Part shown: one piece after another, positions 1 to 41,645 of the stretch
Layout of the letters: each line of letters starts with the position of its first letter
Numbering within the stretch: position 1 is the stretch's first letter
The notes under the pieces: model-generated
The model's database searches: none
What the model was told of the DNA's origin: nothing
What the model saw: the letters and a program-made list of their open reading frames with translations, nothing else
Program-made: the position numbers and the translations under genes
Source of the DNA: Verrucomicrobiia bacterium
Lineage (GTDB): Bacteria > Verrucomicrobiota > Verrucomicrobiia > Limisphaerales > UBA11358
NCBI GenBank assembly: GCA_025451535.1
Contig: JANWKE010000164.1
Span: 1-41,645 of the forward strand
Length of the DNA stretch: 41,645 bases
Direction of reading: 5' to 3'

Positions 1-1452
1 CTCGAAGTGCTCCGCATCATCAACGAGCCGACGGCCGCGTCGCTCGCCTACGGCCTCGACAAGAAAAAGGATGAGAAAATTGCTGTCTACGATTTGGGTG
101 GCGGCACGTTCGACATTTCCGTGCTGGAAATCGGCGACGGCGTATTTGAAGTGAAGGCCACCAACGGCGACACGCACCTGGGTGGTGACGACTGGGACGG
201 CCGGCTCATGGATTGGATCCTCGACGAATTCAAAAAAGACAGTGGCATGGACCTGCGCAAACAACCCGACGCGCTCCAACGCATCAAGGAAGAGGCCGAA
301 AAGGCGAAAATCGCTTTGTCATCAGCGCAGCAATACGACATCAACCTGCCGTTCATCACGGCGGACGCCAGTGGGCCGAAGCACATCCAGAAATCGCTTA
401 CCCGCGCGAAGATGGAACAGCTTTGCGACGATTTGTTCGAGCGGACCATCAAGCCGGTTCAAGCCTGCTTGAAGGACGCCGACATTGAGGCCGCGAAAAT
501 TGACGAGCTGGTGCTTGTCGGCGGCATGACCCGCATGCCGCGCGTGGTTGAAACCGCGCGCAAGCTCGTCAACAAGCAGCCGCACCAGGGCGTGAACCCG
601 GACGAAGTCGTCGCCGTGGGTGCCGGCATCCAGGGCGGCGTGCTCAAGGGCGAGGTCAAGGACGTGCTCCTGCTGGACGTGACGCCGTTGTCACTCGGCA
701 TCGAGACGCTGGGCGGCGTGTTCACGCGGCTCATCGAGCGCAACACGACCATTCCTACCCGCAAATCGGAAATTTTCTCCACCGCCTCGGACAACCAGCC
801 GGGCGTGGAAGTCCACGTGCTCCAGGGTGAACGCCAGTTTGCCCGCGACAACAAGACCATTGGCAAATTTCATCTGACCGACATTCCGCCGGCCCCGCGA
901 GGCGTGCCGCAGGTCGAGGTGACATTCGACATTGACGCCAACGGCATTTTGCACGTCGGCGCCAAGGACCTCGGCACGGGCAAGGAACAGAAAATCACCA
1001 TCACCGCCAGCAGCGGCCTTTCGAAGGACGAAATCGAGAAGATGCGCAAGGACGCCGAGCTACATGCCGACGAGGACAAAACAAAGAAGGAAGAAATCGA
1101 AACGCGCAACGAAGCGGACAGCGCGGTGTATCGCTCCGAAAAGATGTTGAAAGACACCGGCGACAAGATTTCCGGTGACGACAAGGCGAAGATTGAAAAG
1201 GCCGTCGCGGAAGTAAAGGAAGCGTTGAAAGGCAGTGACGCGGCTGCGATTAAATCTGCTGCGGAGAAGCTGAACGAGGCGTGGCAGGCCGTAAGCGCCG
1301 AGCTTTACAAGGCCGCCGCCGCCAAGGCCCAGGCCGAAAAGGCGCAGGGCGCCGGCGCCTCTGGCGGCGAACCGAAAGGCGAAGCGAAGTCCGACGACAA
1401 GAAGAAGGACGAAGGCGTGATTGACGCCGAAGTCGTGGACGAGAAGAAATAA
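1..1452 (+). CDS. dnaK: Chaperone DnaK (Hsp70), 5'-truncated by window edge
   Basis: ATP-dependent cytosolic chaperone that binds exposed hydrophobic segments of client proteins with DnaJ and GrpE. The reading frame is open from base 1. The first residues, '[18 protein letters not shown]', belong to the middle of the Hsp70 ATPase domain, so about 160 N-terminal residues lie outside the window. Visible features are the phosphate-2 segment '[16 protein letters not shown]', the '[11 protein letters not shown]' adenosine-binding segment, the interdomain linker '[13 protein letters not shown]', the substrate-binding beta domain, the helical lid, and the typical acidic tail '[13 protein letters not shown]'. 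It lies about 100 bp upstream of groES on the same strand, so the main chaperones are clustered. The ATG/GTG codons inside the fragment are not true starts. Confidence 0.97.
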
Positions 1453-1453
1453 A

Positions 1454-1484
1454 GGCAGGGACGGCGCGCCGCGCCGATCCTGCC
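1454..1484 (+). terminator. GC-rich hairpin after dnaK
   Basis: Just after the dnaK stop codon, GGCAGG (1454-1459) pairs with CCTGCC (1479-1484) and CGGCGCG (1462-1468) pairs with CGCGCCG (1470-1476), separated by a small internal loop. No T-run follows, so this may be an attenuating or 3'-protecting hairpin rather than a classic intrinsic terminator. It also resembles the REP-like palindromes nearby and could be a decayed copy. Confidence 0.5.
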
Positions 1485-1512
1485 ATAAATTTTCCCATCG
1501 CGGGTGCGGTGG

Positions 1513-1535
1513 GAGTTGATTACAATTAACAACTC
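1513..1535 (+). promoter_or_regulatory. Inverted repeat upstream of groES
   Basis: GAGTTG (1513-1518) and CAACTC (1530-1535) form a perfect 6-bp inverted repeat with an 11-bp AT-rich spacer, 22 bp upstream of the groES start. It sits where a heat-shock operator would be expected. It does not match the CIRCE consensus (TTAGCACTC-N9-GAGTGCTAA), so an HrcA site is not supported. A role in regulation is inference only. Confidence 0.3.
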
Positions 1536-1557
1536 AACCACAAACAAAAAACAAACT

Positions 1558-1851
1558 ATGGCACTAAACGTTAAACCGATCGGCGACCGTATCCTGGTCG
1601 AGCCGGTCGAAGAAAAAGAGGTCAAGAAGGGCGGCATCATCATTCCCGATACCGCCAAGGAAAAGCCGCAGGAGGGCATCATTGTCGCCCTCGGCACCGG
1701 CAAAACCAACGACGACGGGAAGAAAATCCCGTTTGAAGTCAAAAAGGGCGACCGGGTTTTGGTCAGCAAATACGGCGGCACGGAAATCAAAATTGACAAC
1801 AAGGAATACAAGATTTTGTCGTCGGACGACATCCTGGCCGTGCTCGACTAA
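1558..1851 (+). CDS. groES: Co-chaperonin GroES (Hsp10)
   Basis: Seven-membered lid of the GroEL folding chamber; cytosolic. The 97-aa product starts '[16 protein letters not shown]', the standard GroES N-terminus. It has the mobile loop '[18 protein letters not shown]', which contacts the GroEL apical domain, and ends '[14 protein letters not shown]'. The start at 1558 was chosen because upstream in-frame residues do not belong to the family and the length matches it. It precedes groEL by about 95 bp; the gap contains a 50-bp REP-like repeat, so the two genes may be co-transcribed with hairpin-mediated differential expression. Confidence 0.98.
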
Positions 1852-1856
1852 AAAAT

Positions 1857-1906
1857 GGCAGGGTCGCGCTGCTGCGCGACCGGACGACCAGCAGGTCGTC
1901 CCTACC
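1857..1906 (+). repeat. 50-bp REP-like element, copy 1 (groES-groEL gap)
   Basis: Two adjacent hairpins: GGTCGCGC/GCGCGACC (1862-1869 with 1874-1881, loop TGCT) and GGACGACC/GGTCGTCC (1882-1889 with 1894-1901, loop AGCA). The element is almost the exact reverse complement of 3587-3636 after groEL, so the two copies flank groEL in opposite orientation. The paired-hairpin design is that of REP/BIME elements. Confidence 0.85.
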
Positions 1907-1945
1907 AAAACCAATCAACCATTAACAAAGAACTGATAAAAGATT

Positions 1946-3586
1946 ATGGCAGCAAAACAATTGATATTTGACGAGCAGGCGCGGCAGGCAATTTTGCGCG
2001 GCGTCCAGAAGCTCTCCAAGGCGGTCGTCGCCACGCTCGGCCCCAAAGGCCGCAATGTGGTCATCGACAAGAAATTCGGCTCCCCGACCATCACCAAGGA
2101 CGGTGTGACGGTGGCCAAGGAAATCGAGCTGGAAGATCCCTATGAAAACATGGGCGCCCAGATGGTCCGCGAAGTCGCCAGCAAAACCAGCGACACCGCC
2201 GGTGACGGCACGACGACGGCCACGGTGCTCGCGGAATCCATTTACCGCGAAGGCCTGAAATTCGTCACGTCCGGCGGCAATCCCATCGGCATTCAACGCG
2301 GCATCAACAAGGCCGTCGAGGCCGCCGTGGGCCAGCTCGACAAAATCACCAAGAAGGTGAAGGACAAGGACGAAATCCGCCAAGTGGCCGCGGTTTCCGC
2401 GAACTGGGATTTCGAAATTGCCGACAAAATCGCCGAGGCGATGGACAAGGTCGGCAAGGACGGCACGATCACCGTCGAGGAAGCCAAGTCCATTGAGACG
2501 ACGCTCGAAGTCGTCGAGGGCATGCAGTTCGACAAGGGTTATCTGTCGCCGTACTTCGTCACCAGCGCCGAGACGATGGAAGCGAAGCTCGAAGACGCTT
2601 ACATCCTCAATTACGAAAAGAAAATCAGCAGCTTGAAGGACCTGTTGCCGTTGCTCGAAAAGGCCGCGCGCTCAGGCAAGCCGCTGCTCATCATCGCCGA
2701 AGAAGTCGAAGGCGAAGCGCTCGCGACGCTGGTCGTGAACAAACTGCGCGGCACGTTGAACGTCTGCGCCGTGAAGGCGCCGGGCTTCGGCGACCGCCGC
2801 AAGGCCATGCTGGAAGACATCGCCGTCCTCACCGGTGGCAAGTTCATCAGCGAAGACCTCGGTATCAAGCTGGAGAGCATTGAATTGGCCGACCTCGGCC
2901 GCGCCAAGAGCATCGTGGTGGACAAGGAAAATACCACCATCGTTGAAGGCGGCGGCAAGTCGTCGGACATCCAGGGCCGCGTGAATCAAATCCGCCGCCA
3001 GATCGAGGAGACGACGAGCGATTACGACCGCGAGAAATTGCAGGAACGCCTGGCGAAACTCGCCGGCGGCGTGGCCGTCATCAACGTCGGCGCCGCGACC
3101 GAGACCGAGATGAAGGAAAAGAAAGCCCGCGTGGAAGACGCGCTGCACGCGACCCGCGCGGCGGTCGAGGAAGGCATTGTGGCCGGCGGCGGTGTGGCGT
3201 TGCTGCGCTGCCTGAGCGCCATTGAAACCGTCAGGGGCGCGAGCGAAGACGAAAAGATCGGCGTGGACATCGTGAAACGCGCCATCGAATCGCCGCTCCG
3301 TTCGCTCGCGGACAACGCGGGCGTGGAAGGCTCCGTCATCGTGGAAGAAGTCAAGAAGCGCAAGGGCAATGAAGGTTACAACGTGGCCACCAACGAGTAC
3401 GAAGACCTCGTGAAGGCCGGCATTGTGGACCCGAAGAAAGTCACGCGGACCGCGCTGCAAAACGCGGCGTCGATTGCCGGTTTGTTGCTCACGACCGAAT
3501 GCCTGATCACGGAAATTCCGGAGAAGGAAAAGCCGGCCCCGATGCCCGGTGGCGGCGGCGGCGGAATGGGCGGAATGGATTATTAA
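1946..3586 (+). CDS. groEL: Chaperonin GroEL (Hsp60)
   Basis: ATP-driven 14-mer folding chamber in the cytosol, working with GroES. The 546-aa length is typical. The sequence contains '[18 protein letters not shown]' and the ATP-binding motif '[13 protein letters not shown]'. '[14 protein letters not shown]' lies near residue 410, and the Gly/Met-rich tail '[12 protein letters not shown]' lines the cavity. The start at 1946 gives the classic '[20 protein letters not shown]' N-terminus. One gene copy is seen here; Verrucomicrobia may carry additional groEL paralogs elsewhere, which this window cannot show. It is followed by a REP-like element and a strong terminator. Confidence 0.98.
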
Positions 3587-3636
3587 GGTAGGGACGACCT
3601 GCTGGCCGTCCGGTCGCGCGGCAGCGCGACCCTACC
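3587..3636 (-). repeat. 50-bp REP-like element, copy 2 (after groEL)
   Basis: Starts directly after the groEL stop codon. It is the reverse complement of 1857-1906 with only a few substitutions. It keeps both hairpins (GGACGACC-like and GGTCGCGC/GCGCGACC) and the terminal GGTAGGG/CCCTACC borders. Confidence 0.85.
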
Positions 3637-3649
3637 GCAGAATCACGAA

Positions 3650-3682
3650 CGAGGCTGGAAGCAATTCCAGCCTCGTTTTTTT
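3650..3682 (+). terminator. Intrinsic terminator of the groES-groEL unit
   Basis: A perfect 11-bp stem, CGAGGCTGGAA (3650-3660) with TTCCAGCCTCG (3665-3675), is closed by a GCAA (GNRA-type) tetraloop and followed by seven T residues (3676-3682). This is a textbook Rho-independent terminator ending the chaperone transcript. Confidence 0.92.
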
Positions 3683-3741
3683 GCGTTGTCAACCTGGCAA
3701 GCTGAGCGGTAAACCTTCATGGCGTTACTAAAATCCCGGGG

Positions 3742-3802
3742 CGGGGACGGCTCGTCCCCGGATTTTTCAGGACTTTGCGGGGACAAGCTGTCGCCACCCC
3801 AA
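3742..3802 (+). repeat. REP palindromes upstream of the RAYT gene
   Basis: A hairpin GGGGACG-GCT-CGTCCCC lies at 3743-3759. A second, imperfect palindrome, GGGGACAAGCTGTCGCC, lies at 3779-3795 and is followed by ACCCCA. Close relatives of both occur inside and after the transposase-like gene at 3810-4571, so these are probably the cognate REPs. Confidence 0.75.
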
Positions 3803-3809
3803 TGGGACC

Positions 3810-4571
3810 ATGAAAACGGATCAACTCAAGCAACTCGTCAATGACAAGCGCCGATGGAGCAACGCGCTGTCACAGGATGATGAGAAACGGGGATTCAAAG
3901 GCTGGTACGCCTCCAAACATCTTCCGCATTTCGACGCTCCTGGCACCCGCCAGTTTATCACTTACCGACTGGCCGACGCCATGCCCGCCGCGCGCCGAAG
4001 CGAATGGAAAGCTTTTTTGGCGCTCGAAGATGATCTGGAAAAACAGCGCAAAATCGAGGGCTATCTCGACAAGGGACATGGTAAATGTCACCTGCGCGAT
4101 CCGCGCATTGCGGACCTGGTACAGGGAAATCTCTGGCATCTCGACGGACTCAAATACCGCCTCCTGGCGTGGGTCATCATGCCCAATCATGTTCATGTCG
4201 TGATCGAGATGGGCAACGTGCCGCTAGGCGAAATCATGAAAAGCTGGAAAAGTTACACGTCCAAGGAAGCCCAAAAAAACCTCTGGGGTGGGGACGGCTC
4301 GTCCCCGCAAGCCGCTGATTTGGAATGCGGGGATGAGCCGTCCCCGCCCCGGACGTTTTGGGAGGAGGACTATTTTGACCGCTATCTGCGTGATGATGAT
4401 CATTACCGCCGCGTCGTGCATTATATCGAAAACAACCCCAACAAGGCTGGGTTGGTTGAATCGCCGGCGGATTGGCCGTGGAGCAGTGCCAGGTATCGCG
4501 GTGAACCCGGCCCAGTCGTACCGGCGCTGACGCATCCGGTGCCGAAGCAGCAAGCGGAATCCGGGGTATGA
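3810..4571 (+). CDS. REP-associated tyrosine transposase (RAYT, Y1/TnpA_REP family)
   Basis: Single-strand DNA nuclease/transposase-like protein of the IS200-related Y1 superfamily. RAYTs are domesticated or semi-domesticated and are linked to spread of REP palindromes. The 253-aa product has the metal-binding HUH segment 'WVIMPNHVHVVIEM' (about residues 123-136). It also has the family block 'YFDRYLRDDDHYRRVVHYIE' followed by 'NNPNKAGLV', which carries the candidate catalytic tyrosine. The N-terminus 'FKGWYASKHLPHFDAPGTRQ' is also typical. An insert of about 25 residues ('GGDGSSPQAADLECGDEPSP' core, about residues 161-180) is encoded by two REP palindromes lying in frame. The gene is flanked by more copies. 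No terminal repeats of a complete IS were found, so it is probably resident rather than autonomous. Confidence 0.9.
   Translation: MKTDQLKQLVNDKRRWSNALSQDDEKRGFKGWYASKHLPHFDAPGTRQFITYRLADAMPAARRSEWKAFLALEDDLEKQRKIEGYLDKGHGKCHLRDPRIADLVQGNLWHLDGLKYRLLAWVIMPNHVHVVIEMGNVPLGEIMKSWKSYTSKEAQKNLWGGDGSSPQAADLECGDEPSPPRTFWEEDYFDRYLRDDDHYRRVVHYIENNPNKAGLVESPADWPWSSARYRGEPGPVVPALTHPVPKQQAESGV
4290..4345 (+). repeat. REP pair inside the RAYT reading frame
   Basis: GGGGACGGCTCGTCCCC (4290-4306) and GGGGATGAGCCGTCCCC (4329-4345) are inverted copies of the same palindrome found upstream at 3743-3759. Together they form a BIME-like head-to-head pair. They keep the reading frame open and add Gly/Asp/Ser/Pro-rich residues between the HUH and the tyrosine block. 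Confidence 0.8.
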
Positions 4572-4579
4572 AGGTTGGC

Positions 4580-4624
4580 GGGGACAAGCTGTCCCCACCC
4601 CAGGGTGGCGACAGCCTGTCGCCA
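4580..4624 (+). repeat. REP palindromes downstream of the RAYT gene
   Basis: GGGGACAAGCTGTCCCC (4580-4596) is followed by TGGCGACA-GCC-TGTCGCCA (4606-4624). The first matches the imperfect copy at 3779-3795. Both are perfect or near-perfect stems. Nothing else is visible between the RAYT stop and the promoter near 4690. Confidence 0.75.
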
Positions 4625-4680
4625 TCAATCTTTTCTCCTCATCCTTTGCCGAAACGGCAGGTTTAACCCTGAGAAATGTA

Positions 4681-4721
4681 TGTAAAGAATGCTTGACATA
4701 CTGTAAAGTATGCTTTACACT
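4681..4721 (+). promoter_or_regulatory. Sigma-70 promoter with overlapping TGTAAAG operator
   Basis: A -35 box TTGACA (4693-4698), a 17-bp spacer and a -10-like TACACT (4716-4721) precede the membrane-protein/XRE unit. TGTAAAG occurs at 4681-4687 and again at 4702-4708, where it forms a perfect inverted repeat with CTTTACA (4713-4719) across the spacer and -10 box. A repressor bound there would block RNA polymerase. The XRE protein at 5553-5750, the last gene of the unit, is the obvious candidate (inference). Confidence 0.75.
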
Positions 4722-4760
4722 GCCACTATGACTGAAAAACCAAATCTTCCGGAGGAAATC

Positions 4761-5174
4761 ATGTTCGGCCCGGCTTATTCCCTGCGGGCGAACCTGAAAG
4801 CAAACACCTGGGCCTTTGTGGCCATGCTGTTGTCATTGGGGGGTGATGTATTGCTTGCCCAACACGACGATTGGAGCGTCTTTCCAAAGGTGATCATTGC
4901 GATGGTGCCTCTGCTCATCAGCCTGCTTTGGGTGCGTGGCATGGACGAATTGCATCGCCGGATATCGTTGGAAGCGTGTCTCTTTGCGACGGTCGTGACC
5001 CTTTTTGTAGTGACCGCCTGGCATCTGCTGGATCAGGCGGGCTTTTTCCAACCCGGCATTTTACCCGGCCGGCTGCACCTGGTCTCGCATTTCCATACCG
5101 CCAGTTTCCCGATTTCGCTCGTTCTGGGGTTTTATTTTGTCGGTTACGCCATTTTTAAACGCCGCTACCAATAG
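4761..5174 (+). CDS. Small polytopic membrane protein, first gene of an XRE-regulated unit
   Basis: Function unknown. The start at 4761 is favoured because GGAGGA (4751-4756) sits just upstream. An ATG at 4728 has no Shine-Dalgarno and would lie at the predicted transcription start, although leaderless translation there cannot be excluded. The 137-aa product has about four hydrophobic segments (around 'NTWAFVAMLLSLGGDVLL', 'VIIAMVPLLISLLWV', 'ATVVTLFVVTAWHLL' and 'FPISLVLGFYFVGYAIF'). A charged loop 'RGMDELHRRISLEA' follows the second. The same loop pattern, 'EVDEMWRKIYMEAFAF', appears in the next gene, so the two are probably distant paralogs forming a membrane pair. Confidence 0.8.
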   Translation: MFGPAYSLRANLKANTWAFVAMLLSLGGDVLLAQHDDWSVFPKVIIAMVPLLISLLWVRGMDELHRRISLEACLFATVVTLFVVTAWHLLDQAGFFQPGILPGRLHLVSHFHTASFPISLVLGFYFVGYAIFKRRYQ

Positions 5175-5181
5175 GCGATTT

Positions 5182-5556
5182 ATGAAACCGCACATTAAAA
5201 AATACTACCTGCGAATGACTGGCGGCTTCGTCACGTATGCGTTGGGGCTTTTCGCGCTGAATCACTTTTACAGAGAACACTCGCCATACAGATATTGGCT
5301 CGTTCTATTGCCGGTTCTGCCGCTGATTTATGTTTCCGCCGCCATCATCCGCTTCATTTCAGAAGTCGATGAGATGTGGAGGAAAATTTACATGGAAGCG
5401 TTTGCCTTTTCCGGCATCGCCACGGGGTTTACCTGTTTTACCTACCTGTTCTTCCGCGACATGGGCGCGCCGGAATTTCATGCCGAGTGGGCATATTACC
5501 TGATGTTCGCCTACTTTGGGATTGGCTTTATCTTTTCCTGGCGGAGGTATCGATGA
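5182..5556 (+). CDS. Small polytopic membrane protein, paralog-like partner
   Basis: Function unknown; 124 aa starting 'MKPHIKKYYLRMTGGFVTYA'. It has about four transmembrane segments, with the amphipathic loop 'EVDEMWRKIYMEAFAF' between the second and third. This layout matches the preceding gene (topology and the 'DE..R.I..EA' loop). It begins 7 bp after the preceding stop codon and its TGA overlaps the ATG of the XRE gene (ATGA), so the three are translationally linked. Membrane proteins of this size next to an XRE regulator are common in bacteria, but I cannot name a function. Confidence 0.8.
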   Translation: MKPHIKKYYLRMTGGFVTYALGLFALNHFYREHSPYRYWLVLLPVLPLIYVSAAIIRFISEVDEMWRKIYMEAFAFSGIATGFTCFTYLFFRDMGAPEFHAEWAYYLMFAYFGIGFIFSWRRYR

Positions 5557-5750
5557 AAAACCGTTTGCGCGAATTGCGCGCGGCGAGAGCATGGTCGCAA
5601 TCGGATCTGGCGGACCAGCTCGGCGTCTCGCGCCAGACGGTGAACGCCATCGAGACGGAGAAATACGATCCGAGCCTGCCGCTGGCCTTCAAGGTAGCGC
5701 GCTTGTTTAAAACGTCCATCGAGGAGATCTTTGAAATGGACGGCGATTAA
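5553..5750 (+). CDS. XRE-family helix-turn-helix regulator (65 aa)
   Basis: Minimal Cro/CI-type DNA-binding protein. The HTH is 'WSQSDLADQLGVSRQTVNAI', with the recognition helix in 'SRQTVNAIE'. The C-terminal stretch 'LAFKVARLFKTSIEEIFEMD' is the standard ending of the short YozG-like XRE group. It overlaps the upstream membrane-protein stop codon by 4 bp (ATGA), so it is co-expressed with the two membrane proteins. It most likely represses the unit through the TGTAAAG inverted repeat at 4702-4719 (inference). No ligand-binding domain is present. Confidence 0.93.
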   Translation: MKNRLRELRAARAWSQSDLADQLGVSRQTVNAIETEKYDPSLPLAFKVARLFKTSIEEIFEMDGD

Positions 5751-5803
5751 TTGAGGTTGAACCGGAACAAAGGGGAACCGTTTGCTTCTCACTTTTGGCG
5801 CTT

Positions 5804-5832
5804 TTGCGATTCGGCATCCGAGATGCTATGAT
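5804..5832 (+). promoter_or_regulatory. Promoter with palindromic spacer before the subtilase
   Basis: TTGCGA (5804-5809), a 17-bp spacer and TATGAT (5827-5832) form a good sigma-70-like promoter 22 bp upstream of the subtilase ATG. The spacer contains the perfect inverted repeat GCATC-CGA-GATGC (5814-5826), well placed to bind a regulator. The regulator is unknown. Confidence 0.6.
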
Positions 5833-5854
5833 ATCCGCAATAACATAAGCTTTA

Positions 5855-7951
5855 ATGAAGATTTTCCCTCAAGGAGTGTCCGCCGCCTTCGTGATTCTGA
5901 GCCTGACAGTCGTCGCATGGGCAGGTCCAAACCATCCGGCTACCGAATATGTTGAAGGTGATGTTATCGTCACTTTCAAGCCGCCGGTCAATCTGGCCAG
6001 CGCCGAACAGAGATTGGCCGGCCATTCGCTGGGATGGCGGAAACTTTTTGCCGAATTTTCCCGGCAGCGCGGTAAAGAGACGGGGTTGGTGCACGCGAAC
6101 GACCGGACAACGGCGCAACTGGTTGCCGAACTGAGCCGGGACCCGGCGGTGGAAACGGCCGAACCGAATTACCTGCGCTGGGTCACCGCCGCGCCGCCCA
6201 ATGACACGTGTTTTACCAACCTGTGGGCACTGCAAAACACCGGCCAGACCATCAACGGCAGTTCGGGCACCATAGCGGGCACGGCAGGAGATGACATCCG
6301 TTTTATCGGAGCCTGGGCACTGGCCCAGCCACCCGGCACCAACCGGCCGGTGGTGGCCGTCATTGACAGCGGCGTGGATTACCGGCACCCGGATCTGGCC
6401 GGCAACGTGTGGACCAATACCGGTGAAATTCCCAACAATAGTGCGGATGACGATCACGATGGCTACACGGATGATTATTACGGTTATGATTTTGCGGACA
6501 ACCTGCCCGACCCGATCGATTCCGGTTTTCACGGAACACACGTGGCCGGAACCATCGCCGCCGTCGGCAATAACGCGATGGGCGTGATTGGCGTGGATTA
6601 TCAGGCCAGAATCATGTCACTGCGGGCATCGAACGATGGCAACTCGCTGCCTGATTCGGCCATCATTTCGGCCATTCAGTACGCGACCATGATGAAAGGC
6701 CGGGGGGTCAATGTCGTCGCCATTAATGAATCGTTCGGCGGTGGCGGCTCGAACAGCACCGAGCGCGCGGCCATGGTTTCCGCCGGCAACGCCGGCATCA
6801 TCTTCTGTGTCGCCGCCGGAAACAGCACCAGCGACAATGATACCACCCTGACGTATCCCGCCGATTACCGGCTGGGTAATATGATTGTCGTGGCGGCCAC
6901 GGACCAGAACGATGCTTTGGCGTCTTTTTCGAATTTCGGGACCAATACCGTGGATCTGGGTGCGCCCGGGGTGAACATTCTGTCATTGCTGCCCATTGCG
7001 CCGGGTGTCCCGCCGGAAGGCGTTGTTTTTTCCCAGGTCCAGCAGGGTCCCACAATTTATAGCGCCGACGACATGGCTTTTTCCGGCGTCACGACCGGTC
7101 TTACTGCCACCGTCTATAATTGCGGGCTGGGAAATCCCGCGGACTTTCCGGCCGCCGTCAGCAACAATATTGCGCTGATACAACGCGGCACGCTTACCTT
7201 TTCCAACAAGGTTCTTAACGCCATGGCGGCCGGCGCGCGGGCCGCTATCATTTACAACAATGCCGCCGGCAATTTCAACGGCACTCTGGGAGAGACCAAC
7301 AACTGGATTCCCGCCGTCTCACTTTCCCAGGCCGACGGATTGGCGTTACAAACCAATGCCCCGGCCACCGTCGTGCACGGGCTTTATGAATATCTGGACG
7401 GCACTTCGATGGCGACGCCGCACGTGGCCGGCGCGGTCGCGTTCGCCGCAATGAATTTCCCGAGTGAAACCGTGACGCAGCGGGTTCAACGTGTTCTCAC
7501 GAATGCAGACGTCATCCCGGGTTTGCAGGGCTTGGTGCACAACAGCCGGCGGCTTAATTTGCAGCGCATCGTGGATACCGACGCCAACGGCCTGCCGGAT
7601 TGGTGGGAACTCCAGTACTTCGGCCGCCAGACCGGTACCGACCCCAATGCCGACCCCGACCACGACGGCATGAACAATCTCGCGGAATGGATTGCCGGAA
7701 CAAACCCAACGAATGCTGCCTCCGTTCTGCGGCTGACATTGGTGTCGGCCACCAACGCCAATAACGTCGTGGTAAGCTGGCCGAGCGTAGCCGGAAAAAA
7801 TTACTGGCTGGCACGTTCCACCAACCTGGCGGCGGGCTTCAACACCGTCGTCAGCACGAACATTGCCGCCACCGCGCCCACCAACACCCAGACCGACACG
7901 GCGATTCTGCCCGGCAACACCCGTTTCTACCGGGTCGGCGTGCAGCAATAA
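5855..7951 (+). CDS. Secreted subtilisin-like serine protease (S8) with PA insert
   Basis: Exported endopeptidase, 698 aa. An N-terminal signal peptide ends near 'VVAWAG'. An inhibitor-like propeptide follows (about residues 30-108, 'EYVEGDVIVTFKPP'). The catalytic triad is Asp171 in 'VVAVIDSGVDYRHPD', His226 in 'FHGTHVAGT' and Ser518 in 'DGTSMATPHVAGA', with the oxyanion Asn323 in 'AAGNS'. A protease-associated (PA) domain is inserted at about residues 385-510. After the catalytic domain comes the linker 'LPDWWELQYFGRQTG' with an Asp-rich 'DPDHDGMNNLAEW' calcium-type repeat, then a beta-rich C-terminal domain. This tail is common in Verrucomicrobia exoproteins. It has its own promoter at 5804-5832 and is monocistronic. 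Confidence 0.95.
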   Translation: MKIFPQGVSAAFVILSLTVVAWAGPNHPATEYVEGDVIVTFKPPVNLASAEQRLAGHSLGWRKLFAEFSRQRGKETGLVHANDRTTAQLVAELSRDPAVETAEPNYLRWVTAAPPNDTCFTNLWALQNTGQTINGSSGTIAGTAGDDIRFIGAWALAQPPGTNRPVVAVIDSGVDYRHPDLAGNVWTNTGEIPNNSADDDHDGYTDDYYGYDFADNLPDPIDSGFHGTHVAGTIAAVGNNAMGVIGVDYQARIMSLRASNDGNSLPDSAIISAIQYATMMKGRGVNVVAINESFGGGGSNSTERAAMVSAGNAGIIFCVAAGNSTSDNDTTLTYPADYRLGNMIVVAATDQNDALASFSNFGTNTVDLGAPGVNILSLLPIAPGVPPEGVVFSQVQQGPTIYSADDMAFSGVTTGLTATVYNCGLGNPADFPAAVSNNIALIQRGTLTFSNKVLNAMAAGARAAIIYNNAAGNFNGTLGETNNWIPAVSLSQADGLALQTNAPATVVHGLYEYLDGTSMATPHVAGAVAFAAMNFPSETVTQRVQRVLTNADVIPGLQGLVHNSRRLNLQRIVDTDANGLPDWWELQYFGRQTGTDPNADPDHDGMNNLAEWIAGTNPTNAASVLRLTLVSATNANNVVVSWPSVAGKNYWLARSTNLAAGFNTVVSTNIAATAPTNTQTDTAILPGNTRFYRVGVQQ

Positions 7952-8036
7952 AACCCGACGGAACGGGAAATTGAGTGCGGCTGAAAGCTATTTAAACCGC
8001 GTCCCGGCCTGCCAGCGGAGTTTAATAAAGTTTAGA

Positions 8037-8065
8037 TTGACTTTTGTTTTGTTTAGTTGTATAAA
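8037..8065 (+). promoter_or_regulatory. Promoter of the DUF2089-like/membrane protein unit
   Basis: TTGACT (8037-8042), a 17-bp spacer and TATAAA (8060-8065) lie in a strikingly AT-rich stretch 26 bp before the start at 8092. No clear Shine-Dalgarno sequence follows. Confidence 0.6.
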
Positions 8066-8091
8066 GTAAAAAGCAATTTGAATTTTATTAA

Positions 8092-8397
8092 ATGAGCGAT
8101 CCGGCAAAAAAAAACTGGATGGATTTTCTGGAGGATGAAGATTTGGCCTTCATCAAGCGGTTTATGCTCTTTTCCGGCTCGTTGAAGGATCTGGCCGACG
8201 CTTACAACGTTTCCTATCCAACTCTCCGGCTGCGCCTCGACCGGCTGATTGATAAAATCAAAATCCTCGACAACCAGAGGATTGACGATGATTTCGAGCG
8301 TCAGCTCCGCGCGCATTTCGCCGACGGTCGGCTGGATTCGCAGATATTCAAAAAGCTCCTGACCGCCTATCAAAATCAAAAAAAGGGCACAAAATGA
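8092..8397 (+). CDS. DUF2089-like helix-turn-helix protein
   Basis: A 101-aa cytosolic protein. The core 'LAFIKRFMLFSGSLKDLADA' followed by 'YNVSYPTLRLRLDRLIDKI' matches the DUF2089 signature. It reads as a sigma-4/HTH-like helical unit in which 'SYPTLRLRLDRL' would be the recognition helix. DUF2089 proteins are small putative regulators with poorly defined targets. The stop codon overlaps the ATG of the next gene (ATGA), so it probably controls or acts with that membrane protein. The Lys-rich N-terminus and C-terminal region ('RQLRAHFADGRLDSQIFKKL') carry no other recognisable motif. Confidence 0.75.
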   Translation: MSDPAKKNWMDFLEDEDLAFIKRFMLFSGSLKDLADAYNVSYPTLRLRLDRLIDKIKILDNQRIDDDFERQLRAHFADGRLDSQIFKKLLTAYQNQKKGTK

Positions 8398-9296
8398 AAA
8401 AGTTGCTACAAATGAGTTTGCTCTGGTGGCTGGTTCCGCTTGCCGCCGGTGGCGCGCAAAATCTGGTGCAGGTTTACGACTGGCAGCACTTGGCGCAACG
8501 GCGCGAATTGTTCAGCGGCGAGGTTGTGCCGATGGATGGGACCTGGGTTTTGAAAATAGAAAATACGAAAGACACCCCTTCCACCTTTCAGCTTTTAACC
8601 ATCACCCATCCGCCGATTTCGAAGGAGGTTTTTGCGCTCTTCGGCCGGATGAGATATGAGAAGGTGGCAGGTGAAGGGGGGCCATGGCAGGTACAGATGC
8701 TTGTTGATTTTCCGCCGGTGCCCACGCAACCACAAGGAATGCGGTTTGGACGAACATTTGAGTTTTCTGGCACGTCAGACTGGACCGACATGATTTTATC
8801 TTTCCACCGCGCGACCGCAGGGGCCTGGTCAAATCCGCCGACCAGATTGGAAATTTCCCTTGCGCTTCCCGGGCACGGAACCGTTTACTTGCGGCCTCTG
8901 CAACTGGTTGAGTATGACGCAAAAGATGCCCCTGTGTTTGCTGGCGTGCCGGCATCAACCAGATGGTGGTCGGGACGGGTTGCCGGCTTAATCGGTGGTA
9001 TCGCCGGCTCAATCATTGGCTGTTTTGGCGCTTTGATCGGATGCCTCGCAGGAATTGGAAAGGCGCGCCGATTTGTCCTGTCCCTGACGAAAATTTTAAT
9101 CGGACTGGGAATCCTCCTGATGATAACCGGAGTCGTTGCGGTGGTGCTCCGGCAGCCGTATGCGGTTTGGTATCCGTTACTCCTGGCCGGAGTCGTTCTG
9201 GTTTTGGCTCTAGGGATAAATCTGCGTTCGATCAAAAGACGGTACGACGACCTGGAAATTCGCCGTATGAATTCCATGGATGCGACCGGAAGCTGA
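8394..9296 (+). CDS. Predicted exported/membrane protein, partner of the DUF2089-like gene
   Basis: Function unknown; 300 aa. The N-terminus 'MKKLLQMSLLWWLVPLAAGG' is a signal peptide or anchor. Residues about 25-185 form an extracytoplasmic beta-rich domain ('MDGTWVLKIENTKDTPSTFQ'). The C-terminal third holds a Gly-rich hydrophobic hairpin ('GLIGGIAGSIIGCFGALIGC') and two further membrane spans, ending in a basic cytosolic tail 'INLRSIKRRYDDLEIRR'. It is translationally coupled to the upstream HTH protein by an ATGA overlap. The arrangement recalls signal-sensing membrane proteins paired with a small regulator, but this is inference. Confidence 0.75.
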   Translation: MKKLLQMSLLWWLVPLAAGGAQNLVQVYDWQHLAQRRELFSGEVVPMDGTWVLKIENTKDTPSTFQLLTITHPPISKEVFALFGRMRYEKVAGEGGPWQVQMLVDFPPVPTQPQGMRFGRTFEFSGTSDWTDMILSFHRATAGAWSNPPTRLEISLALPGHGTVYLRPLQLVEYDAKDAPVFAGVPASTRWWSGRVAGLIGGIAGSIIGCFGALIGCLAGIGKARRFVLSLTKILIGLGILLMITGVVAVVLRQPYAVWYPLLLAGVVLVLALGINLRSIKRRYDDLEIRRMNSMDATGS

Positions 9297-9341
9297 CTTG
9301 ACCGGGCCGGCAAGATGGCGGATGGTGTTTCCGCGGCTTTT

Positions 9342-9694
9342 GGGGGCGCACCGGTTTCGACCTGGGGAATGCGCCAGAGGCGGCATGCCGAGGACGATGC
9401 GTTGGCCTCGTTAATCATCGCATCAAACAAAACAGCTAACCAAGAATTAGCTCTCGCGGCCTAAAGTGCTGCGACGTTCGCCGGTGGACACCTGCTACGC
9501 CGGACGAACGCCATAGCAGGCATGGTTGACGGCGGAGACCGCGCGTTGTTGGCCGAGAAAATTCCATGCGGACTAGGCAGTGCGATTCGAGTCCGGACGC
9601 CATCGCACAGCAGAAAAAATTCTCCGGACTAAGCATGTAGTCGCGGCTGGTTTGTTTGCCAGGGACGCGGGTTCAACTCCCGCCGCCTCCACCA
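9342..9694 (+). ncRNA. ssrA: Transfer-messenger RNA (tmRNA, SsrA)
   Basis: Rescues stalled ribosomes with SmpB and tags the nascent protein for proteolysis. The 5' end GGGGGCGCACCGGTTTCGAC is the standard tmRNA start. GGGGGCG (9342-9348) pairs with CGCCTCC (9684-9690) as the acceptor stem. The T-arm 'GCGGGTTCAACTCCCGC' is present and CCA is encoded at 9692-9694. The tag frame ends GCT CTC GCG GCC TAA (9450-9464). Reading back gives ASNKTANQELALAA from 9420, or SNKTANQELALAA if resumption is one codon later. The C-terminal ALAA is the usual ClpXP/ClpAP degron. At 353 nt it is a normal one-piece tmRNA. Confidence 0.96.
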
Positions 9695-9727
9695 GTCTTC
9701 GCTCGGAGCAACGCGGAGGGCGAAGAC
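9695..9727 (+). repeat. Hairpin directly after tmRNA
   Basis: GTCTTCGC (9695-9702) and GCGAAGAC (9720-9727) form a perfect 8-bp inverted repeat starting at the base after the encoded CCA. There is no T-run. It may act as a processing or termination hairpin, or be a dispersed palindrome inserted at the tmRNA 3' end. The stretch 9728-9836 beyond it holds no gene I can support. Confidence 0.6.
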
Positions 9728-9836
9728 TGCCGCGCCGTAGCGCAGCGAAGGCGGACCATAGTAGTGCCCATTTGCAAAATGGTCTCCGAGCTACGACCCG
9801 GCAAGCCAGACGGTTCGATCGGAATGGTCGCAGGAG

Positions 9837-9942
9837 GCCAGCCGAAATAACCGACGGCAGGCCAGACTTGCCCACTTCCCCGCGCGCGGCTTGCCCTGTC
9901 TTGATGCGGTGGCGCGACCGATATTTATTGCGCGAACTGCCC
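9837..9942 (+). pseudogene. Relic of an lptF-like gene start
   Basis: These 106 bp align without gaps to 28163-28268, the upstream region and first 12 or so codons of the intact lptF, with about 83% identity by manual count (18 mismatches in 105 positions). The relic includes the ATG (9904) and encodes 'MRWRDRYLLREL' against 'MRLLDRYFLREL'. Similarity stops at 'CGCGAACTGC', so the permease body is missing. Its frame then runs to a stop near 9996 without permease features. It lies just upstream of the sigma-factor gene. Confidence 0.65.
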
Positions 9943-9992
9943 GTTTTGCGGCAAGGCTTGCACTTTCATCCCTTCCGTTTAGGCTCGGAGGA

Positions 9993-10763
9993 GTGAGCAC
10001 CAGTCCGGCCGCCGATTCTTCCGCTCCGCCGCCGTCGAGCGAGGGTGCGCCCCGGCCGGTGTTTGTCACCACGCATTGGTCGGTCGTGCAGTCGGCCCAG
10101 GACAAAGATTCGCCCCGCTCGACCGAAGCGCTCGAGTCGCTCTGCCGCACCTATTGGTTTCCGCTTTACGCCTTTGTGCGCCGCCAGGGCCGCAGTCCGC
10201 ATGATGCGCAGGACCTCACCCAGGAGTTTTTTGCCCGGTTGCTGCAAAAAGACGGACTGAAATCCGCCGCGCGCGAGAAGGGCAAGTTCCGCACCTTCCT
10301 GCTGGTGGTATTGAAACGCTTTCTGGCCAACGAATGGGACCGGCAACATGCGCAAAAACGCGGGGGCTTTGCACCCATCGTGTCCATCGACCAGGAACTG
10401 GCCGAGTCGCGTTTCACCGCCGAGCCAGCCCACCAGCTCCAGCCGGACGTGCTCTTCGACCGGCAATGGGCTGTGACCCTGATCGAGCGGGTCATGGCGC
10501 GGCTGCAGGAGGAGTATCTGATCTCCGGTCGGGCCAAATTGTTCGAGTATCTTCGCAGTTGTCTCGCCAAGGATGAATCGGCCCTGCCGTACGCGGAAAT
10601 CGCCGCCCGGCTCAATCTCACCGAAGCGGCCGTCAAGATGGCCGTCCACCGCCTGCGTGCCCGCTATCGCGAAATCCTGCAGGCCGAAATCGCCCACACC
10701 GTCTCTTCGCCGGAGGAAATCGAGGAGGAAATCCGCCATTTGTTTTCCACCTTTGGACCGTAA
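9993..10763 (+). CDS. ECF-type RNA polymerase sigma factor linked to a Ser/Thr kinase
   Basis: Directs RNA polymerase to an alternative regulon. From the GTG at 9993 the product is 256 aa; GGAGGA abuts this codon, so the exact start is uncertain. The frame is open further upstream, but that part overlaps the lptF relic and is not family-like. Region 2 includes 'LCRTYWFPLYAFVRRQGRSP' and 'DAQDLTQEFFARLL'. Region 4 is 'YAEIAARLNLTEAAVKMAVH', the DNA-binding HTH. The 'FVTTHWSVV' N-terminus, the 'KGKFRTFLLVVLKRFLANEW' segment and a following kinase gene are typical of an ECF group abundant in Verrucomicrobia and Planctomycetes. No anti-sigma gene is adjacent, so kinase-mediated control is plausible. 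Confidence 0.9.
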   Translation: MSTSPAADSSAPPPSSEGAPRPVFVTTHWSVVQSAQDKDSPRSTEALESLCRTYWFPLYAFVRRQGRSPHDAQDLTQEFFARLLQKDGLKSAAREKGKFRTFLLVVLKRFLANEWDRQHAQKRGGFAPIVSIDQELAESRFTAEPAHQLQPDVLFDRQWAVTLIERVMARLQEEYLISGRAKLFEYLRSCLAKDESALPYAEIAARLNLTEAAVKMAVHRLRARYREILQAEIAHTVSSPEEIEEEIRHLFSTFGP

Positions 10764-10826
10764 AAGCACCCGGAGGGTCGGGTTACCTTTGGCCGGGTTT
10801 GCTTAAGTTACGGGTAGAACGAAACT

Positions 10827-13800
10827 ATGAGCGAATTTCATTCCAACGCGAATCACCGCTGCCCCCGCTGCGGCGCCGAACTGCCCGCCACGGTGCCGCC
10901 GGACCTCTGCCCGAAATGCCTGCTCCAAACCGGCCTGCCCACCGAAGACGGCGTGCCGAAGACGGAAAAGGTCGCTCGGCCCGCGCCCGCGCACTCACGC
11001 GGCTTGCCCCAGCCGGGTGAATACCTGGGACATTACCGCATCGTCCGCCTGCTCGGCGAAGGCGGCATGGGTGCGGTGTTTGAAGCCGAGGACCTGGAAA
11101 GCGGCCGGCGTGTGGCGCTTAAGGTGTTGAGCCAGATGCTCGATTCACCCGAGGCGCGCGAACGGTTCTTCCGCGAAGGCCGGCTGGCCGCCTCCATCAA
11201 TCACCCGAACAGTGTTTACGTTTTTGGCACCGAGGAAATCGGCGGCACCCCGTCCATCGCCATGGAACTGGTGGCCGGCGGCACGCTGCAGGACCGCGTG
11301 CGCGAGCGCGGTCCTCTGCCCGTGGCCGAAGCCGTGGACTGCGTGCTCCAGATCATCGCCGGCCTGGAAGCGGCCCAGCGCATCGGCATTTTGCACCGCG
11401 ACATCAAGCCCTCCAACTGTTTCCGGGACACCGACGGCACGGTGAAGGTCGGCGACTTCGGGCTTTCGATTTCCACGGCGGTCCGCACCGAACCGGCACT
11501 GACGGCCACCGGCGCGTTCCTCGGCACCCCCGCTTTTTGTTCGCCCGAACAATTGCGCGGCGACGAACTCAACGTCCGCTCGGACACGTATTCCGTCGGC
11601 GCCACGTTGTTTTACCTGCTCACCGGTCGCACGCCGTTTGAGGCGAAGAACCCGGTGCAATTGTTGGCCACCGTACTCGAACAACGCGCGCCGTCGCCGA
11701 AAAAATTCCGACCGGCCATTCCGCAAGGCTTGGCCCGGGTCGTCCTGCGCTGTCTCGAAAAGCAGCCGGGCGAACGGTTCAAAAATTATACCGAGCTGAG
11801 CCAGGCCATCGCTCCCTACAATTCCGCCGCCCCCACGCCGGCGACCCTGGGTCTGCGTTTCCTGGCCGGCGTGATCGACCTGCTGGTCCTCAACGTCGTT
11901 TGGATGCCCATGATGTTCCTGACCGGTCGTAACCCGCTGGATTTCCCGAATCTGGCCGGCCAGACTCCAACCAGGCTGCTGCTCATGCTCCTCCCGTGCC
12001 TGGCCGGTATGATTCTCTACTATGCGTTGCTTGAAGGCCTCTGGGGCGCCGCAGCCGGCAAGGCCATCTGCCGCCTGCGCGTCGTTGGACCGGACCGGAA
12101 CGTGCCGGGTTTCCGGCGCGCGCTGGTAAGGACCTTGATCTACCTCCTGGTGCCGATGCTGCCGTATTGGGTGACCTTTGGCATCAGTCCCCGGGCTTAT
12201 ATTGAAGGCTCACCGCTCATCCAGAGTCTCGTGGGATTCGCGTATTACCTCCTGCTGGCCCTGCTGTTTTGCACGGCCCGCCGGCGGAACGGTTTTGCCG
12301 CCGTGCAGGATCTGGTGGCGAAAACGCGGGTGATCTCCCGCATGGCAGTCGAATCAAGACAAGTGCTGGCCACGGCCGAGGCACCACTGCCCGCCGTCGA
12401 AGGCGGACGGTCGGTCGGGCCGTATCAGGTGCTGGAAATACTCGAGCAATCTCCCGGAACGGAATGGTTGCTCGGCTATGACCTCCGCCTGTTGCGCAAG
12501 GTCTGGATTCGGGTCGTCCTGCCCGGCACCCCGCCGGTTCCCGCCGCCTTGCGGAACATCGGCCGGGTGGGCCGCCTGCGCTGGCTCGCTGGCAAGCGCG
12601 CGCCGGATGAAAACTGGGACGCCTTCGAAGCCGTGAATGGCCAGCCGCTGCTGCAATTGGCCAAAGCCCGCCAGCCGTGGAGCCAGGTGCGGTTCTGGCT
12701 TTATGACCTGGCCAGGGAAATCGGCCTGGCGAGCAAGAACGCCACCCTGCCACCGGGGCTGGCTTTGGACCGCGTGTGGATCACCAGCGACGGCCGGGCC
12801 AAGCTGCTCGATTTCCCCGCGCCCGGCCTCGCCTCCGTCGCCCGCCCCGATGATTCAACGATTCAACCGGTTAACGCGGGTTCGTTCCTCGATGCTGTCG
12901 CTGCGGCCGCGTTGGGGGGCCGGGCGAAAACCGCCGCCGGGGCTGCGGGCGCGGTGACAGTCCCATTGCCGTTGCATGCGCGCCAGTTTTTGGGCGGCCT
13001 GCCGCAATTGCCCGACGCGGACGGCGTGGCCAACGCGTTGAAGCCGTTGCTGTCGCGCCTGGTCGAAGTCACACGCTGGCGCCGCACCGGCATCGTGGCC
13101 GGGTGCCTTGCCTTTCCGTTGCTGGCCAGTGCGACGATGCTGTTCGGCGTGACGATGATGGAACAATGGAGCCGGAAGAACCCCGATCTGGCCGCACTCC
13201 AGGAACTGCTCCAGACACGGACGACCTTGAATTCCCGGTGGCTGAAAGAAAAACCGCATCCGACCGATCACCAGTTTGCCATTTACATTGCCGGACATTA
13301 TCGCGGCGTCATCACCAATGACGCGGCCTGGACGAGCGGGTTCACGCTGACGCAGATCAAGGGCGAATCCCGTCAGTTTGCCGAGCAGAGCATTGCCAAA
13401 AACCCGGCGCCGACGGAAACCGAGTTGAAGGACGCAGACGCCGCCGTGGAGAAATATGTTCACAAGACACCAAAGTTCGAGCCGGCGAGAAAACCGTGGT
13501 TCCCCTTCGCCGTTATGCTGGCGGCGCTCGCGATTTATGTCGCCATCCCTGCCCTGGTGGCCGCCTTGTTGTTCCGGGGCGGGCTGGTATTGCTGGCCGC
13601 GCGCGTGACTTTCGTTCGCAAAGACGGCCGGCGGGCTTCGCGCCTGCGGGTGTTCTGGCGCGCCCTAGTGGCGTGGAGTTTGTTGTTGCCAGCGATTGAA
13701 GGATATGTCGTGCTCGCCATGTGGCTCCCTCCGTTCGCCGCCGCGCTGATGGCTTCACTGATTGTTTGCACCCTGACGATACTATCCCTGGTCCTGCCCG

Positions 13801-13850
13801 GCCGCGGCCTGCCTGACCGCCTCTCCGGCATCTGGCCCGTGCCGCGCTGA
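10827..13850 (+). CDS. Zinc-ribbon Ser/Thr kinase with RDD domain and degenerate second kinase-like domain
   Basis: Membrane signalling kinase, 1007 aa, 63 bp after the sigma-factor gene. Residues 12-31 form a zinc ribbon (C12/C15, C28/C31). Residues about 70-330 are an intact Hanks-type kinase: Gly-loop 'LLGEGGMGAVFEAED', Lys99, 'HRDIKPSN' (Asp192) and 'DFG' (210-212). Residues about 340-505 form an RDD-type membrane domain. Residues about 529-670 look like a second kinase fold ('VGPYQVLEILEQSPGTEWLL' at the start and 'WITSDGRAKLLDFPAPG' where the catalytic and DFG loops should be). It lacks the HRD Asp and a clear VAxK lysine. A transmembrane helix near 755-775, an extracytoplasmic stretch and a second RDD-like membrane region ('VTFVRKDGRRASRLRVFWRA') end the protein. 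It probably controls the adjacent sigma factor (inference). Confidence 0.92.
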   Translation: MSEFHSNANHRCPRCGAELPATVPPDLCPKCLLQTGLPTEDGVPKTEKVARPAPAHSRGLPQPGEYLGHYRIVRLLGEGGMGAVFEAEDLESGRRVALKVLSQMLDSPEARERFFREGRLAASINHPNSVYVFGTEEIGGTPSIAMELVAGGTLQDRVRERGPLPVAEAVDCVLQIIAGLEAAQRIGILHRDIKPSNCFRDTDGTVKVGDFGLSISTAVRTEPALTATGAFLGTPAFCSPEQLRGDELNVRSDTYSVGATLFYLLTGRTPFEAKNPVQLLATVLEQRAPSPKKFRPAIPQGLARVVLRCLEKQPGERFKNYTELSQAIAPYNSAAPTPATLGLRFLAGVIDLLVLNVVWMPMMFLTGRNPLDFPNLAGQTPTRLLLMLLPCLAGMILYYALLEGLWGAAAGKAICRLRVVGPDRNVPGFRRALVRTLIYLLVPMLPYWVTFGISPRAYIEGSPLIQSLVGFAYYLLLALLFCTARRRNGFAAVQDLVAKTRVISRMAVESRQVLATAEAPLPAVEGGRSVGPYQVLEILEQSPGTEWLLGYDLRLLRKVWIRVVLPGTPPVPAALRNIGRVGRLRWLAGKRAPDENWDAFEAVNGQPLLQLAKARQPWSQVRFWLYDLAREIGLASKNATLPPGLALDRVWITSDGRAKLLDFPAPGLASVARPDDSTIQPVNAGSFLDAVAAAALGGRAKTAAGAAGAVTVPLPLHARQFLGGLPQLPDADGVANALKPLLSRLVEVTRWRRTGIVAGCLAFPLLASATMLFGVTMMEQWSRKNPDLAALQELLQTRTTLNSRWLKEKPHPTDHQFAIYIAGHYRGVITNDAAWTSGFTLTQIKGESRQFAEQSIAKNPAPTETELKDADAAVEKYVHKTPKFEPARKPWFPFAVMLAALAIYVAIPALVAALLFRGGLVLLAARVTFVRKDGRRASRLRVFWRALVAWSLLLPAIEGYVVLAMWLPPFAAALMASLIVCTLTILSLVLPGRGLPDRLSGIWPVPR

Positions 13851-13928
13851 TCGAGCCGGTTGAGTGGACGGCCGCGAGAAATTGGCTGGCCAGTCAACGG
13901 GATCCCCTTCACCATCGGCACCCAAGTC

Positions 13929-14384
13929 ATGCGCTTTTTTTTGCTGGATAAAATCACCCGCTGGGAAACGGGCGCCGCTGCGGAAGGCCTGAAAAACATT
14001 GCCTTGAGTGAAGATTTTTTTGACGATCATTTCCCGCGCCGACCGGTCATGCCCGGGGTGCTGATCCTGGAGGGCATGGCCCAGCTTTCCGGGTTGCTGC
14101 TGGAGGAAAGTCTTCACCAGCAGTACGGGAAAAATGCCAAGGCCATCCTGACCGTTCTGGAACGTACCAAGTTCCGGACCCTGGTCAAACCCGGAGACAC
14201 ACTGCTTTACCGGGCCGAAGTCAAATCGGTGAATGAGGCCGGCGGCAAGGTCAAAGCCACTGCGGCCCGCGGCAAAACGGTTGTGACTTCGACAGAGATG
14301 ATTTTTGCCTTCAAGCAAGTGAAGGATCCGCTGCTGGACGAAAAGCGGCGGCGGTTGAAGGAGATGTGGATGAACGCGGGATAA
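13929..14384 (+). CDS. FabZ-like 3-hydroxyacyl-ACP dehydratase (catalytic hotdog)
   Basis: Dehydrates 3-hydroxyacyl-ACP to the trans-2-enoyl form. The ATG at 13929 gives a 151-aa hotdog protein starting 'MRFFLLDKITRW'. The upstream frame to a TTG at 13860 has no family match. The catalytic His34 lies in 'DDHFPRRPVMPG' and the acidic partner Glu48 in 'LILEGMAQLSG', as in FabZ. It lies 78 bp after the kinase gene and 15 bp before the KS-beta gene, opening the acyl-chain locus. The hotdog protein at 19573 starts almost identically ('MKFRLVDKITSW') but lacks the His, so the two may form a heterodimeric dehydratase like those of aryl-polyene systems. Confidence 0.92.
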   Translation: MRFFLLDKITRWETGAAAEGLKNIALSEDFFDDHFPRRPVMPGVLILEGMAQLSGLLLEESLHQQYGKNAKAILTVLERTKFRTLVKPGDTLLYRAEVKSVNEAGGKVKATAARGKTVVTSTEMIFAFKQVKDPLLDEKRRRLKEMWMNAG

Positions 14385-14399
14385 GCCACGACGGGAACC

Positions 14400-15533
14400 A
14401 TGCGTACGCGCATTGTCATTACCGGCATCGGCATGGTCACTCCGCTGGGCCAAAACCCGCCGGAGATTTTGCGTGCGATCGAATCCGGACGATCTGTAAT
14501 TGCCCCTCCGACCCGCTTCGATGTGTCCCCTTTCGCCTGCCCGGTCTGTGCCGAGATCAAAGATTTCCAGCCACAACCCTATGTGGCCGAGGGCAAAATG
14601 ATCCGCCTGATGAACCGGGAAGCCCAATTGGCTGTGGCCGCAGCGCATCTGGCACTGGGCGATGCGAGGGTGAAATCCGGCGAGGCCTATGCGCCGGATG
14701 AAATCGCACTTTTTGGCGCGATTGGACTCGCAGGCTTGCCACTGGCGGAAATCATTCCCCTGGTCAAGGCTTCCAGCGGGCCGGACGGCCGATTTGATCC
14801 CGGCCGTTTTGGTCAAGCGGGCTTGCGGGCGGTTAGTCCGATTCTTTCCTTCAAAATTCTCAGCAACATGCCGCTGTGCTTCGTGTCGATCTGCGAAAAT
14901 ATTCGGGGACCCAACGGCATCTACACTCCCTGGGAAGGACAGGGCGCGCAGGCCGTCGAAACGGCCATTCGGGCGCTGGAGAGCGGCGAGGCCGGTTGTG
15001 CCCTGGCAGGCGGCTGCGATGTGAAGACGCACGAACTTGCGTTTCTCAGCCTGGAACAACATGGGCTGTTTGCATCCTGGCAAGAAGACCACGTCGGAAT
15101 GGCGCCGGGTGAAGGCGCCGTCTTTCTGGTGCTGGAAACCGCCGAGCGGGCGATCGCCCGGGGCGCACGTATCTACGCACAAGTGTCAGGTTTGAGTTTG
15201 CGCACGCACCCGTCGGGGGCGCGCCGGGCCGACACCTTTGATGAGGTGTTTAAAGGGTTGCATCTCCCGCCGGAACCGTTGAGCGCGCTGGTCGCCGCTG
15301 ATAACGGCGATGTGTCATCCGGGAAAGATGAACAACAGGCGCTGTCATCCGGGAAAATCACCGCTCCCACCGTCATCCATCCCAAGAAACAGGCCGGGGA
15401 CCTCTTTGCGGCGGCGGCGGGATTGCAAGTCGGTTTGGCAGCATTGCTGGCGGCGCGCCACGGGGGGCGCGTTCTGGCCAACTGTTTCGGCTACGGCAGC
15501 GAACAGGCGGCCTTGGTTTTGGAGGCGCCATGA
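14400..15533 (+). CDS. Ketosynthase-like chain-length-factor (KS-beta), catalytic triad lost
   Basis: Thiolase-fold partner subunit, 377 aa. The family N-terminus 'RIVITGIGMVTPLGQNPPEI' and 'EAGCALAGGCD' (about 197-207) are clear. Where active enzymes have the nucleophilic Cys (x-A-C-A/S), this one reads 'GIYTPWEGQGAQAV', putting Glu179 at the Cys site. The first His ('NAHGTGT' in KS) is replaced by 'AADNGD' near 299-304, and the second ('TGH') by 'AGD' near 332-334. Loss of Cys-His-His with retained fold is the hallmark of chain length factors of type II PKS. Its stop codon overlaps the next start (ATGA), so it should be made 1:1 with KS-alpha. A duplicated GTCATCCGGGAAA sits at 15314-15357. 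Confidence 0.87.
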   Translation: MRTRIVITGIGMVTPLGQNPPEILRAIESGRSVIAPPTRFDVSPFACPVCAEIKDFQPQPYVAEGKMIRLMNREAQLAVAAAHLALGDARVKSGEAYAPDEIALFGAIGLAGLPLAEIIPLVKASSGPDGRFDPGRFGQAGLRAVSPILSFKILSNMPLCFVSICENIRGPNGIYTPWEGQGAQAVETAIRALESGEAGCALAGGCDVKTHELAFLSLEQHGLFASWQEDHVGMAPGEGAVFLVLETAERAIARGARIYAQVSGLSLRTHPSGARRADTFDEVFKGLHLPPEPLSALVAADNGDVSSGKDEQQALSSGKITAPTVIHPKKQAGDLFAAAAGLQVGLAALLAARHGGRVLANCFGYGSEQAALVLEAP

Positions 15534-16792
15534 AACACCGCGTTGTGATCACCGGCCAGGGGCTTTGCACATCGCTGGGGCGCAGCGTGGACGAATTCTG
15601 GCGGAACCTGCTGGCGGGACATTCCGGCATCAGCCGCATTTCTCTTTTCGACACCAGTTCGCTACCAGTCCGCATCGGTGGAGAGGTCAGGAACTTCACG
15701 CCGGGTGAAGTGTCGGGGGAATTTCCCGAAGCTGAAAACGAAAAGGATCGCAAAATCTGGCTGGGGTTGGACGCCGCTGCGGCAGCAATCACCGATTCCC
15801 AACTGCCCGGCGACACTCTTCAAAATGCGTCGCTCTTTGTGGGCGTCAGTCTGGAAACCTTCTTCCTTGAGGACGTGACCCACATTGCCCATGCGCCAAA
15901 CGCGTCCCGGGACTTCACGCGACAAATCCTGGAGCAGGAACCGCGCCGCCGGCTGCAGACCCCATTGGATCGGTTGACACAAATTTTAGGAGACCACTAT
16001 GGTTTGAGCCACGGACGATTTACGAACTGTTCGGCCTGCGCTGCCGGGGCCCAGGTCATCGGCGAGGCCTTCCGGCGGTTGCGGGACGGGACCCGCGCCG
16101 TGGCGCTTGCGGGCGCCACCGACAGCACGTTGAATCCGCTCGCCCTGGGAGGATTCAGCCTGCTCCAGATCCTTTCCACCGAAAACGATCAGCCGGAAAA
16201 AGCCTGCCGCCCGTTTGACGTCACCCGGCAGGGCACGGTGCTGGCGGAAGGCGCCGCGTTTGTCGTGATGGAGACGCTGGAGCATGCCCGGCAACGCGGG
16301 GCACGCATTTACGCCGAAGTTCTGGGGTATGGTTCTTCCCTGGACGCCTCTCGCGTTACGGATCCGGTACCGAACGGCCAGGGTGCAGCGGCCAGCATGG
16401 CCGGGGCGATCCGGGATGCCGGGTTGCAACCGGAGAACATCGCTTGCGTCAATGCCCACGGCACGGGAACGCCGAAGAATGACGTGGCGGAAACGCTGGC
16501 GATCAGGCAGGCGCTGGGCGCGCATGCCCGCGCCATACCGGTGACCGCCAACAAATCAATGACGGGGCACATGATTGCCACCAGCGGAGCGTTGGAGGCC
16601 ATTGCCTCGGCGATGACCCTGTACACTCGAAAGATTCCACCCACCATCAACCGGGCATGTCCCGATCCCCGGTGCGACCTCGATTATGTTGTCGAGGGCT
16701 GCCGCCGTTTTGAAGGGCGGACCGTGCTGTCCAACTCGTTCGGCTTCGGCGGGCAGAACGCCTCACTGGTCTTCGGAAGATTTGACTCCTGA
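15530..16792 (+). CDS. Beta-ketoacyl-ACP synthase, catalytic KS-alpha
   Basis: Condensing enzyme (FabF/KAS II family, 420 aa) that extends acyl chains with malonyl-ACP. The Cys-His-His triad is complete: Cys170 in 'NCSACAAGAQ', His310 in 'VNAHGTGTPKND' and His347 in 'NKSMTGHMIATSGA'. The C-terminal 'SNSFGFGGQNASLVFGRF' is typical. It overlaps the KS-beta gene by 4 bp, implying a KS-alpha/KS-beta heterodimer as in aryl-polyene and type II polyketide systems. The 174 bp after it, up to the ketoreductase start at 16967, contain no gene I can support and may separate two transcripts. Confidence 0.94.
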   Translation: MKHRVVITGQGLCTSLGRSVDEFWRNLLAGHSGISRISLFDTSSLPVRIGGEVRNFTPGEVSGEFPEAENEKDRKIWLGLDAAAAAITDSQLPGDTLQNASLFVGVSLETFFLEDVTHIAHAPNASRDFTRQILEQEPRRRLQTPLDRLTQILGDHYGLSHGRFTNCSACAAGAQVIGEAFRRLRDGTRAVALAGATDSTLNPLALGGFSLLQILSTENDQPEKACRPFDVTRQGTVLAEGAAFVVMETLEHARQRGARIYAEVLGYGSSLDASRVTDPVPNGQGAAASMAGAIRDAGLQPENIACVNAHGTGTPKNDVAETLAIRQALGAHARAIPVTANKSMTGHMIATSGALEAIASAMTLYTRKIPPTINRACPDPRCDLDYVVEGCRRFEGRTVLSNSFGFGGQNASLVFGRFDS

Positions 16793-16966
16793 AGTTGTCG
16801 CCTCGCAAACCCGGTTGCGGAATGCAATCAAAGGAAGCGAAGGATTTGGCAAGATTCGTGGAGAGCGACCCTGAATCGCCGCCTAAATTTTCCTTACGAG
16901 TCGGATGAGGCGCAGTTTTGCGCCGGCATCAAACCGACCCGCAGCCACACCCATCCAGAGTGATTT

Positions 16967-17704
16967 GTGAAATCGGTTCTAGTCAGCGGAGCTTCACGCG
17001 GCATTGGCAAAGCGATCGCGCAGGAGCTGGCCTGGCGGGGACATAGTGTCGCCGTGGGATTCCACGAACACGCCGGGGCAGCGCAGTTTGTGGCCGAAGA
17101 GATTCAACGCGCCGGCGGCAGGGCTTTCCCGGTTCAACTGGATGTTGCCGATCCGGCCTCGTGCATCCGGGCCGCCACGGTGGTGAAGCGACGTTGCGGC
17201 AGTTTGGACATCCTCGTGAACAATGCCGGCATCACCGACGAATCACCGGCCCTGGCCACCGATGATGCCGCGTGGGAACGAGTGCTCAGGGTTTGTCTGA
17301 CTGGAGCCTTCAATTTGTCCCGCCCCTGCGCTAAATTCATGGTAACGAAGCGCTGGGGCCGCATCATCAACATTTCCTCCGTGGTCGCCAGTCAGGGCGG
17401 GCGCGGACAGGCAAACTACGCCGCCGCCAAAGCGGGCCTGGAGGGGCTGACCCGTGCGCTGGCCATCGAACTGGGACCGCGCGGCATCCTGGTCAACGCC
17501 ATTGCTCCGGGTGTGATCGTCACGGATATGTCCAGGGCGATATTGGAGAAACATTCCGAGCGCGTGCTGGCGCATGTCCTCCTGGGCCGGGCGGGCCAGC
17601 CGGCAGAAGTCGCGAGCCTGGCAGGTTTTCTGGCTTCCGACGAAGCGTCTTACATCACCGGACAGGTTTTTCACGTGGACGGTGGCTTCGGCTTGAACCC
17701 ATGA
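16967..17704 (+). CDS. 3-oxoacyl-ACP reductase 1 (FabG-like SDR)
   Basis: NAD(P)H-dependent reduction of the 3-keto group formed by the ketosynthase. 245 aa from GTG at 16967. The nucleotide-binding motif is '[13 protein letters not shown]', followed by 'LVNNAGIT' and the catalytic residues Ser137/138 ('INISSVVAS'), Tyr151 and Lys155 ('[10 protein letters not shown]'). It ends with the FabG hallmark '[14 protein letters not shown]'. All catalytic residues are present. The stop codon overlaps the nitroreductase start (ATGA). A second reductase with a different nucleotide loop is at 18751. Confidence 0.93.
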
Positions 17705-18342
17705 ACCATTACGCACATTTGCTGGAATTGATCCGTTCGCGCCGATCCGTTCGTCGGTTTTCCGACCGCGCCGTCAGTCGGGAAGACATTGTGCGCTTGC
17801 TCGAAGCCGCACGCTGGGCGCCGTCGAACCATAACCGCCAACCTTGGAGATTCATTGTCATCGAGGATCAGAAACAAATCAGCCAACTCGCGGAAACCAT
17901 CTCTCAGGGCTTGTCGGAAAAGATGGATTCGTTGCCGGCGGTGGCTGCGCAATACACCAGCCAATTCAAACAGTATGCGACCTGTTTTGCCAATGCGCCG
18001 ATGCTCGTGGTGGTGCTGCACAAGCAGCCCGTCCGCGTGTCGGCACCGGTTTTGGCGGGGCTTAAAAATCCCGATCTGGTGTCCGGGGAACCGTTGAGTG
18101 TGGCAATGGCGGTGCAGAACCTTTTACTGGCGGCACAAGCCCTGAGGTTGGGAACCTGTGTTTTGACCGGACCTTTATTGGTTCAGGAGGTCCTGGTCGG
18201 GGCATTGGGTTTGCCTGCCGGTCACGACCTCACCTGTCTGGTGGCGTTGGGATATCCGGCGGAGTCGCCAGCGCCACCGCGGAGAAAAACCATCGAACAA
18301 ATCGTCGAGTTCAGGAACAAACCCCGGCGAACAAAAGATTGA
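17701..18342 (+). CDS. Nitroreductase-family flavoprotein
   Basis: FMN-dependent NAD(P)H oxidoreductase fold, 213 aa. The N-terminal '[19 protein letters not shown]' and '[20 protein letters not shown]' are the FMN phosphate-binding and dimer segments of the family. '[19 protein letters not shown]' is the second FMN-contact region. Family members reduce nitro groups, quinones, flavins or conjugated C=C bonds, or carry out dehydrogenation, so the substrate cannot be read from sequence. Placed between FabG1 and the ACP with a 4-bp overlap upstream, it probably performs a redox step on the ACP-bound chain. It is the only protein here that could stand in for an enoyl reductase. Confidence 0.88.
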
Positions 18343-18344
18343 AT

Positions 18345-18758
18345 ATGACCAGGCAGAAAATTTTTGAAGAGTTAAAGCCGCTGCTCACGGAAGTGCTGGG
18401 CGTGCCGCCGGAAAAGATCCGTCTCGAAAGCGTGTTGGTTTCCGACCTGGGAGCGGAGTCCATTGATCTGCTCGATCTCAGTTTCCGCATCGAGGAGAAA
18501 TTTGAGGTTCGAATCGAAGCGAATGAAATTGAACGGGAGGCCATCCAGCGGCTCCCGGGTGGCGTGTATGAAAAGGACGGTTATTTGACGGAAGCGGCGA
18601 TTGGCGAAATCCGAAAGTCATTACCGGAACTGGATCCTGGCAAATTTGCGAAGGGCCTGCGGAAGGTGGATTTGCCGGCGCTGCTGACGGTCTCCTTCTT
18701 CGTCCGCCTCATCGCCCGCAAACTGGCAGCCAGGACGGAAGGAGTTGTCCATGTTTAA
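18345..18758 (+). CDS. Acyl carrier protein with C-terminal extension
   Basis: Carries the growing chain on a phosphopantetheine arm. The ATG at 18345 was chosen over the overlapping TTG at 18339. The 137-aa product has the attachment Ser39 in 'DLGAESIDLLDLSFRIEEKF', a variant of the usual DSL motif. Typical ACPs have about 80 residues. Here about 55 more residues follow, including 'LPELDPGKFAKGLRKVDLPA' and 'LTVSFFVRLIARKL', which may be a docking helix for partner enzymes. It overlaps the next gene by 8 bp. No phosphopantetheinyl transferase is present in the window, so a genomic one must activate it. Confidence 0.9.
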   Translation: MTRQKIFEELKPLLTEVLGVPPEKIRLESVLVSDLGAESIDLLDLSFRIEEKFEVRIEANEIEREAIQRLPGGVYEKDGYLTEAAIGEIRKSLPELDPGKFAKGLRKVDLPALLTVSFFVRLIARKLAARTEGVVHV

Positions 18759-19485
18759 CAACCAAAGAGCTTTTGTCACGGGCGGAACCGGCACGGTAGG
18801 GATGGCCATTGTTCGTTGTCTGGCCGAGCAGGGCGCCCAGGTCGCATTTTCCTTCAACCAGCAGGAAGACAAGGCGCGCCAGCTTGAAAAGGAACTGGCC
18901 GCCGGAAACCAGATGGTAAAGGGATACGCCCTGAATGTGGTTGACGCCGCCGGAGTCGGGCGATTGGCGGAACAAATCGAGCAGGAGCTTGGGTCCGTGG
19001 ACATCCTGGTCAACAATGCCGGGGTCACTCAGATCATGCCGTTCGCACTCCTCGAAGAGGCGGACTGGGACCAGATGATGGACGTGAATGTGAAGGGCAT
19101 GTTCCTGGTCACCAAGGCGTTCGCGCGCGCCATGATCCGCCGGAAGCAGGGCGCCATCATCAATCTGGGTTCACTCGCCGGGGCGCGGGTGCTGGAGGTG
19201 CCGGTGCATTACGCCACGGCCAAAAGCGCCGTGGTCGGCTTCACGCTTTCGCTCGCCCGAGAACTTTCCCGCTACCACATCCGGGTAAACGCCGTTGTCC
19301 CCGGTTTGCTGGAAGGCGGGGTGAGCAACTTGATTCCGGACAAACAGCGGGAAGACTATATCCAGCATTGCACGGCGGGCCGGGCCGGCAAGCCGGAGGA
19401 AGTGGCCGAACTGGTGGCGTTCCTGGCCAGTGACCGCGCCAGTTACATCAACGCCCAGGTGATCCAGATTGACGGAGGCATCTGA
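18751..19485 (+). CDS. 3-oxoacyl-ACP reductase 2 (FabG-like SDR)
   Basis: Second short-chain reductase, 244 aa. The ATG at 18751 follows a good ribosome-binding site (GGAAGGAG, 18737-18744). The nucleotide loop is 'VTGGTGTVGMAIV', unlike the usual TGASRGIG. The catalytic set is intact: 'LVNNAGVT', Ser141 ('INLGSLAG'), Tyr154 and Lys158 ('YATAKSAVVGF'). It ends 'INAQVIQIDGGI'. Having two ketoreductases with different nucleotide-binding loops suggests that they act at different chain lengths or on different intermediates. It overlaps the ACP gene and precedes the second hotdog gene by 87 bp. Confidence 0.92.
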   Translation: MFNNQRAFVTGGTGTVGMAIVRCLAEQGAQVAFSFNQQEDKARQLEKELAAGNQMVKGYALNVVDAAGVGRLAEQIEQELGSVDILVNNAGVTQIMPFALLEEADWDQMMDVNVKGMFLVTKAFARAMIRRKQGAIINLGSLAGARVLEVPVHYATAKSAVVGFTLSLARELSRYHIRVNAVVPGLLEGGVSNLIPDKQREDYIQHCTAGRAGKPEEVAELVAFLASDRASYINAQVIQIDGGI

Positions 19486-19572
19486 TGAAATTCCAAACAC
19501 CAAAACCCGATGAACCACCGATCTCCAAACTTGATGTGCTTTCTCCGGGGGTTGGGGTTTCCGTTTCAGCGT

Positions 19573-20016
19573 ATGAAATTTCGACTCGTAGATAAAATCA
19601 CGTCCTGGTCTCCGTATCAGCGGATCACCGGGGTCAAGGCGGTGTCCTTTGAGGAGTACTGCCTGAAGGAATCTTTCGGTGACGAGCCGCGCTTGCCGGA
19701 AACATTGTTGCTGGAAAGTTTTCTGCAACTGGGCAACTGGCTCATCCTGTTGTCGTCGGATTTCAAGGACACCGGCATGGTCGTGCGGATTTCTGAAGTG
19801 CGCTTCCGCGGTTTCCTTTTGCCGGGCCAGCAACTGCGGATGGAGGTGACCCTCGCGCGGCAGCGGGACGATGGGTATGAACTGTCCGGCGAAGGACGGG
19901 CGGATGGCCGGACGATCATCAGCGGTCTGGGTTGCCTCGCAGTTCCCGTACCCGCGGCGGAGCTGGTGGATCCAGAGAACCTGCGCGTGTTATTTTCGGA
20001 GATTTACGAACCGTAA
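19573..20016 (+). CDS. Hotdog dehydratase-like protein lacking the catalytic His
   Basis: 147-aa FabA/FabZ-fold protein from ATG 19573; the in-frame upstream segment from 19510 is repeat-like and not conserved. It aligns residue for residue with the dehydratase at 13929: 'MKFRLVDKITSW' at the start, then 'KESFGDEPRLPETLLLESFLQ' (truncated here) where FabZ has DHFPxxPxxPGxxxxE. Position 34 is Ser instead of His, while Glu48 remains. It is therefore probably not an active dehydratase alone. A structural partner of the first hotdog protein, or a non-catalytic product-binding protein, is more likely (inference). The preceding 19486-19572 segment has a short repeat-like 'CCAAACACCAAAACCC' stretch. 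Confidence 0.85.
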   Translation: MKFRLVDKITSWSPYQRITGVKAVSFEEYCLKESFGDEPRLPETLLLESFLQLGNWLILLSSDFKDTGMVVRISEVRFRGFLLPGQQLRMEVTLARQRDDGYELSGEGRADGRTIISGLGCLAVPVPAAELVDPENLRVLFSEIYEP

Positions 20017-20021
20017 TGATG

Positions 20022-20074
20022 AAACCCCAAATTCCAATCATCAAACCCCAAATTCCAATCACCAAACCCCAAAG
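20022..20074 (+). repeat. Tandem 21-bp repeat, left border of the four-helix gene
   Basis: Two 21-bp units of the form AAACCCCAAATTCCAATCAYC (20022-20042, 20043-20063) plus a partial third unit (20064-20074). Related stretches occur at 20595-20617 and 22090-22117. An inverted relative lies at 20636-20671. Confidence 0.8.
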
Positions 20075-20131
20075 AAGCACCCATCACCAATCCGGGGCAA
20101 CGGTGCTTGGGATTTAGCAAATCCGCATGCG

Positions 20132-20575
20132 ATGAAAACTCCAAAACTTTCCATCGTCTCCACCGAATGGCGGGAGGCGGAGCCGTCCGGCAAGGAGATG
20201 GCGTTGCACGAAGAAACTACGAACACGGCCGATAACAGGCACCCATTCGATCTTGAAGAGCGAACAACGCGTTTCGGGGAAGCCATCGTGCGCTTCACCA
20301 AAAAAATCCCCCGCGATCCTTCCAACAACCGGCTGATTGACCAGCTGGTCGGTTGTGGCACGAGCGTGGGTGCAAATTACTGCGAGGCCGACGAGCATGT
20401 TTCGAAAAAGGACTTTCGTTTCACCATCAGCCGTTGTGTCAAGGAGGCCAAGGAAACCAAGTTTTTCCTTCGTATGATCGCTGCCTCGGAACCACAGTTG
20501 GCCGAGGAAGCGCGTCGACTGTATCGGGAAGCCAAGGAACTGCATTTAATCTTTGCGGCGATCTATAGAAAATGA
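20132..20575 (+). CDS. Four-helix-bundle protein (S23/IVP-type)
   Basis: Small all-helical protein of the family named after the ORF found in 23S rRNA intervening sequences; members are pentameric helical bundles with no settled function. 147 aa from ATG 20132, although an ATG at 20201 ('MALHEETTNT') is possible. Family blocks are 'FDLEERTTRFGEAIVRFTKK', 'LIDQLVGCGTSVGANYCEAD' and 'RCVKEAKETKFFLRMI'. It splits the acyl-chain locus between the second hotdog gene and radical SAM 1, and is bordered by repeats in opposite orientation (20022-20074 and 20636-20671). It therefore looks like an inserted cassette rather than a pathway gene. Confidence 0.85.
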   Translation: MKTPKLSIVSTEWREAEPSGKEMALHEETTNTADNRHPFDLEERTTRFGEAIVRFTKKIPRDPSNNRLIDQLVGCGTSVGANYCEADEHVSKKDFRFTISRCVKEAKETKFFLRMIAASEPQLAEEARRLYREAKELHLIFAAIYRK

Positions 20576-20635
20576 AACATAAAACTCAAAATCTAATTAC
20601 CAAACCCCAATCATCAATTCAGCATGATAGTGACT

Positions 20636-20671
20636 GGGTTTTGGGGTTTTGGGATTTGGTGATTGGGATTT
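20636..20671 (-). repeat. Inverted copy of the 21-bp repeat, right border of the four-helix gene
   Basis: The G/T-rich stretch contains GGTGATTGGGATTT, which differs by one base from the reverse complement of the unit at 20043-20063, and GGGTTTTGGGGTTTTGGG. It ends 4 bp before the radical SAM 1 start, so it also replaces any Shine-Dalgarno region. With the forward copy at 20595-20617 it can fold into a hairpin. Confidence 0.75.
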
Positions 20672-20675
20672 AAGA

Positions 20676-22085
20676 ATGCGCCCCTCCCGCCCCTACACCT
20701 ACCTGGGAACCGTGCGCGGCATGTGCCGGGATTGTCGCGCCCTGGTCCCGGCACGAATCCTGGAAGCAGACGGCGCGGTTTACCAGGAGCGATTGTGTCC
20801 GAAATGCGGGACGAATCGTGCGCGAATTGCCGACGGGGTGGAATGGTACCTGAAGCGCGCGGCCACGACAGTGCGCTGCAAACCGGCCAAGCTTCCGGCT
20901 CTGGACGTGCGCGAAGGGTGTCCGAAGGACTGCGGCCCGTGCGCCTTCCACGCCAACGCCTGCCACCTGCCTGTGTTTTCGGTGACCAACGCGTGCAACC
21001 TGGATTGCCCGATCTGCTTCACTTACAACCGGCCGGATCGGAAATATTTCATGAACCGCGAGGAATTAAGGGCCCTGCTGGACAAACTCATCGCCCGGGC
21101 CGGGCCGTTTGATTTGATGAACATCACCGGTGGCGAACCGACGCTGCACCCGCAGATTGTGGAATTGTTGAAGGAATGCCAGCGGCCGGAGATCGGGCGG
21201 GTGACCATGAACTCCAACGGCCTGCGACTGGCGATGGACGAAGATTTATGTCGGGCGCTCGCCGACCTCGGGGTTTATGTGATTCTCTCCTTTGACACTT
21301 TCCGGAGCGACCGCGCGTTGAGGATATACGGCAAGGACGTAGTGAGCCTGAAACACCGGGCGCTGGAAAACCTGCAACGCTTCGGCATCGGCACGACGCT
21401 GCTCAACGTAATGATTCGCGGGGTGAACGAAGACGAAATCGGGCAGGTCATTGAGCTGGCCGGGACGCACCCGGTGGTGCGCAGTGTGACCATCCAAACG
21501 ATGACGTTCACCGGTAAGGGCGGAAAAAATTTTAAACCGCGAGAGACCATGCCATTGGACGGCGCAGTGAAGGCGATTGAATCAGCCACTCACGGTGCCC
21601 TGAGCGAAGCCCACTTTTTCCCGCACGCCGGGGCGCATCCGCTCTGTTACAGCGTCGCGTATTATCTCAAGGACAACGGAACCTGCCGGTCGCTGACGGA
21701 TTTTCTCACCGTGGGCGAACTGCGGCAGATGCTCGGACACGGTTACCTGCTGCAACCGGAGGACGACAGCCAGGATGTTTTCCGGGCGGCCATCGACCGG
21801 CTATGGGCGGCTGGCGACAACTCAAAGCTGTTGCCGGCCATCAGAGGATTGGTTGAGCGGATGTATCCGCAAGGGCAAACGCTGACCCGGGCGGCGCGCC
21901 AGGCAGTCGCCGAGGAATCACTGCTGGCGATTTATATCCATTCGCACATGGACGAGGACACGCTCGACCTGGCGCGGCTGGTGGTTTGTCCGGACCAAGT
22001 GCCCGATCCGGAAGGCCGGCTGGTTCCGGCGTGTGCGTACAACCTTTTTTACCGGCAAAAAGATCCACGTTTTTGGTGCACTTGA
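20676..22085 (+). CDS. Radical SAM protein 1, Tes/MJ0619-like architecture
   Basis: Cleaves S-adenosylmethionine to a 5'-deoxyadenosyl radical. 469 aa from ATG 20676. The N-terminal Cys4 ribbon is C17/C20 ('CRDC') and C41/C44 ('CPKC'), rubredoxin-like. An extra Cys group follows at C82, C86, C89 and C96 with H92 ('GCPKDCGPC'). The SAM-cluster motif is C107-x3-C111-x2-C114 ('CNLDCPIC'), and 'NITGGEPTLHP' is the SAM-binding GGE motif. The C-terminal half contains 'HPLCYS' and 'VPACAYNLFYRQ'. This order (ribbon, CPxxCGxC, CxxxCxxC, GGEPT) is that of the archaeal tetraether synthase/MJ0619 group, which couples lipid tails at unactivated carbons. The bacterial substrate is unknown. Confidence 0.88.
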   Translation: MRPSRPYTYLGTVRGMCRDCRALVPARILEADGAVYQERLCPKCGTNRARIADGVEWYLKRAATTVRCKPAKLPALDVREGCPKDCGPCAFHANACHLPVFSVTNACNLDCPICFTYNRPDRKYFMNREELRALLDKLIARAGPFDLMNITGGEPTLHPQIVELLKECQRPEIGRVTMNSNGLRLAMDEDLCRALADLGVYVILSFDTFRSDRALRIYGKDVVSLKHRALENLQRFGIGTTLLNVMIRGVNEDEIGQVIELAGTHPVVRSVTIQTMTFTGKGGKNFKPRETMPLDGAVKAIESATHGALSEAHFFPHAGAHPLCYSVAYYLKDNGTCRSLTDFLTVGELRQMLGHGYLLQPEDDSQDVFRAAIDRLWAAGDNSKLLPAIRGLVERMYPQGQTLTRAARQAVAEESLLAIYIHSHMDEDTLDLARLVVCPDQVPDPEGRLVPACAYNLFYRQKDPRFWCT

Positions 22086-22098
22086 AAAGAAACCCCAA

Positions 22099-22695
22099 AT
22101 GCCAATGCCCAAAACCCAAACACAGCCGACGGGACAGGAAAAGTTTCGGCAATTCCTTGTCGGCAAGACGACGGAGCATCTCTTCTCCTGGCCGACCTGT
22201 CACCCCTCCCACCCGACGGGCTTTTGTCCGTGCGATCAGGCATGGCCGGTAACATTGTGGTTTTATTTCAAATCCACTTTGCTGCTGACCGCGCTGAAAC
22301 TCCCGTTCAATGCGCTCAAGATTGCCCTGCTGCGCTGGTCGGGCGCCCGGGTGGGCCGCGATGTCTTTATTTCCACCGACGTATGGATCGACCCAACCTT
22401 CCCGGAACTGCTGACCATCGAGGACGAGGTGATGTTGGGTGTCGGTGTCCGGATTTTTCTTCATGCGTTTGACCGCGACCACTTTGAAGCCGGGCGAGTC
22501 CTGCTCCGGAAAGGCGTGATCATCGGGGGGTTTGCCATCATCGGCCACGGCGTGGAGATCGGCACAGGTGCGGTGGTGGCGGCTGGCGCGGTGGCCGGGC
22601 GTGATGTGCCGGCAGGCCGGGTCGCGATCGGCAACCCGGCGCGCATTGTACCACTCAGGAACCCCCAAACCGCAGAACCGGAATCTCATGAGTGA
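22099..22695 (+). CDS. Left-handed beta-helix (hexapeptide) acyltransferase
   Basis: 198 aa from ATG 22099 (22105 is also possible); the true N-terminus falls in an AAACCCCAAATGCCAATGCCC repeat-like stretch that encodes 'MPMPKTQTQP'. Residues about 50-80 contain a hydrophobic segment ('WPVTLWFYFKSTLLLTALKL') suggesting membrane association. From about residue 80 on come imperfect hexapeptide turns ('SGARVGRDVFISTDVWID', 'GVIIGGFAIIGHGVEIGTGA') ending in 'VAIGNPARIV', the usual close of the LbH fold. A His near 'IFLHAFDRDHFEAG' fits the family's active site. It probably acylates the product or a lipid precursor. It overlaps radical SAM 2 by 8 bp. Confidence 0.85.
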   Translation: MPMPKTQTQPTGQEKFRQFLVGKTTEHLFSWPTCHPSHPTGFCPCDQAWPVTLWFYFKSTLLLTALKLPFNALKIALLRWSGARVGRDVFISTDVWIDPTFPELLTIEDEVMLGVGVRIFLHAFDRDHFEAGRVLLRKGVIIGGFAIIGHGVEIGTGAVVAAGAVAGRDVPAGRVAIGNPARIVPLRNPQTAEPESHE

Positions 22696-24073
22696 GTATC
22701 TGACCACAACCCAGTCCACGTGCCGGACCTGCCGACAGCTGATCCCGGCGCAGATTTTCGTGGAAGACGGCAGCGTCTGGCTGCAGAAAGCATGTCCCGA
22801 ACACGGCCGGCAAACGGCGCGGATTTATGGTGACGCGCCATCGTATTTGAAGTTGGGGCATTTCCACCGCCAGGCATCGATGCCGCTGTCCTTTGCTACA
22901 AAGGCGCTGGGCTGCCCGGATTCGTGCGGCCTCTGCCCACAGCACGAGCAACATGTCTGTCTGCCAATTCTCGAGATTACCGATCATTGCAACTGGGATT
23001 GTCCCATCTGCCTGGTCACCAATCCCGGCCGTCACCATTGGACTTGCGAGGAGGTTGCGCGCGTGCTCGACGGACTCATCCAGTCCGAAGGCCAGATTGA
23101 CGTGCTCAATCTTTCCGGGGGCGAACCGACGCTGAATCCCCATTTCCGGGAGATCGTGGAGGAATGCGTTTCGCGAAAGGAAATCCTGCGCGTAAGCGTT
23201 TCGACCAACGGCTCGGTGTTGGTTCGAAACCGGGAACTGGTCGAGTTTCTGGCGGAACGCCGTGTGATTGTCTCGCTCCAGTTCGACGGCCTGAGCGACG
23301 ACATCTACCAGGCCCTGCGCGGACGTCCGTTGCTCGAGGAGAAACGGCGGCTCATTGATTGGTTCGGCGATCTGGACTCGTCCATGTCGCTGACCGCCAC
23401 CGTGGCCAGCGGTGTCAACGACCACCAGTTGGGGGAGATTGCCGACCTGTTGTTTCAACACGACCACATCCTGAGCGTGATGTTCCAGCCCGCCGCTTAC
23501 GCCGGCGGCGCGGCCGGGCAACAACGGCCTGCCGGGGCGGTGACGATTCCTGATGTGATCGCGGCATTGAACGGCGCGGGGGGGGGTACGGTATCCGCCG
23601 ATGATTTCTCCCCGCTGCCCTGCAGCCACCCCGCCTGTTTCTCACTGGCTTTTTATTTGAGAGTGGAGAATAAGCGGCACGTGCCCATCAAGCAGATGGT
23701 CAATGCGGAGCGGTACCTGGATCTGATTCAGAACCGCGCCCTTTTCGGCACGGACGTGGAAAGTTTCAATGCCGTCACGGACGCCGTGTATGAACTATGG
23801 TCCGGCCCGGCAGCCTTGTCGCCCGATTCCCAAAAAACTCTCCGGGCCATCCGGCAACTGCTGGCTGCCGTAACGGCCGACGGCGGCTACTCTCCCCACC
23901 AGGCACTGACCGTCGCCGAACGGTCAGTAAAGTCCATTTTTATCCACCAGTTTATGGACCCGGAGACCTTCGATTTGTCACGGGCTCGCAAGTGCTGCCA
24001 GGTTTATCCCCAACTCGACGGCCGGCTGGTCCCGGTTTGCGTTCACAACTGCCTCAAACGCAATTTATCATGA
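22688..24073 (+). CDS. Radical SAM protein 2, Tes/MJ0619-like architecture
   Basis: 461 aa, second paralog. The N-terminal ribbon has C12/C15 ('CRTC') and C36 with H39 ('CPEHG') instead of the four-Cys set of paralog 1. The auxiliary Cys group is C76, C80, C83 and C91 with H86 ('GCPDSCGLC'). The SAM-cluster motif is C101-x3-C105-x2-C108 ('CNWDCPIC'), with 'NLSGGEPTLNP' and 'VSLQFDGLSDDIYQALRG'. The CPEHG form of the ribbon and 'LQFDG' are especially close to archaeal Tes-like proteins. It overlaps the acyltransferase by 8 bp and its stop codon overlaps the next ATG (ATGA), so it is firmly part of the operon. Substrate unknown. Confidence 0.88.
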   Translation: MSEYLTTTQSTCRTCRQLIPAQIFVEDGSVWLQKACPEHGRQTARIYGDAPSYLKLGHFHRQASMPLSFATKALGCPDSCGLCPQHEQHVCLPILEITDHCNWDCPICLVTNPGRHHWTCEEVARVLDGLIQSEGQIDVLNLSGGEPTLNPHFREIVEECVSRKEILRVSVSTNGSVLVRNRELVEFLAERRVIVSLQFDGLSDDIYQALRGRPLLEEKRRLIDWFGDLDSSMSLTATVASGVNDHQLGEIADLLFQHDHILSVMFQPAAYAGGAAGQQRPAGAVTIPDVIAALNGAGGGTVSADDFSPLPCSHPACFSLAFYLRVENKRHVPIKQMVNAERYLDLIQNRALFGTDVESFNAVTDAVYELWSGPAALSPDSQKTLRAIRQLLAAVTADGGYSPHQALTVAERSVKSIFIHQFMDPETFDLSRARKCCQVYPQLDGRLVPVCVHNCLKRNLS

Positions 24074-25080
24074 AAACGAACCAACAAAAATCGGCTGTTC
24101 GGCTTGGTGGCAGCGTCCTCGCGGCTGGGCTGTTGCCGCTGCTGCTTTACCGGCTCCTGCTCGGGCATGTGCCGGCCTGGACCACGTTGCTGAATGGGCA
24201 GGTCGCGGTGTTTCGCGAAACGAGCTGGTTTGAACAATGGCTGGTAATCGTCACAGCCTTCGGCATCAAGCCGGCTTACACGTTATTATCGCTGGTTGTG
24301 ATCGTCTGGTTGTGGCGGCAACGGGGCCCGGACCTCGTGGCGTTGCGGTGGGGCTTGATTGCCTTCTGGCTGGGCGAAAATGCGTGTGCGGTCAACTACA
24401 TGATCTTTCACGGATATTCCAATCCCTGGGAATACCTGCACAACCTCGGCATGGCGGTGTGTTTCTCCTTTGCCACCTACGCGCTCCTGGAAGGCGTGGA
24501 TCGGCGGCTGATCAAATACAGCTCCGCCCGGGACCGGTGTGCGGCCTTGAGTCTGTGTCGCGCCTGTATCAAGCACGATCCGACTGTGCCCTGTGGCCTG
24601 CGGCGGGTGTTTACCCTGCTCCTGCCCGCAACTCTCGTGGTGGCGGCCATGCCGTTGTCCGCGGACCTGAAAACCACCGCCTATGACACCGTCATCCTGG
24701 GCAGCAACGTGCATTATTCGGAAACTCTGGCCGACCAGTTGTTTGAAATCCGTTATTGTCCGTACCTGGCCGTGTTGTTATTGACCGCCTCATGGCTGGT
24801 GCTGCTGTTCAAGCGCGAAGAGCCGGTACCCGTGGCCAAGGCCCTGTTCGCGGCGGGCATGGGCCCGGTGGGTTTTGGCTTCATGCGGCTGTTCCTGGCC
24901 GCGGCCTATCGTGATGACCCCGTGTGGTTCAATGCCTGGGAGGAAATCACGGAACTGCTCTTTGTCGCCGCCGTGGCGTTCATTCTCCTCGTATTCCGGC
25001 ATTCCCTGTTTGTAAAAGAACCACCCGCTCCAATGGACCCGGCGGGCGCACCCGTCCAGACCTGGCCAACAACAATGTGA
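24070..25080 (+). CDS. Polytopic membrane protein with a cytosolic/loop Cys cluster
   Basis: 336 aa, about seven to eight hydrophobic segments (for example 'GGSVLAAGLLPLLLYRLLLG', 'LVIVTAFGIKPAYTLLSLVV', 'LFAAGMGPVGFGFMRLFLAA', 'ELLFVAAVAFILLVFRHSLF'). The loop around residues 150-180 holds C157, C163, C166 and C175 ('CAALSLCRAC', then 'VPCG'), which could bind a metal or Fe-S cluster. Two conserved-looking acid/aromatic segments, 'IFHGYSNPWEYLHNLGM' and 'YCPYLAVLLL', suggest a substrate site at the membrane. It lies between radical SAM 2 and 3 with overlapping or 7-bp junctions, so electron supply, substrate presentation or export for these enzymes is plausible. I do not recognise the family. 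Confidence 0.75.
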   Translation: MKTNQQKSAVRLGGSVLAAGLLPLLLYRLLLGHVPAWTTLLNGQVAVFRETSWFEQWLVIVTAFGIKPAYTLLSLVVIVWLWRQRGPDLVALRWGLIAFWLGENACAVNYMIFHGYSNPWEYLHNLGMAVCFSFATYALLEGVDRRLIKYSSARDRCAALSLCRACIKHDPTVPCGLRRVFTLLLPATLVVAAMPLSADLKTTAYDTVILGSNVHYSETLADQLFEIRYCPYLAVLLLTASWLVLLFKREEPVPVAKALFAAGMGPVGFGFMRLFLAAAYRDDPVWFNAWEEITELLFVAAVAFILLVFRHSLFVKEPPAPMDPAGAPVQTWPTTM

Positions 25081-25087
25081 GGCAAGT

Positions 25088-26503
25088 ATGATTCTAACCA
25101 CCACCACTTCCGCCAAACGCCGGTATTACGATACCACCACGCTATGCCCGTTCTGTTCCCGGCTGCTGCCGGGTGAGGTCTTCGGGCGCGACCAGGGCGT
25201 CTATTTGGCCCGGGAATGCCCGGAGCATGGCCGCATCGAGGGTCTGGTCTGCTCCGACAGCAAATGGTTTGAAGGGCTGAAACGATTCGATGTTACACCC
25301 ATCAAGCCGGCGCATCCGCAACGTCCGGTCAATCAGGGCTGTCCGCTGGATTGCGGCCTCTGCACCGCACACCGGCAGGTGGCCGGCACCGTCGCCATCG
25401 AAATCTCCAACCGATGCAACGCCAACTGCCCGGTCTGCCTCGGCGACAATCGCGGCACTTTCGAGATGACCGTCGCGGAAATTGGTGAATTGGTGGAAGG
25501 CGCCATCCGGAACCAGGGCCGGATTGGCGTGCTCACGCTTTCCGGAGGCGAACCCACGATTCACCCGCAGTTCTTCGACATTCTGACCATGCTGGACCGG
25601 CCGGAAATCGGGCGCATCAATCTTAATTCCAACGGCCTGCGCATGGTCCAGGATTCAAAGTTTGTGGACCGGTTGCGACAGCATCCCAAGGTCTATGTCT
25701 CCCTGCACTTTGACGGACGAAACGCGGAACAAATCCGGGGCAACAAACCGCAATTGCAGGAACAGGCCTTGAACCGGCTGTGTGCCGCGGGCATCGGGGT
25801 CGTTCCCCTGATTCTCGGTGTGCGCGACATCAATGACCAAGAACTGGGAACCCTGGTCCCGGCGCTGTTGCAGCGCTCGAAGGCGATCAAGACCGTGATC
25901 GTCTCGTTGATGGCGTACATGGGAGCCAACGGAGGCCGCTTCAATCCGGAACCACTCCGGCGGCTCACCATCCCGGACGCCATTGACAGCATCGCCGCAG
26001 GTTCCGGGGCGGCCATTCATCGGGAGGATTTCATTCCGGTACCGATGCCCAATCCCATCTGCGCCGCAATCGGTTATTTCTTTGTGGATGCCGAAGGCAT
26101 CATCCCGATGATCCGGGCGGCGGGCGTGGACCAGACCGTCGCGTGCATCCAGAACCAGCATTTTGCCCAGGCCAACGAAAAAATGGAGGCGTTCTTCCGG
26201 GAAATGATCAACAACATCTACGCCAATCCCCGGAAATTTCCTGGCGCCGACCGGACATTGCGTCGCCTGAAAACATTTGTGGCGCGGCTTTTTTCCGGCG
26301 ACCGGCGGTCCGCGGCGGAACGGCAGGCCATCGCCGAGGAAAGCATCAAGACGGTGTTCATCATGCAATTCATGGACAGCTGGACATTCGACACCCAACG
26401 CCTGTCCAAATGCAGTTGCCAGCATCTGCTGCCCGGCAACCGGCTGGTACCCAGTTGTGGTTACTATGCCTTCCATCGCCAGCGGGACGCGCGCTTTGCT
26501 TGA
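25088..26503 (+). CDS. Radical SAM protein 3, Tes/MJ0619-like architecture
   Basis: 471 aa, third paralog. The ribbon has C20/C23 ('CPFC') and C44 with H47 ('CPEHG'); the auxiliary group is C85, C89 and C92 with H95 ('GCPLDCGLC'); the SAM cluster is C110-x3-C114-x2-C117 ('CNANCPVC'). 'TLSGGEPTIHP' binds SAM, and 'VYVSLHFDGRNAEQIRG' matches the LQFDG region of paralog 2. Late motifs are 'VPMPNPICAAIGYFFVD' and 'VPSCGYYAFHRQRDARF', the same C-terminal signature as paralog 1. Starts 7 bp after the membrane gene. Retention of all Cys motifs in three diverged copies suggests three distinct chemical steps rather than redundancy (inference). Confidence 0.88.
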   Translation: MILTTTTSAKRRYYDTTTLCPFCSRLLPGEVFGRDQGVYLARECPEHGRIEGLVCSDSKWFEGLKRFDVTPIKPAHPQRPVNQGCPLDCGLCTAHRQVAGTVAIEISNRCNANCPVCLGDNRGTFEMTVAEIGELVEGAIRNQGRIGVLTLSGGEPTIHPQFFDILTMLDRPEIGRINLNSNGLRMVQDSKFVDRLRQHPKVYVSLHFDGRNAEQIRGNKPQLQEQALNRLCAAGIGVVPLILGVRDINDQELGTLVPALLQRSKAIKTVIVSLMAYMGANGGRFNPEPLRRLTIPDAIDSIAAGSGAAIHREDFIPVPMPNPICAAIGYFFVDAEGIIPMIRAAGVDQTVACIQNQHFAQANEKMEAFFREMINNIYANPRKFPGADRTLRRLKTFVARLFSGDRRSAAERQAIAEESIKTVFIMQFMDSWTFDTQRLSKCSCQHLLPGNRLVPSCGYYAFHRQRDARFA

Positions 26504-26575
26504 TTTCGAATCCCGAATTGTCTTGATTTTATTTTGCCCGTTGCGACTGTTGCTTAAACGGCCCGCAATTTTGCC

Positions 26576-27022
26576 ATGAAGAAACTTTGTGATCTTTATG
26601 TCGCCAAAGCAGGACTCATCGGGGCGCTGTATTGTATCGTTCCCACCTTGATAGGTTTTGCCATAATGTTTTGTGTGATGCCATTCCGGCAGGTTTACCT
26701 CTATCGCCTGGCTATTGTGATGCTTGTCGGGGCGCCGGTGGCGGCCTGGTTAAACCGCTTTGGGCTCTCTCTGTGGATAATCAAGCATACCTCACCCAAG
26801 GGCCCGGCCACCGTCCTGGACGGGGCGTTGATCGGATGGTTTCTGGGGATGGGCATGTCCGTGATTCCCGCGTTCGTCCATTTCATCGCCTCGAACGGCA
26901 TGGATGGGACCAAAACCATCGTTATCACCATCTGGTTCCTTGCCGGCGGCGCGGGAGCGATCATCGGTAGCGTACTCGGCCTGGTCGGGGCGAAATATCT
27001 GGACCGCCAATCCGGCGCCTGA
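26576..27022 (+). CDS. Small polytopic membrane protein, end of the locus
   Basis: Function unknown; 148 aa with about four transmembrane helices ('LIGALYCIVPTLIGFAIMFC', 'LAIVMLVGAPVAAWLNRFGL', 'VLDGALIGWFLGMGMSVIPA', 'VITIWFLAGGAGAIIGSVLG'). It follows radical SAM 3 after 72 bp on the same strand and may be the last gene of that transcript or a separate one. It has the Gly-rich helix style of small accessory membrane proteins; no catalytic motif is evident. It ends convergently with the DUF1571 gene, 114 bp away. Confidence 0.65.
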   Translation: MKKLCDLYVAKAGLIGALYCIVPTLIGFAIMFCVMPFRQVYLYRLAIVMLVGAPVAAWLNRFGLSLWIIKHTSPKGPATVLDGALIGWFLGMGMSVIPAFVHFIASNGMDGTKTIVITIWFLAGGAGAIIGSVLGLVGAKYLDRQSGA

Positions 27023-27136
27023 TCTGACCGGATCTTCCAGCTTTGGATTGCACCAACGAGGTTCCGAGTTCGCAGTGACATCTCACTCCATTCGTATCCT
27101 CTCGAACTTTTCAACCATTACACCGACCAGCCACTT

Positions 27137-27985
27137 TCAGAAATGATACCCGGGGTTCTTCGGGTCGAAGTCTTTGTCGCTCAAGCCAGGGTTAAGGCTC
27201 AGGTGTTCGTATCCGTAGGACTCGACGAGTTGGTCTTGCCAATTGAAGATCCGGGTCTTGATCGGCATCCTGGTTTCGACATCCAGGTTCACAATGCACC
27301 GATAGCAATAATAACCCTTCGAAGGATCCTTTGGCAAAATACCTTCCAACTCTCGCGTTTTCCTTCCATAAACCGTTTGCTCGCCGTGATCGGTGGAAGT
27401 GAGTTCGCCCGCACGCAGGCCCCTCCGAAGATTCGAGCCAATTATCTTTACCAGACTCTCCAGCCCGGCTTCCGTGACGGGGTGGCGGGAATCTTTCATC
27501 GCCAGCCCCCCGGTCGGATCCAGGTTGACCGTTATAAGTCCGGCGAAGCCCGTGCCATGAGCCCGGACTTTGTTATTGTTGGCGCCCTCGACGTATAGCG
27601 ACTCCTGGCCTTTAAAAGGGCCGATCCACTTCATGTAAACCTTGAATGGCCGCTTGAATTTGAGAAGCGTTATCTGTTCCGGAACCAGCTTGCCATCGAC
27701 CCGTTCGATACGGTGAAAAACCGCCGTATAGTTGTCAAGTTTGGCCAGCGCCGCTTCAGTTTCCTGGAGCTGTTTTTCGAGGTCGGTGCCGTTCTGGGCG
27801 CGCGCGTTGTTTTGGGCAAGCAGGATGGACAGCAAGGTGAACCAGGCCAAAAAAATTCCTGTCGCGCGACGCAGGTGATACGAAAGCGAATCCGGTTCCC
27901 AACCGCTGGAAAACTGAGCCGCGTTGTCCCGCGGGTTTATTGAGGTCGGCCAGGTGAGGGAAGATTGGCTTTCGCTCGCACACAT
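27137..27985 (-). CDS. DUF1571 exported protein
   Basis: 282 aa, encoded opposite to its neighbours. The N-terminal 40 residues are polar, then 'ATGIFLAWFTLLSILLAQNN' forms a signal-anchor; the annotated start at 27985 may be too far upstream. The mature part matches DUF1571: 'LDNYTAVFHRIERVDGKLVP', 'PFKVYMKWIGPFKGQESLYV' and 'IVNLDVETRMPIKTRIFNW'. The fold is thought to resemble LolA/LolB-type lipoprotein carriers (half beta-barrel binding a hydrophobic ligand), so a periplasmic lipid or lipoprotein role is plausible. Its position between the lipid-like locus and lptF is suggestive, but it is transcribed separately. Confidence 0.8.
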   Translation of the reverse strand: MCASESQSSLTWPTSINPRDNAAQFSSGWEPDSLSYHLRRATGIFLAWFTLLSILLAQNNARAQNGTDLEKQLQETEAALAKLDNYTAVFHRIERVDGKLVPEQITLLKFKRPFKVYMKWIGPFKGQESLYVEGANNNKVRAHGTGFAGLITVNLDPTGGLAMKDSRHPVTEAGLESLVKIIGSNLRRGLRAGELTSTDHGEQTVYGRKTRELEGILPKDPSKGYYCYRCIVNLDVETRMPIKTRIFNWQDQLVESYGYEHLSLNPGLSDKDFDPKNPGYHF

Positions 27986-28230
27986 CGTGACTCACGCTGC
28001 CAGATGGGGAATGGAATACCAAGCGGCAAATTCGCCGGCTTTTGCTTCCGCCGGATGAAGCGAAAATTTCACAGGGGACTCTGGAGCTTTACCAGCCATG
28101 GTATCACGCGGCCTCGTCCATGCATGAGGCAACGGCCGGCTGAAAATCTTTGACGTAGTCAAGGCCGGCCGGAATTATGACCGGCAGGCCAGACTTGCTC
28201 ACTTCCCTGCGTGCTGCTTACCCTGCCTTG

Positions 28231-29340
28231 ATGCGGTTGCTCGACCGATATTTTTTACGCGAATTGCTCGCACCATTGGTGTATTGCCTTGGCGGCTTCG
28301 TGGTGTTCTGGATTTCCTTCAGTCTGTTCACGCGTCTGGACGATTTGCAGGAAGCCAAACTGCACCTGCGGGATGTCATTGAGCTGTGCGTCGCGTGGAC
28401 GCCGGAATGTCTGGTGACCGTGCTGCCGATCGCGCTCCTGCTGGCCTTGCTCTACGCGCTCACCCACCACGCACGGTATAATGAAATCACTGCCCTGCGC
28501 GCGGCGGGCGTGAGCTTGTGGCGATTGTGCCTGCCGTATTTCCTCGTAGGATTCGTTGCCAGTGTCGCGTTGTTTGCGTTGAATGAAATTTGCGTGCCCA
28601 GGAGCACGGGGTGGGCCGAGCGCATTTTGAATCGTTATGTTCACAAGTCGGACGATGCGCCCAATCAATTCCACGGTTTCGCCGACGCCCGGGCCAGCCG
28701 CATCTGGATTTTCAATGAATATCGTCCCCAAACGGCCGAAATGTCCGGCTCGATCGTGGTCAATTGGACCTTGCCGAATGGCTCCATCCGGAAGTTGTAC
28801 GCCGATCGGGCAGTTTACTCGAAGCCCGGCTGGACATTTTTTAACGTGAAGGAATTCGAGCAGGCCAGTGAAACCGCCCCGGTGGTTCCCTTTCTGCAAA
28901 CCAATGAACTGGCCATGCCGGACTTTGCAGAAACACCGGCGGTCATCGAGAACGAGATCAAAATGAATGAATATCAGAGCCTGCACTCGCGTAAACTCAA
29001 CATTCCGCTTTCGATCCTGTGGGAATATCTGCGTCGGCATCCAAATTTGCCGCCCGCTGAAGCCGGCCAATTGTTGACAAAACTATACGGGCGGCTGGCA
29101 GCGCCGTGGACATGTTTGGTAGTGGTGCTCATCGCCATTCCCTTTGGCGTGGCATCCGGCCGGCGCAACCTCTTTGTCGGCGTGGCGGGCAGCGTTTTCA
29201 TCTGCTTCACTTTCTTTGTGCTCCAGCAAGTCGGGCTGGCAATGGGACAAGGCGGCCAATTACCCGCGTGGTTGGCGGCCTGGCTGCCGAACATGTTTTT
29301 TGCCGTGAGCGGGCTGCTTCTGATGGCGCGGGTGAGGTGA
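28231..29340 (+). CDS. lptF: LptF/LptG-family lipopolysaccharide export permease
   Basis: Inner-membrane subunit of the Lpt machine that extracts LPS for transport to the outer membrane. The ATG at 28231 gives 369 aa starting 'MRLLDRYFLRELLAPLVYCL', the standard family N-terminus. An upstream in-frame ATG at 28178 adds a non-family peptide. Three N-terminal helices ('FVVFWISFSLFTRL', 'LVTVLPIALLLALLYALTHH', 'CLPYFLVGFVASVALFALNE') precede a periplasmic beta-jellyroll domain (about residues 105-270), and three helices close the protein ('LVVVLIAIPFGVASGRRNLF'). Whether it is LptF or LptG cannot be settled here, and no partner is adjacent. It implies a Gram-negative envelope. A relic of its 5' end is at 9837-9942. 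Confidence 0.92.
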   Translation: MRLLDRYFLRELLAPLVYCLGGFVVFWISFSLFTRLDDLQEAKLHLRDVIELCVAWTPECLVTVLPIALLLALLYALTHHARYNEITALRAAGVSLWRLCLPYFLVGFVASVALFALNEICVPRSTGWAERILNRYVHKSDDAPNQFHGFADARASRIWIFNEYRPQTAEMSGSIVVNWTLPNGSIRKLYADRAVYSKPGWTFFNVKEFEQASETAPVVPFLQTNELAMPDFAETPAVIENEIKMNEYQSLHSRKLNIPLSILWEYLRRHPNLPPAEAGQLLTKLYGRLAAPWTCLVVVLIAIPFGVASGRRNLFVGVAGSVFICFTFFVLQQVGLAMGQGGQLPAWLAAWLPNMFFAVSGLLLMARVR

Positions 29341-29352
29341 ACTGATTACCGC

Positions 29353-31083
29353 GTGAACGATGAATTAACAACATTGAGGTTGCGCTGCGAGCGGCTGCAG
29401 TTGCTTTACCAGGTGAGCAATGTCATCCACTCGACGCTGGATTCGCAGGAAGCGCTGCAATTGATCGTGAGCGAAGCCGTACGCCTCATGCGCGCATCCA
29501 GCGGCTCCGTGGTACTGGTCAATCCCACTTCGAACTTTCTGGAAATTCATGCCGCGCAAGGGCTGCCGGCCAGTGCCAGGCGGCTGCAGTTGCGGCCGGG
29601 TGAGGGCATCACCGGCTGGGTTGCGCGCCAGGGCAAGCCTGCCCGCGTCGGCGACGTGAAACAGGATGTGCGTTACGTTGCGGCCCGCTCCGGTGTGCGC
29701 TCGGAACTGGCGGTGCCACTGGAGGTAAATGGCGAAACGCGCGGCGTGCTGAACGTGGATTCGGACCGCGGGGACGCCTTCAGCGAGGACGATCAGGTAC
29801 TGCTACAGGAACTGGCGGTGCAGGCAGCCAAGGTGATTCAAAACACCTGGCTTTACGAACAATTGCGCCTGAAAGCGCGTTTATTTGAATCGCTCGCCAG
29901 TGTAAGCCGCACCATCAATTCCACGTTAAACCTCGACGAGGCGTTGCGGGTCATCACGCGCGAAGCGTGCGTGCTCATGCGGGCGCGTATGTGTTCGTTG
30001 ATGATGCTTGATGAAAGCGGTGACTGGCTAGATTTGCGCGCAAGCTATGGCGCGGGTAAGGCCTATCTCAAAAAGCCGCGGTTAAGCGTTGAAGAGAGCG
30101 TTCTTGGTGTCGTCGTACGCCGCAAGAAACCGCTGCAATTGGAAAACGTCCAGACCTCGAGCCGTTATCAAAACGTCGAGGTCGCGCGGCGCGAGGGATT
30201 GATGTCGCTGCTGAGCGTGCCGTTGCTGTTCGCCGGCCACGCCATCGGCACGTTGAGTGTTTATACCAGCCGGCCCTATAGCTTCTCCAACGAGGAAATC
30301 CGCATCCTGGGCGCACTGGCGGAATTGTCCGGCATCGCCATCGAAAAAGCGCGGCTTTACGAGCGCCTCGTGGACGTGGAGGAGCAATTGCGACAAAACG
30401 AAAAATTGTCCGCGCTGGGTTTGCTCGCGGCCGAAGTCGCGCATGAAATTCGCAATCCGCTTACGGTGATGAAGATGCTTTACCACTCGCTGAATCTAAG
30501 GTTTCCGGACCGTGACCCGCGCGCGAAAGACGCCCGGCTGATTGATGCGAAAATCGAGCACTTGAACAAAATCGTGGAGCGGATTCTGGCCTTTGCCCGC
30601 ACCACCGAACCGCAACTGGCACCGGTGAATTTGAACGAATTGATTGACGAACTCGGCCTGCTCGTGCGTCATAAACTGGCAAACCAGAATGTCAAACTGG
30701 TTCGCACTTTGGCGCCGGAATTACCAATGGTCATGGGTGATGCACCGCAACTGGAACAGGCCTTTTTGAATTTGATTCTCAATGCCGCCGAAGCGATGCC
30801 GGAGGGCGGCTCACTCACAATAAAATCGCGGACGCTCCGTTCCCCGCGCACGAGTGAAAAGCCGACACACGTTTCGGTGGAATTCAAAGACACCGGGAAG
30901 GGCATGAGCGAAGAATTGCAGAAACGCGCCTTCACCGCGGTGCTCAACACGACGAAAGCCAAGGGAACGGGGCTTGGCTTGGCCATCGTTAGCCGCATTA
31001 TCGAAACACACCGCGGCGGCATTCGCCTCAAATCCCGCCTCAAACGGGGTACGAGCATCATTCTCACCCTGCCGGTCAGGTAA
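29353..31083 (+). CDS. GAF-GAF sensor histidine kinase
   Basis: Cytosolic two-component kinase, 576 aa, starting at GTG 29353 only 12 bp after lptF. Two GAF sensor domains (about residues 15-165, '[20 protein letters not shown]'; and about 180-335, '[20 protein letters not shown]') are followed by the H-box with His364 ('[17 protein letters not shown]'). The ATPase has N-box '[15 protein letters not shown]', G1 '[11 protein letters not shown]' and G2 '[10 protein letters not shown]'. It has no transmembrane segment and no receiver domain. No response regulator gene is adjacent, so the partner is elsewhere. GAF ligands cannot be predicted. Its close spacing suggests co-transcription with lptF. 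Confidence 0.94.
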
Positions 31084-31219
31084 ACTTTACCGGAATCATC
31101 CTTCATCGCTGAAGGTTCGTAGTGGATCCGCGCTTTTCCCTTTCGGGCGGAAATCCTTCGCGCAATTTTCTTGCAACCAACCGTCATCAAATTTATTCAC
31201 TCACATTGAAACAAATTTT

Positions 31220-32815
31220 ATGAGTCATTCAAAATTGCAATGGTGGGAGCGATTCCAAAAATATTACACAGAATTCCCCGAAGTCGGTCTAGCGGTGGAT
31301 TTGAGCCGCATGAGGGTATCCGATGAGTTTTTTGCCAAAATGGTGCCACGCGTGCAAAAGGCGGTAGCGGCCATGGCGGCCTTGGAAAAGGGCGCGATCG
31401 CTAATCCGGACGAAAACCGCATGGTTGGCCACTATTGGCTGCGAAATCCCGCGCTCGCACCGACACGGGAAATCAGCAAAGAAATTGAGGGAACTACTGC
31501 CCGCATCAAGGACTTTGCCAAAAAAGTCCACAGCGGGAAAATCCACGGCAAAGGCGGGAAGTTTAAGAATTATTTGCTCATTGGCATTGGCGGTTCCGCG
31601 CTCGGTCCTCAATTCGTCGCTCATGCCCTGGGTGATCCGCGGGCAGACAAGATCAAGCCCTGTTTTTTTGACAACACCGACCCGGACGGCATGGATCGGG
31701 TTTTGGCAACAATTGGCCGAAGTCTGGATCGAACCTTGTGCATTGTAATTTCCAAATCCGGCGGCACAAAAGAAACCCGCAACGGCATGCTCGTCGCCAA
31801 AGCGGCGTATGAAAAGGCAGGGCTGGATTTTGGTTCACACGCCGTCGCCACCACAATGGCGGGAAGTGATCTTGATAAATACGCGTCGCAAAACAAATGG
31901 CTGGCACGCTTCCCCATGTGGGATTGGGTTGGCGGGCGGACCAGCGAACTATCCGCAGTAGGCTTACTACCGGCAGCCCTACAAGGTATTGATATAACAG
32001 CTTTACTATCAGGTGCTTGTCAAATCGACAATATAACCAGAAATCAAAAGGTTGAGGAGAACCCCGCACTACTATTGGCTTTAGCTTGGTTTTCGTCCGG
32101 TAACGGTAAAGGAGAAAAAAACATGGTTGTTTTGCCATATAAAGACCGTTTGGAACTGTTTTCCAAGTACCTTCAGCAACTGTTAATGGAATCATTGGGC
32201 AAGGAAATGGATTTAAATGGAAACGTTGTTACCCAAGGAATTACTGTCCTCGGCAATAAGGGTTCCACCGACCAACACTCTTATGTGCAACAGCTGAGAG
32301 ACGGGTTGAACAACTTCTTCGTCGTTTTCATAGAGGTATTGGCCGATGGTAAAGGGTCGGGCTTGATGGTTGAGGAAAATGTGACGTCTGGAGATTTTCT
32401 CCACGGATTTTACCTGGGCACACGGCAGGCTCTGGCAGAAAAGGATCGGGAGTCGCTGACGATCACCGTAAACGAAGTTTCGGCAAACACCATTGGAAGG
32501 CTCATAGGGCTATTTGAACGTGCCGTCGGATTTTACGCATCACTGATCAACGTCAACGCCTATCATCAGCCAGGGGTTGAAGCTGGCAAGAAAGCGGCGA
32601 GGCAGGTTGTTGAAATCCAAAGGAAGATTTTGAATTATCTTTCTAATAAGCCGAATAAGTTATTCACGGCTGCTGAAATTTCAAATGCTATTGGGGCAGA
32701 AGATGATATAGAGACAGTCTGCAAAGTTATTCAACACTTAGCAGCAAATTCACATCACGGTGTGTTAAAGGTTCCAGACCGTTCTTTCCTCAAGGCCAGA
32801 TATGGTTTAAGCTGA
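31220..32815 (+). CDS. pgi: Glucose-6-phosphate isomerase with C-terminal winged helix
   Basis: Interconverts glucose-6-phosphate and fructose-6-phosphate in glycolysis. 531 aa from ATG 31220, which gives a family-like N-terminus. SIS-fold motifs are '[20 protein letters not shown]' and '[16 protein letters not shown]'; the active-site regions '[15 protein letters not shown]', '[15 protein letters not shown]' and '[14 protein letters not shown]' are complete. After about residue 455 come about 70 extra residues ('[20 protein letters not shown]') that read as a winged helix-turn-helix, an ending I believe occurs in other Verrucomicrobia enzymes. Base composition and codon use change abruptly near residue 242 (base about 31945): Leu and Ile codons shift to CTA, TTA and ATA. 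Confidence 0.95.
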
Positions 32816-34781
32816 TGTCTTCATGTTCGTCTATCAAAAAAAGTTCGATGTTATAGTCATCGGGGCCGGCCATGCAGGGGTGGAAGCGGCACTCGCCGCT
32901 GCGAGGATGGGTTGTCAGACACTCCTGCTGACAATGAACGTTGATACGATAGGCCAGATGTCATGCAATCCAGCGATAGGCGGCCTGGCCAAGGGACACT
33001 TGGCCCGCGAAATTGATGCACTGGGCGGTGAAATGGGGAAGAACACCGACATGACTGGACTTCAATTCCGAATGCTTAACACAAAGAAGGGGCCGGCGGT
33101 CTGGGCCCCTCGTGCTCAATGTGATAAAAAGGCGTACCAATTCAGGTTAAAATGGATATGCGAAAAGGAACCAAATCTTGATGTAAAACAAGGGCAATCG
33201 GCTAAAGTTATCCACAAAGACGGGGTGGCGGTTGGGGTGGAGACAACTATGGAAGTCCAGTTCTACGGAAAGACTGTGATCGTAACCACGGGGACTTTTC
33301 TAAGAGGGTTGATGCACATCGGATCCAACCAGCAAACCGGTGGACGTGCCGGTGATCTCGCGGCCATGGGTCTTACGGCATCCCTTCAAGAACTCGGGTT
33401 GGAGCTTGGCCGATTCAAGACAGGAACCCCACCCCGTCTGCTGCGTCGTTCGATTGATTTTTCAAAGACCGAGACGCAGCCTGGGGATGAGCCAATCCCC
33501 TATTTCACGTATTGGAAAGATGATTTGTTCCACATGGAACAAAATCCTCAAGGCCAGCGAGGAACAGAAGTATCACAGGCCAAATACCCGTCGCGTTCCA
33601 TTCTTGAAAGAATCAACGGCCAATTGCCTTGTTATATCACCTACACAACACAAAAAACCGCCCAATTAATCCGGGCAAATCTTCATAAGTCCCCTTTGTA
33701 TTCGGGTATTATTCAAGGAATTGGGCCAAGGTATTGCCCATCAATTGAAGATAAAATTGTCAGATTCAGTGAAAAGGAACGGCACCAGATTTTTCTCGAG
33801 CCTGAAGGCATAGAGACAGACGAAATCTACGTCAACGGTTTTTCAACCAGCCTCCCATTCGATGTGCAAGTCGAACTGGTCAGAACGATCATTGGTTGTG
33901 AGCAAGCCGAAATCTTTCGTCCTGCTTACGCCGTTGAGTACGATCTGGTCTTTCCAACACAACTGCTCCCGACGTTGGAAACAAAAATGTGTCGCAACCT
34001 TTTTCTAGCCGGCCAAATCAATGGCACATCTGGATACGAAGAAGCTGGTGCTCAGGGGCTTATAGCTGGAATCAATGCAGCCAGACGGGTAAAGGAACTT
34101 AATCCCATCGTTCTGCGGCGTGATCAAGCATATATCGGTGTTTTGATTGATGATTTAGTCACAAAAGGAACCACCGAGCCATATCGCATGTTTACTTCCC
34201 GCGCAGAGTACCGTCTCCTGTTGCGCCAGGATAATGCCGATTTACGGCTTTCGGAGCTTGGCCATGACATGGGCCTTCTACCTGACCGCAATTACAGGAA
34301 ATTCCGAGAGAAGCGAGAAGCCATTGCTCAGGAATTGAACAGAATTAGCACAACTTGTTATGGCTCAACAGCATTGGTTAAAATGTTATCTCGGCCTGAA
34401 GTTACTTACAAAGATTTGCCCGGCAGAAATGAGGCCTTGGCAGATGAGGTTATTCAACAAGTCGAAATTGAAGCCAAATACGCTGGATATATCGAACGTC
34501 AAGGACTCGAAGTTGAAAAATTCAAAAGTTTGGAAGACAAAATCATTCCCAACACGTTTGATTTTTCGAGCGTACCGAGTCTTCGGCTGGAAGCTTTGCA
34601 AAAACTTGCCCGGATTCGACCCGCAACCATTGGCCAAGCCGCACGGATTTCCGGTGTATCACCCGCTGACATCGGAATTCTGGTGGTCTGGCTAAAGCGT
34701 AGCGCTGTGGCGAACGGGAAAAATGATACTTCATCGGATTTGTGCGCCAACGGTTCCAATGAAGCCGGGCGGGATGAGTAA
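31945..34781 (+). other. AT-shifted block: 3' part of pgi plus mnmG
   Basis: From about 31945 the sequence becomes clearly AT-richer and stays so to the end of mnmG. By hand, 32641-32700 has 23 G+C of 60, against 32 of 60 at 31621-31680 and 44 of 60 at 29581-29640. Rare-looking CTA, TTA and ATA codons appear suddenly after 'GGRTSEL'. The change falls within a conserved coding motif, not at a gene border, and ends near the tRNA-Gln. This is the pattern left by homologous recombination with a divergent donor, although relaxed selection or a strand-specific bias cannot be excluded. Confidence 0.65.
32823..34781 (+). CDS. mnmG: tRNA uridine-5-carboxymethylaminomethyl modification enzyme MnmG (GidA)
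   Basis: FAD enzyme that, with MnmE, installs cmnm5 at wobble U34 of tRNAs reading NNA/NNG codons. 652 aa, normal length. The FAD motif is 'VIVIGAGHAGVEAALAAARM'. The signature 'QMSCNPAIGGLAKGHLAREI' follows. The second signature 'GTFLRGLMHIGSNQQTGGRA' and 'LFLAGQINGTSGYEEAGAQG' are all present. The C-terminal helical domain that binds MnmE and tRNA ends with 'RIRPATIGQAARISGVSPAD'. It starts 7 bp after pgi and converges on a tRNA-Gln(UUG) gene, whose tRNA is a substrate of the enzyme. No mnmE is in the window. Its base composition is AT-shifted relative to the flanks. Confidence 0.97.
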   Translation: MFVYQKKFDVIVIGAGHAGVEAALAAARMGCQTLLLTMNVDTIGQMSCNPAIGGLAKGHLAREIDALGGEMGKNTDMTGLQFRMLNTKKGPAVWAPRAQCDKKAYQFRLKWICEKEPNLDVKQGQSAKVIHKDGVAVGVETTMEVQFYGKTVIVTTGTFLRGLMHIGSNQQTGGRAGDLAAMGLTASLQELGLELGRFKTGTPPRLLRRSIDFSKTETQPGDEPIPYFTYWKDDLFHMEQNPQGQRGTEVSQAKYPSRSILERINGQLPCYITYTTQKTAQLIRANLHKSPLYSGIIQGIGPRYCPSIEDKIVRFSEKERHQIFLEPEGIETDEIYVNGFSTSLPFDVQVELVRTIIGCEQAEIFRPAYAVEYDLVFPTQLLPTLETKMCRNLFLAGQINGTSGYEEAGAQGLIAGINAARRVKELNPIVLRRDQAYIGVLIDDLVTKGTTEPYRMFTSRAEYRLLLRQDNADLRLSELGHDMGLLPDRNYRKFREKREAIAQELNRISTTCYGSTALVKMLSRPEVTYKDLPGRNEALADEVIQQVEIEAKYAGYIERQGLEVEKFKSLEDKIIPNTFDFSSVPSLRLEALQKLARIRPATIGQAARISGVSPADIGILVVWLKRSAVANGKNDTSSDLCANGSNEAGRDE

Positions 34782-34790
34782 CTGCCAGAT

Positions 34791-34864
34791 TGGCTGTCCG
34801 ACTTGGATTCGAACCAAGAATAACGCCTCCAAAGGGCGCTGTGTTACCATTACACCATCGGACA
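34791..34864 (-). tRNA. tRNA-Gln (anticodon UUG)
   Basis: On the minus strand TGTCCGA pairs with TCGGACA as the acceptor stem, followed by discriminator G and encoded CCA (34791-34793). The anticodon stem GCGCC/GGCGT encloses the loop CTTTGGA, giving anticodon TTG (Gln, CAA). The T-arm is CTTGGTTCGAATCCAAG. The D-arm and all other standard tRNA positions fit. The weak U1-A72 pair and G73 are identity features of tRNA-Gln. Confidence 0.95.
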
Positions 34865-34988
34865 AGGCGCACGAACATTAAGCCTTCTGTCCGGCACGCG
34901 CAAAGCGAAAATGGCGAGCCTGCGTTTTCCGTCGGCGAAAGAAAGTTTGCCTGCACCGTTTCTTGCCAACACAATGTTATAGTTTGCC

Positions 34989-36173
34989 ATGAGTACCATT
35001 TTAACCGAACCCAACTCGCCGGTTGCCGGCGCCGACCCGGCAACCGCGGTTGCGCCCGATTTTACCAGGGCGTTGCGGCGGTCGAAAAAGGGTGTGCTGA
35101 AACTCGTGGGTGAGGTCCTGCGTCACGGCGGACCGGGCTATTTGCAGTTTGCAATCACCAACATCTGCAATGCCGATTGTGATTTTTGCGGATTCGCGCG
35201 TTCCAAATTTGATCCCAAGGCCCGGCGCAGTGTGACGTGGCACGAAGCGTGCCAGGCCATTGATATCGCAGCAAAAAATCACATCGGCTATCTGCTTTTT
35301 GTTGGCGGCGAACCCATGGTCCATCGCGATTTACGCGCCATGACTCGCCTCGCAACGGAGCGTGGTATCCACCCGATGATTTGCACCAATGGCGGACTTT
35401 GGACGGAAGAAAACATGCGCGGGCTGGCCAGTGACGGCTTGAGCAGTGTCATCATGTCCATTGACGCGCATGACGCCGCAAAGCACGAAAAGAACCGCGG
35501 CCTGCCGGAGGTCTGCCGGAAAATCAAACGCGCAAATGAATTCTTTCAGTCGGTGGGCATTCAAACCACCGCCAGTATCACCGCCAGCCGGCTGATTGAT
35601 GATTACAGCAAATTGCCCGCGTTCCTCGAATCACTCGGATTCAAGAGTTGCACGTTCAGTTATCCGCTCACGTCACTGGCCAGCAGCTATTTGAGCTTCA
35701 GCGACAGCGGCCTGGTGAATTATTCAAAAGATGAACTGCTGCAATTATTCGAGAAGATCAAGCACTTGAAACACCACAACCATTTTCCAGTTGTTAATCC
35801 CATGGAGTCGCTCACCGAAATGCAACGGCATTTGCGCGGCGAAACGGAAAAATTCGGTTGCCTGGGTGGGCACAAATATTTCTATCTGGACTGGAATCTC
35901 GACCTTTATCGCTGTCATTATTGGGAGAAGCCGATGTGCAAAGTTTGGGAATGGGACGATTCGAAGCTCATTCGGGACGGTTGCACGCGCTGCATGATTG
36001 ACTGCTACCGTGATCCGAGCGTGCTGCAATTCATCGCCATCAATGGCAGCGACGCCTGGAAGGCCTTGAAAGAGGGCAAGTTGGCCAAAGCGGCCCGGCA
36101 CCTCTTCGATTCGCGCAATTTGACTTCGCTCAAGGCTATTTGGGAAGAGCGCCGGTGGATTCGGGGCATATAG
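34989..36173 (+). CDS. Radical SAM/SPASM-type protein
   Basis: 394 aa. The SAM [4Fe-4S] motif is C60-x3-C64-x2-C67 ('ICNADCDFCGFARSKFDP'), followed by 'LLFVGGEPMVHRDLRAM' and 'MICTNGGLW'. Four to five late Cys residues ('CHYWEKPMC' and 'CTRCMIDCYRD', about residues 310-340) resemble a SPASM/twitch auxiliary cluster. It lacks the N-terminal ribbon and CPxxCGxC block of the three proteins at 20.7-26.5 kb, so it belongs to a different radical SAM subgroup (broadly MoaA/PqqE/HpnH-like). No substrate peptide or hopanoid gene is adjacent, and I cannot assign a reaction. It has its own upstream gap and stands alone before rpmE. Confidence 0.85.
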   Translation: MSTILTEPNSPVAGADPATAVAPDFTRALRRSKKGVLKLVGEVLRHGGPGYLQFAITNICNADCDFCGFARSKFDPKARRSVTWHEACQAIDIAAKNHIGYLLFVGGEPMVHRDLRAMTRLATERGIHPMICTNGGLWTEENMRGLASDGLSSVIMSIDAHDAAKHEKNRGLPEVCRKIKRANEFFQSVGIQTTASITASRLIDDYSKLPAFLESLGFKSCTFSYPLTSLASSYLSFSDSGLVNYSKDELLQLFEKIKHLKHHNHFPVVNPMESLTEMQRHLRGETEKFGCLGGHKYFYLDWNLDLYRCHYWEKPMCKVWEWDDSKLIRDGCTRCMIDCYRDPSVLQFIAINGSDAWKALKEGKLAKAARHLFDSRNLTSLKAIWEERRWIRGI

Positions 36174-36231
36174 TTCCCGTAATTTCCGTCTTGTCATCTG
36201 ACGAATTCATGGTAATTTCATGCCCCTTTTT

Positions 36232-36477
36232 ATGAAGACGGACATCCATCCGAAATATGTGGACGCGGAAATCCGTTGCGCCTGCGGCAACGTGATCAAG
36301 ACGCGTTCCACCAGGCCCGTGATTATCGTCGGCATTTGCAACGTCTGCCATCCCTTTTACACGGGCCAGCAAAAGTTCGTGGACACCGCCGGGCGCGTGG
36401 ACAAATTCCAGCAACGTGCCGCCAAGACACAGGCCGCTCAGGCCGCGTTTGCCACGAAAAAGAAAAAGAAGGCTTAG
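36232..36477 (+). CDS. rpmE: 50S ribosomal protein L31
   Basis: Peripheral large-subunit protein near the central protuberance. 81 aa from ATG 36232 ('[20 protein letters not shown]'), the normal L31 N-terminus; the ATG at 36220 would add four residues. The zinc-type Cys set is present ('RCACG' and '[12 protein letters not shown]'), so it is the C+ (zinc-binding) paralog. The tail is rich in Ala, Gln and Lys ('FATKKKKKA'). The order rpmE-prfA is common across bacteria and implies co-expression with release factor 1, which starts 63 bp downstream. Confidence 0.96.
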
Positions 36478-36540
36478 TTGCCCGATTTCCTTCCGCCCGC
36501 TTGTGCGTCATCACATGTGGGCGGATTCTTTTTTGCAGAA

Positions 36541-37620
36541 ATGGATTTAAGAACACACATCGAAAAATTCCGCAAGCGCTATGCCGAGGTTGAGACCGCG
36601 TTGAGCGATCCGAAGGTCTTCGACAATCAACAGCGTGCGCAGGAATTGTCCCGTGAATACGCCCGGCTCAAGGAGTTGGTCGCACAAGGTGACCATTATT
36701 CGAAGGTGCTCGCCGATCTGAGGCAAAACCGCGCGTTGCTCAAATCCGAACCGGCGGATTCCGAGCTGGCGTTGATGGCCCGGGAAGAAATCGCCCGGCT
36801 TGAAACGGATGAAAAGAAATTCTCGCGGCAAATCCAATTCGGCCTGGTCCCGCCGGACCCGACGGATTCGCGCAACACGATCATCGAAATCCGTGCCGGC
36901 GCGGGCGGCTCGGAATCCGCGCTGTTCGCCGCCGATCTTTACCGGATGTATTGCCGTTACGCCGAAGCGCGCGGCTGGAAGGTCGAGACGCTTGATTCCA
37001 ATCCGTCCGACCTCGGCGGTTTCAAGGAAATCGTTTTCCAGGTCAGCGGCACGGATGTTTACAAGCGGCTCAAATTCGAGAGCGGCGTGCATCGCGTTCA
37101 GCGCGTGCCGGCGACAGAAGCGCAAGGCCGTATTCACACCAGCACCAGCACCGTCGCCGTGCTGCCTGAAGCGCAGGAAGTGGACATTGAGATCAAACCG
37201 GAAGACGTCGAGATCAACGTCTGTCGGGCGTCAGGCAAGGGTGGCCAGGGCGTGAATACCACCGATTCGGCCGTGCAAATCCAGCATAAGCCCACAGGGC
37301 TGATCGTGCGTTGCGCGGATGAACGTTCGCAACAGAAGAACAAGGCCAAGGCCATGACCGTTCTGCGCTCGCGCCTGTTGGAAGCGAAAATTGCCGAGGA
37401 AAACGCGAAATACGCCGCCCACCGCAAATCGCAGGTCGGCACCGGCGAACGTAATGAAAAAATCCGCACCTACAATTTTCCGCAGAATCGCGTTACCGAC
37501 CATCGCGTCGAAGTGACGCTCTACAATCTGGCGAATTTCATTGATGGCGATCTCGACCCGATGATTGACCCGCTAATAGCGCATGACTTGGAGGAAAGGT
37601 TAAAAGCGTTAAACAGTTGA
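36541..37620 (+). CDS. prfA: Peptide chain release factor 1
   Basis: Recognises UAA and UAG in the ribosomal A site and triggers peptide release. 359 aa from ATG 36541; the frame extends to a TTG at 36478 with a non-family peptide. The GGQ motif that enters the peptidyl-transferase centre is in 'CRASGKGGQGVNTTD'. The codon-recognition region includes 'GVHRVQRVPATEAQGRIHTS', and the N-terminal coiled region 'RTHIEKFRKRYAEVETALSD' is standard. The gene usually next to it, prmC (GGQ methyltransferase), is not downstream; a HAD phosphatase follows after 37 bp. Confidence 0.97.
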   Translation: MDLRTHIEKFRKRYAEVETALSDPKVFDNQQRAQELSREYARLKELVAQGDHYSKVLADLRQNRALLKSEPADSELALMAREEIARLETDEKKFSRQIQFGLVPPDPTDSRNTIIEIRAGAGGSESALFAADLYRMYCRYAEARGWKVETLDSNPSDLGGFKEIVFQVSGTDVYKRLKFESGVHRVQRVPATEAQGRIHTSTSTVAVLPEAQEVDIEIKPEDVEINVCRASGKGGQGVNTTDSAVQIQHKPTGLIVRCADERSQQKNKAKAMTVLRSRLLEAKIAEENAKYAAHRKSQVGTGERNEKIRTYNFPQNRVTDHRVEVTLYNLANFIDGDLDPMIDPLIAHDLEERLKALNS

Positions 37621-37657
37621 TTCGTCGGCGGTCCCGGCATTCACGCTTCAGCGAATT

Positions 37658-38236
37658 ATGATTCCCAAAGGTTTGATTTTTGACTGTGATGGCACCCTGG
37701 CCGACACGATGCCGTTGCACTGGCACGCCTGGCAAATCGTCACGCAACGCCATGACCTTCATTTCCCTGAAGACCGTTTTTACGCCTTCGGTGGCGTGCC
37801 CTCGCGCGACATTTTGAAATTGCTGGCCGAGGAACAGGGCCGTTCGCTGGACCATATCGCCGTCGCGCATGAAAAGGAGGAAGCTTATCTGCCGCTGATG
37901 GCGCGAATTGAACCCATTCACGCCGTCGTGGAAATTGCGAAGGCGAACCACGGCAAAATTCCGATGGCCGTTGCCTCCGGTGGCACCCAAAAAGTCATCG
38001 GCCTGGTGCTCGACCATTTGAAAATTCGCCACCTGTTTGACGCGGTGGTGACCAGTGAAATGGTGAAACACCAGAAACCTGCCCCGGATATTTTTCTCGA
38101 AGGCGCGCGACGGATTGGCGTGGATCCCGGATTCTGCCGCGCCTACGAAGATACCGATCTTGGTTTGACCGCCATTCGCGCCGCGGGCATGGAAGCCGTG
38201 GACGTGCGAAAATTGCGTGATCAGCTGCAATTTTGA
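37658..38236 (+). CDS. HAD-superfamily phosphatase (beta-phosphoglucomutase-like)
   Basis: Cytosolic haloacid-dehalogenase-fold hydrolase, 192 aa. Motif I 'IFDCDGTLADTMPLH' carries the nucleophile Asp; motif II is 'VASGG'; the motif III lysine lies in 'KHQKPAPDIFLEGARRIGV'; motif IV is 'YEDTDLGLTAIRAAGM'. The 'ADTMPLHWHAW' cap start resembles the YqaB/beta-phosphoglucomutase subgroup, which acts on sugar phosphates such as fructose-1-phosphate. The exact substrate cannot be read. It is 37 bp after prfA on the same strand and ends facing proC. Confidence 0.9.
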   Translation: MIPKGLIFDCDGTLADTMPLHWHAWQIVTQRHDLHFPEDRFYAFGGVPSRDILKLLAEEQGRSLDHIAVAHEKEEAYLPLMARIEPIHAVVEIAKANHGKIPMAVASGGTQKVIGLVLDHLKIRHLFDAVVTSEMVKHQKPAPDIFLEGARRIGVDPGFCRAYEDTDLGLTAIRAAGMEAVDVRKLRDQLQF

Positions 38237-38251
38237 ACAACGGGCAAAGCC

Positions 38252-39067
38252 TCAATTTTGCCCCAATTTCTTCGACTTCTCCGTTGCCGCGCGGACGGCG
38301 CTCATCACAATGGCGCGCATGCGGCCTTTTTCCAATTCGTGCAAGCCTTCAATCGTTGTGCCGCCGGGACTGGTGACCTGATCCTTGAGCGCGCCGGGAT
38401 GCTGGCCGGTTTCCAGGACCATTTTGGCCGCGCCGGAAACGGTTTGGGCAGCAAGTTTCGTCGCCAGATCACGCGGCAAACCCGAGGCGACGCCGCCGTC
38501 GCTTAAGGCTTCGATAAATTGAAAAACATAGGCCGGGCCGCTGCCGCTCAAGCCGGTCACCGCATCGAGCAGCGATTCTTTCACTTGAATCGCAATGCCC
38601 ACGGCAGAAAAAAGAGTCTTCGCCAGTTCACCATCTGCCGCCGTCGCGGATTTGCCGAGGGCAAACGCCGAGGCGCCCGCGCCGACGAGCGCCGGTGTAT
38701 TGGGCATGACGCGGATGACACGCGCGCCTGACGGCAACGCATCCTCCAGTTTTGTCAGTGTCACCCCGGCCGCAATGGAAATGAGCAGCTGATTGCCTGT
38801 GAATTTGCCGCGTAATCCGGTTAAAACGCTGGAACATTGGTCGGGCTTGACGGCGAGAATCAGGACGTTGGCGGTTTTGGCGACGACCGCATTTGCTTCG
38901 GTGGTCGCCACTCCCATTTCATCCGTGAAATGTTTCCGCGCGGCGGCAACCGGATCAGCGGCAATCATGTCCTTGGGACCAACGAGTTCCGCCTGGATGA
39001 AGCCGCGGGCCAGTGCCGTGGCCATTTTGCCCGCCCCAAGAAAGCCGATGGTGAGTTTGGTTGCCAT
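38252..39067 (-). CDS. proC: Pyrroline-5-carboxylate reductase
   Basis: Last step of proline biosynthesis, NAD(P)H-dependent and cytosolic. The start at 39067 (minus strand) gives 271 aa beginning 'MATKLTIGFLGAGKMATALA', a Rossmann GxGxxA motif. A start at 39112 would add a non-family peptide. Other signatures are 'VIRVMPNTPALVGAGASAFA', 'LSGSGPAYVFQFIEALSDGG' and the C-terminal 'TSPGGTTIEGLHELEKGRMR', which defines the family. It is monocistronic and convergent with the HAD gene, 15 bp away. Confidence 0.95.
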   Translation of the reverse strand: MATKLTIGFLGAGKMATALARGFIQAELVGPKDMIAADPVAAARKHFTDEMGVATTEANAVVAKTANVLILAVKPDQCSSVLTGLRGKFTGNQLLISIAAGVTLTKLEDALPSGARVIRVMPNTPALVGAGASAFALGKSATAADGELAKTLFSAVGIAIQVKESLLDAVTGLSGSGPAYVFQFIEALSDGGVASGLPRDLATKLAAQTVSGAAKMVLETGQHPGALKDQVTSPGGTTIEGLHELEKGRMRAIVMSAVRAATEKSKKLGQN

Positions 39068-39189
39068 GAAAATTTTGTAGCAGGCCGCCTGATTGAACGG
39101 AAGCGAAAACACGCGGCTAATTCACGGCTTGAATTTGTAGGCCGGGGATTTATGCTGGGAGGGACGCGAAAAGCATCGCTTATTTTACA

Positions 39190-39909
39190 ATGTCGAGCAG
39201 TCGTCGGACATGGGAATCGTTTGAAGCAATGCGCCAGGCCGCCGGTGAGGGCGACCCCCAGGCGCAATGCTATTTGGGCGTGTGCTTTCAAACCGGCCAG
39301 GGGGTGACCCAGGACAATCAAGAGGCGGTGAAGTGGTTCCGGCGCGCGGCCGAGCAGGGTGATCCGGTGGCGCAATGTTACCTGGGAGTGTGCTATTTGC
39401 ATGGCTCAGGTGTACCGCAGGAATTCGGCGAGGCAGCCAAGTGGTTGCGCGAAGCAGCCGAACAAAGCGATCCCGCGGCGCAATTCAATCTGGGCGTGCT
39501 TTACGAAACGGGCCAAGGTGTGCCGCAGAATTACGTTGAAGCGGTCAAATGGTACCGGGAAGCGGCGGAACGCGGTTATCCGGCGGCGCAATTCAACCTG
39601 GGCGTTTTTTACGAAACCGGTCAGGTCGTGCCGCAAAACTTCACGGAAGCCGTCAAATGGTACCGCATGGCGGCCGAACAGGAATGTGCGCCCGCACAGT
39701 GTAACCTCGGTCTGTGCTACCAGACCGGGCGTGGAGTGGAACAAAATCAGCAGGAAGCCTTGAAATGGTTCATCCGCGCTGCGCGGCAAGGCGACAAGAC
39801 GGCCCAGCACAATCTCGGCCTCCATTACGCCGAAATGGAAATCAAGGAAGCGGAGGCTGCGGAAGCCGCCGCGAAGGAATCGCCGGAGAGCACAACCCCC
39901 GCGGGCTAA
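39190..39909 (+). CDS. Sel1-repeat protein
   Basis: 239 aa made of five to six Sel1-like (TPR-related) repeats of 36 residues, each like 'AQFNLGVLYETGQGVPQNYV' followed by 'EAVKWYREAAERG'. Such solenoids bind other proteins. There is no signal peptide or catalytic domain, so it is a cytosolic scaffold or adaptor. The repeats differ only slightly from each other, indicating recent internal duplication. The tail 'EAEAAEAAAKESPEST' is low complexity. Its stop codon overlaps the 3' end of trpD on the other strand by 4 bp. Confidence 0.92.
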   Translation: MSSSRRTWESFEAMRQAAGEGDPQAQCYLGVCFQTGQGVTQDNQEAVKWFRRAAEQGDPVAQCYLGVCYLHGSGVPQEFGEAAKWLREAAEQSDPAAQFNLGVLYETGQGVPQNYVEAVKWYREAAERGYPAAQFNLGVFYETGQVVPQNFTEAVKWYRMAAEQECAPAQCNLGLCYQTGRGVEQNQQEALKWFIRAARQGDKTAQHNLGLHYAEMEIKEAEAAEAAAKESPESTTPAG

Positions 39910-40961
39910 CGGGTCAATTCTTCGAGTTTTGCGCTGGCGTGCCCGCTGTCAATGGTTTGACCGGCCAAATCCCAACCCTCGGCCAAAGATTTCGTTTTGC
40001 CGGCCACGAACAGCGCGGCGGCACTGTTGAGCAGAACCGCGTCGCGTTTGGGACCACGCTCTTCACCGCGGACAAGGTGCCGGATGATTTCCGCGTTCGC
40101 CCGGCGATCGCCGCCAATCAAATCTGCCAGTGTCGCCCGTTGCAACGGAAACTGTTCCGGTGATAAAGTCGAAGTCGCAAAACCGCGTTCCTGGTAAAAT
40201 TCGGCGATGGTGTTCTCGCCAAGCGTCGAGAGCTCGTCAATGGCACTTTGGATTTTAGACTCCGGACTCTGGACTTTTCCGCACACGACCATGGCGCGAC
40301 GGACGCCCAGCGACTGCAAAACACGCGCCAGCGGTTCACATAGCTCGGGCTGCGGCACGCCCACGAGCATGGCGGACGGACGCACGGGATTCAGCAACGG
40401 GCCGAGATAATTGAAGATGGTGCGTTGGCCACGTTCAGCACAGAGCTTTCGTGCCGGGGCAATGTGCTTGAAGGCGGGGTGCCAGGCGGGCGCAAAGAAA
40501 AAGGCAAACCGGCGCTCGCGCAAGGAACGCACGGCGTCCAACGGCGGCAAATCTATCCGCACGCCCAACGCTTCCAAAACATCGGCGCTGCCGGCTTGTG
40601 AAGTAACCGCCCGGTTACCGTGCTTGGCGACGGTGACGCCGGCGGCGGCGCAAATCAACGCAGCGGCGGTGGAGATGTTGAACGTGCCCAGCCGGTCACC
40701 GCCCGTACCGACCACGTCGAGGATTTCGCGGGCATCCCGCCAGGCAGGGTCAATCGGAGGCGGAACGGATTTATCACGCAAGGCACGGGCGAACGCGGCG
40801 ATTTCGTCCGGCGTTTCACCCTTTTGCGCCAGGGCCGTTAAAAAATCGGCCTTGGCCGCCGCGGAAACTCGCTCATCAGCCAGTTGATCCACGGCCTGGC
40901 GGACCTGCTCGTTCGCGAGCGGATTTGAGCCGGCGAGTTGCCGGGTGAATTTTTCAAGCAC
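39906..40961 (-). CDS. trpD: Anthranilate phosphoribosyltransferase
   Basis: Second step of tryptophan biosynthesis: joins anthranilate and PRPP. 351 aa, starting 'MLEKFTRQLAGSNPLANEQV'. The PRPP motif 'DVVGTGGDRLGTFNISTAAA', 'VAKHGNRAVTSQAGSADVLE' and 'GQRTIFNYLGPLLNPVRPSA' are all present, so the active site is intact. Near residues 228-240 the peptide 'KVQSPESKIQSAI' interrupts the usual hairpin before 'DELSTLGENT'. It is encoded by a short dispersed-repeat-like stretch (40244-40278). No other trp gene is in the window. Confidence 0.96.
   Translation of the reverse strand: MLEKFTRQLAGSNPLANEQVRQAVDQLADERVSAAAKADFLTALAQKGETPDEIAAFARALRDKSVPPPIDPAWRDAREILDVVGTGGDRLGTFNISTAAALICAAAGVTVAKHGNRAVTSQAGSADVLEALGVRIDLPPLDAVRSLRERRFAFFFAPAWHPAFKHIAPARKLCAERGQRTIFNYLGPLLNPVRPSAMLVGVPQPELCEPLARVLQSLGVRRAMVVCGKVQSPESKIQSAIDELSTLGENTIAEFYQERGFATSTLSPEQFPLQRATLADLIGGDRRANAEIIRHLVRGEERGPKRDAVLLNSAAALFVAGKTKSLAEGWDLAGQTIDSGHASAKLEELTR
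40244..40278 (-). repeat. In-frame repeat-like insert within trpD
   Basis: On the minus strand the stretch reads as three imperfect AAAGTCCAGAGTC-like units, encoding 'KVQSPESKIQSA'. Repeats of the 'AGTCCAAAGTCC' type are a known kind of low-complexity dispersed DNA in related genomes. Here one seems to have entered trpD without breaking the frame. Confidence 0.55.
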
Positions 40962-41119
40962 GGGCTGATTCTAAGAACGGAAAATGGTTGCTCAAAGCCG
41001 AAAGTGCACTTGATTACGCCTATTACAATTGATGAAAACATGGACAAGCGCGGAAAATTTCGTAACTTGTCGTTTACTGTCGCTGTCTCAATCTCTAAAT
41101 GGCGAAGGTATCAAAATTT

Positions 41120-41645
41120 ATGGCAGAAAATCGCAGTCATTCCTGGGTGAAGTGGGGAATCATTATGGCAGTTGTCGTTGTCATCATTGGCTCGGGTACC
41201 TGGTATTTTCATCATGGACACGATGATGCACCGGCTTATCAAACGACGGCGGTAACGCGCGGCGAATTGACGAAGCTGGTGACGGCGACGGGGACGCTAA
41301 ACCCGGTGACCAACGTGACCATCGGCTGCCAGGTATCAGGCCGGATCAGCAAGCTATACGTGGATTTCAATTCGCCGGTGACCAACGGTCAGTTGATCGC
41401 GGAGATTGACCCGCGGACGTATCAGGCGGCGATGGAGCAGGCCTCGGCGGATCTGGCCAACGCGAACGCAAACCTGGAGTTGCAACGGGTGGAAGCCCAC
41501 CGCAGCGGTGAATTGTTCACCAACCAGATGGTTTCGGTGTCCGATTATGACACGGCGATCGCCAATCTGCACGAAGCCGAGGCGATGGTGAAAATCAAGC
41601 AGGCCTCGCTCGACAACGCGAAGGCCAACCTGGGTTATTGTAAAA
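41120..41645 (+). CDS. RND/MacA-type periplasmic adaptor (HlyD family), 3'-truncated
   Basis: Membrane-fusion protein that links an inner-membrane pump to an outer-membrane channel. The frame is open to the window end. An ATG at 41120 follows a weak GAAGG; an in-frame ATG at 41099 adds seven residues. The N-terminal anchor 'WGIIMAVVVVIIGSGTWYF' is followed by 'TTAVTRGELTKLVTATGTLN' and the lipoyl half-motif 'VSGRISKLYVDFNSPVTNGQ', then 'LIAEIDPRTYQAAMEQA' and a coiled-coil hairpin ('ADLANANANLELQRVEAHRS'). These match the MacA/HlyD_3 group, usually followed by an ABC or RND transporter gene, which would lie beyond the window. Confidence 0.88.
   Translation, partial: MAENRSHSWVKWGIIMAVVVVIIGSGTWYFHHGHDDAPAYQTTAVTRGELTKLVTATGTLNPVTNVTIGCQVSGRISKLYVDFNSPVTNGQLIAEIDPRTYQAAMEQASADLANANANLELQRVEAHRSGELFTNQMVSVSDYDTAIANLHEAEAMVKIKQASLDNAKANLGYCK

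Follow-up and report, generated by a model that had tools for sequence, protein, structure and literature searches.

We analyzed a window of 41,645 nucleotides from a Verrucomicrobiia bacterium (assembly GCA_025451535.1, contig JANWKE010000164.1). Positions 20676 to 26503 carry three radical SAM genes, rSAM1 (20676-22085), rSAM2 (22688-24073) and rSAM3 (25088-26503), each a full-length open reading frame without internal stops and each matched by the Pfam models Zn_ribbon_HMPTM and Radical_SAM. Two other genes share the interval, one for a membrane protein and one for a hexapeptide acyltransferase-like protein. The corrected start of rSAM2 is at 22688 (ATG), inside the end of the preceding gene. 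Upstream lies a ketosynthase/chain-length-factor (KS-CLF) cluster, which the original prediction did not mention. The genes are listed below.

13860..14384, + strand: FabZ1, dehydratase with catalytic His and Glu intact (Pfam FabA, 2.5e-24; His in 39/39 and Glu in 39/39 FabZ1 rows)
14400..15533, + strand: KASlike1, ketosynthase-like protein without catalytic residues, chain-length-factor-like (Pfam ketoacyl-synt; Cys-His-Lys-His in 0/27 rows)
15530..16792, + strand: KAS2, active-type ketosynthase, FabF-type (Cys-His-Lys-His in 47/47 rows; 392 bits against a TIGR03150 cut-off of 494); overlaps the CLF-like gene by 4 nt
16967..17704, + strand: FabG1, ketoreductase (Pfam adh_short_C2; NCBIfam FabG subfamily, 261 bits against a cut-off of 222)
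17701..18342, + strand: NitRed, nitroreductase family (Pfam, 6.4e-35; best NCBIfam match BluB, 82.9 bits, under the cut-off of 150)
18339..18758, + strand: ACP with the phosphopantetheine Ser (Pfam PP-binding; Ser in 49/49 rows)
18745..19485, + strand: FabG2, second ketoreductase (Pfam; NCBIfam FabG subfamily, 230 bits against a cut-off of 222)
19510..20016, + strand: FabZ2, hot-dog protein without the catalytic His (Pfam FabA, 9e-12; His in 0/15 and Glu in 15/15 FabZ2 rows)
20676..22085, + strand: rSAM1, Tes-like radical SAM protein with a four-Cys ribbon and His at the Met439 position
22099..22695, + strand: hexapeptide-repeat acyltransferase-like protein, reading frame open from 22033 (Pfam Hexapep, 28.5 bits against a cut-off of 27)
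22688..24073, + strand: rSAM2, predicted Tes-fold radical SAM protein with His at the Met439 position, C91 and C312
24070..25080, + strand: MemP, predicted membrane protein (no Pfam match above cut-off); overlaps rSAM2 by 4 nt
25088..26503, + strand: rSAM3, predicted Tes-fold radical SAM protein of a rare lineage with Met at the Met439 position
26576..27022, + strand: smallTM, small membrane protein (homologues in loci L021, L024, L031 and L041; no Pfam match)
27137..27985, - strand: DUF1571 protein (Pfam, 4.6e-50; also a weak MucB_RseB match)

In one alignment (A1), rSAM2 and rSAM3 were each 32% identical to rSAM1; with rSAM2 as the reference, the values were 33% and 31%. The zinc ribbon reads C17x2C20x20C41x2C44 in rSAM1, C12x2C15x20C36x2H39 in rSAM2 and C20x2C23x20C44x2H47 in rSAM3. 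Since the motif published for the archaeal tetraether lipid synthase Tes (MJ0619) is C9x2C12x20C33x2H36 (PMC9433317), ribbon order and spacing match those of Tes. All four residues of the Tes rubredoxin site (C9-C12-C33-H36) are present in rSAM2 and rSAM3. rSAM1 retains the three Cys and departs from the Tes site at His36, which is replaced by Cys44; its four-Cys ribbon is still a possible metal site. Counterparts of the Tes N-auxiliary cluster residues C73-C77-C80-His were found in all three proteins (C82/C86/C89/H92 in rSAM1, C76/C80/C83/H86 in rSAM2 and C85/C89/C92/H95 in rSAM3), followed by the radical SAM triad (C107/C111/C114, C101/C105/C108 and C110/C114/C117, respectively) and a GGEPT motif. 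A further set of C-terminal Cys residues, absent from the original prediction, comprises C324/C438/C453 in rSAM1, C317/C436/C451 in rSAM2 and C325/C442/C457 in rSAM3. The metal-ligand Cys residues are retained in nearly all aligned rows of the three groups (c1, n = 87; c2, n = 56; c3, n = 3), and C91 and C312 of rSAM2 are lineage specific. Compared with the genes of locus L021, dN/dS was 0.089, 0.089 and 0.149, indicative of purifying selection on all three. The original prediction was right in seeing three intact genes with the Cys motifs of Tes in the same order and spacing, a four-Cys ribbon in the first protein and a Cys-His second half in the other two; of its view that the intact Cys sets argue for three separate steps rather than decay, the selection estimates support the separate maintenance of the three genes.

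A search of PDB sequences returned Tes (7tol) as the sole match at E ≤ 1e-6 for rSAM1 (4.6e-46, covering residues 15 to 329) and rSAM3 (6.3e-44), and as the best match for rSAM2 (3.1e-55). At the sequence level, these values confirm a likeness to Tes far beyond chance. The comparison of predicted structures with Tes that had been proposed as a check gave the Tes fold for rSAM2 and rSAM3. The AF2 model of rSAM2 (pLDDT 88.2) aligned to 7tom with Z 47.9 and an rmsd of 3.1 over 429 residues, and that of rSAM3 (pLDDT 90.9) with Z 47.3 and an rmsd of 2.7 over 433 residues, a match also found with Foldseek; the next-best structural families reached Z values of only about 21 and 18. Identity to Tes in the structural alignments was 22 to 30%. 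According to these models, rSAM2 and rSAM3 match the Tes crystal structure over their whole length; for a lipid tunnel, which the original prediction had named as a point to compare, the shared fold is indirect support only.

The three proteins share with Tes/GDGT-MAS (MJ0619; PDB 7TOL/7TOM) the rubredoxin Cys residues, the Cys residues of the N- and C-terminal auxiliary clusters, the radical SAM site and the order and spacing of the motifs. Each differs from it at one or both of two positions reported to be fully conserved across 1000 archaeal homologues, Met439, the labile ligand of the C-terminal [4Fe-4S] cluster, and Tyr459 (PMC9433317). The Met439 position is occupied by His in rSAM1 (H422) and rSAM2 (H420) and by Met in rSAM3 (M426). 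Among 142 rSAM1- and rSAM2-type proteins with a residue there, 141 have His (86/87 in c1 and 55/55 in c2), and all four rSAM3-type genomes have Met. At the Tyr459 position, Tyr is found only in rSAM2 (Y440), with V442 in rSAM1 and H446 in rSAM3. The Met439-to-Ala mutant of Tes retained robust activity (PMC9433317), and the His swap therefore need not alter the reaction. The three proteins also score under the NCBIfam cut-off for Tes (NF045702, 450 bits), at 210.9, 234.6 and 236.1 bits. The top-scoring NCBIfam model for each, with near end-to-end alignment, is TrsS, a radical SAM (seleno)protein (NF045646), for which the scores were 225.5, 266.4 and 237.4 bits against a cut-off of 490. To our knowledge, no function is known for TrsS.

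The rSAM1 and rSAM2 lineages each occur in at least 14 phyla, mostly in metagenome bins. Genes of both types were present together in 53 of 76 loci; in 46 of these 53, the closest rSAM1 and rSAM2 starts lie less than 3.5 kb apart, with both genes on one strand in 45. A mirror-tree comparison of 49 pairs gave r = 0.960, a value not reached in any of 2,000 permutations; shared descent contributes to this correlation. A whole-genome search of 16 genomes, chosen as already known holders, found at least two family copies in each. rSAM1 and rSAM2 are paralogues of long standing that are inherited together. rSAM3 forms a third, separate and rare lineage, found also in two Myxococcota-type genomes; in the G906 genome it lies apart, on a 10-kb contig that carries no other gene of the cluster. 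The original prediction had described a tandem triplication that might have arisen in situ. The tree does not support this: all three proteins of the window have their nearest relatives in other phyla and join one another only deeper in the tree. Likewise, the arrangement is unusual, as had been suggested, only with respect to the third gene, since the rSAM1-rSAM2 pair is recurrent.

The upstream genes have the composition of a type II polyketide synthase. KAS2 and KASlike1 form the expected combination of an active ketosynthase (47/47) and a dead partner (0/27), and the ACP Ser and the catalytic residues of ketoreductase and dehydratase are present. Ser, Tyr and Lys are retained in FabG1 and FabG2 of the window and are missing in some FabG2-type relatives. 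Across many phyla, the rSAM1-rSAM2 pair is often clustered with KS-CLF, ACP, ketoreductase, dehydratase and nitroreductase-like genes. The link is strong but not universal. KS, CLF, ACP and NitRed gave no match in the fetched stretch of 24 of the 76 loci, many on short contigs; among these 24 loci, however, L063, L070 and L093 had full 10-kb flanks, and L057, a whole 15-kb contig, has 6 kb upstream of the pair that are free of such genes. Ishigamide is a highly reducing KS-CLF (type II) polyketide. Highly reducing KS-CLF systems share with the window a catalytic and a dead ketosynthase, ACP, ketoreductase and dehydratase; window-type clusters differ from them in also carrying a nitroreductase-like protein and Tes-like radical SAM enzymes, two or three in number. 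A KS-CLF is also involved in aryl polyene synthesis (PMC8358021), and the ketosynthase of PDB 6kxd was the second-best PDB match of the CLF-like protein. No cluster gene could be assigned as an enoyl reductase, with NitRed and the FabG-type genes as candidates only; gene content therefore does not show saturation of the chain, and Tes works on a saturated chain.

On balance, we favor a reading that assigns the three Tes-like proteins, as tailoring enzymes, to a dedicated, highly reducing type II polyketide/fatty-acid cluster, where they would form C-C and possibly C-S bonds on the acyl chain that the cluster supplies. According to this model, the ACP-bound acyl chain assembled by the KS-CLF machinery would be unsaturated or oxygenated, and rSAM1 and rSAM2, as partners or in successive steps, would draw it into a Tes-like hydrophobic pocket, where 5'-deoxyadenosyl radicals would abstract hydrogen from unactivated carbons. 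Before Csp3-Csp3 coupling in Tes, the carbon of the substrate becomes attached to a sulfur atom of one [Fe4S4] cluster (PMC9433317). The C-terminal [4Fe-4S] cluster, here facing His rather than the labile Met, may similarly hold the first carbon radical through a C-S bond until C-C bond formation with a second radical closes a ring or couples the chain. Attachment of the product and its delivery to the envelope would fall to the acyltransferase-like, membrane and DUF1571 proteins, and rSAM3, with its Tes-like Met, may act at an additional step in a small number of lineages.

Alternatively, the proteins could couple the ends of two phospholipid fatty acyl chains to make iso-diabolic acid or brGDGTs. 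Bacterial Tes homologues from Acidobacteria and Proteobacteria, members of the same superfamily, were put forward for brGDGT synthesis by Zeng et al. in 2022, as a prediction only (PMC8941075), and the proposal was repeated for Planctomycetota and other bins of the Black Sea (PMC11868695). The fold, the cofactor Cys residues and the Met ligand of rSAM3 fit this idea, and chain-end coupling is the best-studied reaction of the family (PMC9433317). However, rSAM1 and rSAM2 are part of a KS-CLF cluster expected to supply a chain itself, and no ether-lipid gene was found among the selected neighbors scanned with Pfam. The two positions invariant in archaea are also changed, Met439 in rSAM1 and rSAM2 and Tyr459 in rSAM1 and rSAM3, and the three proteins and eight Tes-like relatives scanned reach at most 249 bits with the NCBIfam Tes model. 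We consider tetraether synthesis unlikely here and the brGDGT proposal weakened for these lineages, which we distinguish by their gene neighborhoods and residue swaps; the published Tes homologues number 456.

The C-S intermediate of Tes could instead be the product, with the C-terminal cluster acting as sulfur donor as in biotin and lipoyl synthases. When SAM runs short, Tes builds up a sulfur-containing lipid, and the authors of that work liken the odd cluster ligand to the Arg of biotin synthase and the Ser of lipoyl synthase (PMC9433317); His occupies that position here. Of 26 class A loci, 8 contain a NifS-like cysteine desulfurase family, whose member in L037 has a rhodanese domain, and in 6 of these its gene directly adjoins FabZ1 or rSAM2. 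None was seen in the other 18, some of them truncated, or among the cluster genes of the window, and the enzyme may just serve Fe-S assembly. Sulfur insertion by the pair thus appears rather improbable.

We are more doubtful of a non-lipid substrate, such as methylation of a pterin or other cofactor, with adjacency to the polyketide genes reflecting operon sharing only. The Pfam zinc ribbon is still named after HMPTM, an older annotation, and no NCBIfam model scored above its cut-off for the three proteins among the matches listed. Against this stand the tight co-inheritance of the pair, its KS-CLF linkage in many phyla and the argument of the Tes structure paper that methanopterin is unlikely to suit the active site (PMC9433317). 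Ladderane-type ring building from a polyene is highly improbable: the candidate clusters of anammox bacteria likewise join a non-canonical FabF, ACP, FabZ, FabG and radical SAM genes (PMC2649909; PMC4790861), but the family was found at E ≤ 1e-25 in 0 of 25 anammox-like Planctomycetota genomes, selected from matches to a hydrazine-synthase domain and presumed to be anammox on that basis, while the same query finds 16/16 known holders, which points to a different radical SAM family in those clusters, and no phytoene-desaturase-like gene was seen among the Pfam-scanned window genes.

Under the tailoring model, three distant Tes cousins in an assembly line common to many phyla point to a novel radical-modified lipid. 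More tentatively, such lipids could form a widespread new bacterial class, in which a KS-CLF line feeds the Tes-like pair and the His-ligated [4Fe-4S] cluster captures a chain radical to make C-C rings, cross-links or sulfur bridges at unactivated carbons; part of the "Tes" brGDGT signal may then reflect this pathway. Since gene context places some Tes-like lineages with a polyketide-type cluster, the presence of a Tes homologue should not be taken to indicate tetraether capacity before its lineage and ligand have been checked. The residue at the position of the labile ligand (Met, His or Lys) offers a simple sequence marker. The cluster is present in records of Massilia rubra CCM 8692 and Sorangium cellulosum So ce26, so the reaction of the pair is experimentally accessible.

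The hexapeptide protein resembles WcaF and heptaprenylglyceryl phosphate O-acetyltransferase, both under their NCBIfam cut-offs. MemP family members were found in 11 loci, all class A, with further phmmer matches in L023 (201 bits) and the class B locus L096 (226 bits). smallTM possibly belongs to the cluster, and homologues of the DUF1571 protein sit between rSAM1 and rSAM2 in L042, L043 and L045.

Three radical SAM genes with intact reading frames lie in the window, downstream of a biosynthetic cluster that was absent from the original prediction.

13860-20016, + strand: cluster upstream of the radical SAM genes, comprising FabZ1, a ketosynthase-like protein, a ketosynthase, FabG1, a nitroreductase-family protein, ACP, FabG2 and FabZ2
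20676-22085, + strand: rSAM1, intact radical SAM gene
22688-24073, + strand: rSAM2, intact radical SAM gene
25088-26503, + strand: rSAM3, intact radical SAM gene

FabZ1 and FabZ2 are of the dehydratase type, and FabG1 and FabG2 are ketoreductases. The three radical SAM proteins share 31 to 33% pairwise identity. A search of the same genome with rSAM2 returned only these three genes at E <1e-60, and the fourth match was a fragment (E 6e-4). A hexapeptide acyltransferase-like gene and a membrane-protein gene are interspersed among them. By coordinates, rSAM2 shares 8 nt with the preceding gene and 4 nt with the membrane-protein gene. Compared to the related metagenome-assembled genome (MAG) L021, where FabZ2 and rSAM1 are about 39 bp apart, the window carries an insertion of about 620 bp between them (20014-20675). 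It contains a 23S-rRNA-IVP-type open reading frame (ORF) (20132-20575) and 24-nt inverted arms (20050-20073 and 20648-20671), and it may cut the radical SAM genes off from the upstream transcript. The region directly 5' of the cluster (9342-13850) carries a tmRNA gene and then genes for an ECF sigma factor and for a large RDD-domain Ser/Thr kinase, the latter two possibly regulating the cluster.

A comparison of predicted structures with Tes, the archaeal tetraether synthase MJ0619, had been proposed as a check. The AlphaFold2 models of rSAM2 (pLDDT 88.2, pTM 0.90) and rSAM3 (pLDDT 90.9, pTM 0.92) both matched the Tes structure 7tom from end to end (Z 47.9, rmsd 3.1, 429 aligned, and Z 47.3, rmsd 2.7, 433 aligned, respectively). 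The next-best structures were other radical SAM enzymes, with Z values of about 21 for rSAM2 and 18 for rSAM3. Foldseek gave the same result for rSAM3 (TM 0.81 to Tes), and rSAM1 matched 7tol by sequence (E 4.6e-46). The family names Tes and TrsS were rejected for these proteins, as every member scanned scores under the cut-off. rSAM1 and rSAM2 miss the Tes score and also lack its labile Met; rSAM3 has this Met but departs from Tes in score and at Tyr459. rSAM2 and rSAM3 are Tes-like by fold, and rSAM1 probably so, but all three lie outside Tes by membership.

The paper on the Tes structure (PMC9433317) lists the ligands of Tes as a rubredoxin site (C9-C12-C33-H36, MJ0619 numbering), an N-cluster (C73-C77-C80-His), the radical SAM site (CX3CX2C) and a C-terminal cluster, in which Met439 is the labile ligand. 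We aligned 161 rows, consisting of 87 c1, 56 c2 and 3 c3 proteins (the wider lineages of rSAM1, rSAM2 and rSAM3), 14 distant single homologues and MJ0619; lineage labels in the counts follow the best phmmer score, not tree position. Every published Tes ligand Cys is present in rSAM1, rSAM2 and rSAM3, as the original prediction of intact Cys sets had held. C338, C455 and C470 occur in nearly every row of all lineages and are the probable remaining ligands of the C-terminal cluster. The position of Met439 is occupied by His in 86/87 c1 rows (Ser in the other) and, apart from one row with a gap, throughout c2 (55/55); by Met in 3/3 c3 rows and in one further genome with the rSAM3 type; and by Lys in 13/13 distant homologues, the fourteenth having a gap there. 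At His36, rSAM1 has Cys, and the 87 c1 rows divide into 66 His, 14 Cys, 3 Lys, 1 Gln, 1 Asp and two gaps. At Tyr459, c1 rows carry V, N, I or D, 55/55 c2 rows with a letter carry Tyr, and c3 rows carry His. Two extra Cys of rSAM2, C91 and C312, are invariant in c2 (56/56 each) and have equivalents in the distant homologues (14/14 each), but not in MJ0619, rSAM1 or rSAM3. Weak evidence on a putative lipid tunnel comes from the C-terminal helical stretch, whose hydrophobic fraction differs little between lineages (MJ0619, 0.46; c1, 0.42; c2, 0.40; c3, 0.41; distant homologues, 0.38).

The three genes had been described as a tandem triplication, with a family tree as the proposed check. The genome scan took the best 80 of 525 confirmed relatives, which represent 76 distinct loci, so that all counts from these are lower bounds. 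A quick tree of 131 rows was built from 162 collected after exclusion of 2 short fragments; the 31 rows dropped comprised 3 short or duplicate ones and 28 removed in thinning myxobacterial-type loci. A careful tree used 51 hand-picked rows. In the latter, rSAM1 was one of 22 proteins in its clade (support 100/99), rSAM2 one of 13, drawn from several phyla, in its group (100/99) and rSAM3 one of 3 in its clade (100/100), and the rSAM1 and rSAM2 types grouped without rSAM3 (94/82). The quick tree placed the rSAM2-type proteins in a single group of 47 (drawn open, SH-aLRT 90), and the careful tree split them into three well supported groups, their order relative to rSAM1 not being fixed; the root is unsure because MJ0619 is a long branch. 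The closest relative of each gene in the careful tree comes from a single MAG, L021 (91, 92 and 89% identity for rSAM1, rSAM2 and rSAM3). Since the genes of the window sit in separate clades, each closest to L021, old lineages were assembled here, and both trees rule out triplication in place. Gene decay, which had already been argued against, is ruled out by intact frames, intact Cys and dN/dS values against L021 of 0.089 (rSAM1), 0.089 (rSAM2) and 0.149 (rSAM3).

Loci of c1 were found in at least 16 named phyla and those of c2 in at least 14, a few of these labels possibly being wrong because most loci are metagenome bins; one bin named Bordetella parapertussis is presumably environmental and misnamed. 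Within the phylum of the window, the distribution of the cluster is sporadic: rSAM1 was matched in 2/377 sampled genomes, its own included (E<=1e-60), and rSAM3 in 2/387. None of 35 same-genus genomes had more than one homologue, and that one was distant.

Among the 76 loci (best 80 of 525 relatives), c1 and c2 occurred together in 53, c1 alone in 22 and c2 alone in 1. Massilia rubra and M. mucilaginosa were scored as c1 alone, yet a c2 gene lies just past the fetched stretch, and whole-genome searches found at least two copies in 16/16 chosen genomes. The paired genes are no more than 3.5 kb apart in 46/53 loci and on one strand in 45 of these 46. Distances within c1 and c2 were correlated across 49 paired sets (r 0.960; 0/2000 permutations as high), to which shared descent contributes.

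Because the simple gene caller overlooked some genes at several loci, neighbours were counted as ORF matches; their all-against-all comparison was done on longer ORFs. Within the same best 80 of 525, a ketosynthase (KS) matched in 43/76 loci (36 of the 53 paired ones), a ketosynthase with its partner in 39/76 and ACP in 48/76. None of KS, its chain-length-factor-like partner (CLF), ACP and the nitroreductase-family protein was detected in 24/76 loci, many of them short contigs. These 24 include L063, L070 and L093, which had full flanks, and L057, a 15-kb contig with 6 kb upstream of the pair. The Cys-His-Lys-His set was present in 47/47 ketosynthase rows and 0/27 partner rows, a sequence mark of a KS-CLF pair. 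FabZ1 retains its His and Glu in 39/39 rows, and FabZ2 has lost the His in 15/15. Two cluster classes were distinguished: class A, the type in the window (at least 26 loci by rSAM1 score), and class B, hosted by myxobacteria, Acidobacteria, Massilia and others. Class B often has an additional aminotransferase-III-type gene, a family found in at least 29 loci, of which 2 belong to class A, and Pfam-confirmed in two members; the Massilia rubra class B cluster has a third ketosynthase. Five class B loci (L050, L051, L064, L079 and L081) also encode a protein of about 350 to 390 aa, family F16, with no Pfam match in the three tested (L050, L051 and L081). In L081 its gene separates the aminotransferase gene from the ACP gene; in L050 and L051 it is found upstream of rSAM1.

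We propose that the radical SAM enzymes would carry out radical tailoring of the chain built by the KS-CLF cluster. The genes, the fold, the Cys and the linkage on which this proposal is based are observed; the substrate, the product and the order of steps are what we infer. Less probably, the rSAM1/rSAM2 pair could insert sulfur, leaving a C-S bond in the product. This is worth considering because Tes passes through a C-S bonded species, according to PMC9433317, and because a NifS-like cysteine desulfurase family occurs in 8/26 class A loci (L032, L035, L036, L037, L038, L041, L042 and L044). The desulfurase gene is directly beside FabZ1 or rSAM2 in 6 of these loci, and a rhodanese domain is present in the member from L037. 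A ladderane link was sought and not found among 25 Planctomycetota genomes that we chose as anammox-like (ORFs of 715-844 aa, few matches each), the hydrazine-synthase domain search having matched 76/392 Planctomycetota genomes, above expectation for anammox alone.

Bacterial Tes homologues were already known: Zeng et al. 2022 (PMC8941075) count 456, PMC9433317 also notes them, and PMC8941075 and PMC11868695 suggest them, without test, as brGDGT enzymes. Within the open-access literature searched, we found no paper on this cluster and no account of Tes homologues in a KS-CLF context, of their paired lineages or of the split between Met, His and Lys. The 14 single Tes-like homologues, L103-L111 among them, from 7/35 same-genus and 7/23 same-order genomes, form a separate clade and have only one of the three N-auxiliary Cys. 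No KS, CLF, ACP or nitroreductase-family matches were found near the nine fetched with flanks, and two that were scanned scored under the TrsS cut-off.

The rSAM3 lineage is rare. In the window, rSAM3 is flanked by genes for a membrane protein and a small membrane protein, and two other radical SAM genes take its place in locus L024. Radical SAM families F8 and F12 lie near a membrane-protein gene in L024 (14368-16456) and similar related Verrucomicrobia loci, and the F8 member in L048 has a SPASM domain. In L072, a Myxococcota MAG, a gene of the rSAM3 type shares 4 nt with the rSAM1 gene. Among 282 sampled Myxococcota genomes, one further genome had an rSAM3-type gene (E<=1e-110), located on a separate contig, with the rSAM1/rSAM2 pair elsewhere in the genome. 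All four genomes in which the rSAM3 type is known also carry the rSAM1/rSAM2 pair.
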